Source of the DNA: a virus
Strand: one strand, 5' to 3'
Length of the DNA stretch: 39,138 bases
IMG/VR virus record: IMGVR_UViG_3300045051_000815
Location: 1 to 39,138 of that record
In this document: positions 1-39,138 of the stretch, piece by piece
How positions within the stretch are numbered: the stretch's first letter is position 1
Layout: the number at the start of each line of letters is the position of its first letter
Notes under the pieces: model-generated
The model's input: only the letters and a program-made list of their open reading frames with translations
Databases searched by the model: none
What the model was told of the DNA's origin: nothing
Position numbers and translations under genes: made by a program

Positions 1-127
1 GTGGTGGCGCCGCCGCCTGCATGGGCGCTAAATTCGGCGGCACCATCACCGGACCAGGAGCAAGTGGTGCCACGACCGGCGGCACCGGTGGCGCGGGCGG
101 CAGCATCGGCGCCTGCGCCACCGGCGG
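1..127. repeat. 127-bp terminal direct repeat (left copy)
   Basis: These bases are identical to 39012-39138. The repeat lies inside a protein-coding gene that stays in frame when the two copies are merged. This is the signature of an assembly that closes on itself: 127 is a common maximum k-mer overlap in short-read assemblers. A genuine packaged terminal repeat of exactly this size is possible but less likely. The unique genome length is 39,011 bp. Confidence 0.95.
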
Positions 128-433
128 TGGAGCCGGTAATGGCACAGGCGGTGCCGGAGCAGGGGGCTGGGGCGGCGGAATCTGCGCGCCGATGCGTTTC
201 GACACGTTCAAGAATTGCTCGGGGTCGCGCCGCGCCTCGGCCTGCAACCACGCGCGGTCCTCGCTCTGGTACTTCTGGCGATACACCTGGTCGAGCTGCT
301 GGTTCGACACGCTCGCCACGTCGGGATGGTTCTTCGCGTCGCCGAAGACCATCGTGGCGATGTGCGGCGCATCACGTCCTATTTCCGCGGCCAGCTCGGA
401 TTGCAGCTGGACGAGCTCATGCTGGTTCGGCAT
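1..433 (-). CDS. Pro-rich virion-region protein, N-terminal part (spans the circular join)
   Basis: ATG at 433 reads leftward off the window edge and continues at 39011 to a TAG at 38962, giving 160 aa on the closed genome. The first ~85 residues are charged and probably helical (starts MPNQHELVQLQSELAAEIG). The rest is a Pro/Ala/Val-rich low-complexity tail. The start lies 3 nt past the portal stop codon, and the stop precedes the giant ejection protein gene by 3 nt, so it sits between portal and ejection genes in one transcript. A small virion or connector-associated protein is plausible; no family is recognised. Confidence 0.85.
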   Translation of the reverse strand, partial: MPNQHELVQLQSELAAEIGRDAPHIATMVFGDAKNHPDVASVSNQQLDQVYRQKYQSEDRAWLQAEARRDPEQFLNVSKRIGAQIPPPQPPAPAPPVPLPAPPPVAQAPMLPPAPPVPPVVAPLAPGPVMVPPNLAPMQAAAPP

Positions 434-436
434 GGC

Positions 437-2428
437 TTACATGCCACCGCCGGGCTGGGCCGCGCCGGCCATCACTTGCGGACCGGGCGGGCCCTGCATA
501 CCCGCACCGTTGGGCGCGGCACTCAACGCCGCGAGGTCAGGCACCCCACCCGGCGCCCCCTCGAACACACCAGGACCTGGCCCGCCCGGAGGCCCTCCGG
601 GCGGCAGGCCTGGAGCACCGGCCCCAGCCCCGACCTGTCCGCTCAGCGCTAGCTGCTCGGCTTCCTGCGCCTTCTGAAGCAGGTCGCCGCGGCCGGCGTT
701 CATGAACACCTCGGCGTACAGCCACTTCTTGTACGGCTCGCTGGCGCGGATCTCGTCGCGCGCAACGCTCCGACGGATCTCGTCTGGGTTGTCGCCCATG
801 GCGGTCACCGCTTCGTCTTTGCCGAAGGTGCCGTTGTTGAGCCGTTCGGTGACGTAGCGGACTTGCATCAATTGGTCGGTTGGCAATTGCGCCTGGACCG
901 ACCACTCCGCATGCATGGGCCGCTCGAGGTCCTTCGGCCCGAAGCCGATGTACTCCGCCGTGGCCGCGTTCGAGCCACCATCGCCAGTGCCGGCGTAGAA
1001 CACCCACACCTTCTCGCCGGCGCGCTCCCTGACCAGTTCCCAGAGCTTCTCGGTCTGGCCGTACAACAACGCCTCGAGCCCGTGCCGCACCGGGCCGACG
1101 CGCGTACGCGTGAATGACAGGATCTGGCTGATCGCGAAGCCCGCGCCTTCCATGCCCGAGAGCGTGGTGACCCGCGGCGATTCGAGGTCGCGAATGGCCT
1201 GGTCGACCAGCGACATGTGCTTCTCGAGCGTGCTGGCATCGGCGTACTCGATGCGCTGCAGTTGGCGACCGGGTGGTAGGTTCAGGATCTCACCCGGATG
1301 TAATGCCAGGTCCATGTTCTCGCGCGGCAGCCCGTCGCCGGTGCCCGTGGCCACGGTCGCCGGGGTATCGCCGTACGTCACCAGCGGACTCAGCAGGTCG
1401 CGAGCGACATATTGGGCGTGCATGGCCCGCAAGTAGGCCCGATATTTCACGAGCCACAGCTTTGTTCTGCCGATGCCCCAGCCCACTTTGCGGTCGCGCA
1501 TCCACGACATCGTCAAGCCTGGCGCGTAGTCGTACGGCACCCCGAAGGGGTAGCGGTGGCGGAACTGCTTGACGATCTGACCCGTCGCCTGGTTCCTGAA
1601 GTTACGACCGCTGACCATGTAGGTCACCCAGGTCTTGTCCCAGTGTTCGAGAAACTGGACGGTCGAGAGTGGGTCGCGTGTGCCGAGGCTGTTACTGTCC
1701 CGCGGCAGGGTGACCGAGCCGAGCTCCTCGGGCACGATGTCACCCTCGCTGTTGCGGCCGAGGCGGTACTTCCTGAAGGCGTGGCGCATCGTCATCTCGC
1801 GCACCTCGAGCACCTCGTCGAGACACCCGCCCGAGCGCTGCGGGTAGACCGTGCGCGGGTCGACGTACTGCCACACGAACGGCGGCCCGGCCTTCTTCTT
1901 CGCGTCCTCGGTCAGCTTGTCGTACGCCTGGTACGCGTCGGTGTCATCACCCTTTTGGGGTGAGGGGACGGCGTAGCGACTCTGCCACAGGTCCGCGGCC
2001 CACAGGATTTTGGCCCAGCCGCCGCCATCGTTGAGCGTGGCGTCGGTGACCTGGGTCATGGTGTCCGCGCCGGGATCCCGCGTGCCACATTGCCAGAGCG
2101 TCTGTTCGGTCCAGTGCTCGAGCTTGCTGGCGACGGTCTGCGCGGTATCGCCCTCGCCACTGACGATGGAGAGTTTTGGGCGCTCCAAAGTCAGAATTGC
2201 CGTTTGCTGGAACGCTTCCTCGGTGATGTCGGGATCGCGCGGGTCCACGTGAACCATCTGGTAGCGCGAGTCGGCCTCAGCCATGGCCGGCACGCGCATC
2301 TCGCGCACGCTGCGCATCTCGTCGATGTCCGAGTCCTGCTCGCGGAACGAGTCCTGGAGCTCGACCATGAGATCGAGGACGTAATTGCTGTCAGGCGCCT
2401 TGAGCTCACGCTCGCGGTCGATGGCCAC
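437..2428 (-). CDS. portal protein
   Basis: This 663-aa protein is the probable portal, the dodecameric ring at the capsid vertex through which DNA is packaged and ejected. It is called from its size, its place directly after the large terminase, and its character: a long mixed alpha/beta body (segments such as FAISQILSFTRTRVGP and DNPDEIRRSVARDEIRASEP) and an acidic helical N-terminus, as in podovirus-type portals. The last ~65 residues are Gly/Pro/Ala-rich low complexity, which is unusual for portals and could be a flexible tail. The start is GTG at 2428; an in-frame stop lies 24 nt upstream. About 160 nt without a gene separate it from the terminase, and I see no convincing promoter there. 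Confidence 0.78.
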   Translation of the reverse strand: MAIDRERELKAPDSNYVLDLMVELQDSFREQDSDIDEMRSVREMRVPAMAEADSRYQMVHVDPRDPDITEEAFQQTAILTLERPKLSIVSGEGDTAQTVASKLEHWTEQTLWQCGTRDPGADTMTQVTDATLNDGGGWAKILWAADLWQSRYAVPSPQKGDDTDAYQAYDKLTEDAKKKAGPPFVWQYVDPRTVYPQRSGGCLDEVLEVREMTMRHAFRKYRLGRNSEGDIVPEELGSVTLPRDSNSLGTRDPLSTVQFLEHWDKTWVTYMVSGRNFRNQATGQIVKQFRHRYPFGVPYDYAPGLTMSWMRDRKVGWGIGRTKLWLVKYRAYLRAMHAQYVARDLLSPLVTYGDTPATVATGTGDGLPRENMDLALHPGEILNLPPGRQLQRIEYADASTLEKHMSLVDQAIRDLESPRVTTLSGMEGAGFAISQILSFTRTRVGPVRHGLEALLYGQTEKLWELVRERAGEKVWVFYAGTGDGGSNAATAEYIGFGPKDLERPMHAEWSVQAQLPTDQLMQVRYVTERLNNGTFGKDEAVTAMGDNPDEIRRSVARDEIRASEPYKKWLYAEVFMNAGRGDLLQKAQEAEQLALSGQVGAGAGAPGLPPGGPPGGPGPGVFEGAPGGVPDLAALSAAPNGAGMQGPPGPQVMAGAAQPGGGM

Positions 2429-2589
2429 GTCACGCGCGAGTGTAACGCTTGGCTAGTCATGCTGTATTGATCGTGAATTGAGTCAGTGCCGACCCTCAGT
2501 TGCGCAGGTCGACGTGCATGCAGCGCCCACGTTCTGGTAGCTCCAGTGGTGGGTATCGAATCGGTTCGGGTCCAGATGCCGGCCAAACC

Positions 2590-3861
2590 TCAGTGCCGGC
2601 CGTTGGCGCTGGCGAACGCGTACCGCGTGACACCCGACGGCGACTGCTCGCGCTGCGCGCCCAGGTACGCCAGGCCCAACGCGATGACCGTGTCGTCGTG
2701 CTGACCGCTCGGCGCGCCGTAGCGGATCATCCCCGACGGCAGGACCTGCGCCTCGTAGCCCAGCAGCTCGGCGGTCTGGACCGGGTCGTCGAGCAGCGTC
2801 AGGTCCCCACGCTCGATCGCCAGCCCGAGAGACTGCACGAGTGCCGCCTTCGAGGCGTTCGTGGCGTCCCAGGCCCATACTGGCAGAGCTGGTCGAGCGC
2901 GACCCACAAGTCGGGCATAACCTGTCTGCAGACGTTCGACCAGCGGGCTCCCCATGCTGTTCTTCTCAGCCACGACGAGGACCGGTTTGTACGCTTCGGC
3001 CCAAGCGTGTAGGCGCTCGGTCTGCAGCTCGTAGTCGATTTCCGAAAATCGATCCAGGGCAACCTGATGCCCGAGTGTTGCGTCCACGATCGAGATGGCC
3101 GTGAAGTCACTTACCCTCCCCCAGTCCACACCAATGACATACTGGTGTCCCCGCTCCGGTGGTCTTGGTTTGAGTCGCGCCACCGCGCGCACGCCGCGGA
3201 ACACGCCGCCGCCCTCGAGCTGCAGGAACGCCGCCATGTATTCCTGCGCCCACGCCCGCTCCGGTAACTCTGCCTGCGCCGCCACGAGCTCCTCGGTGCG
3301 GATGAACGGATTGACGGATGTTGGCATTTGCCATGATGCCCACTCCGGTTGGAGCGGGTCCTGCCCTTGCTGGTACAGACTCCAGAAGTCATTCAATCCG
3401 CGGGGAGTGGACATGAACCAGGCGCCGCCGGATAAATCCGTGAGCGTGGGCCGGAGTGCAAGTTGCCAGATGTCGAGCAGGTCGCGCACCATCGCCGCCT
3501 CGTCGACCACGATCAGCCCGTACCGCCGGCCGCGGGCGGGGTTGGGATCGTCGAGCGACCAGCACTCGAGCACGCCGCCGCCAATCATTTCGACGCGGTG
3601 ATCCTGCTCAGACTTCTGGAGCGTGACCGGTTGGAGGAGATTGCGCGCGTCCCGCCAGAACTCCGCCAGGAGTTTGTACGTCGGCGCAAAATAGCCGACC
3701 GGCTGGCGTTCCTGGAGCGCGCGCATGACCAGGATGTGCTGTGCCAGGGTGGATTTTCCCGCGCGTCGGCCGAGTGCGACCACGTTGTAGCGACGCGCCT
3801 CCTGCAGCAATTGCTGCTGGGTAGCGTGCGGCTCCGGGAGCTGGATGCGGATGGTCGGCAC
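2590..3861 (-). CDS. terL: terminase large subunit
   Basis: The packaging motor ATPase-nuclease that translocates DNA into the prohead and cuts it. The 423-aa protein shows Walker A GRRAGKS at residues 31-37, Walker B LIVVDE at 116-121, and an RNase-H-fold nuclease with acidic residues in IGVDWG (D246), VVAEKN (E299) and GQHDDT (D389/D390). This two-domain layout and length are normal for the family. The reading frame is open further upstream, but the GTG at 3861 is preferred: it sits 2 nt past the upstream stop, and the earlier sequence overlaps the small-terminase candidate in another frame. No strong Shine-Dalgarno is visible, so translation is probably coupled. Confidence 0.95.
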   Translation of the reverse strand: MPTIRIQLPEPHATQQQLLQEARRYNVVALGRRAGKSTLAQHILVMRALQERQPVGYFAPTYKLLAEFWRDARNLLQPVTLQKSEQDHRVEMIGGGVLECWSLDDPNPARGRRYGLIVVDEAAMVRDLLDIWQLALRPTLTDLSGGAWFMSTPRGLNDFWSLYQQGQDPLQPEWASWQMPTSVNPFIRTEELVAAQAELPERAWAQEYMAAFLQLEGGGVFRGVRAVARLKPRPPERGHQYVIGVDWGRVSDFTAISIVDATLGHQVALDRFSEIDYELQTERLHAWAEAYKPVLVVAEKNSMGSPLVERLQTGYARLVGRARPALPVWAWDATNASKAALVQSLGLAIERGDLTLLDDPVQTAELLGYEAQVLPSGMIRYGAPSGQHDDTVIALGLAYLGAQREQSPSGVTRYAFASANGRH

Positions 3862-3863
3862 GA

Positions 3864-4214
3864 CTAACGATCCGGTAGCTCGAGCGTGCGTTTGACGAGT
3901 TCGATCTCGAGCGTGACGCGGCCGTCCTGCTGGACTTTCTCGGTGGCCTTGTAGCCGGCGCGGTCGAGGATGTCGCGTGCCGCGGCGAGCGCGAGCTGCG
4001 GGTTGTCGTCGTCGGCGATCGCTTTCTGAATGCGATTGAGTGACGGGTCCACCAGGTCGCGGATGCGCTGCTCGGCGCTGAGTCTGACCTGGGGCGCCTT
4101 GCCGCCGTGGACAACGCACACCCGACCACCGTGGATTGCCCAGGCACGACAGGGCTCGCCATTGGTGCGGTGGGCGGTGCACACGGTCATAGGTGCCACA
4201 GGGTGATAGGTCAT
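3864..4214 (-). CDS. zinc-binding small-terminase candidate
   Basis: This 116-aa protein lies directly before the large terminase (2-nt gap). The N-terminal third carries a compact Cys/His motif (CTAHRTNGEPC, then VCVVHGGKAPQVR), a signature I associate with small phage proteins encoded next to terminase genes. The rest is predicted helical (ALAAARDILDRAGY), suitable for oligomerisation. Position suggests DNA recognition for packaging (TerS role), but neither a classic TerS HTH nor its usual coiled coil is obvious. ATG at 4214 overlaps the stop of the upstream gene (ATGA). Confidence 0.6.
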   Translation of the reverse strand: MTYHPVAPMTVCTAHRTNGEPCRAWAIHGGRVCVVHGGKAPQVRLSAEQRIRDLVDPSLNRIQKAIADDDNPQLALAAARDILDRAGYKATEKVQQDGRVTLEIELVKRTLELPDR

Positions 4215-4393
4215 GCGACCGCGTTCCGGCGCCAGAACTCGAGCCAGCCCTGGTCTACCCAGGCGACACGTTCGTGTGCCGGCCGCGGCGGCGGAGCCGT
4301 CTGCTCGCGATGCAAGTTGATGGCCGTGATGGCGACCAGGATGTCCAGCGTCATGGCGATGTGGTCGCGGTCGGCCTGCTCGTCGGGGTTCAC
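4211..4393 (-). CDS. small hypothetical protein
   Basis: A 60-aa protein starting with GTG at 4393 that overlaps the stop codon of the gene before it (GTGA) and the start of the gene after it (ATGA). The sequence is an acidic, helical N-terminus (MNPDEQADRDHIAMTLDI) followed by an Arg/Pro-rich segment and a Trp-rich end. The double overlap on both sides supports a real, translationally coupled gene. Function unknown; its position suggests a packaging or late-control accessory. Confidence 0.6.
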   Translation of the reverse strand: MNPDEQADRDHIAMTLDILVAITAINLHREQTAPPPRPAHERVAWVDQGWLEFWRRNAVA

Positions 4394-4614
4394 GACGCAT
4401 CTTCCCGTCGCGACGGAAAACGTTCACGCGGCGCGTTGGCCTGGACGACCTGTTGGCTTGCCCACAACTCGCTCTCGCGCCAACGCTGCATCCACCGCTG
4501 ATAACTACGCCATGGGCAACCCATCGCCTCAGCGGTCTGTTGCTGACTCAACAACCGCCCGCCACGGGCGCGCTCACGCCGCATGACGAAATCCGGGACG
4601 TTGTCGAAATTCAT
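4390..4614 (-). CDS. helix-turn-helix DNA-binding protein
   Basis: A 74-aa basic protein with a probable helix-turn-helix (LSQQQTAEAMGCPWRSYQRW, about residues 18-37) followed by a basic helix. ATG at 4614 was chosen over an in-frame ATG at 4641 because a GAGG Shine-Dalgarno lies 7 nt upstream of it. It overlaps the next gene by GTGA. A DNA-binding protein just before the terminase genes could be the true packaging-recognition subunit or a late transcription regulator; the sequence does not decide between these. Confidence 0.65.
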   Translation of the reverse strand: MNFDNVPDFVMRRERARGGRLLSQQQTAEAMGCPWRSYQRWMQRWRESELWASQQVVQANAPRERFPSRREDAS

Positions 4615-4654
4615 CCGCCGCCCTCGTCGTCGTTGATCCACCGCCTCCGGCCGT

Positions 4655-4918
4655 ATGCCCGGAAGCCTGTTGACACGACGCCAACACCATGTAAGCCGTG
4701 GTGATCGCTACCGTGTCTGGCTCGGGACGACGCAGTGGCAGCGACGGCGCGAGCACGCGATCGCCCGGGCTGACTATCGCTGCACGAATTGTGGATCCGC
4801 TGAGCGCCTGGTCGTACATCACGAGTCGTATGACCACGTCGGAGATGAATGGCCAGAGGACCTGCGCGTGTTGTGCTGGTCGTGCCACGAATGGGAGCAC
4901 CAGCGTCGAGCTGCCTAG
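4655..4918 (+). CDS. HNH endonuclease
   Basis: An 87-aa HNH (beta-beta-alpha-metal) nuclease. Two Cys pairs (C43/C46 and C74/C77) hold a structural zinc, and the catalytic region contains HHESYD (H55/H56) and CHEWEH. It lies on the plus strand inside a long minus-strand run, tail to tail with the replication gene (stop codons adjacent). HNH proteins encoded near terminases assist packaging in HK97-like phages; a free-standing homing-type nuclease is the alternative, and the inverted orientation favours insertion. No Shine-Dalgarno precedes the ATG at 4655, so the exact start is uncertain; TTG and downstream starts are possible. Confidence 0.88.
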   Translation: MPGSLLTRRQHHVSRGDRYRVWLGTTQWQRRREHAIARADYRCTNCGSAERLVVHHESYDHVGDEWPEDLRVLCWSCHEWEHQRRAA

Positions 4919-5587
4919 TCATGTGACTTGCGCGACGAGGTCGGGCCACTCGTACGGAGCTTGGTGGTCCAGCGAGCAGTTGCGAATACGCCCGGGATGC
5001 CTCGTAAGACCGTGCCCCTCGCCCTTCGCGTCGACAGGCATCTCACACTCGGGACACGTCTCAAGACCCTCTCCCCCCTTCGGTCGGTCCGAAGGGGGGC
5101 CGGGGGGGATGTCCTGGTCCGGTTGGTTGTTTTCTGGTTGGTACGGTTGGTACGGTTGGTTGGCGCGGACGTCCGTTGTTTGTCCATTGGACGGTCCGGC
5201 GTTTTCAACCGGACTGTCCACCATTCGTCCAGCGGACCGCTCGCGCCGTTTGCGCTCCGCATCGTCGCGCCGTTTCTTCACATACGACCCGGCGTAGACC
5301 ATCCAATCGTGGATGCGGAGCTGCTCCGATGAGTCCGTTTCCTCGACAAACCCGGACTCCAGCAGGCCCTTCCAGAATGTCTCAGGCTTCCCGCGCCACA
5401 GGCATGCGCTCGCCGCGACCGCCTTCGCATCGATCGGGACCACCCCATCGGGTGCGTAGTCGAGCGCCCACCACCAGAGAAACTGGCAATAGCCGACCGC
5501 GGTCGGCACGCTGCACTTGAGCAATGACGCGAGGCGTAGCGTCTTCGGGTGATGACCGAGGGCCTGGTGCGATTCGATCCACGCCAT
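4919..5587 (-). CDS. DnaD-like phage replication initiation protein
   Basis: A 222-aa protein whose first ~110 residues (starts MAWIESHQALGHHPKTLRLA) match the N-terminal winged-helix type of phage replisome organizer/DnaD-like proteins. A charged linker and a Gln/Pro-rich segment follow, then a C-terminal Cys/His motif (CPECEMPVDAKGEGHG) that may bind zinc. Such proteins open the phage origin and load a host helicase. ATG at 5587 overlaps the upstream nuclease stop by one base (TGATG). The frame is open for another 144 codons upstream, but that part only mirrors other genes. With no phage polymerase in the genome, it probably recruits the host replisome. Confidence 0.7.
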   Translation of the reverse strand: MAWIESHQALGHHPKTLRLASLLKCSVPTAVGYCQFLWWWALDYAPDGVVPIDAKAVAASACLWRGKPETFWKGLLESGFVEETDSSEQLRIHDWMVYAGSYVKKRRDDAERKRRERSAGRMVDSPVENAGPSNGQTTDVRANQPYQPYQPENNQPDQDIPPGPPSDRPKGGEGLETCPECEMPVDAKGEGHGLTRHPGRIRNCSLDHQAPYEWPDLVAQVT

Positions 5588-5895
5588 CAGGTCAGTACCG
5601 TCACGATCGTTTCCCAGTTGCTGGGCTTCCAGACGTAGGTCTCGACGCCCGGACACTGCATCAGGTCGGTGAGGGCCGCTTTCTGCATCGGCGACAGGCG
5701 ACCGTGCTCCGACTTCAATTCGGCGAAGATGACCCGCGGCGGCCGCACCAGGATCAGGTCGGGGAGCCCGGATTGGGTGCCGATCGAGTCGAGCTGGTGC
5801 CATCGCCACTTCCACCCGGTGAGGGCCGCGCGCTGGCGGATGCGCCACATGAAATGCTTTTCTGACTCGTCGCCGATGAGCTCGGCGCGATCCAT
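5587..5895 (-). CDS. VRR-NUC domain nuclease
   Basis: A 102-aa single-domain nuclease of the PD-(D/E)xK superfamily, VRR-NUC type. GLPDLILV supplies the Asp (D46), FAELK the Glu and Lys (E59, K61), and the following Gln (Q71 in LSPMQ) completes the VRR-NUC pattern. Phage VRR-NUC proteins process replication or recombination intermediates, often Holliday junctions or flaps. ATG at 5895 follows the upstream stop by 5 nt with a GAGAG Shine-Dalgarno. It sits between a hypothetical protein and the replication initiator, consistent with DNA metabolism. Confidence 0.88.
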   Translation of the reverse strand: MDRAELIGDESEKHFMWRIRQRAALTGWKWRWHQLDSIGTQSGLPDLILVRPPRVIFAELKSEHGRLSPMQKAALTDLMQCPGVETYVWKPSNWETIVTVLT

Positions 5896-5900
5896 GACTC

Positions 5901-6365
5901 TCAAACGATGCCCCGTCGCGGTGGTAATCCTGGGATAGGAATCCGCACCTGGAGTCGACGCTCGCATTCCATCGCCAGTCGCACCGCCACCACATGGTTT
6001 TCGTTCCGCTGCGCGACACGCTCGGTGATGTTCAGTTGGTACGCATCAACGGTCCACAGGAGTCGCTGTTTCCAAATCACTTGCCCGTCGTCATCGCGAT
6101 CGCACGTTTGCCCGGCAAACGGCAACCCATTTGCATCAGCAGCGGTGAGTGCATCACGAATGGCCTTCGCGAATACCGGTCGCCATGCGGCTTGCTTGTC
6201 CTCTTCGGTAAAGATCCCCGCCGCCACGCATGCGTCGACCAACGCGTGCGTCGATGCCCCGCCGAGCTCGCCGAGCAACTTTTGGATTCGCTCCTGGCGC
6301 GTCAACTTCGCCTCCTGCTTGACGGCCTCTTGGGCGAGCACATATGAGGTCTTATCCCGCCCCAC
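5901..6365 (-). CDS. hypothetical protein in replication cluster
   Basis: A 154-aa protein with a basic N-terminus, a possible three-helix region (RIQKLLGELGGASTHALVDA) resembling a winged-helix fold, and a C-terminal part ending in VRLAMECERRLQVRIP. GTG at 6365 has GGAG 6 nt upstream and overlaps the end of the ParB-like gene by 14 nt. No family is recognised. Position between ParB-like and VRR-NUC genes suggests a role in replication or its control. Confidence 0.72.
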   Translation of the reverse strand: MGRDKTSYVLAQEAVKQEAKLTRQERIQKLLGELGGASTHALVDACVAAGIFTEEDKQAAWRPVFAKAIRDALTAADANGLPFAGQTCDRDDDGQVIWKQRLLWTVDAYQLNITERVAQRNENHVVAVRLAMECERRLQVRIPIPGLPPRRGIV

Positions 6366-7248
6366 GCTTCACTCCCTCCACTGCGGCGTAGGCCGCCTTC
6401 AGTTCACGGCGAACCGTCGCGATTGACGTATTCGCAGGATCACCCGGAAACATTCGCTCAGCCATGCGTAACGCTCGTCCGGCGTCGTCGAGCAACGCCA
6501 GCCGCGGGTCCGGCATCGGTGGCACCGCGGCGGCCTCGGCGAGCGCGTCGGAGCGATCACGACTGTCCGCACTCACGGCCAGGGTGTAGATGCGTTCGCG
6601 TTGCTCAGCGGGCTTTGCCGCCACGTTGCGCACGACGGCGATGGCATCGCGAACTGGAATCCCAGGTTGGTCGAGCAGCGCTGCGAGCTTTGGCCGTTCG
6701 GGCTCCGGGAGCTGCGCCAGCGATTCGCGTGCCTCGAGAACCTCGTATTGCTTCCAGCGCTGCATGAACGGAAACTCGGTCGCCGTCTCGACGTGAGACT
6801 GCGCCTCAGCGATGGTCGAGTCCGGCACACCAATGCGCTCCGCGACCGCACGCGTCGAAGCCGGTTCTCGCGGGCGCCCTCTCGAATTTCGCCCGGATTC
6901 CGGGCGAAATTCATCACGCAAGGCCCCCGCCGCCATCTGCGCCAACTGTGTCAGGTCGCGCGAGCGTTCGTACTCGGTCAGGTCCTTCCGGCGCAGGTTC
7001 TCCTCGAGCTCGATCTCGCGGCGCTCCGTCTCGGTCAATTCCCCGAGTGCGCGCACGTCAATCTCATCCCAGCCCAACAACACACACGCCATCAATCGGC
7101 GGCCGCCAGCGACCAGGTGGTGCTCAGCGTCCACCACGATCGGGTGAAGCAATCCGTAGCGACTGATGCTGTTGCCCAATGCGGCCAGGTCGCCCATCTC
7201 CTGACGCCGCCGCTCTCCGACTTCGATTGCCCTGATCGGTAATTTCAC
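6352..7248 (-). CDS. ParB/Srx-fold protein
   Basis: A 298-aa protein with the ParB N-terminal fold: GLLHPIVV at residues 32-39, the nucleotide-site motif VAGGRRLMA at 46-54, and ENLRRKDLTEYE at 83-94. A helix-turn-helix-like region follows (TRAVAERIGVPDSTIAEA, ~133-150), then a helical C-terminus. Known family members bind DNA as CTP-dependent clamps in partition; many phage members act instead in replication, modification or regulation. No ParA is encoded, so classical plasmid partition is unlikely. The start is GTG at 7248 with AGGAAG 4 nt upstream. Confidence 0.88.
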   Translation of the reverse strand: MKLPIRAIEVGERRRQEMGDLAALGNSISRYGLLHPIVVDAEHHLVAGGRRLMACVLLGWDEIDVRALGELTETERREIELEENLRRKDLTEYERSRDLTQLAQMAAGALRDEFRPESGRNSRGRPREPASTRAVAERIGVPDSTIAEAQSHVETATEFPFMQRWKQYEVLEARESLAQLPEPERPKLAALLDQPGIPVRDAIAVVRNVAAKPAEQRERIYTLAVSADSRDRSDALAEAAAVPPMPDPRLALLDDAGRALRMAERMFPGDPANTSIATVRRELKAAYAAVEGVKRGAG

Positions 7249-7266
7249 GGGACTTCCTAGCTTTGC

Positions 7267-7350
7267 TCAGCCATCCGTCACAGTGGCATCAACACGGGCT
7301 ACAGGGGCATATCGGCGCCGGCATAAACCGCGAACTCGTTCGTGCCTCAT
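7267..7350 (-). CDS. 27-aa Arg-rich micro-ORF
   Basis: A 27-codon frame (starts MRHERVRGLCRRRYAPV) whose ATG at 7350 overlaps the upstream stop as ATGA, and which fills the otherwise empty 98-nt gap before the ParB-like gene. The coupling matches its neighbours. Its length gives little statistical support and there is no homology to lean on. It could instead be untranslated leader for the ParB-like gene. Confidence 0.35.
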   Translation of the reverse strand: MRHERVRGLCRRRYAPVARVDATVTDG

Positions 7351-7610
7351 AACAATCTCGGCTGCCGTTTGCGCTGCCAGTACTGGCGGATAGCGTTGTA
7401 CGGCGATAGCCCTTGTGGCCATTGCTCAGGTGGGACCCGCAACAAGATACGTTCGGCCAGGTGCTCGAGCGGTACCGTCGACAGGTCCTGGACGGATTGC
7501 ACGCCTGGCAACAAGGCCACGTTGTGAAAGATGCCGGTGACCCGCGACGGGTGCAGTTCCGTGTCGAGCGTGAGCAGCAGGAATTGACCCGCTGGCGCCT
7601 GCATCATCAT
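7347..7610 (-). CDS. hypothetical protein
   Basis: An 87-aa protein starting at the first of three consecutive ATGs (7610), which overlaps the stop of the upstream gene (ATGA). The first half reads as alternating beta-alpha-beta (FLLLTLDTELHPSRV then VALLPGVQSVQDLSTV), a pattern seen in small ferredoxin-like domains, with a basic tail. The frame is open further upstream, but that part overlaps the preceding Cys-rich gene. No family recognised; it sits in the recombination/replication cluster. Confidence 0.65.
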   Translation of the reverse strand: MMMQAPAGQFLLLTLDTELHPSRVTGIFHNVALLPGVQSVQDLSTVPLEHLAERILLRVPPEQWPQGLSPYNAIRQYWQRKRQPRLL

Positions 7611-7792
7611 CGGCCGAACCGCGCGACGTATTCCGCCAGCGACATCGGCTTCTGACCAATCCGCCGGTGATACCAGTACATCCGCAAACATTGGCTCGAG
7701 CGTTTGAAGGCGTCGCGCGCCGCGAAACAACTGGGCGAGCACAAGGTGCGTTCGTGCAGGTGAACCGGGCACACCGCTGCGCCAGTAGTCAC
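7607..7792 (-). CDS. small Cys-rich protein
   Basis: A 61-aa protein with a likely zinc knuckle near the N-terminus (CPVHLHERTLCSPSC) and a basic, aromatic C-terminal helix (MYWYHRRIGQKPMSLAEY). GTG at 7792 overlaps the annealing-protein stop (GTGA) and its own stop overlaps the next start (ATGA). The gene is supported by this double coupling and by protein-like composition. It may be a nucleic-acid-binding accessory to recombination; that is inference from context. Confidence 0.6.
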   Translation of the reverse strand: MTTGAAVCPVHLHERTLCSPSCFAARDAFKRSSQCLRMYWYHRRIGQKPMSLAEYVARFGR

Positions 7793-8523
7793 CGCCTGCC
7801 GACGGCCTCCGCTTCTGTCTGGCGGCGCTCAACGTCGGCCTTGATCTCGGTCGCGTAGTCGATCAGCGTCTGGCGTTCGATGGGCAGGCGCACCTGTTGC
7901 GGGTTGAGCCCGACGGCTTGCGCGTCCGACAGGATCTGCAGCCAGCGCCGCCACAACCGGTCATCGGCGGAACGCACCAGGTCGCGGTCGTCGGCGGGCG
8001 CCTGATCTTTGATCGGTTGATGTACTTCGCCACTCTCCACATCGACGCGGTACGCGCCTGGGACCGAGTCGACCTCCGACTCGTCAAGCACACCCAATCC
8101 GCAGAGTGACAAGGTGACGCGGCGCTTCGCCTTCGTCTCGGCTTTCATCATGGCATTCGCCAGAGATTCGCCCTTGAGGCCACCCACTGCGACGGCGCCA
8201 ATCGATGAATCGGTACGCCCATCGGCGCGCTTGGCCGTCGCCGTCACGACCAGGAGCTCGCCGATCTGCTCGCGCTCGAGGCCAACAATGCTGACCTCGT
8301 GGATGTCGCGCAGCTGGTCGGTCGCATTCTTCGTCGCGTAGAGCTGCAGGCCGCCCTGCAACCGCAGATACGCGAACGGCTTCGTAAACCTGTTCAAGCC
8401 CACCGACTCGCAGACCTGCAGGTAGTAGTTAACCCGTTGCTCGGGCGTGAGATTCGACAGATCGCCCTCGACGAGCGCCTGCTCAATCGTCATCTCGGCC
8501 GGCCGCGTGGCCATTGCCGTCAT
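7789..8523 (-). CDS. RecT/Red-beta-like single-strand annealing protein
   Basis: A 244-aa protein with features recalling the Red-beta/RecT annealing superfamily: a helical start, GLNRFTKPFAYL (compare GLNPWT in lambda Bet), then LYATKNATDQLRDI, a beta region around DGRTDSSIGAVAVGG, and the conserved helix MMKAETKAKRRVTLSLCGLG. It would anneal complementary single strands during recombination-dependent replication. No partner exonuclease is obvious, although VRR-NUC is nearby. A different DNA-binding family with similar motifs remains possible. ATG at 8523 overlaps the upstream stop. Confidence 0.65.
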   Translation of the reverse strand: MTAMATRPAEMTIEQALVEGDLSNLTPEQRVNYYLQVCESVGLNRFTKPFAYLRLQGGLQLYATKNATDQLRDIHEVSIVGLEREQIGELLVVTATAKRADGRTDSSIGAVAVGGLKGESLANAMMKAETKAKRRVTLSLCGLGVLDESEVDSVPGAYRVDVESGEVHQPIKDQAPADDRDLVRSADDRLWRRWLQILSDAQAVGLNPQQVRLPIERQTLIDYATEIKADVERRQTEAEAVGRR

Positions 8524-8744
8524 CGCTTCGCCTCCTTCGGTTCTGGTCGGATTTCAGGTGGCCGCGAGAACTCGTGCGCGCGCTCAAGCGCGTAGGACTG
8601 GAAAAGCAAACACGGCCAGCGGACCTGGCAGACGACGCACACATAGCCGTCGCGCAGTTTCACGGCCCGGTGCTCGCGCGCCACGTCACCAGCAGCGAGA
8701 TCGAGGCGATCAACAGAAACAAGATCAGCAGCCATCGCATTCAC
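8520..8744 (-). CDS. small Cys-motif protein
   Basis: A 74-aa protein starting at GTG 8744 (or ATG 8735), immediately after the transglycosylase stop with no gap, and overlapping the annealing-protein start (ATGA). The middle contains CVVCQVRWPC, a possible zinc site, and the C-terminus is charged and Pro-rich. No family recognised. Coupling to both neighbours is the main support. Confidence 0.6.
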   Translation of the reverse strand: MNAMAADLVSVDRLDLAAGDVAREHRAVKLRDGYVCVVCQVRWPCLLFQSYALERAHEFSRPPEIRPEPKEAKR

Positions 8745-9281
8745 CTAGCAAAGCCCTTGGCGGACTGGCACCCATTCGCGGGCGCGCCCCTGAGCGAGCA
8801 TCCACGCCGCGGCGGCGCGCGCGGCCTGCGGGTTGAACACCGACAGGCCGGCACGGCCCTGGGGAGTCCCGGCCCAGGTCGACGGCAGAAATTGGAGCAG
8901 GCCTGCCGCACCGCTCGAGCGGTTGACCGCGTTCGGGTTGCCGCCCGATTCGTACCGGACCAAGCAGTCGATACGACGGTCGAACCCACTTGCCTGCGGC
9001 GGGGTAGACACCGACGCGGCACCAGGCGGTGAGATTGATGCCGCGCCGGCCTGGCCGACGGGCGGGATCGGGGGAGCCAGCTCGCCGACGGATTCCATGT
9101 ACGCGCGTGCGGTGATGCCGAGCGTGATGACCGCCCCGCGTAGATCGACGGGGCTGACGCCGGCTTCGTCGGCGACTAGGGCCACCTCGTCGAGTGAGCC
9201 GTCCTCGTGGGCGTCCGCGGGCCGCACGAACGCGACCAGGGCACTGATCGCCATCGTCGCCGCGAGCAACGTGCGCGCCAT
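8745..9281 (-). CDS. secreted lytic transglycosylase-like protein
   Basis: A 178-aa exported muralytic protein. Residues 1-24 form a signal peptide (MARTLLAATMAISALVAF, cleavage near ADA-H), followed by a helical segment and a Pro/Ala/Ser linker. The C-terminal domain resembles transglycosylase/Rpf-type lysozyme folds: LVRYESGGNPNAV contains the likely catalytic Glu and GLLQFLPSTWAG is the typical second motif. It would cleave peptidoglycan glycan strands outside the membrane. The gene follows a Cys-rich protein and a membrane protein, so this trio could be a lysis cassette, though it lies near the start of the long minus-strand run. ATG at 9281 overlaps the upstream stop (ATGA). Confidence 0.85.
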   Translation of the reverse strand: MARTLLAATMAISALVAFVRPADAHEDGSLDEVALVADEAGVSPVDLRGAVITLGITARAYMESVGELAPPIPPVGQAGAASISPPGAASVSTPPQASGFDRRIDCLVRYESGGNPNAVNRSSGAAGLLQFLPSTWAGTPQGRAGLSVFNPQAARAAAAWMLAQGRAREWVPVRQGLC

Positions 9282-9439
9282 CAGGCCGCGCTCCGGTCGC
9301 CGAGGCACTGGTGGCGACGCTCGGGCACCAGTGCGTCGTGCTCCTTGCACAGGAACTGGTCACACAGGGGGCACCACGTCTCGACGGGCTTGTCGCAGTC
9401 GGGCTGCTGGCAGCGGTCGGGGATAACGGCCTCGGTCAC
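9281..9439 (-). CDS. B-box-like zinc-finger miniprotein
   Basis: A 52-aa protein whose start at GTG 9439 overlaps the upstream stop (GTGA). Nearly all of it is a Cys/His array: CQQPDCDKP, then CPLCDQFLCKEH, then RRHQC. The spacing resembles two-zinc B-box fingers, which usually mediate protein contacts. It is placed between a membrane protein and the transglycosylase. Function unknown. Confidence 0.65.
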   Translation of the reverse strand: MTEAVIPDRCQQPDCDKPVETWCPLCDQFLCKEHDALVPERRHQCLGDRSAA

Positions 9440-9660
9440 AGGACCAGCCCCACGACCTGGCGCGCCACCCACAGGACGAGGTAGAGCGAGCCGAGCAGTG
9501 CCGCGGCGCCGAGCAGCACCGAGGTGATCAGCCCGGTGATGATCAGCCCGGCGACGAAGACGTCCATGAAGTTCCAGCCCCGCGCGGAGACGACGTGCGG
9601 TGGCGGCAAAGCCATGCGGCGGATGGGCCGCGGCTGGCGGCGGCTCGACGAGATGGTCAT
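9436..9660 (-). CDS. small membrane protein, holin candidate
   Basis: A 74-aa protein with a basic N-terminal ~30 residues and a ~40-residue hydrophobic C-terminus (AGLIITGLITSVLLGAAALL and onward), enough for one long or two short membrane helices. Size, charge distribution and closeness to an exported transglycosylase fit a holin. The basic end is N-terminal rather than C-terminal, which is atypical for many holins. It overlaps both neighbours by ATGA/GTGA. Confidence 0.6.
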   Translation of the reverse strand: MTISSSRRQPRPIRRMALPPPHVVSARGWNFMDVFVAGLIITGLITSVLLGAAALLGSLYLVLWVARQVVGLVL

Positions 9661-9872
9661 TCGTCGGCCTCGAACCAGGCGATCAGCGCGCGCAGCAGCG
9701 GCACCAGCTCGGCCAGCTGCGCCGAGTCACGGAGCACCTGCTTGCCGCCCGCGAGCCAGGCCGCGCTATAGCAGTCCTCGAGCTCCTCGGAGGCTGGGAG
9801 GTGATGGGTGTGCAGGTAACGCCAGTAGCCGCTCTGGATGCGGTCGTCCCGCTCGGTCAGCGTCACGCTCAA
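9657..9872 (-). CDS. small hypothetical protein
   Basis: A 71-aa acidic helical protein containing SGYWRYLHTHHLPASEELED and ending LIAWFEADE. TTG at 9872 overlaps the upstream stop (TTGA); an in-frame GTG at 9866 is an equally good start. The stop overlaps the membrane-protein start (ATGA). No known family. Confidence 0.6.
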   Translation of the reverse strand: MSVTLTERDDRIQSGYWRYLHTHHLPASEELEDCYSAAWLAGGKQVLRDSAQLAELVPLLRALIAWFEADE

Positions 9873-10060
9873 GCGGCCGTGCGTTTTCTGCGTGCGAGCT
9901 GCGGCCAGCGGCGATCGATGTGCGCCTCGGCCATGATGGTGACGTAGTCACGTACATCGCGGCGGTCGGCCCGCGCCAACTCGACCAGCTTGCGCCAGCG
10001 CTCCTCGTCGAACTCGATATCACCCAGGCGCACCGCCTGGCGGGGTGGTGACTGCGTCAT
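9869..10060 (-). CDS. small hypothetical protein, first gene of the long minus-strand run
   Basis: A 63-aa protein starting at ATG 10060. Residues 14-45 (IEFDEERWRKLVELARADRR and on) look like a short antitoxin/regulator-type helical fold, and the C-terminus is very basic (RRWPQLARRKRTAA), suggesting nucleic-acid binding. As the first gene after the divergent control region it is probably expressed immediately on derepression, in the place where many temperate phages have an early regulator. Confidence 0.6.
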   Translation of the reverse strand: MTQSPPRQAVRLGDIEFDEERWRKLVELARADRRDVRDYVTIMAEAHIDRRWPQLARRKRTAA

Positions 10061-10272
10061 GCCCGCCAGTCTGCGGCGGCCCTGCTGGAAACTAAAAGTG
10101 AACTAATTGCGAACTTGGGACAATCGGCAAAACTCGTGCGGAACGGCGCAACAGACTACCGCAGTCCGGAGTAGTATCGTGATACATTAGGCGGCTACTA
10201 GATGTGCACGAGTTAGCCCCTACTACACCTGTTCGCCTAGCACCTCACCAGAGATCATCTGGTGAGGTGCTA
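10061..10272. promoter_or_regulatory. divergent control region between the minus-strand run and the XRE gene
   Basis: This 212-bp gap has no gene and is more AT-rich than its surroundings. It must hold the leftward promoter for the long run and the rightward promoter for the XRE gene. Visible elements are three spaced GAA(A)CT units (10088-10117), an imperfect palindrome GTATC-GT-GATAC near 10176-10187 next to a TACATT element, and the perfect inverted repeat listed separately. I cannot assign exact -35/-10 pairs with confidence. Confidence 0.6.
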
Positions 10273-10273
10273 G
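10237..10273 (+). promoter_or_regulatory. perfect 15-bp inverted repeat over the XRE ribosome-binding site
   Basis: CTAGCACCTCACCAG (10237-10251) and CTGGTGAGGTGCTAG (10259-10273) are exact reverse complements with a 7-nt spacer. The right arm contains the only plausible Shine-Dalgarno (GAGGTG) and ends at the first base of the GTG start codon. As RNA it would form a very stable hairpin that hides the ribosome site; as DNA it is an ideal dimer operator. There is no following T-run, so it is not an intrinsic terminator. Confidence 0.85.
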
Positions 10274-10464
10274 TGCCCAGTTTGAACTACTACCGCATCC
10301 GCTTTGCCCTTTCACAGGAGACGTTGGCAAAACGGGCCCACGTCGGCCGCGAGACCGTGCGCCGCGGCGAAGCGGGCAAGGAGATCCGTCTGTCCAGCGT
10401 CAACAAGCTCGCCCAGGCGCTGAAGCTCAAACCATGGGAGCTTCAGCAACGCCCGCCGGCATAA
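10273..10464 (+). CDS. XRE-family Cro/CI-like repressor
   Basis: A 63-aa single-domain helix-turn-helix protein: LSQETLAKRAHVGRETVRRG is the HTH, followed by SVNKLAQALKLKPWEL as the closing helices of the fold. This size fits a Cro-like or minimal repressor. GTG at 10273 gives a clean start of the domain; the frame is open to 10204, but that stretch runs through the inverted repeat and is not protein-like. It is transcribed away from the minus-strand run, in the standard arrangement for an immunity switch. The operator/hairpin at its start suggests autoregulation. Confidence 0.85.
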   Translation: MPSLNYYRIRFALSQETLAKRAHVGRETVRRGEAGKEIRLSSVNKLAQALKLKPWELQQRPPA

Positions 10465-10495
10465 AATCGACCGAGCGTTACCGTACCGTTATCAT

Positions 10496-10510
10496 GCATT
10501 AGTGATGCAG
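10496..10510. promoter_or_regulatory. palindromic site A (GCATTAG-TG-ATGCAG)
   Basis: A 15-bp palindromic site in the 238-bp gene-free gap between XRE and PAS genes. A second copy at 13306-13320 differs only in the two central bases. The symmetry (TGCAT/ATGCA) and its occurrence upstream of both the PAS gene and the integrase suggest a shared operator. Confidence 0.5.
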
Positions 10511-10619
10511 TGCCGGCGACCCGCAATCTTCACCAAAACATCCGCATTTCCTTCCATATTCATTACCTCGCCGACTGTGTCATAGTGCGCACATTCCTAC
10601 ATCGAACCAAGCGACGGGG

Positions 10620-10662
10620 GACGATCAGCACCAGATTCTGATCGTCTAGGAAGGGGTATAGA
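10620..10662 (+). promoter_or_regulatory. 9-bp inverted repeat and possible promoter of the PAS gene
   Basis: GACGATCAG (10620-10628) and CTGATCGTC (10638-10646) are exact reverse complements with a 9-nt spacer. Eleven bases downstream is TATAGA (10657-10662), a fair -10 element; the -35 would fall in or beside the right arm. This arrangement is typical of an operator that blocks RNA polymerase. The -35 match itself is weak. Confidence 0.5.
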
Positions 10663-10663
10663 A

Positions 10664-10714
10664 CCTACCGCCCGCTGGCTCACATCAAGGGAGAACGGGC
10701 GGATGGCAGGTAGG
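10664..10714 (+). promoter_or_regulatory. leader hairpin around the PAS gene start codon
   Basis: CCGCCCG (10668-10674) pairs with CGGGCGG (10696-10702), whose last base touches the ATG at 10703. CCTACC (10664-10669) can also pair with GGTAGG (10709-10714) inside the coding region. The Shine-Dalgarno GGGAG lies in the loop. The two pairings are partly exclusive, so the leader could switch between forms. Confidence 0.5.
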
Positions 10715-11536
10715 TCGTCAGGCTGGGGACATTCGGACCCTGGGCGTCGCCCAGGCTTTGCGCTTTCGGCTGTTGAGCTCCTCGACAAGGCCGAGGCGTA
10801 CGAACGTTCGTCCTTTTACCCGAGTCAGGCCGAGTTCTTGCGGGCGAGCCGCATCAGCTCGAAGCAGACCGAGAACGGACAAACGTTGTCGCAGCGCCAG
10901 CTCAAGAACTGGCTCAAGGGCTACGGTTTCCCCTACCCGATCGTGCCCAGCATGGACGACGAGCGTCACGAGGTCCTCGTGCTCCTCGTCGAAGCGAACA
11001 GGCATGCCACGCTGCGGTGGGCGTCCAGGAACGTCGCGGACATCCTTGGCGCCGATCGTGAGGAGCTGGTTGGCCGTCCATCGGCCGAAGTGCTCTACGG
11101 TGGATGCGACCCACGCCGAGACTATCCCGAGCTCTGTGCCGAGTTCGCCAGCCTGCGCGACGGCGCCCTCGCCCTGAGCACGCCAGCAGCCGTCAAGTTC
11201 TACACACTCCGAGAACACCACCCCGTCGACATCCAACTCGTCGCGAGCTTCGGCGACCACAGCAACGCCTGGTACTTGAAGGCCACCGTCTTACAGCCTT
11301 CACAGATCGACCAGGCAGAGGCCGCTACGGCCATCCCGCGCGGTGTGCTCGACGCCTTTACGATCGACGACTACCTGCGCCATCTGCCCGACTACGTGTA
11401 CCACGGCAACGAGGCGCCGCCCGAATCTGAACCCGACGAGCCCTTCAACGTGTACCCGGCGATCTACAAACAGGGCAAGACCCAGGCGGCTATCAACACG
11501 GTCATGCGGTATCTGCAGGACAAACGGGGCGAGTAG
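10703..11536 (+). CDS. PAS-domain regulatory protein
   Basis: A 277-aa soluble protein. Residues ~20-80 are helical and basic with a possible DNA-binding element (LSQRQLKNWLKGYGFPYP). Residues ~86-200 resemble a PAS sensor domain: a beta start, then ASRNVADILGADREELVGRP, the classical PAS helix motif, and later strands around VDIQLVASFG and AWYLKATVLQ. The C-terminal ~75 residues are acidic and end in a helical segment. PAS domains sense ligands, redox state or partners, and are rare in phage control regions. Lying between a Cro-like gene and the integrase, it may act as a lysogeny regulator. The fold call rests on motif pattern only. Confidence 0.65.
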   Translation: MAGRSSGWGHSDPGRRPGFALSAVELLDKAEAYERSSFYPSQAEFLRASRISSKQTENGQTLSQRQLKNWLKGYGFPYPIVPSMDDERHEVLVLLVEANRHATLRWASRNVADILGADREELVGRPSAEVLYGGCDPRRDYPELCAEFASLRDGALALSTPAAVKFYTLREHHPVDIQLVASFGDHSNAWYLKATVLQPSQIDQAEAATAIPRGVLDAFTIDDYLRHLPDYVYHGNEAPPESEPDEPFNVYPAIYKQGKTQAAINTVMRYLQDKRGE

Positions 11537-11565
11537 CCCAATTTCGCTATTTCCTTCCCTTTTTC

Positions 11566-11603
11566 GTTCCATGCCGTGGGGCGCACACTCGACGGCATGG
11601 AAC
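11566..11603. repeat. 12-bp perfect inverted repeat between convergent PAS and integrase genes
   Basis: GTTCCATGCCGT (11566-11577) and ACGGCATGGAAC (11592-11603) are exact reverse complements with a 14-nt spacer. The T-rich tract (11547-11564) lies on the plus strand before the hairpin, not after it, so a standard intrinsic terminator is not supported for either direction. An operator, a factor-dependent terminator or an attachment-related site are options. The 135-bp gap holds no gene. Confidence 0.65.
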
Positions 11604-11671
11604 CGGAAGCCCCCGTCCCACCGCGCGTGATGCGCGAGGTCGAGCGAATACTGGACGGAGTGGCAAAACGG

Positions 11672-13084
11672 TTATTCCTCGAACGGCTTGAGCGTGATGC
11701 GGCTACTCGGAGCACCCCGCCCCGGAGCAATCTCGATGCGCTTGATGAACACTCGCAGGATCGACCGCTGCTCGGCGAGGGTCATATCGTCCCAGTCCGC
11801 GAGCGACGCCAGCGCCGGCGTTCCGAACGCCGCTCGTAGCTCTTCCAGTCGTTCGCGCGCCGCGTCAGCGTCGGCACGCATCTCAAGCAGCTTTGCGCGA
11901 ATAGCTGCGACGTCTCCCATGCCATCAAAGGTCGCGACCGCGGCATTCAACTGGCGCTCTTTGGAGTCAGCTTCGGCCTCAGCCTCGATGAGCCGTTCAT
12001 CACTTGACCAGCGACCCTGGGCATTCGCCAACTGCTGCTTGACGTACTCGACAACGTAGGTATCGACGATGCTGGCACCGATGTACGGACGCGCTGTGCA
12101 CTGCGGGCTAACTGCCGGGTGACAGCGATAGTCGTAGTAACGTTTTCGCGGCGCATCGGCACGACCCAGCAGGTTCTGGCCACCGGCGACCAACTTCCCA
12201 CCGCACGAGCCGCAATAGAGCAGCCCCTGGCGAGCGAGCAGGTTGGGTGAATCGCCACGGGTACCGCGTGCCGCACCCCGCATCTTCGCGACACTGCGGA
12301 ACAGCCGCACGTCGATGATCGCCTCGTGCGAGCGCAGGTTGACCAGCGCGCCGAAGTGCAGTTCGCCCAGGTAGAAGCGGTTGTAGAACATCTTCTCGAC
12401 CGAGCGGAACGAACGCGGGTATCCCTTCTCATGCAGAAAGGCGACGATGCCGAGTAGTGGGACCCCCGTTTCGCGCAACTCGAACGCCTCCCTTACCACC
12501 GCCGCTGACGAGACGTCGACCACGATGCGACGATCAGCACCACGCGTGTAGCCGAGCGGTAGGATCGCCCAGGGCGGGATGCCCTTTGCGACGGACTCAA
12601 TCTGGGCCTGATACGTCTTCTCTTTGGTCAGCCGCGCGTAATACTCGGCCATCATGCCGAGCATATTGCCCGTCAGCCATTTCGATGAGGTCTTGTTGCT
12701 GATCTCCCCGGCGTCGACGGCGAGCAGCCGCCCGCCCGCATCCTCGACCCGCTGCGTCACCTCGGCCTGTACCGTCAGCTTGCGGAAGAAACGATCGAAG
12801 TAGGCGACGATCAACACGTCCGCCTCGCCTTGCTCGATCATCGTGACGGCGGGACCCAAGCCAGGCCGCTTGAGCAGCTCGCGCCGGAAGCCCGAGACGT
12901 TCAACTCCTCGAAGACCGCGACGAGACGCAGATTCTCGAGCTCGCAGACGCGCTCGATCTGGCGGCGCTGATCGCCGGGTGACAGGAGCTTTTCTTCTTT
13001 GGCCCGCTTGCCGACCTGTGAGACGCGAATGATGCCGACAGCCCGTTTGAGGAACAGCGGCCGGGTCTGTTCGGCAACTACCAT
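11672..13084 (-). CDS. int: large serine recombinase (phage integrase)
   Basis: A 470-aa site-specific recombinase that would join attP and attB. The resolvase-type catalytic domain begins GIIRVS with the nucleophile at Ser22; further catalytic-domain motifs are SPGDQRRQIERVCE and VLIVAYFDRFFRK. A recombinase domain follows, then a zinc ribbon (YCGSCGGKL, later YRCHP and QCTAR) and a coiled coil (ERLIEAEAEADSKERQLN and on), the order of large serine integrases. ATG at 13084 has AGGA 7 nt upstream and gives normal spacing to Ser22; a GTG at 13183 would add 33 residues and is less likely. It is convergent with the PAS gene. Confidence 0.95.
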   Translation of the reverse strand: MVVAEQTRPLFLKRAVGIIRVSQVGKRAKEEKLLSPGDQRRQIERVCELENLRLVAVFEELNVSGFRRELLKRPGLGPAVTMIEQGEADVLIVAYFDRFFRKLTVQAEVTQRVEDAGGRLLAVDAGEISNKTSSKWLTGNMLGMMAEYYARLTKEKTYQAQIESVAKGIPPWAILPLGYTRGADRRIVVDVSSAAVVREAFELRETGVPLLGIVAFLHEKGYPRSFRSVEKMFYNRFYLGELHFGALVNLRSHEAIIDVRLFRSVAKMRGAARGTRGDSPNLLARQGLLYCGSCGGKLVAGGQNLLGRADAPRKRYYDYRCHPAVSPQCTARPYIGASIVDTYVVEYVKQQLANAQGRWSSDERLIEAEAEADSKERQLNAAVATFDGMGDVAAIRAKLLEMRADADAARERLEELRAAFGTPALASLADWDDMTLAEQRSILRVFIKRIEIAPGRGAPSSRITLKPFEE

Positions 13085-13367
13085 GGGGTCATCCTGCTCG
13101 CGCCGGCTGGCGTATTCGCCGAGCACATGATTCGTTCTCGTCGAAACCCACTCTGAAGCCGTGACTGCGTCGTCCGGGGGCACCGCACCATGTTAGCTTT
13201 TTGTTGGGCCGACGTGGACACGCTGGTGCAATAAGTAGATAGCCGCACGGCGGAAAGATACCCGACAGAGCATCCCTAAGCAACCCTCTGCGGTACGCTA
13301 GTCAAGCATTAGCTATGCAGCCTCGCGGTAGCCTCGGTCACGTGCTCGAGCTGGCGCTCCTGGTCGG
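13085..13367. promoter_or_regulatory. gap holding the integrase promoter and candidate attP
   Basis: About 283 bp between the integrase start and the end of the DUF5131 gene with no supported gene (part may be the N-terminal extension of the integrase if GTG 13183 is used). It is locally AT-richer, with a TTTTT run near 13198-13202. In several large serine integrase phages attP lies just upstream of int, so this is the best place to look for it. It also contains palindromic site B (13306-13320). I cannot define the crossover core by eye. Confidence 0.45.
13306..13320. promoter_or_regulatory. palindromic site B (GCATTAG-CT-ATGCAG)
   Basis: Matches site A at 10496-10510 in 13 of 15 positions, differing only in the central dinucleotide. 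It lies about 220 bp upstream of the preferred integrase start and downstream of the DUF5131 gene. It is a candidate operator for coordinated control of the integrase and PAS genes. Confidence 0.5.
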
Positions 13368-14684
13368 TTATCGCATCTCGCGCGCGTAGGCCCTTGGCTC
13401 GAGCACGTCCCGCTGCAGGTAACGCATATGGAATGCGTCGGCGATGTCGAGCCGCGATTGCAGAGGGCTCCCTGGAAACTCGCGCTTGCGTTCGTACAGG
13501 TTGGTCTTGTGGTAGACGTGCGCGCCCACGGCGCGCGCCTGGTGCTCCAGGTCGGCCACCCACTCGAGCGGCGGGTGCCACGCCGGCGTCTCATTCGAAG
13601 GCGATGCCCCGCCGATGACCAGCCAGTTGAACAGGTTGAGTTGCTCGAATTGCAATGGCTCAAGTAAGGGTTCCAGACTCAACCACTTCACTTTGGCCTT
13701 CACCTGTGTGAAAGCCTTTTCCGCGACTTTGACGCGCGCCTGAGCGTCCACTGTGGTGCCAACCCAGGCGTTGTCGGGGAACTCGAACTCGGCGAGTCGC
13801 TGAGGAAATTTCGTCAAAAAGAGGAAATTCCATTGCGGGTTGGCATTGACGCTCCCGAGCACGGCGTCAATCCACTCACGTGGCACCCACTTACCAAACA
13901 GGTCGGCCATCGAACAGGTGAAGACGTTTCCGTAACCGATGTCACTGGCAGCCGCCGGCGGCACGGACGTATTGCGTGGCGCATCCAATCGTTCGGGAAT
14001 GAAGGTCGGCACGAAGCCCTGCGGGTAGAAGCGGTCCGCGATGTCGCGTGCGTAACAGTACGAACATCCGTGGAGACAGCCGGTTACCGGGTTCCAGGAC
14101 CAACGTGCCCACTCGATGCTATCGGTGGACTGACTGTTGAACTTCGTCTGCCCCCGCGGCCGCTCGACCACATGTTTGCGCTGGTCTGGCGTCAGTTGGC
14201 GCCAGACCGATAGCGTGATCAGGCCATCAGCCGGATTCGCGGGTGCCGGCTGATGAATCACAGGCTCGGCAGTGACGACGTCGGCGATGTGCGCTCGAGT
14301 AATGACGGGCGTGCCGTTGGCATCGCGCGGTGCCGTCTCGACGGCATGGCGCCACGTCTCGCGCAAGCGCTCTGGCTCATCGCGCAGTGGCGCCAGCTCG
14401 CGAACCTGCCATTCATTGGCAGGCAGCGGCAAGTCTCCGGCCGGAGACTCCTGCAGCACGGCAAGCGTTTGCGCTGCAGTAAGCACACGAAAGACGTGCG
14501 CCTTGCGCCAGCCTAACTCATGTTCGACGCAATTCTCGAGACTGGTGTAGCCGAGATCGCGCCAGCGCTCGTTGTCGTGGAAGTCACGCAGGTCGAGTGC
14601 GAACTGGACCCAGGAGCGTTTGATGCGGTCGAGTTGCTGCCGCGCGACGTCTGCGCGAGACTCAGGCACGAACAGATCGGTCAC
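13368..14684 (-). CDS. DUF5131 (Gp37/Gp68) radical-SAM-like three-Cys protein with N-terminal extension
   Basis: A 438-aa protein with two parts. Residues ~180-438 belong to the phage Gp37/Gp68 (DUF5131) family. CLHGCSYC (C203, C207, C210) is the CX3CX2C cluster ligand pattern of radical SAM enzymes, within WSWNPVTGC...YARDIADRF; other typical motifs are VFTCSMADLFGKW and KWLSLEPLLEPL. The first ~120 residues are an extra helical region with HTH character (LGYTSLENCVEHELGWRKAH), which could bind nucleic acid. Stop and start overlap with TcmP (ATGA) makes an obligate pair, as is typical of this family. The reaction is unknown; Fe-S chemistry on a nucleic acid or peptide is plausible. Confidence 0.88.
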   Translation of the reverse strand: MTDLFVPESRADVARQQLDRIKRSWVQFALDLRDFHDNERWRDLGYTSLENCVEHELGWRKAHVFRVLTAAQTLAVLQESPAGDLPLPANEWQVRELAPLRDEPERLRETWRHAVETAPRDANGTPVITRAHIADVVTAEPVIHQPAPANPADGLITLSVWRQLTPDQRKHVVERPRGQTKFNSQSTDSIEWARWSWNPVTGCLHGCSYCYARDIADRFYPQGFVPTFIPERLDAPRNTSVPPAAASDIGYGNVFTCSMADLFGKWVPREWIDAVLGSVNANPQWNFLFLTKFPQRLAEFEFPDNAWVGTTVDAQARVKVAEKAFTQVKAKVKWLSLEPLLEPLQFEQLNLFNWLVIGGASPSNETPAWHPPLEWVADLEHQARAVGAHVYHKTNLYERKREFPGSPLQSRLDIADAFHMRYLQRDVLEPRAYAREMR

Positions 14685-15538
14685 CGGTCATCTCCAAACA
14701 GACCGTCCTTGAAGTCACGGTCGCGAAGCTCAGCTTTCGTCCAATTCAGCTCGTCGAGCACCTGTAGGCCTTCGGGTGTGCGCGTGTCGAAAAAGTCGAG
14801 ATTGTTCGCTCGTCCGCGAGCTTTGCGCCAAACTGGGAACTTGTCGTCGTTGGTCAGGATGAACCAACTCCATTGGGATGGACCCGACGGCTTGCGCACA
14901 ATGCAGTAGCGTTTGTCGATCGCTTGTAGACGTTCAATCAGCGTGCGACGATCGGTGTGGCGATCGCCGGGCAGCATCCGTGGTCGTTTGATCGACGTGG
15001 CTGAGACATAGATGATCAAGTCATAACGCTTGAGGTGCGGGCACCTGGCCAGGTCGGCGATGAAGTCCAGGTCGACCTGCTCGGTCGGATCGTAGACGAA
15101 CGCGCCGAGCGTTCCTGGCAACACTTGCGGATCGCTGAATGAAGCAAGGTAGCCGAACGAATCCGTGGCGTGTACGGCAAAGTCCTGTTGACCACGCACC
15201 GGCTGACCATATCGCGTGCGCAAGGTCTCGCGTAGTTGCTTGGCCCGCGTCGCGTGGCGCTCGAAGAACGCCGCCGCGAATGGGATCCCTGTACGCTGCG
15301 CACGCTCGCGGAGACGCTCCATGGAGTGGAGGGGAGTGCCCTGCAACTGAGTCCCGTCGACTAGCGTGTCGTAACCGCTGCCCGCGGTCAGATCGATCCA
15401 GATGTAGGGTCGTCGCCAATTGGGGAATCGATCAAGCGCGCCGAATGCGCGCTTCATGACGATGTCGACGATGCCCTCGAAGTCCTGAAATTTCTCAGCG
15501 GACTGGGGCCCGAGGCCCATGCCGTCGTCGTTTGGCAT
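14681..15538 (-). CDS. tcmP: TcmP-like three-Cys-motif partner protein
   Basis: A 285-aa protein resembling TcmP, the family named for lying beside three-Cys-motif (DUF5131) genes. IDLTAGSG at residues 48-55 has the form of the SAM-binding loop of Rossmann methyltransferases, followed by QGTPLHSMERL and by FAAAFFERHATRAKQL, where E93 sits in the usual acidic position. The later VYDPTEQVDLDFIADL resembles the strand-4 region. It may supply or use SAM together with its partner. ATG at 15538 overlaps the XRE stop by one base. Substrate and role are not known. Confidence 0.8.
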   Translation of the reverse strand: MPNDDGMGLGPQSAEKFQDFEGIVDIVMKRAFGALDRFPNWRRPYIWIDLTAGSGYDTLVDGTQLQGTPLHSMERLRERAQRTGIPFAAAFFERHATRAKQLRETLRTRYGQPVRGQQDFAVHATDSFGYLASFSDPQVLPGTLGAFVYDPTEQVDLDFIADLARCPHLKRYDLIIYVSATSIKRPRMLPGDRHTDRRTLIERLQAIDKRYCIVRKPSGPSQWSWFILTNDDKFPVWRKARGRANNLDFFDTRTPEGLQVLDELNWTKAELRDRDFKDGLFGDDR

Positions 15539-15807
15539 CAGTTCGACTCGCCGACCAGGTCTGCTGGCTTGACCTTCAACGCCCTGGCGAGCTTCTGGAC
15601 GGTCGTCGGGTAAGCGGGACGGGTACCCGTCTCGAGCTGCTGGACGGTGTGGCGTGAGAGTCCTGCCGCCGCGGCAAGCTGGGCTTGCGTCATGACCGCC
15701 CGTTCGCGCAACTGGCGCAGGTTTCGGATGGCGAGCGCCATGCGTTGAAGGATACGTCTCTGACGCATAGGCAGTACGGCAAGGCTGCGTCTATCGGATA
15801 AAGTCAT
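15538..15807 (-). CDS. XRE-family regulator of the TcmP-DUF5131 operon
   Basis: An 89-aa helix-turn-helix protein: MTQAQLAAAAGLSRHTVQQL is the HTH and KLARALKVKPADLVG closes the fold. ATG at 15807 is preferred because AGGA lies 6 nt upstream; a shorter start at 15741 (67 aa) has no ribosome site. It is the first gene of the three-gene minus-strand operon and diverges from the SWIM operon across a 61-bp gap, so it probably represses one or both. Confidence 0.85.
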   Translation of the reverse strand: MTLSDRRSLAVLPMRQRRILQRMALAIRNLRQLRERAVMTQAQLAAAAGLSRHTVQQLETGTRPAYPTTVQKLARALKVKPADLVGESN

Positions 15808-15830
15808 GCTACATCCTAGCATGTTCTTTG

Positions 15831-15868
15831 TTGTTTCTATGATAGTTGTTGTGTATAGTGTGGGCACA
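15831..15868 (+). promoter_or_regulatory. promoter of the plus-strand SWIM/PAPS operon, probably leaderless
   Basis: TTGTTT (15831-15836), a 17-bp spacer, and TATAGT (15854-15859) form a good sigma-70 type promoter in an AT-rich gap. The ATG of the SWIM gene begins 9 nt after the -10 element, so transcription would start within a few bases of the start codon, leaving no room for a Shine-Dalgarno. The opposite strand has a TATCAT -10 candidate for the XRE operon in the same gap. Confidence 0.7.
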
Positions 15869-16111
15869 ATGAACGTCACGCTCTCGACCGACAACCCGCG
15901 CAGCCTCAAAGCGCTGCAGCTCACCGCCGGCGCCGAGGACTGGCTCGCCCTGCCTGGTGGTGGCTTCGGCATACCGAGTCAGCGCAACGATGGCGCCTTC
16001 TACGCGGCCGACTGCACCTCGTGCTCCTGCCCCGACTTCCAGTACCGCCGCGAGACCTGTAAACACCAGCTCGCGATCCGCCTGTACGCCGTCCTCAAGG
16101 CCGCCGCGTGA
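15869..16111 (+). CDS. SWIM zinc-finger protein 1
   Basis: An 80-aa protein ending in a SWIM zinc finger: C52 and C54 (SCSCPDF) with C64 and H66 (TCKHQLAI), the CxCx(n)CxH pattern. SWIM fingers bind nucleic acid or proteins and occur in recombination mediators and transposon-related proteins. ATG 15869 starts the domain-bearing frame; an open extension to 15806 runs through the promoter. It is the first gene of an 11-gene plus-strand operon and overlaps the next gene by GTGA. Confidence 0.82.
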   Translation: MNVTLSTDNPRSLKALQLTAGAEDWLALPGGGFGIPSQRNDGAFYAADCTSCSCPDFQYRRETCKHQLAIRLYAVLKAAA

Positions 16112-16293
16112 CGAACCAGACGGACGCCACGGTTCTGGTCTGGGGCTGCGGCCACGCGGCGCCGGTGGTCCTGGCGATCGACGCCGTCAAGGCTGCTGAG
16201 CAGATCGCCGCCTACACCCAGATCGACTGCACACCCTGCGCGAAGGCCAGGAAGCATCCGACGCGCGGCATCACCTGGGCGGACGTCCGATGA
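16108..16293 (+). CDS. small Cys-motif protein
   Basis: A 61-aa protein beginning at a GTG that overlaps the SWIM stop (GTGA). WGCGHAAP and DCTPCAKARKH give a possible four-ligand zinc site. It also overlaps the following gene (ATGA). Unknown function; one of several metal-binding miniproteins in this operon. Confidence 0.7.
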   Translation: MTNQTDATVLVWGCGHAAPVVLAIDAVKAAEQIAAYTQIDCTPCAKARKHPTRGITWADVR

Positions 16294-16652
16294 TCACGCT
16301 GCGCCCCATCGTCAAAGCGCACGCGAGCACGCTGCGCCAGGACGGTACCGGGCGCGTCCTGCGGCGCGAGTGCTGGGAGGCCACCACCGTCGACGGCGAG
16401 TGGGCCTTCGAACGGGTCGAGGAGCCGGGCACGCCGTGGATCGTGGTCCACTCCCCGCGCACGCCCCAGGCCGAGACGGCGAGCTGCTTGTTCGGCACGC
16501 TGAAGGCGGCGCGCGCGGCGGTCGAGCGAGGCATCGAGGCCTGGTTGCCGTCGGTTCAGCTCGCGGCCCACGCGCGTGGCGAGCACGATGCACTCGAGAG
16601 CGCGTACGGGTGCCGAGCCTGCGACGAGCAGCGGTGGGGCGCCCGCCGCTAA
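16290..16652 (+). CDS. hypothetical protein with C-terminal Cys pair
   Basis: A 120-aa protein. The N-terminal half alternates strands and turns (TLRQDGTGRVLRRECWEATT, then WAFERVEEPGTPWIVVHS), the middle is an Ala-rich helix, and the end holds YGCRACDEQRWG. It overlaps both neighbours (ATGA upstream, TAATG downstream). No family recognised. Confidence 0.68.
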   Translation: MITLRPIVKAHASTLRQDGTGRVLRRECWEATTVDGEWAFERVEEPGTPWIVVHSPRTPQAETASCLFGTLKAARAAVERGIEAWLPSVQLAAHARGEHDALESAYGCRACDEQRWGARR

Positions 16653-16915
16653 TGGCCGTCTACGTCAGCCCCAACGACCCGCGCGGTCCGGCCGCGATCG
16701 CGCTGGTCGTCGCGGACCAGTGGAAGCGCCACTTCGACACCGCGACCCGCCGCGTGTGCTTCGACATCCCCTCGAGCCGCCCCGGGCGCAACTACCGCAC
16801 CACCGCCGACGGCTGCACCTGCAGCGACCTGAAGTACCGCCCCTGGACCGTCTGCAAGCACATGCTGGCGGTCCGCCTGCAGCTCGAACTCGACACACAG
16901 GAGGCCGCGTTCTAA
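16652..16915 (+). CDS. SWIM zinc-finger protein 2
   Basis: An 87-aa protein with a second SWIM finger: C55 and C57 (GCTCSDL) with C68 and H70 (VCKHMLAV). The preceding part (QWKRHFDTATRRVCFDIPSS) differs from SWIM protein 1, but overall layout and length are alike, so the two look like diverged duplicates with two other genes between them. ATG overlaps the upstream stop (TAATG), as does its stop with the next start. Confidence 0.82.
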   Translation: MAVYVSPNDPRGPAAIALVVADQWKRHFDTATRRVCFDIPSSRPGRNYRTTADGCTCSDLKYRPWTVCKHMLAVRLQLELDTQEAAF

Positions 16916-17067
16916 TGACCCGCTACGAACTCGAAAAAGAGATCCTGCCCGAGATCCGCCGCGACATCGTGCTGATCAACGACGAGCAGACCCGTACCGC
17001 GCTCTTCAGCCTGCTAGGCCTGGTCCACGACCTGGCCGAGGAGCTCGAGCGGAGTAAGCGCGCGTGA
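16915..17067 (+). CDS. small helical protein
   Basis: A 50-aa acidic, almost fully helical protein (MTRYELEKEILPEIRRDIV, then LFSLLGLVHDLAEELE). It starts on the SWIM2 stop (TAATG) and overlaps the next gene (GTGA). Possibly a dimerising accessory; unknown. Confidence 0.65.
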   Translation: MTRYELEKEILPEIRRDIVLINDEQTRTALFSLLGLVHDLAEELERSKRA

Positions 17068-17402
17068 CCCTCGAAGGCGCCATCGAGGCCCGCAACGAGC
17101 GCGGCCTCAAGCTCGACGGCGAGTGGCTCAACGTCTCGAAGTTCCGCCCCATTCCGATTCCCGATGTCGCCGCGGGCACGCCTGTCCGCGTCGAGGTCGA
17201 TGGCAAAGGCTTCCTCAAGTCGATCGAGCTACTCGAGGACGAGCTGCCCGCGGCGCCGTCCTCACGCGATGCCACCATCACTCGCCTCACCGTCCTCAAG
17301 GCCGCGGCACACTTTGCCGCCGGCCGCGACGAGGTCAAGTCCGCGGACGTGCTACGCATCGCCGAGAGCTGGCTATGCTGGATAGCTCAGGAGGATGCGT
17401 GA
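17064..17402 (+). CDS. hypothetical protein, beta-barrel-like N-terminus and helical C-terminus
   Basis: A 112-aa protein. Residues ~1-60 alternate short strands (GLKLDGEWLNVSKF, TPVRVEVDGKGFLKSIEL), suggesting a small OB- or SH3-like barrel. Residues ~70-110 form helices (RLTVLKAAAHFAAGRDEVKS, then VLRIAESWLCWI). The layout suits a single-strand-DNA-binding accessory protein, but no family is certain. GTG start overlaps the upstream stop (GTGA). Confidence 0.68.
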   Translation: MTLEGAIEARNERGLKLDGEWLNVSKFRPIPIPDVAAGTPVRVEVDGKGFLKSIELLEDELPAAPSSRDATITRLTVLKAAAHFAAGRDEVKSADVLRIAESWLCWIAQEDA

Positions 17403-17536
17403 TCCTGCTCGTATTTGCCGCGCTGGCGATCGTGTGGTACGTCATCCTCATCACCCTGATCGGCTGGCTCACCGGCGCGTGGCCATGCAAAGACTGCGCG
17501 CGCGAGAAGCTGCGCCGCCGGGGTTGGATCACCTAA
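17399..17536 (+). CDS. small single-pass membrane protein
   Basis: A 45-aa protein: one hydrophobic segment (VILLVFAALAIVWYVILITL, continuing to GWLTG) followed by a short basic tail with CKDC. GTG 17399 has a perfect AGGAGG 4 nt upstream, the strongest ribosome site in this operon, and overlaps the previous stop (GTGA). It lies below common length cut-offs. Topology is probably N-out, C-in with the Cys pair in the cytoplasm. Confidence 0.7.
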   Translation: MILLVFAALAIVWYVILITLIGWLTGAWPCKDCAREKLRRRGWIT

Positions 17537-17736
17537 TGGGGCTTAGAGCTACCAAACTCGAACCACTCAAGTGCGACTGGTGCGAGTACGAAGCTGTCTA
17601 CTCGATCAATTGGGAGTGCGGACACGCCTCGGCAATGTGCGTCTTGTGCTTCGAGCCGAGCGACGCACGCGACTGGACTATGGACATCATGGAGTGGGAC
17701 GCCGAGCCGGCGATATGCCCGGACTGCGCGGGGTAA
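17536..17736 (+). CDS. small zinc-ribbon-like protein
   Basis: A 66-aa protein rich in Cys: CDWCEYEA, ECGH, CVLCFEP and CPDC give seven Cys and one His, enough for two zinc sites. ATG overlaps the upstream stop (TAATG). It resembles conserved phage zinc-finger miniproteins in composition only. Confidence 0.7.
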   Translation: MGLRATKLEPLKCDWCEYEAVYSINWECGHASAMCVLCFEPSDARDWTMDIMEWDAEPAICPDCAG

Positions 17737-17738
17737 CC

Positions 17739-17987
17739 ATGCCGACCTCGTCTAGAACGGACAACTACGCACGCGGCGTGTGGAATGGAGCAGAAGCCAT
17801 GCGCCAGCTTGCCGAGTGGTGGTTTGACAATCGCGACCGATGGGCAGATAGCGATCGCCCGCGAGATCGGCACCCCCTCTGGCTGCTCCGCGCCTATGAA
17901 CAGGAGATTCAGCGCTGGGAACGCGAGCGTCTGGCCGATGAGGGCGTACCCCCTCCCGATTGGATGGCGTTCAAAGATGCTTGGTAG
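17739..17987 (+). CDS. hypothetical Trp-rich helical protein
   Basis: An 82-aa charged protein with long helices (GAEAMRQLAEWWFDNRDRW, then LLRAYEQEIQRWERERLADE) and many Trp and Arg residues. It starts 2 nt after the previous stop and ends 8 nt before the PAPS-reductase-like gene. No family recognised. Confidence 0.65.
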   Translation: MPTSSRTDNYARGVWNGAEAMRQLAEWWFDNRDRWADSDRPRDRHPLWLLRAYEQEIQRWERERLADEGVPPPDWMAFKDAW

Positions 17988-17995
17988 ACATATAG

Positions 17996-18787
17996 ATGGT
18001 TAGGTCTGATAAACCGCTGGGCGTGATCGAGCGAGCAGTGCTCGAGTATGGGCCGGCGTGCGTCCTCGGTTTGTTCAGCGGCGGCCACGACTCGGTGACC
18101 TCGACGCACATCGCCGCGCAGCATCCAGCTTTCAGGGGCGTGCTGCACGTCAACACGGGCATCGGCATCGAGGAGACACGCGAATACGTGCGTCAGATCT
18201 GCCGGGACCAGGGCTGGCCACTGATCGAGGAGCATGCGCCCAAAGGGTGGTACGAGCAGAACTGCCTCGCGAAGGGCATGCCCGGCGGTCCGATTCAGCA
18301 TGGCCTCATGTACCAGCGACTCAAGGATGACCAGGTGCGCCGTGTCGTCCGACGCTACCAGCGCCGGCGCGGGGATACGGTCGGGCTTGTGACCGGGGTG
18401 CGACTACACGAGTCGGAGCGACGCATGCGGGTCCATCCCGAGCCAGTCCGTCGCGAGCGTGGGCAACTCTGGATCAATCCCATCCTCGACTGGACGGCGT
18501 CTGACGTGGGCACGTATATGGCTCACGTCGGGCTGCCGCGGAACCCGGTTGTCGACAAGTTGCACCGCTCCGGCGAATGTCTGTGCGGTGCCCTGGCTGA
18601 CCCGCAGGAACTCGACTGGATTGCCTACTGGTATCCCGCGGTGGCTGGGCGGATCCGGCTGCTCGAACTGGAATGCTTCAAGCGGCAACTGCCCTACCGT
18701 TGGGGCACGAAGCCATCGCAGACGTTCGACGCGAACCAGCCCATGCTGCCCTTGTGTGCCGACTGCCCGACTCGGTGGGCGGCTTGA
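17996..18787 (+). CDS. PAPS-reductase-like PP-loop protein
   Basis: A 263-aa member of the PP-loop ATPase superfamily, PAPS reductase/CysH-like. SGGHDS at 28-33 is the ATP-pyrophosphatase loop, and GVRLHESERR at 134-143 is the second signature. Cysteines C195/C197 and C254/C257 could hold an Fe-S cluster or zinc, as in DndC-type and thiolation enzymes. Phage members are frequent and mostly uncharacterised; adenylation or sulfur transfer onto nucleic acid is more likely than sulfate assimilation here, since no other assimilation gene is present. ATG 17996 is the natural start. Confidence 0.87.
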   Translation: MVRSDKPLGVIERAVLEYGPACVLGLFSGGHDSVTSTHIAAQHPAFRGVLHVNTGIGIEETREYVRQICRDQGWPLIEEHAPKGWYEQNCLAKGMPGGPIQHGLMYQRLKDDQVRRVVRRYQRRRGDTVGLVTGVRLHESERRMRVHPEPVRRERGQLWINPILDWTASDVGTYMAHVGLPRNPVVDKLHRSGECLCGALADPQELDWIAYWYPAVAGRIRLLELECFKRQLPYRWGTKPSQTFDANQPMLPLCADCPTRWAA

Positions 18788-18804
18788 TAGAGCTAAGTGC
18801 CGAT

Positions 18805-19152
18805 ATGTCTGACAAACAGTACCTGCACTGGTCACAGGCGGGAGGCCCAAACGAGTGCGAGCATGGTTACGCCGAAGGTATCCCGTGCCCTAACTGCGAT
18901 GCCAACCCGCGCATAGTCGAACTCCGTGCTGAGATCGAGCGGCGCAAGCAAGCGTTCAACGACATGTTTGAGGATTGCACGAAGGCAAACGCTGCCCTGC
19001 GCGCCGAGAACGAGCGACTGCAACAAGAGGTTGAGCGGCTCCTCATCGACAATGCCGAGTTGAGCGACGAGTGTGACCAGTGGGAGCGCAAGCAGGAGCA
19101 GTCCTGGCAGGAAATTGCTGATCTGCGGGACGCGCTTGCTAGAGCGAACTAG
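18805..19152 (+). CDS. coiled-coil protein with N-terminal Cys motif
   Basis: A 115-aa protein: CEHGYAEGIPCPNC near the N-terminus is a likely zinc site, followed by ~75 residues of continuous heptad-like coiled coil (RAENERLQQEVERLLIDNAE). It is the last gene of the plus-strand operon; its TAG overlaps the opposite-strand TAG of the membrane-protein gene (CTAG). Function unknown; the shape suggests a dimeric adaptor. Confidence 0.72.
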   Translation: MSDKQYLHWSQAGGPNECEHGYAEGIPCPNCDANPRIVELRAEIERRKQAFNDMFEDCTKANAALRAENERLQQEVERLLIDNAELSDECDQWERKQEQSWQEIADLRDALARAN

Positions 19153-19382
19153 TGACGCCGGCCACCTAGGAACGGTTCCCTGACCACGCCGAACCACGCG
19201 CCCAGGACGATGCCCGCGACCAGGGCGATGCCAGCGCCGTACTCGGGGTGCGTCAGCAGCAGCCACAGCGCGACGAACAGCGTGCCCACCGACAGCGCGA
19301 ACTGACACAGCAGACGCGTGATCGTGACCGACGCGGCCTCGTGCCAGTCGTCAGCACGCGGCGACTCCGGCGGGTCGGTCAT
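19149..19382 (-). CDS. small membrane protein in the lysis candidate module
   Basis: A 77-aa protein with two probable membrane helices (LLCQFALSVGTLFVALWLLL and GAGIALVAGIVLGAWFGVV) and a short polar loop. This is the last gene of the long minus-strand run. With the 53-aa membrane protein and the cysteine-peptidase-like protein just upstream it fits a holin/antiholin position. ATG 19382 is separated from the upstream stop by 5 nt. Confidence 0.65.
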   Translation of the reverse strand: MTDPPESPRADDWHEAASVTITRLLCQFALSVGTLFVALWLLLTHPEYGAGIALVAGIVLGAWFGVVREPFLGGRRH

Positions 19383-19387
19383 TCAGG

Positions 19388-19549
19388 CTAGGTCAGACGG
19401 GCTACTGCCAAGGCCGCGAACAGGCCAAACACCACCGTCTGACTCAGCGGGATCACCCCGATCAGGCCCAGGATCGCCAGCAGTAGGACCACAATTGCGA
19501 TGATGGCCCCCACCGTCCAGGGGTAGGTTCCAACAGTGAAAGTAGGCAT
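19388..19549 (-). CDS. 53-aa two-helix membrane protein, holin candidate
   Basis: A small gene that length filters would miss. The protein starts MPTFTVGTYPWTVGAIIA, has two hydrophobic segments (IIAIVVLLLAILGLIGVI and TVVFGLFAALAVA) and ends ARLT. ATG 19549 is preceded by GGGGGAG and lies 10 nt past the stop of the cysteine-peptidase-like gene. Length and two helices with a tight turn suit a class II holin. The alternative is a non-lytic virion or membrane accessory. Confidence 0.68.
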   Translation of the reverse strand: MPTFTVGTYPWTVGAIIAIVVLLLAILGLIGVIPLSQTVVFGLFAALAVARLT

Positions 19550-19559
19550 CAGCTCCCCC

Positions 19560-20069
19560 TCAGTGCACGAGATAGACCATCTGCCAGCCTGGCAGCGCTG
19601 CCCACTGCTCGGCGTCTATCGTCTCCCAAATGTTCTTGTAGCCCTGCGCCGAGTTGGCGATCCACAGTCCGCCCCACTCGGCAGTGCCGCGGCCTCCGAC
19701 AAAGTGATACCAGCTCGTCGAATTGAGAATGTACGCCGTGGAGTTGGCCAGCTCGAGCGCACGCGGCCACGAGACCCACTCCTGGCGCGCTTCGACGCCG
19801 TAGGACTCGAGCACGCGCACGATGCACTGTGTGTCCTTGAGCCCGCTCCACTCGTCCACACAGCTCGGGTAGCCAAGTTCGTAGGCCACCTTCTCGCGGC
19901 TCGAGTACGGGTCGAGCCCGGTGGCGCGCAGCAGCCAGTCTGTCGCACAGATGCTGCAGGTCCACCCGTAGAGCTGCGGCGGCATGGGCAGCTCGCGGTT
20001 CTCCTGGTAGTGGTCCCACCACGTCTCTTCCGGTGCCGGGCTCAGCTCGTCACTGTCGAAAGGCGACAA
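19560..20069 (-). CDS. cysteine-peptidase-like (C39/papain-fold) protein, endolysin candidate
   Basis: A 169-aa protein counted from a TTG at 20069. GWTCSICATDWLLRA places C38/C41 at the head of a helix, as in papain-like and C39-like peptidases. Later SWYHFVGG (H122) and LWIANSA (N139) could complete a Cys-His-Asn triad. It is coded just before two small membrane proteins, so a cell-wall peptidase for lysis is attractive. The start is uncertain: no ATG with a ribosome site exists, ATG 19985 would give 142 aa, and ATG 20153 would overlap the upstream gene by 104 nt. Confidence 0.6.
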   Translation of the reverse strand: MSPFDSDELSPAPEETWWDHYQENRELPMPPQLYGWTCSICATDWLLRATGLDPYSSREKVAYELGYPSCVDEWSGLKDTQCIVRVLESYGVEARQEWVSWPRALELANSTAYILNSTSWYHFVGGRGTAEWGGLWIANSAQGYKNIWETIDAEQWAALPGWQMVYLVH

Positions 20070-20241
20070 CGCGTAAAGCGTTGTCTGCCTCCAGCCAGTA
20101 GTAGATATTGTCGCGGCCCATTGTCTGACTGATCTTTTGCCCCGGCGGATCATTGACGATGAACACTTCGTTGGAGCGCGCTTCGTCGCCGTGGTCTGCC
20201 ATCGCCTGCTGCACGCCTGGCCCGACGCTGTAGTCGGTCAT
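20050..20241 (-). CDS. small hypothetical protein
   Basis: A 63-aa protein (starts MTDYSVGPGVQQAMADHGDE) with a middle SNEVFIVNDPPGQKI and a strand-rich end IYYWLEADNALRVVAF. The pattern is that of a compact beta fold. AGG lies upstream of ATG 20241. It ends inside the N-terminal part of the cysteine-peptidase-like gene. I recall similar small proteins next to lysis or tail genes, but no function. Confidence 0.62.
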   Translation of the reverse strand: MTDYSVGPGVQQAMADHGDEARSNEVFIVNDPPGQKISQTMGRDNIYYWLEADNALRVVAFRQ

Positions 20242-20313
20242 GTCATCGGTACCTGTTCTCTCGGCAGCAAGCCGAGGGGGCTCGTTGGCTCTGTCAGTAA
20301 ACTGGTGGTCCGA

Positions 20314-20529
20314 ATGACCGACTCACAGCAACTCGACATTACCGACCTGGTAGGCATGGACGCTCGGCGGCTCGAGCGGACCGAGATGTGGTATTGCGAG
20401 ACGACCGCAGGCGACGCGCAGATCGCGGAATATGAACTGAGCCGGCCCGCAATGGAGCAGAAGGTGCATGTATGCCCCCAGTGCATGGCGAACGTGCTGG
20501 CGATCGAGTCAGATCCCCAACCGAGCTGA
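20314..20529 (+). CDS. small Cys-motif protein on the opposite strand
   Basis: A 71-aa protein on the plus strand inside the minus-strand late run. Features are MWYCETTAGDAQIAEYEL and a HVCPQCMANVL Cys pair; the composition is normal for protein. It ends 3 nt before the convergent stop of the neighbour at 20533. As an isolated inverted gene it fits the definition of a moron. I could not assign its promoter in the 72-bp gap upstream. Confidence 0.62.
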   Translation: MTDSQQLDITDLVGMDARRLERTEMWYCETTAGDAQIAEYELSRPAMEQKVHVCPQCMANVLAIESDPQPS

Positions 20530-20532
20530 GGT

Positions 20533-20883
20533 TCACGCGGGCGTTTCCATCGGCACCTGCTCCGGCGGCAGCAGCCCGTTCTGGATGTCGCGGATTTCCT
20601 GTTTGCGCGCCGCGGTGGTGCCGGCCGCCTGAAACTCGGCCGCATACTCCTCCGAAGTTTTGTCGCGCATTGCCACGTGGGCGGCGATGACCTGGTCGAC
20701 GGTCGGACGGCTTGCTTCAGGAAAATCTGCAGGCACGCCTTCGCTGTCATACGCATGTACGTAGTCCGCGGTTATCCCGAGCCCAGGCTCCACGGCGACA
20801 CCCGCCGCAGCCAACTCAGTCTTGAGTTGGACCAGATTGATAGCTTTCCCGCCCACAAGCTGGCCCTTGAGCGTCTCAGTCAT
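20533..20883 (-). CDS. hypothetical protein after tail fibre gene
   Basis: A 116-aa mostly helical, acidic protein (KAINLVQLKTELAAAGVAV, then TVDQVIAAHVAMRDKTSEEY). ATG 20883 overlaps the stop of the fibre gene (ATGA). A short helical protein following a fibre gene is where fibre-assembly chaperones are found, but the sequence gives no direct support for that role. Confidence 0.65.
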   Translation of the reverse strand: MTETLKGQLVGGKAINLVQLKTELAAAGVAVEPGLGITADYVHAYDSEGVPADFPEASRPTVDQVIAAHVAMRDKTSEEYAAEFQAAGTTAARKQEIRDIQNGLLPPEQVPMETPA

Positions 20884-21602
20884 CGGCGCAACTCCACCAA
20901 CAACAGCGTGCGCTGTTGCTGGTTTGCCGTAAGGGTTCCGGCCGATGTGCTCCATCGAGCCTTGACCGTGTGCGAGGCAGCAGCCACGCCTTGAAAGAGA
21001 TACAGGCTGGCGACGATAGCAACGCTACCCGCTAGCGGCGCGATCCACACGTTGGTGCCAGCCTCACTACCGCCATCGAGTGACAGGCCAAAAAAATTCT
21101 GACCCGTCGCGCTGGTATTAATCACGGTCGCGATAAAGAATGCGGCGAGATTGACAGCCACCGCATCCGGACCGCCGCTGGTAAACGTCAGCGTCATGTC
21201 CGGTATGTCAGCATACGTGGCTGACGTGGTCGTTGGACTGACGCTCGAACCCACCGCAATGCGCGAGATGGTCGCGGCATTGGCAGCCATGTTTGCCGAC
21301 GTGATCGTGCTCGGAGCGATGTCAACGCCCTGCACCTGACCGTCCATGATGTTCGCAGAGGTGATCGTGTTGTTGGCAATATTGCCGCCCAGGATCGTGC
21401 TCGCTGCGATCATGGTCGAGGTAATCATGCCCGTGGGGATCGCACCAGCCCCGAGCACCAATCCCTTGCCGCTCGAGTGATCATGCGTCGACACCGCCGC
21501 CGCGAGCGCCTGCACGTCTTCTTTCAGGAACAGGTCCGTACCCGCCGTCGCACGCGGGAAGGTCGGTGAGCTGTAGTTCGGATCAGTCGCAATACGTGCC
21601 AC
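20880..21602 (-). CDS. tail fibre-like protein
   Basis: A 240-aa protein. Residues ~55-115 carry short repeats of the type TITSANI.DGQV and TITSANMAANA, a triple-stranded beta-helix pattern of phage fibres. The C-terminal ~115 residues form a beta-rich globular domain (DIPDMTLTFTSG, LSLDGGSEAGTNVW) that could be the receptor-binding head. GTG 21602, 3 nt after the upstream stop. Confidence 0.7.
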   Translation of the reverse strand: MARIATDPNYSSPTFPRATAGTDLFLKEDVQALAAAVSTHDHSSGKGLVLGAGAIPTGMITSTMIAASTILGGNIANNTITSANIMDGQVQGVDIAPSTITSANMAANAATISRIAVGSSVSPTTTSATYADIPDMTLTFTSGGPDAVAVNLAAFFIATVINTSATGQNFFGLSLDGGSEAGTNVWIAPLAGSVAIVASLYLFQGVAAASHTVKARWSTSAGTLTANQQQRTLLLVELRR

Positions 21603-21605
21603 GTG

Positions 21606-23558
21606 CTAGACCTCCGTCAGTTCCATATCCCACTGGGTCGCTTTGACTGTCAGACTGCCCCGCCACTGCCGGCCGATCTCGTCGAAACTCTGACCGATCG
21701 CGTAATCGGTGAACGACAGATCATGCACCGACTCGTCCGGCAAGGTACAGGTCACCGCGCCCGGCGTATCGACCGCCTGGTCGACCACGCGCTTGATCTC
21801 ACGGCGCCCTATTCTCAGCGGCACCCCGTCGCGCCGCACCAGGCCGTCCGAGCACAAGACGGTCAACTCGACCTGCATGAAGCGCTTGGGCCGCAGCGCG
21901 TGGCCGATGGTCACCGCCGAGACCAGCGGTGATGCCGTCGCCGCGGTGTTGTGCAGATGCACACGGAACGCCGCCAGCACGGCGCTAGCGGTAATTGGCA
22001 TGGGCGCCATCTCGTACGTCGCGGAGTCGAACACGTTCGGAAACGACGTCCAGCTCGTGAGCTTCGGGTCGAGCTTGTAGTCGATGGTCACGTAGTTATT
22101 CGAATCGAGCTGGTGCCCCGTGACCGACAGGTGTCGCAAACTCTTGACGCTGGCGTGATAGCCACCGTGCCACAACGGCAGGTCGACCCAGCTATCCCCC
22201 ACTCCAAAGCGGTACTGGTCGCACGCCGCAGGGTTCGCGACGCACGGATTCACCAGCCACCCGATGCTGCCGTCGCTGAAGCCCAGGTAGGTGCGCGTGT
22301 GCCCCGTCGGCGCGCCCACCTTCGACACGTACAGCGCCTGGATCGCCTGATTGGCAAACGCGGGACTGATCGAGCCGTGCCACGCGTCGACGTGGTCGGG
22401 CTCGATCTGCGCCGCGGACCGCACGATGTTTGAGGTGACCGAGGTCTGCGAGACGTAGCCGCCGAACTTGACCAGGTAGCCCGTCAGCGTGTCGGGATTG
22501 AAGATGCCCGCGTAGGCGAACATGGTGCCCAGCCCGGCGAACGCGGTGATCTTGCCGCGCACCGGCGAGTCATTGTTCACCAGCTTCTCAGGCCCGACCT
22601 CCTCGATCGACAAATCTGGCGCGATGCGCGACAGGTTCGTCCCGTACGCCGTGTACAGGTCGTTTTCGAACTGCCCCCACGCCTTGCCGCTGTTCGTGTC
22701 AGGCGCAAATTTCAAGAAGGGGAACAGCTGGTGGTCGTCGCCGGCCTGGTCGAGCGTGTACATGCCGTCCGTCTTGGCAATGAGCAAGACGCCGCTCGCG
22801 GTCACCATCAGCGCGGAGATGCTCGAGCTCTTGTCGCCGGCGCGGAAGATCAGGCTGGTGTAGTTGGCTTCGTTGGTGGGGTCGGCGTTGGTGTCGCATT
22901 TTCTCAACCGGTTCGTATCGTCGGCCCACCAGAACTCGCGGCCGATGGTGGCGAACGCGAGCGCCGAAAACGTCGCCATCGCCGTCCACGTCGTGCCATT
23001 CGACGAGTAGCGCGCCGCACCGGTCGAGAGCGCCACAAACGCGCGTTGGATACCGTCGAAGTTGCTGGTAAAGACGGTGATGTTCAGTACCGCGACGCCC
23101 GCGCCGAAGTCGGCGACCTGTGTCCAGGTACTGTCGGAATCCCGGCGCAGGATGTACCGCCCCTGGGCGCAGTACACGCTGGTCCCGAGCTCGAAGAAGG
23201 CCCGCACCCCGGTCGTCGCGTCGTGTGGCGTGGGCGTCAGTAGCGTGATCTGCGGCCCCTTGCACCACGGCCAGACCGAGCAGTCGACGCCTTCCGCCGA
23301 CGCGTAGCGGAAGTCCTGCCACTTCTCCTGAATGTTCAGCCCCATGCCCAACACGAGCGACTCGTACGGTTCGTCGCGGTCGCTGATCGGCGACAGGCCG
23401 GCGTAGCCGAAGTCGGGCGGCGCGACCTGGGAGATGTCTTGCGACTTGGTCGAGGTCACCAGCGGCTTGTTCGGCGCCGGCGGCGCGAGCAAGAGTCCCA
23501 CCGAGCCAATTTTCAGGTGATACGGAAATGGACTGGCCCGTGCGCTATAGATGCTCAC
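21606..23558 (-). CDS. large beta-rich tail protein (nozzle or propeller-like)
   Basis: A 650-aa protein dominated by short beta repeats: ARYSSNGTTWTAMAT, FWWADDTNRLRKCD, LLIAKTDGMYTLDQAG, YTAYGTNLSRI. This cadence resembles a beta-propeller, and a propeller is the core of podovirus nozzle proteins such as T7 gp12. The C-terminal ~130 residues look like a separate jelly-roll-type domain. Start GTG 23558 overlaps the upstream stop (GTGA); the frame is open 31 codons further but only within the upstream gene. It is structural with good confidence; nozzle versus tail tip is inference. Confidence 0.65.
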   Translation of the reverse strand: MSIYSARASPFPYHLKIGSVGLLLAPPAPNKPLVTSTKSQDISQVAPPDFGYAGLSPISDRDEPYESLVLGMGLNIQEKWQDFRYASAEGVDCSVWPWCKGPQITLLTPTPHDATTGVRAFFELGTSVYCAQGRYILRRDSDSTWTQVADFGAGVAVLNITVFTSNFDGIQRAFVALSTGAARYSSNGTTWTAMATFSALAFATIGREFWWADDTNRLRKCDTNADPTNEANYTSLIFRAGDKSSSISALMVTASGVLLIAKTDGMYTLDQAGDDHQLFPFLKFAPDTNSGKAWGQFENDLYTAYGTNLSRIAPDLSIEEVGPEKLVNNDSPVRGKITAFAGLGTMFAYAGIFNPDTLTGYLVKFGGYVSQTSVTSNIVRSAAQIEPDHVDAWHGSISPAFANQAIQALYVSKVGAPTGHTRTYLGFSDGSIGWLVNPCVANPAACDQYRFGVGDSWVDLPLWHGGYHASVKSLRHLSVTGHQLDSNNYVTIDYKLDPKLTSWTSFPNVFDSATYEMAPMPITASAVLAAFRVHLHNTAATASPLVSAVTIGHALRPKRFMQVELTVLCSDGLVRRDGVPLRIGRREIKRVVDQAVDTPGAVTCTLPDESVHDLSFTDYAIGQSFDEIGRQWRGSLTVKATQWDMELTEV

Positions 23559-24574
23559 GAACGCACCGCCGGGCCGAAGCGACGCGCGGGACGAAACGTC
23601 AGTGTCGGCGCCACCGCGACAAAGTGCTGCCGCGAGCGGTCGGCGAACCACGCTGCGGCGGTCGCCTGATCACGAATCAAACGCTGGTTCGCGGCTGGCT
23701 CGAGCAGATGCCCGAACCGCCGCCAGCCCACGGTCAGCGCGGACGACGCCAGCCAGTCCCGTTCGATGGGCGCCTCATCCGTCTCGAGCGCCAGTCCCGA
23801 CTGGTCACCGTAGACCCCGCCTGCGGGGCGGCAGTGGTCGTACGCGCGCTTGTAGCAGCGCAGAAACAGCACGTCGCCAGCGTTGAACGAGCGTGCCCCA
23901 GTGTTGAAGTAGAAATCGCCGCCGTCCCGCTCGATCTGGCCGTACACGATGTTGTCGAACGGGTCATCCAGGTTGCGATTGGAGCCCTGCGGCAGCATGC
24001 CGGCCTGGCGCACGTGGTTCGCGTCCTGGATCCACGGCGCGACCAGCCCGAGACTGTGGCGCGTGGCGCCCGGTGTCGGGACGCACACGATCTCGACCAC
24101 CATCCAGCACTGCTTGAGCCCATCGTTGATCAGCTGGTGCAGCGTCGGCACGTCGAACGGCCCCAGGATCTCGAAGCGTTCGCCCAACCCGCTCAGCCCC
24201 AGGTTTTCCAGGTCCTCGTAGAATATCAACTCGAGCCCGGCGTACTGGAATGCCTCGAGATAGTCGTACGCCGAGCCGCCCGGTGGCGCGATGGGCGCAA
24301 TGGACCACACCAGATCGGGCGTGATGGTGCCCGTGGGCGGGTCGTACGTTTGCACGTAGCGGTGCTTGTCGTGCTCCTGTACGGCGTCGGGTCGGTAGAG
24401 AGGACGCTGGGTATAGAGGTCGTTCTGTGCGATCCCGGACCTGATCGGGTAGTTCGAGCACACGAGAAGGGTCGTGCTCGAGCCGCTGGTCGCGCGCACG
24501 TTGTACGCCTCGGGTCCGATGTACTCGCCAGACTCGACCGCGACAGAGCGTCTGTATTCCGCGAGGGTCGGCAT
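23555..24574 (-). CDS. virion structural protein of the connector or tail
   Basis: A 339-aa protein in the tail block. ATG 24574 is preferred because AAGGA lies 9 nt upstream; a TTG at 24583 would put the same element too close. The middle alternates helices and strands (SGLGERFEILGPFDVPTLHQ, then LKQCWMVVEIVCVP), and the later part is beta-rich (GGDFYFNTGARSFNAGDVLF). Its position before the propeller-like protein suits a head-tail connector or stopper. No family is recognised. Confidence 0.6.
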   Translation of the reverse strand: MPTLAEYRRSVAVESGEYIGPEAYNVRATSGSSTTLLVCSNYPIRSGIAQNDLYTQRPLYRPDAVQEHDKHRYVQTYDPPTGTITPDLVWSIAPIAPPGGSAYDYLEAFQYAGLELIFYEDLENLGLSGLGERFEILGPFDVPTLHQLINDGLKQCWMVVEIVCVPTPGATRHSLGLVAPWIQDANHVRQAGMLPQGSNRNLDDPFDNIVYGQIERDGGDFYFNTGARSFNAGDVLFLRCYKRAYDHCRPAGGVYGDQSGLALETDEAPIERDWLASSALTVGWRRFGHLLEPAANQRLIRDQATAAAWFADRSRQHFVAVAPTLTFRPARRFGPAVRS

Positions 24575-24586
24575 CTCTGACAATCC

Positions 24587-25513
24587 TTACCTGACTGGCA
24601 CCAGCGCCGGCGCCCCGGACGCGACATGGATACCCAATGATGGTGCTGCAGCCCTCCCTGACGGCACGAGCCACGGTGCGACTGACCGCGACGCGACAGT
24701 CATCGAAGGTGCGTAGACCACCGCCCCGGACCCGATGGTGCCGGCCTGCAGCGGGCCAATCGGGACCCCCACGAAAACCGGCACGTAGACCTGGACCGCG
24801 GTGCCAATCGTGCCGGGCTGAATGGTCTGTGGCGTAGGGACCACAACGGTCGGTGAGAACACCTGCTCGGCCGTGGCAATGGCATTCGGCGTGACGGTGG
24901 TGGTGGCACTCGCCTTGAACGACGCGAGTTGCGCACCGGCCAGCCCACCAGAGCAGGTCCAGGCGGGGTTCGTCGCGGCTGCAGCGCCCTGAACGATATA
25001 CGCCAGACCACCGCCGAACGCGGTGCTCCCCACATACGCGCCAGTGTCAGAAACGACGTACGACGAACCAATAGTGATCGCGCCAACACCACTCGCCAGG
25101 CTCGCCGCAACAACCACTTCATTCGCTACTCCGGGCGTAATGCTGCCCGCGCTCATCGTCGTCGCGCTGCCCGTGGCAAAGCTGGTCTGGTCTAAAGGCG
25201 CCGCGGTATCACACCCACTGAACGCGGCAACTGCAAGAAACGGGTACTGAAGAGTCGCCGTAAGCGTGAACGTATGCCCGGTACCGACCGTTGGGCTTTT
25301 GACGTAGAGGATCCGTAGGTAGGGCTGGCTTCCCTTCGGGGGAATAGCCGTGAGCCACGTATTGGACTTGCTGTCGACCAACGACCCGCTGCCGAGATAG
25401 TCGACCTGGACGGCGACCAGTAAAGTGGCTCCGCTGGTGTCAATAGCTGGAGTCGTAAACCCGTTGCCATCCGGTGAGCTGCCCTTGGTATGGGCGATTA
25501 GAGCGATCGGCAC
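24587..25513 (-). CDS. beta-rich virion surface protein
   Basis: A 308-aa protein rich in Ala, Thr, Val and Gly with long beta stretches. The first ~200 residues read as a beta-sandwich domain (TLLVAVQVDYLGSG, FTLTATLQYPFLAVAAFSG, EVVVAASLASGVG). The C-terminal ~100 residues contain two similar units (TIQPGTIGTAVQVYVPVFV and LQAGTIGSGAVVYAPSM). Probably an exposed capsid or tail decoration protein. GTG start lies directly beside the upstream stop. Confidence 0.65.
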   Translation of the reverse strand: MPIALIAHTKGSSPDGNGFTTPAIDTSGATLLVAVQVDYLGSGSLVDSKSNTWLTAIPPKGSQPYLRILYVKSPTVGTGHTFTLTATLQYPFLAVAAFSGCDTAAPLDQTSFATGSATTMSAGSITPGVANEVVVAASLASGVGAITIGSSYVVSDTGAYVGSTAFGGGLAYIVQGAAAATNPAWTCSGGLAGAQLASFKASATTTVTPNAIATAEQVFSPTVVVPTPQTIQPGTIGTAVQVYVPVFVGVPIGPLQAGTIGSGAVVYAPSMTVASRSVAPWLVPSGRAAAPSLGIHVASGAPALVPVR

Positions 25514-25936
25514 CTAAAGTGTGAAGAGCCCACTTGCGCTGAACACCACGGAGATATCGGCCCCGTTCGGGATGACCGGCAAGCCGGTACCCGTGTCGAC
25601 CCAGGCAATCAACCGCTGTGCTGAGGCCGCCACGTCGGCGCCACCCGAGACCGCGGAGCTCTGGAAGTACAGCAGGCTATGGCCCGACGCGTTGGCCGCC
25701 GGCGCGGTAAACGTGATGTCCGCGGCGTCCGCGGTCCCCGAGGTACCGGTCTTGGACGCGAGTGCCGCAGACGTGGCGTGCAGCACGCCGCTGGCGCCGG
25801 TGATATCAGAGACGAACTTGTGCGCGGCGTTGAACGTATACGCGCGCACGAGCGCGACCTTCATCACCGCGGTATCCCAATCGATTTCGCCTAAGAGGAA
25901 GCCCTCGCGACCGGGTGAAAAAAGTGCGTTGGCGAT
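25514..25936 (-). CDS. virion protein with an apparent AUC start codon
   Basis: A 140-aa protein. A start at ATG 25864 or GTG 25867 would cut off a conserved-looking N-terminus. In frame upstream lies a codon ATC (25936) followed by ANALFSPGREGFLLGEIDWD, the usual opening of a family of small phage structural proteins that begin MANA... A perfect AGGAGG (25945-25950) lies 8 nt before that ATC, and the upstream stop precedes it directly. Either AUC is the true start or an ATG was lost by mutation or base error. The body is beta-rich (SGHSLLYFQSSAVSG). Confidence 0.75.
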   Translation of the reverse strand: MANALFSPGREGFLLGEIDWDTAVMKVALVRAYTFNAAHKFVSDITGASGVLHATSAALASKTGTSGTADAADITFTAPAANASGHSLLYFQSSAVSGGADVAASAQRLIAWVDTGTGLPVIPNGADISVVFSASGLFTL

Positions 25937-25951
25937 GAATCTACCCTCCTC

Positions 25952-26299
25952 TCAGCCGGCGTACGTCAGGTCTTCGAGCGAGTTCGGGATCACCTTCGCC
26001 TCGAGTGCCGTCACACGCGCCACCAGAGCGTTGAACTCGGCCGCGGTGGGATGCACATCGGCCCCCAACTTTGCCGTCGTCACCGCACCATTGGCGATGT
26101 CGATCGTCTGGATCGTGCCGTCGGCAATCTTGGCGGACGTGATCGAGCCGTCGGCGACCGTCAGGGTTTGCCAGTCGTCCGGCAACGTCACCGTCACCAG
26201 CGCGCCCGTGGCGAGCCGGCGCCGCACGACCAGGCGCCCGTTGTGCGCCCACGTCCCGTCGGTCTGACGATCCCGAGAAACGACGAAGGTATCAGTCAC
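25952..26299 (-). CDS. short fibre-like protein
   Basis: A 115-aa protein with a beta N-terminus (RLVVRRRLATGALVTVTL), then fibre-type repeats (GSITSAKIADGTIQTIDIAN, GAVTTAKLG) and a short coiled coil (FNALVARVTALEAKV). The repeat type is shared with the 240-aa fibre protein. GTG 26299 overlaps nothing but is 0 nt from the upstream stop. Likely a trimeric tail or neck spike. Confidence 0.68.
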   Translation of the reverse strand: MTDTFVVSRDRQTDGTWAHNGRLVVRRRLATGALVTVTLPDDWQTLTVADGSITSAKIADGTIQTIDIANGAVTTAKLGADVHPTAAEFNALVARVTALEAKVIPNSLEDLTYAG

Positions 26300-26527
26300 T
26301 CAGGCGTCGGTCACCTTCGCACCGGCGCGCTTGACCACGATGGAGGCGTGCACCCCACCCTGTGACTCGCGGTTGTCGCGTGCGACCACCACCGCCTCGA
26401 TGTCCCTGTACGCGCGGGCATAGTCCTGCTCGCTCGAGATCCCCAGCTCCCGCATACCGTCTTTCTGGCTCATCCCCAGGAAGCGTGCGCCGTCAATAAC
26501 ATCGGGCGTGCGCTCGTCATTCGGCAT
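26300..26527 (-). CDS. small hypothetical protein
   Basis: A 75-aa protein with helix RFLGMSQKDGMRELGISSEQ, then YRDIEAVVVARDNRE and a basic end. ATG 26527 lies within the end of the acidic mini-gene upstream (11-nt overlap). Unknown; it sits between virion genes. Confidence 0.62.
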   Translation of the reverse strand: MPNDERTPDVIDGARFLGMSQKDGMRELGISSEQDYARAYRDIEAVVVARDNRESQGGVHASIVVKRAGAKVTDA

Positions 26528-26615
26528 CGGGTTTGTCCTCGGGTTCGGGCTCGGGAATCTCGTCGCCCTCGTCCTCTGGCTCCGCTGGGGGATTCGGGTC
26601 CGGAATCTGGCGCAT
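26517..26615 (-). CDS. 32-aa acidic mini-protein
   Basis: A gene below usual length cut-offs. Starts MRQIPDPNPPAEPEDE and is almost entirely Pro, Glu and Asp. AGGAG lies 7 nt before ATG 26615, and the frame ends inside the next gene, giving an 11-nt overlap. The ribosome site and the fit between two genes support expression. It could be a disordered virion peptide or mainly a coupling leader. Confidence 0.5.
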   Translation of the reverse strand: MRQIPDPNPPAEPEDEGDEIPEPEPEDKPDAE

Positions 26616-26625
26616 AACAGGGCTC

Positions 26626-27102
26626 CTACGAAGTGGTGAACGTGCGGTCCGTGGTGTAGGTGGTCTGACCGTTGGATGTCGCGCGAATGCGGTAGTGATA
26701 GAGCGTGCCCGTCGTCAGGCCGGTCAACGGCTTGGTCATCGCGCCCGAGCCACCGCCCTCGGTATTCAGCAGACCGTAGGCAATCGTCAGCCCGTACTCG
26801 ACCTGGTTGGTACCCGCCGGCTGCACGGTGTAGTTGATCGTTGCACCCGTGGTGGTGATACCCGTCACCGAGATGGCGCTGATCGTCGGCGCCGGCGCGC
26901 TCCCGACCGACGCCGTGCTCCCGCCAGGCGGCACGGCCGCGCTCGCGTTCGTCGGCCATCCCGCCGGACCGGGCGGTGCCTGGCCTGTCTCGTTGCCGCG
27001 CCAATCGACCGGCGTGTGCGTCCACAGTCCACCCGACGCCCCGGTCTGCGCGGCGATCATGCCGCTCAGGTCGCCGGCCGCCAGCAGCTCGACCTCGGTC
27101 AT
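26626..27102 (-). CDS. fibronectin type III domain protein
   Basis: A 158-aa protein. The C-terminal ~90 residues form one FnIII-like domain: ISVTGITTTGATINYTV for the first strands, YGLTIAYGL, then the typical LTTGTLYHYRIRATSNG (compare L.pgT.Y.yrV.A.n). The first ~60 residues are Pro/Gly-rich. Such Ig-like domains decorate capsids or tails and bind carbohydrates weakly. ATG 27102 overlaps the upstream stop by one base. Confidence 0.85.
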   Translation of the reverse strand: MTEVELLAAGDLSGMIAAQTGASGGLWTHTPVDWRGNETGQAPPGPAGWPTNASAAVPPGGSTASVGSAPAPTISAISVTGITTTGATINYTVQPAGTNQVEYGLTIAYGLLNTEGGGSGAMTKPLTGLTTGTLYHYRIRATSNGQTTYTTDRTFTTS

Positions 27103-27446
27103 TAGCTGGTCTTCTCCGCGGTCGCCTTCGGTGTCGCCTTCGCGGGCTCAGCCTTCGCCGGCTCCTTCGCCGCCTGCTCGGCCTGGTGCGCCACCAGGTC
27201 GGGGATCTTCTCCGCCGAGCCGGCGGTGTAGCCCTTGCGCTCGTACGTCTCCGAGTTGCTCAGCGGCGCGATGAACGTAGAGCCGTCGGGCTTCGTCCAC
27301 GTCACGTACATGGTCGGATCAACCTGCGAATGCGGCCCCTCGGTCGCACTCGCCGCATCGTTCGGCTTGACCTCCAGCACCTCGGGCGGGCTCGCCTCCG
27401 CCGGGTGTTGCTTTAGCTCTTCTTCGACCGCGGTCGCTTCGCTCAT
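27102..27446 (-). CDS. hypothetical virion-region protein
   Basis: A 114-aa protein: acidic disordered N-terminus, a small beta core (PTMYVTWTKPDGSTFIAPLS, with ETYERKGYTAG) and a Lys/Ala/Pro-rich tail (AKAEPAKATPKATAEKTS). The TWTKPDGS core is like small head-associated proteins in other phages. Overlaps upstream gene by ATGA. Confidence 0.65.
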   Translation of the reverse strand: MSEATAVEEELKQHPAEASPPEVLEVKPNDAASATEGPHSQVDPTMYVTWTKPDGSTFIAPLSNSETYERKGYTAGSAEKIPDLVAHQAEQAAKEPAKAEPAKATPKATAEKTS

Positions 27447-28042
27447 ACCGTCCCCCTGCGCGCCCTGCGCGCCTGCTCCATCGGGTCGTAGCCCTGGCCC
27501 TGGACCATCTTGGCCTGCACGGCTTCCATCGTGGTGGTCGCGCTCGTTTCGACACCCGACAACAGCGCCGCATCCCTGGCATCCTCGCGCGCCTGGGCAC
27601 GTTTCGGCAGGATCACCCGGATGTCCTTGCCGGTCTCGCGCTTGATGTCGGCCAGGTACTCGCGCACCTCTTCGACCGTGTAGTCGTCGAAAGTGTCCTC
27701 GAGGTTCAGGTCGCGGTAGCGCTCGCCGGCGCGCCGAATCGCGTTGATCAGCGCCGCCTTCTCGCGCTGCGCCTTCAGGAGCTTCGGGTATTCGACATCC
27801 AGGTACTGGCGCACCTCGCTGTGGCCGTCACGGCCCAGCGAGTCGGACAGCATCTTGTAGCCCTTGTCGGTGTAAAAAGCTCTGTTGACTGGGTCCCCTT
27901 GCAGGGAGACCACACTCCCGTCCGGTTTCAGAAACAGTCGCTGGGGGTAGTTGTAGTTTTGTCCATGCCTGGGCTGGGACGCTCTCGCTGGAGTTTGATC
28001 GAGCAACTTATCCAGGAAGTCGTTGCCGGTAACCTCGACCAT
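27443..28042 (-). CDS. head or head-completion protein
   Basis: A 199-aa protein directly after the major capsid gene (3-nt gap). Charged and helical (KLLKAQREKAALINAIRRAG, YTVEEVREYLADIKRE), with an N-terminal segment QRLFLKPDGSVVSLQGDP that echoes the KPDGS motif of the following gene. Position fits a head-tail joining or minor capsid protein. No family recognised. Confidence 0.62.
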   Translation of the reverse strand: MVEVTGNDFLDKLLDQTPARASQPRHGQNYNYPQRLFLKPDGSVVSLQGDPVNRAFYTDKGYKMLSDSLGRDGHSEVRQYLDVEYPKLLKAQREKAALINAIRRAGERYRDLNLEDTFDDYTVEEVREYLADIKRETGKDIRVILPKRAQAREDARDAALLSGVETSATTTMEAVQAKMVQGQGYDPMEQARRARRGTV

Positions 28043-28045
28043 CGC

Positions 28046-28900
28046 CTAACTAGCCCCGTTCAAAAGCACGCCGAAGTTGTCGCGCATCTCCTGGTGACCG
28101 TAGATAACTTCGACCGCCAGCTTCCACGAGAACACGTCAATGTCGTAGAAGATGTGCGTCTTGGGCGTGCGCTGAACCACCAGCGCCAGCGCGTCGCGGT
28201 GGAAGATGGCGTTGTTCGCCTGACCCCCGGCGGGCTTCACCAGGTTGGTGGTGACCGCCAGGTTGAGCCCGTACATGTCGCCCAGCATGCCCGACCGCGT
28301 CGGGTACGCGTTGGTGCCGATGTACAGCGCGTTCGACCAGCGATCGAGTGCCAGTTTGGCGACCTTCTCAGCTGGCGTCATGATGAAGAACCGGTCGTCC
28401 TGCGGCACGTCGGCGTCGTCGAGCAGCTTGACTGCCGCCAGGACGTTGGCGTCGGAGGCCGCCGTGCCGAGCGTGCCGACCACCTGCGAGAAGCCGGCGA
28501 AGTCCGCAGCCAGCTTGGAATCGATGTCCCTGGCTACGGCGTAGCCGAGCTTGCGCTGGTACTCGTTCTGGACGTCGACGATCGACTGGACCTTGACGAT
28601 GTCCTCGATGCCGAGTGCCGCGTAGGACCAGATGTTGAGCGTGATGGTGGTCGCCGTCTCCGCCACGGTCTCGTACGTGATGGCCGTGTTCTCGGCCTTG
28701 GCTCGAGCGGCGAGGTTGCCGATGCTGGCGACCTTGACCGTCTTGCCAACGGTGGCGTCCGATTCGAAACTGCGGTTGACGCTCTTGGCGATGACCAGGT
28801 TCGCCTCGGTCGCGCGCAGGACCTGCTTGGACCAGATGTCGGGCGAGAAGACCCCGTTCGCGATCGTTTGGTCAACGAACTCGAGTGCGCCTGTGGCCAC
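28046..28900 (-). CDS. major capsid protein (HK97-like fold)
   Basis: A 284-aa protein with the layout of podovirus-type HK97-fold coat proteins. N-arm: MATGALEFVDQTIANGVF. Then VGKTVKVASIGNLAARAK, a long spine helix region (IVKVQSIVDVQNEYQRKLGY), the A-domain stretch DRFFIMTPAEKVAKLALD, and VTTNLVKPAGGQANNAIF with HRDALALVVQ near the end. It follows the scaffold gene with a 13-nt gap and precedes joining proteins, the standard order. GTG 28900 is the start. Confidence 0.88.
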   Translation of the reverse strand: MATGALEFVDQTIANGVFSPDIWSKQVLRATEANLVIAKSVNRSFESDATVGKTVKVASIGNLAARAKAENTAITYETVAETATTITLNIWSYAALGIEDIVKVQSIVDVQNEYQRKLGYAVARDIDSKLAADFAGFSQVVGTLGTAASDANVLAAVKLLDDADVPQDDRFFIMTPAEKVAKLALDRWSNALYIGTNAYPTRSGMLGDMYGLNLAVTTNLVKPAGGQANNAIFHRDALALVVQRTPKTHIFYDIDVFSWKLAVEVIYGHQEMRDNFGVLLNGAS

Positions 28901-28913
28901 GGTGGGCTACCCC

Positions 28914-29804
28914 CTAGCGTTGTGTCAGGGGGGTACTCCGCGTTGCCCTGTGGCGTACCCCCGGTTTTGGATGCCCGTTCGCATCGAACAGGGCGTCATA
29001 TTCCTGCATGGTCATGGCCTCGATCTGTTCGTCAGTCACTTCTCGGACGCGACCGGGGGTACCTGATTCGCGCTCGGGGACTGGCTCGTCACCATTGACT
29101 TCCGTCAGCACCGACTTGCGGAGAGCAGACTCGCGGCGTTGAAGCTCCTTCTCCACCTCGAGCTTGGTGCGCGCATCGGCGATGTACTGGAGATACTCGG
29201 CGACCCCCTGGGCTTGACCTTTTCCTTCTCCGAAGACTTTGCCAGCCACCTCTTTCTGAATCGAGTCGGGCAGCTGTTGCTGGAACAATACGACACCGTC
29301 CATAAATGGACCAGCGGCTTGCGCGGCCTGGTGCTGGGCGATGCGCTCCTGGTACTCACGCTGCGTCATCTCGCCCAGCGTGTACAGGTCTCCTGATTGC
29401 GCGGCCTCGAGCTTGGCGCGTTCCTGGGCGTCGCGTTCCTGCTGACGCAAGAGCTCCCTGGCGCGGAGATCGGCGCGGCTGCCGATCAACCCACTCAGCG
29501 TCTCGTCTTTTTCGAGCACGTCCCGCGGCAGGTTCTTGCTGAGCACCTTGAACGCTTCGGCAGGGTCTTTGGCTTCGCGCCATTGCGCCACCCACTCGGG
29601 CTCGGCGTCCGCGGCGGGCTCAGACTCAGCCGACGGCTCCGCCGGCGCTTCAGGCGTGGGCTCAGCGGGTGCCGCCGCTCGCGCACGACCGCCACGGCCT
29701 CTTGGCGACGGCGCGGGCTGCGGGGCTTCCTGTGCCGACTCCTCGCGTGCCGCAGCTTCCTCTTCGACGAGGTCGGGATGGGTGCCGCGGTCTGACATCG
29801 TCAT
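28914..29804 (-). CDS. scaffolding protein
   Basis: A 296-aa very acidic, low-complexity protein: residues ~1-70 are Ala/Pro/Glu-rich disorder, then continuous helices (LRARELLRQQERDAQERAKL, IADARTKLEVEKELQRRESA). It lies immediately upstream of the capsid gene. These are the hallmarks of an internal scaffold that directs coat assembly and then leaves the head. ATG 29804 lies 3 nt past the previous stop. Confidence 0.82.
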   Translation of the reverse strand: MTMSDRGTHPDLVEEEAAAREESAQEAPQPAPSPRGRGGRARAAAPAEPTPEAPAEPSAESEPAADAEPEWVAQWREAKDPAEAFKVLSKNLPRDVLEKDETLSGLIGSRADLRARELLRQQERDAQERAKLEAAQSGDLYTLGEMTQREYQERIAQHQAAQAAGPFMDGVVLFQQQLPDSIQKEVAGKVFGEGKGQAQGVAEYLQYIADARTKLEVEKELQRRESALRKSVLTEVNGDEPVPERESGTPGRVREVTDEQIEAMTMQEYDALFDANGHPKPGVRHRATRSTPLTQR

Positions 29805-29807
29805 GGC

Positions 29808-29954
29808 TTACTTCTTTGGTTTTGGCTTGCCGGCGACACGCATCGCGATCGCCACGGCTTGCGGCTGTTTTCGTCCAGCCTTGATCTCGGCGCGGATGTT
29901 CCTGGAGATCCCCGCGGGCGTCTTCGCCGCTTTGCCCTTGATCAATGGACTCAT
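29808..29954 (-). CDS. 48-aa basic conserved phage miniprotein
   Basis: A short gene below usual cut-offs. The protein starts MSPLIKGKAAKTPAGISRNI, contains EIKAGRKQPQAVAIAMRVAG and ends with Lys/Pro. The pattern xLIKG...ISxNIxxEIxAGxxxxQAVAIAL is one I know from many phage genomes, always as a ~40-60-aa basic protein of unknown role in the head region. ATG 29954 overlaps the upstream stop (ATGA). Confidence 0.85.
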   Translation of the reverse strand: MSPLIKGKAAKTPAGISRNIRAEIKAGRKQPQAVAIAMRVAGKPKPKK

Positions 29955-31276
29955 CGTTTCACCGCTCCCATCGTGGTTGGGGCCTTGAACTGCGGCAGCG
30001 TGTTCTGGATCTGCGCCAGCGCGTCCTTCGGGTCCAACCCGTACTTCTCCTGCATCCCCTGCAGCACCATGCTCTGCGTGCTCGGCGCCGCGCGCAGGAA
30101 CTCGTTGCTATTGATCTTGTTCGGCGTCGGAATGGCGTTCAGCACGTCGCTCATCGATGCCTGGTTTGCGGTTGGATCCCGGATGTCCTGGATCATCTGC
30201 GACAAATAGCCCATCCCGCCCTGGGTGTTGCCGCCGGCGGTGCCGACACCGGCGACCGTGTTCGGCGCCGAGAAACCGGCCACGCCCTGGCCGCCGAGCA
30301 GGTTGCTCATCTGGCCGATCGCCTGCTGCTGGCGGAACGGGTTCGCCTGCAGGTCAGCGGCTTGTTTGATCATGCCCATCTGCTGGGCGTACGTCTGCTG
30401 CTCGCGCGCCATCGTCGGCTGCGCGCCCTGAGGACCCGCGTACCCGTAGGCAGTCAGCGGCGGCAAGCCCTGCTGGGTGCGCGACTCGTTGATCGCCTGA
30501 TTGGTTGCGTTGGTCCACGCTTGCAGCGCCGCGCCCGGATCGTGGAAGCGGTCCATGTAGGCCTGCTGCGTGGCCTGGTCCTGCTGAAAGAAGCTCGAGC
30601 CGTCGTTGGCCGTCCCAGGCGCCAGGACGGGCGTCGGCGCCTGGTAATACCCCGTCGATGCCGCGGTATTGAGCGCGTTGGTGTTGGCGTTGGTGTTGAG
30701 CGCCTGGTAGCCCTGCAGCCCCGCGAGCGTCTGTTGCGGCATGCCCGTGGGCGGCGCCGCGGCGAGCGCCATGAACTGCTGGTAACCGATCGGCGTGGCG
30801 TTGTTCTGAAAGCCGCGGGCCTGCGCCTCGGCGAGCCCCATGCGCTGGAGCTGACCGCTCGGCGTGACCAGGGCGAACTGCGTGCCGTTGACCCCGCTCG
30901 GGTCTTGCGTCTGGACCCACGTACCGGGCGAATACGGCGACTGCTGCGGCGCGGTGAGCACACCCGTAAGCCCCGCAGTCGCAATGCCCTGATTGAAATA
31001 CTGGTTCTGACCCGCGAGCGTTTGATTGGTGTTGAAGCCCGACTGGCCTGGGATGTAGCCAACCTGCCCCGCCGCTTGACCCGCCGCCAGCGTAGGCGCA
31101 CCAGGCGGCGCGGGCTGGCCGACGCCGAAGTTCTGGCCGTAGGTCTCGGCGACCTGGTTGGTGTAGGTCAGGTTCCACTCGCGGATGGCTTCCTGCACCT
31201 TCTGCGTGTTGCCGGAGCCGATCGCGCTGAAGAGATCCTGGATCGCGGAGCCGAGGTCGTCGGTGGTCATAGGCAT
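29951..31276 (-). CDS. Gln/Ala-rich internal virion protein
   Basis: A 441-aa protein of low complexity rich in Gln, Asn, Ala, Gly and Pro, with N-terminal helix SAIQDLFSAIGSGNTQKVQE and later helices (ATQQAYMDRFHDPGAALQAW). There is no enzyme motif. Together with the next two large proteins it resembles the set of ejection proteins in podoviruses, which leave the capsid with the DNA. The start is ATG 31276 or the second ATG 6 nt later. Confidence 0.65.
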   Translation of the reverse strand: MPMTTDDLGSAIQDLFSAIGSGNTQKVQEAIREWNLTYTNQVAETYGQNFGVGQPAPPGAPTLAAGQAAGQVGYIPGQSGFNTNQTLAGQNQYFNQGIATAGLTGVLTAPQQSPYSPGTWVQTQDPSGVNGTQFALVTPSGQLQRMGLAEAQARGFQNNATPIGYQQFMALAAAPPTGMPQQTLAGLQGYQALNTNANTNALNTAASTGYYQAPTPVLAPGTANDGSSFFQQDQATQQAYMDRFHDPGAALQAWTNATNQAINESRTQQGLPPLTAYGYAGPQGAQPTMAREQQTYAQQMGMIKQAADLQANPFRQQQAIGQMSNLLGGQGVAGFSAPNTVAGVGTAGGNTQGGMGYLSQMIQDIRDPTANQASMSDVLNAIPTPNKINSNEFLRAAPSTQSMVLQGMQEKYGLDPKDALAQIQNTLPQFKAPTTMGAVKR

Positions 31277-31286
31277 AGCAGGTTCC

Positions 31287-33143
31287 TCAGATCGTCACGG
31301 GCGCCACGAACGGCGTCGGCGTCCCAGGCGGAAGTGGTCGCGGCGTCGCCCCCACCCACGGCACTGGGCCACCGTACGAGTAGTTCGCCCCGACTGGCGT
31401 ATAGCCGTACTGCGATGGCGCCACGCCGCCGGTGTAGGCGATGGAGTTGCCGTAGTTCTGCCCCGGCACCTGCGCTGGCGGCGCGACCTGCCCGGAGGCG
31501 ACCGCTGCCGGCTGTTGCACGGGCGTGGCAGTCGTGGCGGGTGCTGCCATGCCGCCCGTTTGCTGCGACTGTTGCGCGGCCTGGGTCGCCGCCACCTGCG
31601 GTGCCGGCCGTCCGTTCTGCTGCTGGTACACCTGGAACATCTGCGCCAGGGCCTGCTGCGCCTGCTGCGCCAGCGTGGGGTCGCCGCTGATCTTCGGGTC
31701 CGCGGCTTGCACCATGCGCGCCGCCGTGTCATACACAGCCTGACCGCCGCCCAGCTCGGTGGTGAACGCCTGCAGCCCGCCGACGAGCCGCTGACCCAGG
31801 CCCGCGGGAGCATTCATCATGTTGCTGCCGGCGGCCGAGCCGATGATGTTCTGCAGCGCGCCGGTGGCGCTCTGGACGCGCTGATTCAGCAAGCCCGCGC
31901 CGGTCTGCGCATTGCCGCGCGTGTTGGCGAGCACGTCGTTCGCCGCGCTGGCGATCTGCGTTTGCTGCGCCGTGGCCGCGTTGGTCGCCGCGGTCGTCGC
32001 GTTCATGGCGTTGACCGCACCCGTCAGCAGATCCTTCGCGTCGGCCATCGACATCTGGCGGTCGTTGACTTTGACGTGCAGCTGATCCATCAGGTCGTAC
32101 ATGGCCTGGTTGGCCGGCACGCGATTCTTGTTTTCGACCCACTGAATCGTGCCGTCCGGCTTCAGCAGCGGAATGTTCGGCGCGACCAGGTCAGCCTGGA
32201 GCTGCGTCGGCTTCTCTCCGACATAGTTCGGGTTGTCCTCTTTGCTGACGACCTTGCCGTCTTCGTCGAGGACAATGCGGAACTTATCGTTCGGGCCGGT
32301 GCCATACACCGCGACGGGCTTTTTGTCCTTGTCTTTGGTAAGCCCCTCGACGGGCACGAACTTGCCCTCGACCAGCGTGCCGCCCTGCTGCTTGCCCGGT
32401 TGGTCGGGGATGTCCTGCCAGATGACGTTGCCAGCCGCCGTGGGAGCCGTCGCGGGTGCCTTGCGCGATGCCCCAGTCGGCTTGTTGGTTGGCGTTCCGT
32501 CCGGACTGAGCGTCGTGACGACTTCGATCTCATTGGCCGGATTCTTCGGATCGGGGATCCAACGCGCGCCACCCACGTTCGTCGGCCCTTCCGCCTTCTT
32601 TGGCCGGCTGACGACCGCACCATTCGCGGACACGGGGATCGCGGTCGTGCCGCTATAGACGACCTGGATCTCCTTGTTCGGATCCTGGGGGTCGGGAATC
32701 CATTGCGGCGCACCGCTGGTGTCAGTCGCCGGTTTGGCGCGCGTGAGACCGGGGATTGGGACGAGTTGGCCGTCGACAATGCGGTGGCCCTGCTGTTGCG
32801 GTGTCTGGCCTGCGGCACCAGGGACGTCGACCCAGGTTGTCTCGGCGGGCGTGGTGACATCAGGAGCACGAGGCTGGCTCCCCGAGACGTCCTTCGGCCC
32901 TTCCTCGAGACTCCAGGAGACCTTGCCCGTGGGTCCCTCGACGCGTTGCGGCCGCAAAATGAGCTGCCGGCTATGCGTGCCGTCGGTGATCGTCACCAAC
33001 CAGCGCCCGGTGGGCGTAGGCTTCTGCGCGCCGGTGACATCGGTCGCCATCTGCGTTTCAGCAACCGGATCACCGACCTGTTTCCAGCCGGCACTGGTCT
33101 GCTGGATGATCTGGTCGAGATCCAGCCCCTGATCGTTAGGCAC
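31287..33143 (-). CDS. internal virion protein with tandem repeats
   Basis: A 618-aa protein in two halves. Residues ~100-280 carry paired repeats: WVDVPGAAGQTPQQQGHRIV / WQDIPDQPGKQQGGTLVEGK and WIPDPQDPNKEIQVV / WIPDPKNPANEIEVV, each near 20-35 residues. Residues ~330-480 are helical (ATTAATNAATAQQTQIAS), and the C-terminus is Gln/Pro/Gly-rich. Likely an ejection or internal core protein. GTG 33143 has GGGAG 8 nt upstream. Confidence 0.65.
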   Translation of the reverse strand: MPNDQGLDLDQIIQQTSAGWKQVGDPVAETQMATDVTGAQKPTPTGRWLVTITDGTHSRQLILRPQRVEGPTGKVSWSLEEGPKDVSGSQPRAPDVTTPAETTWVDVPGAAGQTPQQQGHRIVDGQLVPIPGLTRAKPATDTSGAPQWIPDPQDPNKEIQVVYSGTTAIPVSANGAVVSRPKKAEGPTNVGGARWIPDPKNPANEIEVVTTLSPDGTPTNKPTGASRKAPATAPTAAGNVIWQDIPDQPGKQQGGTLVEGKFVPVEGLTKDKDKKPVAVYGTGPNDKFRIVLDEDGKVVSKEDNPNYVGEKPTQLQADLVAPNIPLLKPDGTIQWVENKNRVPANQAMYDLMDQLHVKVNDRQMSMADAKDLLTGAVNAMNATTAATNAATAQQTQIASAANDVLANTRGNAQTGAGLLNQRVQSATGALQNIIGSAAGSNMMNAPAGLGQRLVGGLQAFTTELGGGQAVYDTAARMVQAADPKISGDPTLAQQAQQALAQMFQVYQQQNGRPAPQVAATQAAQQSQQTGGMAAPATTATPVQQPAAVASGQVAPPAQVPGQNYGNSIAYTGGVAPSQYGYTPVGANYSYGGPVPWVGATPRPLPPGTPTPFVAPVTI

Positions 33144-33171
33144 GCCCTATACTCCCACGCACATCACGAAA

Positions 33172-33202
33172 ATGTCCCGCGCCGCGCAAACGGCCGGGAC
33201 AT
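33172..33202. promoter_or_regulatory. hairpin in the divergent gap between virion and membrane-protein genes
   Basis: ATGTCCCG (33172-33179) pairs with CGGGACAT (33195-33202), and inside it GCCG (33181-33184) pairs with CGGC (33191-33194) around a 6-nt loop, with one unpaired C. No T-run follows on either strand. The 83-bp gap must start transcription of the plus-strand gene and perhaps of the virion genes to the left, so an operator or leader structure is more likely than a terminator. Confidence 0.55.
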
Positions 33203-33226
33203 AGGCACTGAGAAGAGGTTTTCCCC

Positions 33227-33658
33227 GTGCAGCGCAACTTTAGCAGCCACCTGACAGGCACTGACCGTATCGGCATCGGATACGCGGCCGCGTTCATTGG
33301 TGGCGTAGCCGCCTCGTTACTCGGCCAGGCCGGGTGGGGCATCGTCCTGATCATGGCCATCGTGGCCGTGCTGATGCTCCCGGTAGCACTCGCCGACCTG
33401 GATACCCCGACGCGACCGTGGCATCGGGCCACTGCCGAATGGCAACGTTTCAAGTCGTACCTTCTGGGGGTCCTGGTGGGTTGGGTCGCACTTGGCTGGC
33501 TGGGCTTAGTCCTGAGCGGCGTCGAGAGCGGCTGGTGGTGGATCGCACTGGCCGCGCCCGCCGCCGTACTCGGGTTGGCGGTGTTCGCATATCTGTTCAT
33601 CGGGCGACGCGTGGTACGTCGCCGCTGGATGCGCAAGGAGTTCAAGGTCGACCCCTAA
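33227..33658 (+). CDS. four-helix membrane protein (moron)
   Basis: A 143-aa integral membrane protein with four hydrophobic segments: IGYAAAFIGGVAASLLG, IVLIMAIVAVLMLPVAL, LLGVLVGWVALGWLGLVL and WIALAAPAAVLGLAVFAYLF, ending in a strongly basic tail (RRVVRRRWMRKEFKVDP) that fits a cytoplasmic C-terminus. It is on the plus strand within minus-strand virion genes, and its stop overlaps that of the giant gene. GTG 33227 has an AGAGG ribosome site. Superinfection exclusion is a common role for such inverted membrane genes, but this is inference. Confidence 0.78.
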   Translation: MQRNFSSHLTGTDRIGIGYAAAFIGGVAASLLGQAGWGIVLIMAIVAVLMLPVALADLDTPTRPWHRATAEWQRFKSYLLGVLVGWVALGWLGLVLSGVESGWWWIALAAPAAVLGLAVFAYLFIGRRVVRRRWMRKEFKVDP

Positions 33659-36600
33659 CCACCCAGGCCGATCGGCACGGGCTCACGCTTGGCGCGACTT
33701 TCTTCCAGCCGGCGTTTGATTTCCGCCTCGCTCAGTGACTGCAGCAACTCGCCGCCCGCCTGCATTCGGGCACGTTCGATCGCACGCTGCAACGCGCGCT
33801 GTTTGCCGAGGTCGTCGGCTTTCTTGTAGTCCGCATCTGCCATTACCGCCTGTACGTTGCGTTCGATGTACTGGCCCGCCTTCTCGTTGACGGTGCGCTG
33901 CTCGGCAGGTGTCAGGTCGACGTTGCGAACCGACGTCGGTGGTTCACCGACATCAGCGCCGTTGGCCAGCAACTCCTGGAGCACCGCGTTGGAGCGAATC
34001 GTGGTCGACCGCAGGGGATTCAATGCACCCGCGCCCTCAGCTTCGTTCGGTATCGGGCGCCCGAGTTGGTCCTGCGCCGCGGGGAGTCGCTCGCGGAGGC
34101 CTGGCAAGCGCGCCTCAACGCTCTGCTGCAGATAAGCCGGCAGGCCAACATCGGCCACCTTGCCGACCTGTCGCTGCAGCGGATCCCTCGCCTGACCGAG
34201 TGTGTTGAGCGCTGAGCCATAGGGCACCAGCGAGGTCATCATCTGGCCGAGTGTCTGAGCGCTGTAACGGTCGGGCTGCTCGAGTGCCTTCCAGATCGCC
34301 CCGATGCCTTGCAGGTACGACTGCTCGGTGACGAGCTTCGCGGTGCGGCGCCCGGCGTCGACGAGGATGGCAGGCACGTTGGCTGCGTTCTGCTTGCGGT
34401 ACTGGATCGCTTCCGCGGCACCCGCGGCCATGGCTAGCGGTGTCGCGACCGGACCCCAGTTGGCATAACTCACGTAATGGTCGCCGAGCTTCAGGCTGTA
34501 GGGTTGCCAGCCCTGGGCCCGGAGCATGTCGCGTTTCTCGGGATCGTCAGGACCGGCCCCCGTGATCGCACCCTCCTGGGCTTTCTGGAAGAACGCAACG
34601 GTCGCCGCGGTACCCATGATGTTGTCGCCTAGCCGCTCACCCAGCGGCGCCACGCCTTTCGACGGACCGACGCTCGCACCCAGTTGCTCGCGCAGATTGC
34701 CGAGCGTGCGCGGCCCGTACTTTCCGCGCCCAATGTCGATCGCGGTACCAATAGCGCCGACCGGGCTGCGATCAATGCCACGAGCCTGGATGTGGTAGAC
34801 GGTGCGCAAGAACGGCAGGATGACGTTACCGAGGAAGGGCACCCTCTGGATCTGCTCGAGCGCTGTGCCGAGCGAGCCCATCTCGCCGTGGTAGACCATC
34901 CGCTCACTGATCGCATCGGCTTCCTTGAGCATGTCCTTGCTCGGATTGCTCAGCAGTTCGGCGACTCGCTCGTTCCACGCCGGACCCGATAGCCCTTCCT
35001 TGCTCGCGGTCACGCCGGCTCTGCGGCCGAGCGCCATCGACTGCGCCATGGCCTTACCCCAGGCGTCGCCCGCACCCAGTATCCGTGAGGGCACGTCAAG
35101 TACCTTGGCAACCGGTTGCAGCACGGGGTTGCGCACACGATCGGCGAGGGAGTGCGGGATCTCACCCGCGAGCGCCTGCTCCGTGGTCATGCCGTGCGTG
35201 AGCGTTTCCATGAACGCCCGTCGACCCTTGTCGAAGCCAGCAACCAGGCCGGCGGCCTCGGGCGCGAGCTCCTCCGGTCGCCCGCGGAGCAGCGATGCCC
35301 CCGTGTCGCGAGCCATCCGCCACGGGATCTCGAGTGCGTTGCCGATCCCGTTGACCTCGATGGTGCGCGGGCCGCTGAGCATGCTGTTGTAGCGGAGCGC
35401 CTTGACCCAATCCTGGAAGCCAGCCTCGGGGTTCTTCAGCTTGGCCCAGAACTGCGCAAGTTGGATCGGTGACGCACCGGCTTGCTGCAGCGCGTTGAGC
35501 TCCTGGACCGCGGCGAGGGCGTTGTCGCGACCACCCAGGGTCTTGTAGATCTCAGAGATCGCCTCGTTTGGCGGCAGATCGATCAACCGCGTTTCGGCCT
35601 TCCAAGCGCTTCCAGCGCGGCCCCACTCGGCGCGCGCGCCCTCCATCATCGTCGTCAGGTCCTGAAGTTTGTTGCCCTCAATGGCGGCCTGCGCGATGAG
35701 CTGATCGGTGGCCTCGCCCCGCCCAGCAGCGGTCGAGACCTGTTCGGCCAGGTCCTGGACCTTCTGGGCCTGACCGGTGATGACGTTGCGCAGCGCGCGG
35801 GTCTCTTCCGTGTTGAGCGTTGTGCCGATCTTGCTTTGCTTGATCCAGTCGTCGACCGAACGCCCGACCTGGTCGGCCATCGCTTCGGCCTGCGCGTTGG
35901 GGATCACGCCGCGCCGCTGCTCGGCAGCGAAGTCCGTCGCCCGGGCGGCGTCCTCAATGGTGGGCTGCAGCCAATCGGGGAACTTGTCCAGACGCAGACG
36001 CGCCACTTCGGCCGCATCGCCCGCGGCAGTCCGACCTTCACTCGACGGCAGAACTTCCGCTGCTCCTGGCGACGGCGCTGCCGGTGGTCGTGAAGGAAGT
36101 GCCCCACCAGTGTCTCCAGTCGCAGGGGCTGCGCGATTCTCGGGCGCTCTGAAACCGGCGGCTTCAGCGCCGACACCCGCTGGTTCGGGAGCAGCGACTG
36201 GTTCGACCGCTGCGGAGATATCGGCACCGACGGGCCGTCCGCGATACGGAATCCGAATGCCCTCGGGCGTTTGTTCCGCGGCAGCAAAGTCGAAACGGCG
36301 TGCGATACGCGGGCTTTTGGCGAGCTGATCCGCCTGACGCTGCGTTTTGACGACGATCGCCTTGACCGCACCGGGAACGGTTCTGCTGACGGTGTACTCC
36401 TGGCCGCCACCGGTCCTGGAGGTGAACTCGAGCCCCGGCTTCTGCGGCGCGACGCCGCCATTCGCGCGAGCTGGCTCGAACTCGAGCATGACGCCCTTGC
36501 CGCCCTGACCAAGCGCAAGATCCCGATTGTCCGAGGTGAAGATGGGCGTGTGGTTGCGCGGACCGGCCTCGACCCGCTCGATCAACGCACCCGCACTGGG

Positions 36601-38958
36601 AACGCTGGTTTCGTGGTACAGCGTGGCGCCCTCGGGCACGACGTCGGTCAGATTGGCCTGGTTGACGTACTTGATCCCAGGCAAACCACTGTCCTGCGCC
36701 TGTGGCCGCGGATCGGACATCGGCGCGCGCACCTGTTCACTCAAAAATGCGTTGTAGCGGTCGCTTGGATGGGTGTTGGTGGGAGCCACCGGGGCCGCCG
36801 GTTCTGCGCGTGTTGGTCGTCCGAAGCCCTCGCCAGTCATCGCCACGGCCTGCGACGTCATCAGCGTGCGCGCCGCATCAGCGACGTCCTGATCCGTGAT
36901 CGGCTGTGGTGTGCGGCCCTTCGCCACGTCTGCGGCGTTCATCTGCTCGAGCATGTCGCGCGCCGTCCGTGCTTCGCGCGATTGGAGGACCTCCGCATCG
37001 CTGAGCAGCAGCGGGCCGCGCGCGAGTCCCAGTGCTGGTCCGACCGCAGACGTTGCGACCGCATCGCGTGCCTGACCGAGCGCGTCCTGCGCGCCCTGGA
37101 GGTCGCCGCTGCGCAAGGCTTGCTGGGCCTGGTCCAGCGCCGGCAGCACCGCCGGCCCGGTTGGCTCAGCGATGCCCCCAGCTGGCTGAGTCGTCAGGGC
37201 AGCGCTCGGTTGCGCCGCGTTGCCGGTCCCGAGCGGGTTGGTGAGCACGTCGGAAGGCGTGGGCTGCATCGCCGCGGTCTGCGGCCCACTCGTATCCGCG
37301 ACCGCGTTGCCCGCGCCCGACTTCACGGTGTCGATGGCGTTGTCGATGATCTTCAGCCCGCCCTGGGCCGCTTGCTGGACGCCGCTCGCCACGGCCTGCG
37401 CACCGCTACCCAACGCCGCGAACCCTTCGCCAACGAGCTGCAGCGGCCTGGGTTGGTCGACACTCGCCGCCTGCTGATCGGTCGATCCACCAGGAGCCGT
37501 GAAACCTGGCTGCGTCGAGCCAATGGTGGATGCCGGGTTATCCGCCAGCAGGCCGCCTTGCACCGGGCCCATCAAGCTGGTCATCTGCTCGGGCGTCATC
37601 CACTCCGCACCGCCCTTCAGGTCTAGGCCCGAGCGTCCCACGTGAAACCTGTTCGTCTGTGGATCCCAGCCATCCGCGGTGAAGTAGTGCCCCTGGGTGC
37701 TGATGGTGACCGGGTTCCCGGTCCGCGCTTCGTTGGCGAAGGTGCCCCAGTCTGGGCCGCTGACGAGTTTCGTCGGCACGCCCATCTTGTCCATGAGCGC
37801 CTTTTCGGAACCTAAGCCAGCCATTCCCTGGCCGCTCGTCCAACCCACAGTGGCGGCCAGGTCGGTGGCTTCCCTGAGTGTCGGATTGCGGCCAAAGCGT
37901 TGTGCAAAGCGGACGGCTGCCGCAGGTCCGCACGCGGCATACGCTTCGTCTGCGGTGAGTTGCCGATCACCAAACTGGCTCACGTCCTGGTAGCCCAGGT
38001 CTGACGGCGGCCGCGTAGCGCGCACTGGTTCCCCCGCGCTCGCGCTGCCGTAGCCGCGCATCGTGTTCAGCAGTCGCGTCGGGTACTCGGCCGAGTTCTC
38101 GCTCAGCGGCGCGTAGGCGTGCTGCTGGCTGCCGCCTGGCCCCCACATCACCGAGCCAACGGTGGTCTGCCCGCGCGGGTAGTACTCCCCCACGATCAGG
38201 CGATAGAACGCCTCGGCCGCGGTCGCCTTATCGGGATACTGCCCCCAGCGGGAGCCTGGCACCGCGGTCCCGCCGTACGCCGCATTGGAGATGTCCCACA
38301 CGTTGTTGTTCTGCGCCTGCATGGGCGTGGCGCCATAGTTCGACTCGTTGCGTGCGATCGACAGCGCGAAGGCAGGATCGACGTTGTACTTGAGCCCCAG
38401 GTCGTAGATCTGGTTGCCAATGCCCTCGAGCGGCGTCCCGCGCACCGCGGCAAGTGTTTGCTCACGGGTGATGCTCGGGCCGCGATTGACGGGCACGTTG
38501 ATGTCGGCGGTGATACGGCCAGCCTCACCTTCCGACTGCAGCGGCCGCACGTCTCCGGTTGCGGACGGTCCGAGCAGGGGCGCACCGCCAAGATGCGTTG
38601 CGAGGTCCTGGTCGGGCACCGCCGGAGCTGAAGGGAGGAGCGAAACGAGGTGATTGGTGAGTTCCTGCTTGACGTTCTGCGCGCCCGCGCCGAGACTCGT
38701 GAGCCCCTCGCCCATGAGCTTCAGGCTGCCGCCCGTGATCTGCTCCAGGTGCTGCGCCAACTCGTCGCGCGGATTGACCGGGAGCGCGACAGGGCTGGGC
38801 TCAGGTACGACCGGTTGGGGTGGTGGCGCAAGTTGAATGACGGGGCTGGTGAGCGTGTCGCTGGGCGTGGGTGCCTGCGCCATGAGCGACGCGAGGTGCT
38901 GCTGCAGCTCGTCGGCGTTGGCCGACTCGTAGTCCTTCAGCAGCAGCGTGCCTGGCAC
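33655..38958 (-). CDS. giant multidomain ejection protein (lysozyme-like, C39-like, possible ART-like)
   Basis: A 1767-aa protein. Residues ~163-305 form a lysozyme/glucosaminidase-like domain (LALSIARNESNYGATPMQAQ, likely catalytic E205). Residues ~325-465 are a C39-like cysteine peptidase domain: AYAACGPAAAVRF with C343 and TQGHYFTADGWDP with H424. Residues ~777-870 (LYHETSVPSAGALIERVEAG ... HTPIFTSDNRDLAL ... GGQEYTVS) resemble an ADP-ribosyltransferase fold. The C-terminal ~700 residues are helical with a segment YNSMLSGPRTIEVNGIGNAL typical of large phage polyvalent proteins. Such proteins cross the envelope ahead of the DNA. GTG 38958 follows the previous stop by 3 nt. Confidence 0.85.
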   Translation of the reverse strand: MPGTLLLKDYESANADELQQHLASLMAQAPTPSDTLTSPVIQLAPPPQPVVPEPSPVALPVNPRDELAQHLEQITGGSLKLMGEGLTSLGAGAQNVKQELTNHLVSLLPSAPAVPDQDLATHLGGAPLLGPSATGDVRPLQSEGEAGRITADINVPVNRGPSITREQTLAAVRGTPLEGIGNQIYDLGLKYNVDPAFALSIARNESNYGATPMQAQNNNVWDISNAAYGGTAVPGSRWGQYPDKATAAEAFYRLIVGEYYPRGQTTVGSVMWGPGGSQQHAYAPLSENSAEYPTRLLNTMRGYGSASAGEPVRATRPPSDLGYQDVSQFGDRQLTADEAYAACGPAAAVRFAQRFGRNPTLREATDLAATVGWTSGQGMAGLGSEKALMDKMGVPTKLVSGPDWGTFANEARTGNPVTISTQGHYFTADGWDPQTNRFHVGRSGLDLKGGAEWMTPEQMTSLMGPVQGGLLADNPASTIGSTQPGFTAPGGSTDQQAASVDQPRPLQLVGEGFAALGSGAQAVASGVQQAAQGGLKIIDNAIDTVKSGAGNAVADTSGPQTAAMQPTPSDVLTNPLGTGNAAQPSAALTTQPAGGIAEPTGPAVLPALDQAQQALRSGDLQGAQDALGQARDAVATSAVGPALGLARGPLLLSDAEVLQSREARTARDMLEQMNAADVAKGRTPQPITDQDVADAARTLMTSQAVAMTGEGFGRPTRAEPAAPVAPTNTHPSDRYNAFLSEQVRAPMSDPRPQAQDSGLPGIKYVNQANLTDVVPEGATLYHETSVPSAGALIERVEAGPRNHTPIFTSDNRDLALGQGGKGVMLEFEPARANGGVAPQKPGLEFTSRTGGGQEYTVSRTVPGAVKAIVVKTQRQADQLAKSPRIARRFDFAAAEQTPEGIRIPYRGRPVGADISAAVEPVAAPEPAGVGAEAAGFRAPENRAAPATGDTGGALPSRPPAAPSPGAAEVLPSSEGRTAAGDAAEVARLRLDKFPDWLQPTIEDAARATDFAAEQRRGVIPNAQAEAMADQVGRSVDDWIKQSKIGTTLNTEETRALRNVITGQAQKVQDLAEQVSTAAGRGEATDQLIAQAAIEGNKLQDLTTMMEGARAEWGRAGSAWKAETRLIDLPPNEAISEIYKTLGGRDNALAAVQELNALQQAGASPIQLAQFWAKLKNPEAGFQDWVKALRYNSMLSGPRTIEVNGIGNALEIPWRMARDTGASLLRGRPEELAPEAAGLVAGFDKGRRAFMETLTHGMTTEQALAGEIPHSLADRVRNPVLQPVAKVLDVPSRILGAGDAWGKAMAQSMALGRRAGVTASKEGLSGPAWNERVAELLSNPSKDMLKEADAISERMVYHGEMGSLGTALEQIQRVPFLGNVILPFLRTVYHIQARGIDRSPVGAIGTAIDIGRGKYGPRTLGNLREQLGASVGPSKGVAPLGERLGDNIMGTAATVAFFQKAQEGAITGAGPDDPEKRDMLRAQGWQPYSLKLGDHYVSYANWGPVATPLAMAAGAAEAIQYRKQNAANVPAILVDAGRRTAKLVTEQSYLQGIGAIWKALEQPDRYSAQTLGQMMTSLVPYGSALNTLGQARDPLQRQVGKVADVGLPAYLQQSVEARLPGLRERLPAAQDQLGRPIPNEAEGAGALNPLRSTTIRSNAVLQELLANGADVGEPPTSVRNVDLTPAEQRTVNEKAGQYIERNVQAVMADADYKKADDLGKQRALQRAIERARMQAGGELLQSLSEAEIKRRLEESRAKREPVPIGLGG

Positions 38959-38961
38959 GCG

Positions 38962-39138
38962 CTACATCCCCGTCGGCGGTAGCGGCATCCCGTTGGGCCC
39001 GAGGATCACCGGTGGTGGCGCCGCCGCCTGCATGGGCGCTAAATTCGGCGGCACCATCACCGGACCAGGAGCAAGTGGTGCCACGACCGGCGGCACCGGT
39101 GGCGCGGGCGGCAGCATCGGCGCCTGCGCCACCGGCGG
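38962..39138 (-). CDS. Pro-rich virion-region protein, C-terminal part (spans the circular join)
   Basis: The right-hand portion of the 160-aa protein that begins at 433. Reading from position 1 into 39011, the frame continues as PVILGPNGMPLPPTGM and stops at TAG 38962. Bases 39012-39138 are the repeated copy of 1-127. In-frame continuation across the join is direct evidence for circular closure. Confidence 0.85.
   Translation of the reverse strand, partial: PPVAQAPMLPPAPPVPPVVAPLAPGPVMVPPNLAPMQAAAPPPVILGPNGMPLPPTGM
39012..39138. repeat. 127-bp terminal direct repeat (right copy)
   Basis: Exact copy of bases 1-127; see the left copy. When closing the genome, one copy should be removed. Confidence 0.95.

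What the first reader, a model, noticed from the sequence alone, without database searches (positions are those of the whole stretch)
13368..15807. XRE - TcmP - DUF5131 operon: a possible phage-borne nucleic-acid modification or defence/counter-defence module
Three overlapping genes encode a regulator, a SAM-binding-type TcmP protein (IDLTAGSG loop) and a radical-SAM-like three-Cys protein (C203/C207/C210). TcmP and DUF5131 are known to pair, but their chemistry is, to my knowledge, undescribed. Here the pair carries its own repressor and sits beside the integrase, where prophages typically keep cargo.
Basis: partly seen in the sequence, partly recalled or inferred. Interest (0 to 1): 0.8.

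Follow-up and report, generated by a model that had tools for sequence, protein, structure and literature searches.

The report
Phage two-enzyme DNA-modification pair, probable
A phage carries two partner genes, one shaped like a known base-methylating enzyme and one shaped like a DNA-repairing radical enzyme joined to a DNA-binding domain, which probably work together to chemically mark DNA; the pairing was already known, but no test of its chemistry was found.

Summary
On the minus strand, 15807-13368, lie XRE, TcmP-like and DUF5131 genes with 1- and 4-base overlaps; the Cys motif is C203-x3-C207-x2-C210; a serine recombinase follows about 185 bp downstream. The window is an IMG/VR virus record.

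New here. TcmP is RlmJ-like (family-to-family hhalign E 4e-12; model Z 17.4, next fold 14.0). It keeps RlmJ's essential K18 and D164 (here K16 and D150, invariant in 63 proteins), but lacks RlmJ's RNA-binding helical subdomain and DPPY motif. The DUF5131 domain is modelled closest to spore photoproduct lyase (Z 14.0), a DNA-acting radical-SAM enzyme. In 59 of 82 viral loci it carries a ParB-like N-terminus, a module that also heads phage adenine methylases; this copy keeps only a helical HTH-like part. TcmP accompanies DUF5131 in 75 of 82 viral loci, and 29 of 30 Actinomycetota TcmP loci have a DUF5131-like neighbour.

The XRE is probably not the pair's own repressor: it is coupled to TcmP only here and perhaps in L043.

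Best reading: a DNA-targeted two-protein base-modification enzyme protecting phage or prophage DNA (about 0.5). PADLOC already lists the pair as defence candidate PDC-M30. Substrate and product are unknown.

The parts
13368..14684 (-). DUF5131 protein (438 aa): N-terminal helical HTH-like domain (about aa 1-140) plus SPL-like radical-SAM domain (about aa 180-400) with C203-x3-C207-x2-C210
14681..15538 (-). TcmP-like protein (285 aa), RlmJ-like class I methyltransferase fold; motif I IDLTAGSG (aa 48-55), catalytic-pair candidates K16 and D150
15538..15807 (-). XRE-type regulator, 89 aa from the ATG at 15807 (ORF open to 15972); TGATG overlap with TcmP
15805..15823 (.). 19-bp perfect palindrome CATGCTA-CATCC-TAGCATG over the XRE start codon; candidate operator
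   Evidence: its role is inference
11672..13183 (-). large serine recombinase (integrase), about 185 bp downstream of DUF5131, same strand; context, not part of the enzyme pair

Best explanation
The pair is a two-protein, SAM-dependent base-modification enzyme that acts on DNA. TcmP is an RlmJ-like methyltransferase-fold protein that binds SAM and an adenine-like base through its conserved Lys and Asp. DUF5131 is an SPL-like radical-SAM enzyme that makes a 5'-deoxyadenosyl radical to functionalise the same or the paired base. The HTH (elsewhere ParB) module on DUF5131 brings the complex to DNA. The likely purpose is to mark phage or prophage DNA so that host nucleases spare it. SHOWN: gene order, near-constant pairing, folds at high model confidence, retained catalytic and Cys residues, ParB fusion in relatives. 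INFERRED: that the two act as one enzyme, that DNA is the substrate, what the product is, and the protective role.
For: TcmP: profile-profile match to RlmJ with K18 aligned to K16 and D164 to D150; model pLDDT 91.6 with RlmJ on top; K18A and D164A abolish RlmJ activity (PMC3814359). DUF5131: model pLDDT 90.4, SPL on top; CX3CxYCY as in B. subtilis SPL C91-x3-C95-x-Y97-C98-Y99. ParB_N fused to DUF5131 in relatives; that ParB module's phage hits include the N-termini of annotated adenine-specific DNA methylases. ParB-fused DNA methylases upstream of terminase are a described phage DNA-modification arrangement (PMC6536676). Near-obligate pairing. Distance matrices of the two proteins correlate, r 0.44 against a permutation maximum of 0.12. 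Neighbours include DNA methyltransferases, terminase, SSB, RecT, DnaB and DnaC.
Against: TcmP has DPTE (family mostly DPNG) instead of the DPPY of N6-adenine methylases, and lacks RlmJ's Y4/H6, so methyl transfer is not assured. No modified base has been measured. This copy lacks ParB_N. The models show no DNA contact and no two-protein complex was modelled. Most chromosomal DUF5131 partners found have no N-terminal extension, so a non-DNA substrate is possible.
Confidence: 0.5

Rival explanations
1. Anti-phage defence module (PDC-M30): the prophage expresses the pair from the XRE-integrase operon during lysogeny to attack or disable competing phages.
For: DUF5131 matches PADLOC PDC-M41B and PDC-M30B at about 1e-38. 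The pair lies on the XRE/integrase strand. Type I restriction S (3) and M (3) proteins occur among 95 neighbours of chromosomal pairs and are absent from the families listed for 95 control proteins. PDC-M30 was predicted in 32 P. aeruginosa strains, 68.8% of them resistant (PMC10855318). A TcmP gene, SMa2243, is listed right after hna (SMa2245) in a table grouped by putative transcriptional unit for S. meliloti (PMC12445080).
Against: PDC models are predictions. Resistance counts are correlations. There is no obvious effector such as a nuclease here. Many relatives sit in phage DNA-metabolism or packaging regions rather than in cargo. The PADLOC test counted few proteins and gave no per-protein totals.
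Confidence: 0.23
2. DNA repair enzyme: an SPL-like direct reversal of base damage in phage DNA, with TcmP as a base-flipping partner.
For: SPL is the closest solved structure, ahead of RlmN and viperin. The two tyrosines important in SPL have equivalents Y209 and Y211, 66/70 and 69/70 conserved.
Against: The SPL family model PF20903 does not match. The H-donor Cys141 has no proven equivalent (C257 is in 53 of 70). TcmP has no known role in repair.
Confidence: 0.1
3. RNA (tRNA or rRNA) modification enzyme, for example to counter host anticodon nucleases or to alter translation.
For: RlmJ is an rRNA enzyme, and RlmN, also an RNA modifier, is the second-best fold family for DUF5131.
Against: TcmP lacks RlmJ's inserted helical subdomain. 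ParB and HTH fusions point to DNA.
Confidence: 0.12

Closest known systems
TcmP / DUF5131 (Gp37/Gp68) pair; PADLOC PDC-M30
   Same: Same two families side by side; DUF5131 scores far above the Pfam cut-off.
   Different: The TcmP here is below the TIGR04474 cut-off. The partner has Cys spacing CX3CX2C instead of CX6CX2C (19 chromosomal loci) or CX3CX3C (7 loci), and an N-terminal DNA-binding extension that chromosomal partners mostly lack.
RlmJ, 23S rRNA m6A2030 methyltransferase
   Same: Core fold, SAM motif I, GSP loop, catalytic Lys and Asp.
   Different: No inserted helical subdomain, DPTE/DPNG instead of DPPY, no Y4/H6.
Spore photoproduct lyase
   Same: Predicted barrel fold; CX3CxYCY motif with both tyrosines.
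   Different: PF20903 does not match; the H-donor Cys is unproven; HTH/ParB module ahead of the radical-SAM domain.
NCBIfam rSAM_mob_pairA (TIGR04471)
   Same: Best NCBIfam match of DUF5131, 84 bits, E 9e-24.
   Different: Far below its 355-bit cut-off; its named partner is pairB, not TcmP.
ParB-fused phage DNA methylases / ParB-Tls locus
   Same: Same kind of ParB N-terminal module in relatives; some relatives lie beside terminase.
   Different: Catalytic domain is radical-SAM-like; the window copy has no ParB_N and is not between ParB and terminase.

Membership tests
DUF5131 (PF07505) | Pfam gathering score 28.9 | tested here: met
   133.4 bits
Radical SAM superfamily | CX3CX2C cluster-binding motif | tested here: met
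   C203, C207, C210 invariant in 70
Radical SAM superfamily | TIM-barrel-type fold | tested here: met
   Predicted model; SPL Z 14.0, RlmN 11.3, viperin 11.1
Radical SAM superfamily | PF04055 curated cut-off | tested here: not met
   14.7 against 29.5 bits; the general model misses divergent members, so this weighs little
Radical SAM superfamily | [4Fe-4S] cluster and SAM cleavage | not testable with these tools
   Needs purified protein
TcmP (TIGR04474) | Curated cut-off 53 bits | tested here: not met
   28.5 bits; 'TcmP-like' is the safe name
TcmP (TIGR04474) | Encoded next to a three-Cys-motif protein | tested here: met
   Adjacent, overlapping; 29 of 30 chromosomal TcmP loci have a DUF5131-like neighbour
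RlmJ | Catalytic K18 and D164 | tested here: met
   K16 and D150 by hhalign, invariant in 63
RlmJ | DPPY motif IV, Y4 and H6 | tested here: not met
   DPTE; no Y4/H6 equivalents
RlmJ | Inserted helical subdomain | tested here: not met
   Absent in the alignment
Spore photoproduct lyase | PF20903 match | tested here: not met
   No match in the record
Spore photoproduct lyase | Y97/Y99 and C141 (B. subtilis numbering) | tested here: inconclusive
   Y209/Y211 conserved; C257 in 53 of 70, register with C141 not established
PDC-M30 (PADLOC) | Models A and B both match | tested here: inconclusive
   B at 2.5e-37, A only at 0.0016
PDC-M30 (PADLOC) | Anti-phage activity | not testable with these tools
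   Needs plaque assays
ParB-Tls DNA-modification locus | Lies between ParB and terminase large subunit | tested here: not met
   Window has ParB 6352-7248 and terminase 2590-4182, with the pair elsewhere; L003 has the pair next to terminase

The most novel reading that the evidence does not exclude
TcmP and ParB/HTH-DUF5131 form a new class of DNA hypermodification enzyme, in which an adenine-binding RlmJ-type protein and an SPL-type radical enzyme act together on one base or base pair to make a nucleoside not yet described.
Probability: 0.27. Interest if true: 0.88.

Novelty: new variant of a known kind. Interest (0 to 1): 0.58.

Why it matters
TcmP/DUF5131 is a widespread pair (34 of 296 sampled Actinomycetota genomes hold TcmP over cut-off) with no published chemistry found here. 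Recognising TcmP as RlmJ-like with the catalytic Lys/Asp kept, and DUF5131 as SPL-like with ParB/HTH fusions in phages, turns a nameless pair into a testable one: express both, look for a new nucleoside in DNA, and mutate K16, D150 or C203. If correct it would add another radical-SAM chemistry to phage DNA modification and clarify what the candidate defence system PDC-M30 does.

Tried and rejected
Close TcmP relatives by tblastn in the phage and plasmid collections: none at 1e-5. Single-protein scan of viral contigs with TcmP: no relatives; they were reached instead through DUF5131. Direct sequence search of PDB with single proteins: nothing useful; the DUF5131 profile gave only a spurious hit at 0.19. 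hhalign of clostridial SPL against DUF5131: no meaningful alignment (low diversity), so the SPL link rests on the model and the motif. Foldseek alone did not rank RlmJ first for TcmP; the VIA second look and hhalign did. N-terminal module of this copy in phages: no match. Literature for DUF5131, TIGR04474 or PF07505: none in the held library. Iyer et al. 2013 (gkt573), which defines the ParB-terminase locus and may already discuss such radical enzymes, is not held, so priority could not be checked. XRE as part of the system: rejected.

Full report
WHAT IS THERE. The window is a 39,138-base virus record. On the minus strand lie, in order of transcription, an XRE regulator (likely 15807-15538), a TcmP-like gene (15538-14681), a DUF5131 gene (14684-13368) and, after about 185 bp, a serine recombinase (13183-11672). 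The overlaps are TGATG and GTGA, typical of translational coupling. The XRE ORF is open to 15972, but the ATG at 15807 has an AGGA motif upstream, and a perfect 19-bp palindrome (15805-15823) covers it. That palindrome is a plausible operator; the role is inferred, and the terminator scan also scores it as a terminator-like stem.

PAIRING. Relatives of the DUF5131 protein were collected from viral contigs (81 loci) and from bacterial and archaeal genomes (32 loci). Counting the window, 75 of 82 viral loci have a TcmP-like gene, nearly always just upstream on the same strand; of the seven without, three are cut off at a contig end. That TcmP profile was seeded with the upstream ORFs of the first loci, so it is partly circular, and some loci are near-duplicates. 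An independent check was made from the other side: in 296 Actinomycetota genomes TIGR04474 finds TcmP over cut-off in 34, and of the 30 loci fetched 29 have a DUF5131-like gene next to it. Distances within the two families correlate (r 0.44; highest of 2000 permutations 0.12), as expected for co-inherited partners.

TcmP. The AlphaFold model (63 sequences, pLDDT 91.6) has a class I methyltransferase fold. Among solved structures RlmJ stands apart (Z 17.4 over 210 residues; the next family is at 14.0). A profile of RlmJ proteins (E. coli RlmJ plus relatives) aligns to the TcmP profile with probability 97.6% and E 4e-12. The alignment puts TcmP K16 on RlmJ K18 and D150 on D164, the two residues that K18A and D164A mutants show to be essential (PMC3814359), and these are the only two invariant positions in the 63-sequence alignment. 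The local alignment covers the SAM core and D164 with high confidence; K16 on K18 comes from the global alignment and is less certain. Missing are RlmJ's inserted helical subdomain, the PPY of DPPY (here PTE, in most relatives PNG) and the Y4/H6 tail. So TcmP shares part of RlmJ's machinery but is not an RlmJ.

DUF5131. The model (70 sequences, pLDDT 90.4) puts residues 139-394 closest to spore photoproduct lyase (Z 13.4-14.0), ahead of RlmN (11.3) and viperin (11.1). C203, C207 and C210 are invariant, and Y209 and Y211 nearly so, matching C91-x3-C95-x-Y97-C98-Y99 of B. subtilis SPL. Across TcmP partners three Cys spacings occur: CX3CX2C in all 70 sequences aligned with this protein, CX6CX2C in 19 chromosomal loci and CX3CX3C in seven. 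SPL family membership fails (PF20903).

DNA-BINDING FUSION. In 59 of 82 viral loci the sequence ahead of the DUF5131 domain looks ParB-like by motif, and Pfam confirms ParB_N in seven of nine DUF5131 relatives scanned. In the phage collection, hits to that ParB module include the N-termini of annotated adenine-specific DNA methylases. ParB-fused m6A/m4C methylases upstream of terminase are a described phage arrangement (PMC6536676). The window's own N-terminus is a helical domain with best similarity to Raf1 and, by Foldseek, the ParB-family protein Noc; it lacks ParB_N. Neighbours among viral loci include terminase (11), DNA methyltransferases (9 and 5), serine recombinase (7), RecT (6), tyrosine integrase (5), SSB (5), helicase (5), DnaB (4) and DnaC (4), and in 8 a small HNH-like ORF between the pair. 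The integrase, serine recombinase and SSB labels for clusters rest on reading the sequences; gene calls in these high-GC loci are approximate.

REGULATOR. XRE homologues lie on the opposite strand 1.2-1.8 kb away in L004, L009 and L010. In L043 one lies divergently 280 bases off, and a second, weaker match overlaps the TcmP start, as in the window. The XRE is therefore most likely the phage's own switch, with the pair placed beside it. In this phage the pair is on the XRE-integrase strand, as lysogenic cargo would be.

DEFENCE. PADLOC models PDC-M30B and PDC-M41B match. Among 95 neighbours of chromosomal pairs, 244 PADLOC families were hit, including type I restriction S and M in 3 proteins each; among 95 control proteins from five of the same genomes 41 were hit, none of the families shown being restriction genes. 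Many models hit the same protein, so these numbers overstate the contrast; it is suggestive only.

CONCLUSION. A DNA-targeted two-enzyme modification system is best supported (about 0.5). A defence system, RNA modification and DNA repair remain open. The pairing itself is already in public annotation; new here, as far as the held literature shows, are the RlmJ-type assignment with retained catalytic residues, the SPL-like fold, the three Cys spacings, the ParB/HTH fusion and the demotion of the XRE.

Noticed in passing
17996-18787: PAPS-reductase-like (CysH/PP-loop) protein, phrog_424, with a very weak DndC similarity (E 0.014); phage homologues are of unclear role.
   Followed up: no
15870-16111 and about 16690-16915: Two small proteins with SWIM-type zinc-finger motifs on the plus strand, divergent from XRE; the first has PF04434 E 6e-7 and a counterpart divergent from XRE in L004.
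   Followed up: partly
L016:5115-5360 and L028:5192-5452: Short HNH-like ORF between TcmP and DUF5131 in 8 viral loci; could be a nuclease linked to the modification. Absent from the window.
   Followed up: partly
L147, L148, L149, L152, L153, L155, L162: Chromosomal TcmP partners with a CX3CX3C motif (GCTHGCTYPCYA), a different subfamily from the PF07505-type CX6CX2C partners.
   Followed up: partly
33655-38958: 1767-aa protein whose C-terminal part matches internal virion protein phrog_6651 (E 7e-29).
   Followed up: no
10204-10464: Second XRE-type regulator on the plus strand, on the other side of the recombinase.
   Followed up: no
2590-7248: Terminase large subunit, replication initiator and ParB-like genes in a row, the phage's own ParB-terminase region.
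   Followed up: partly
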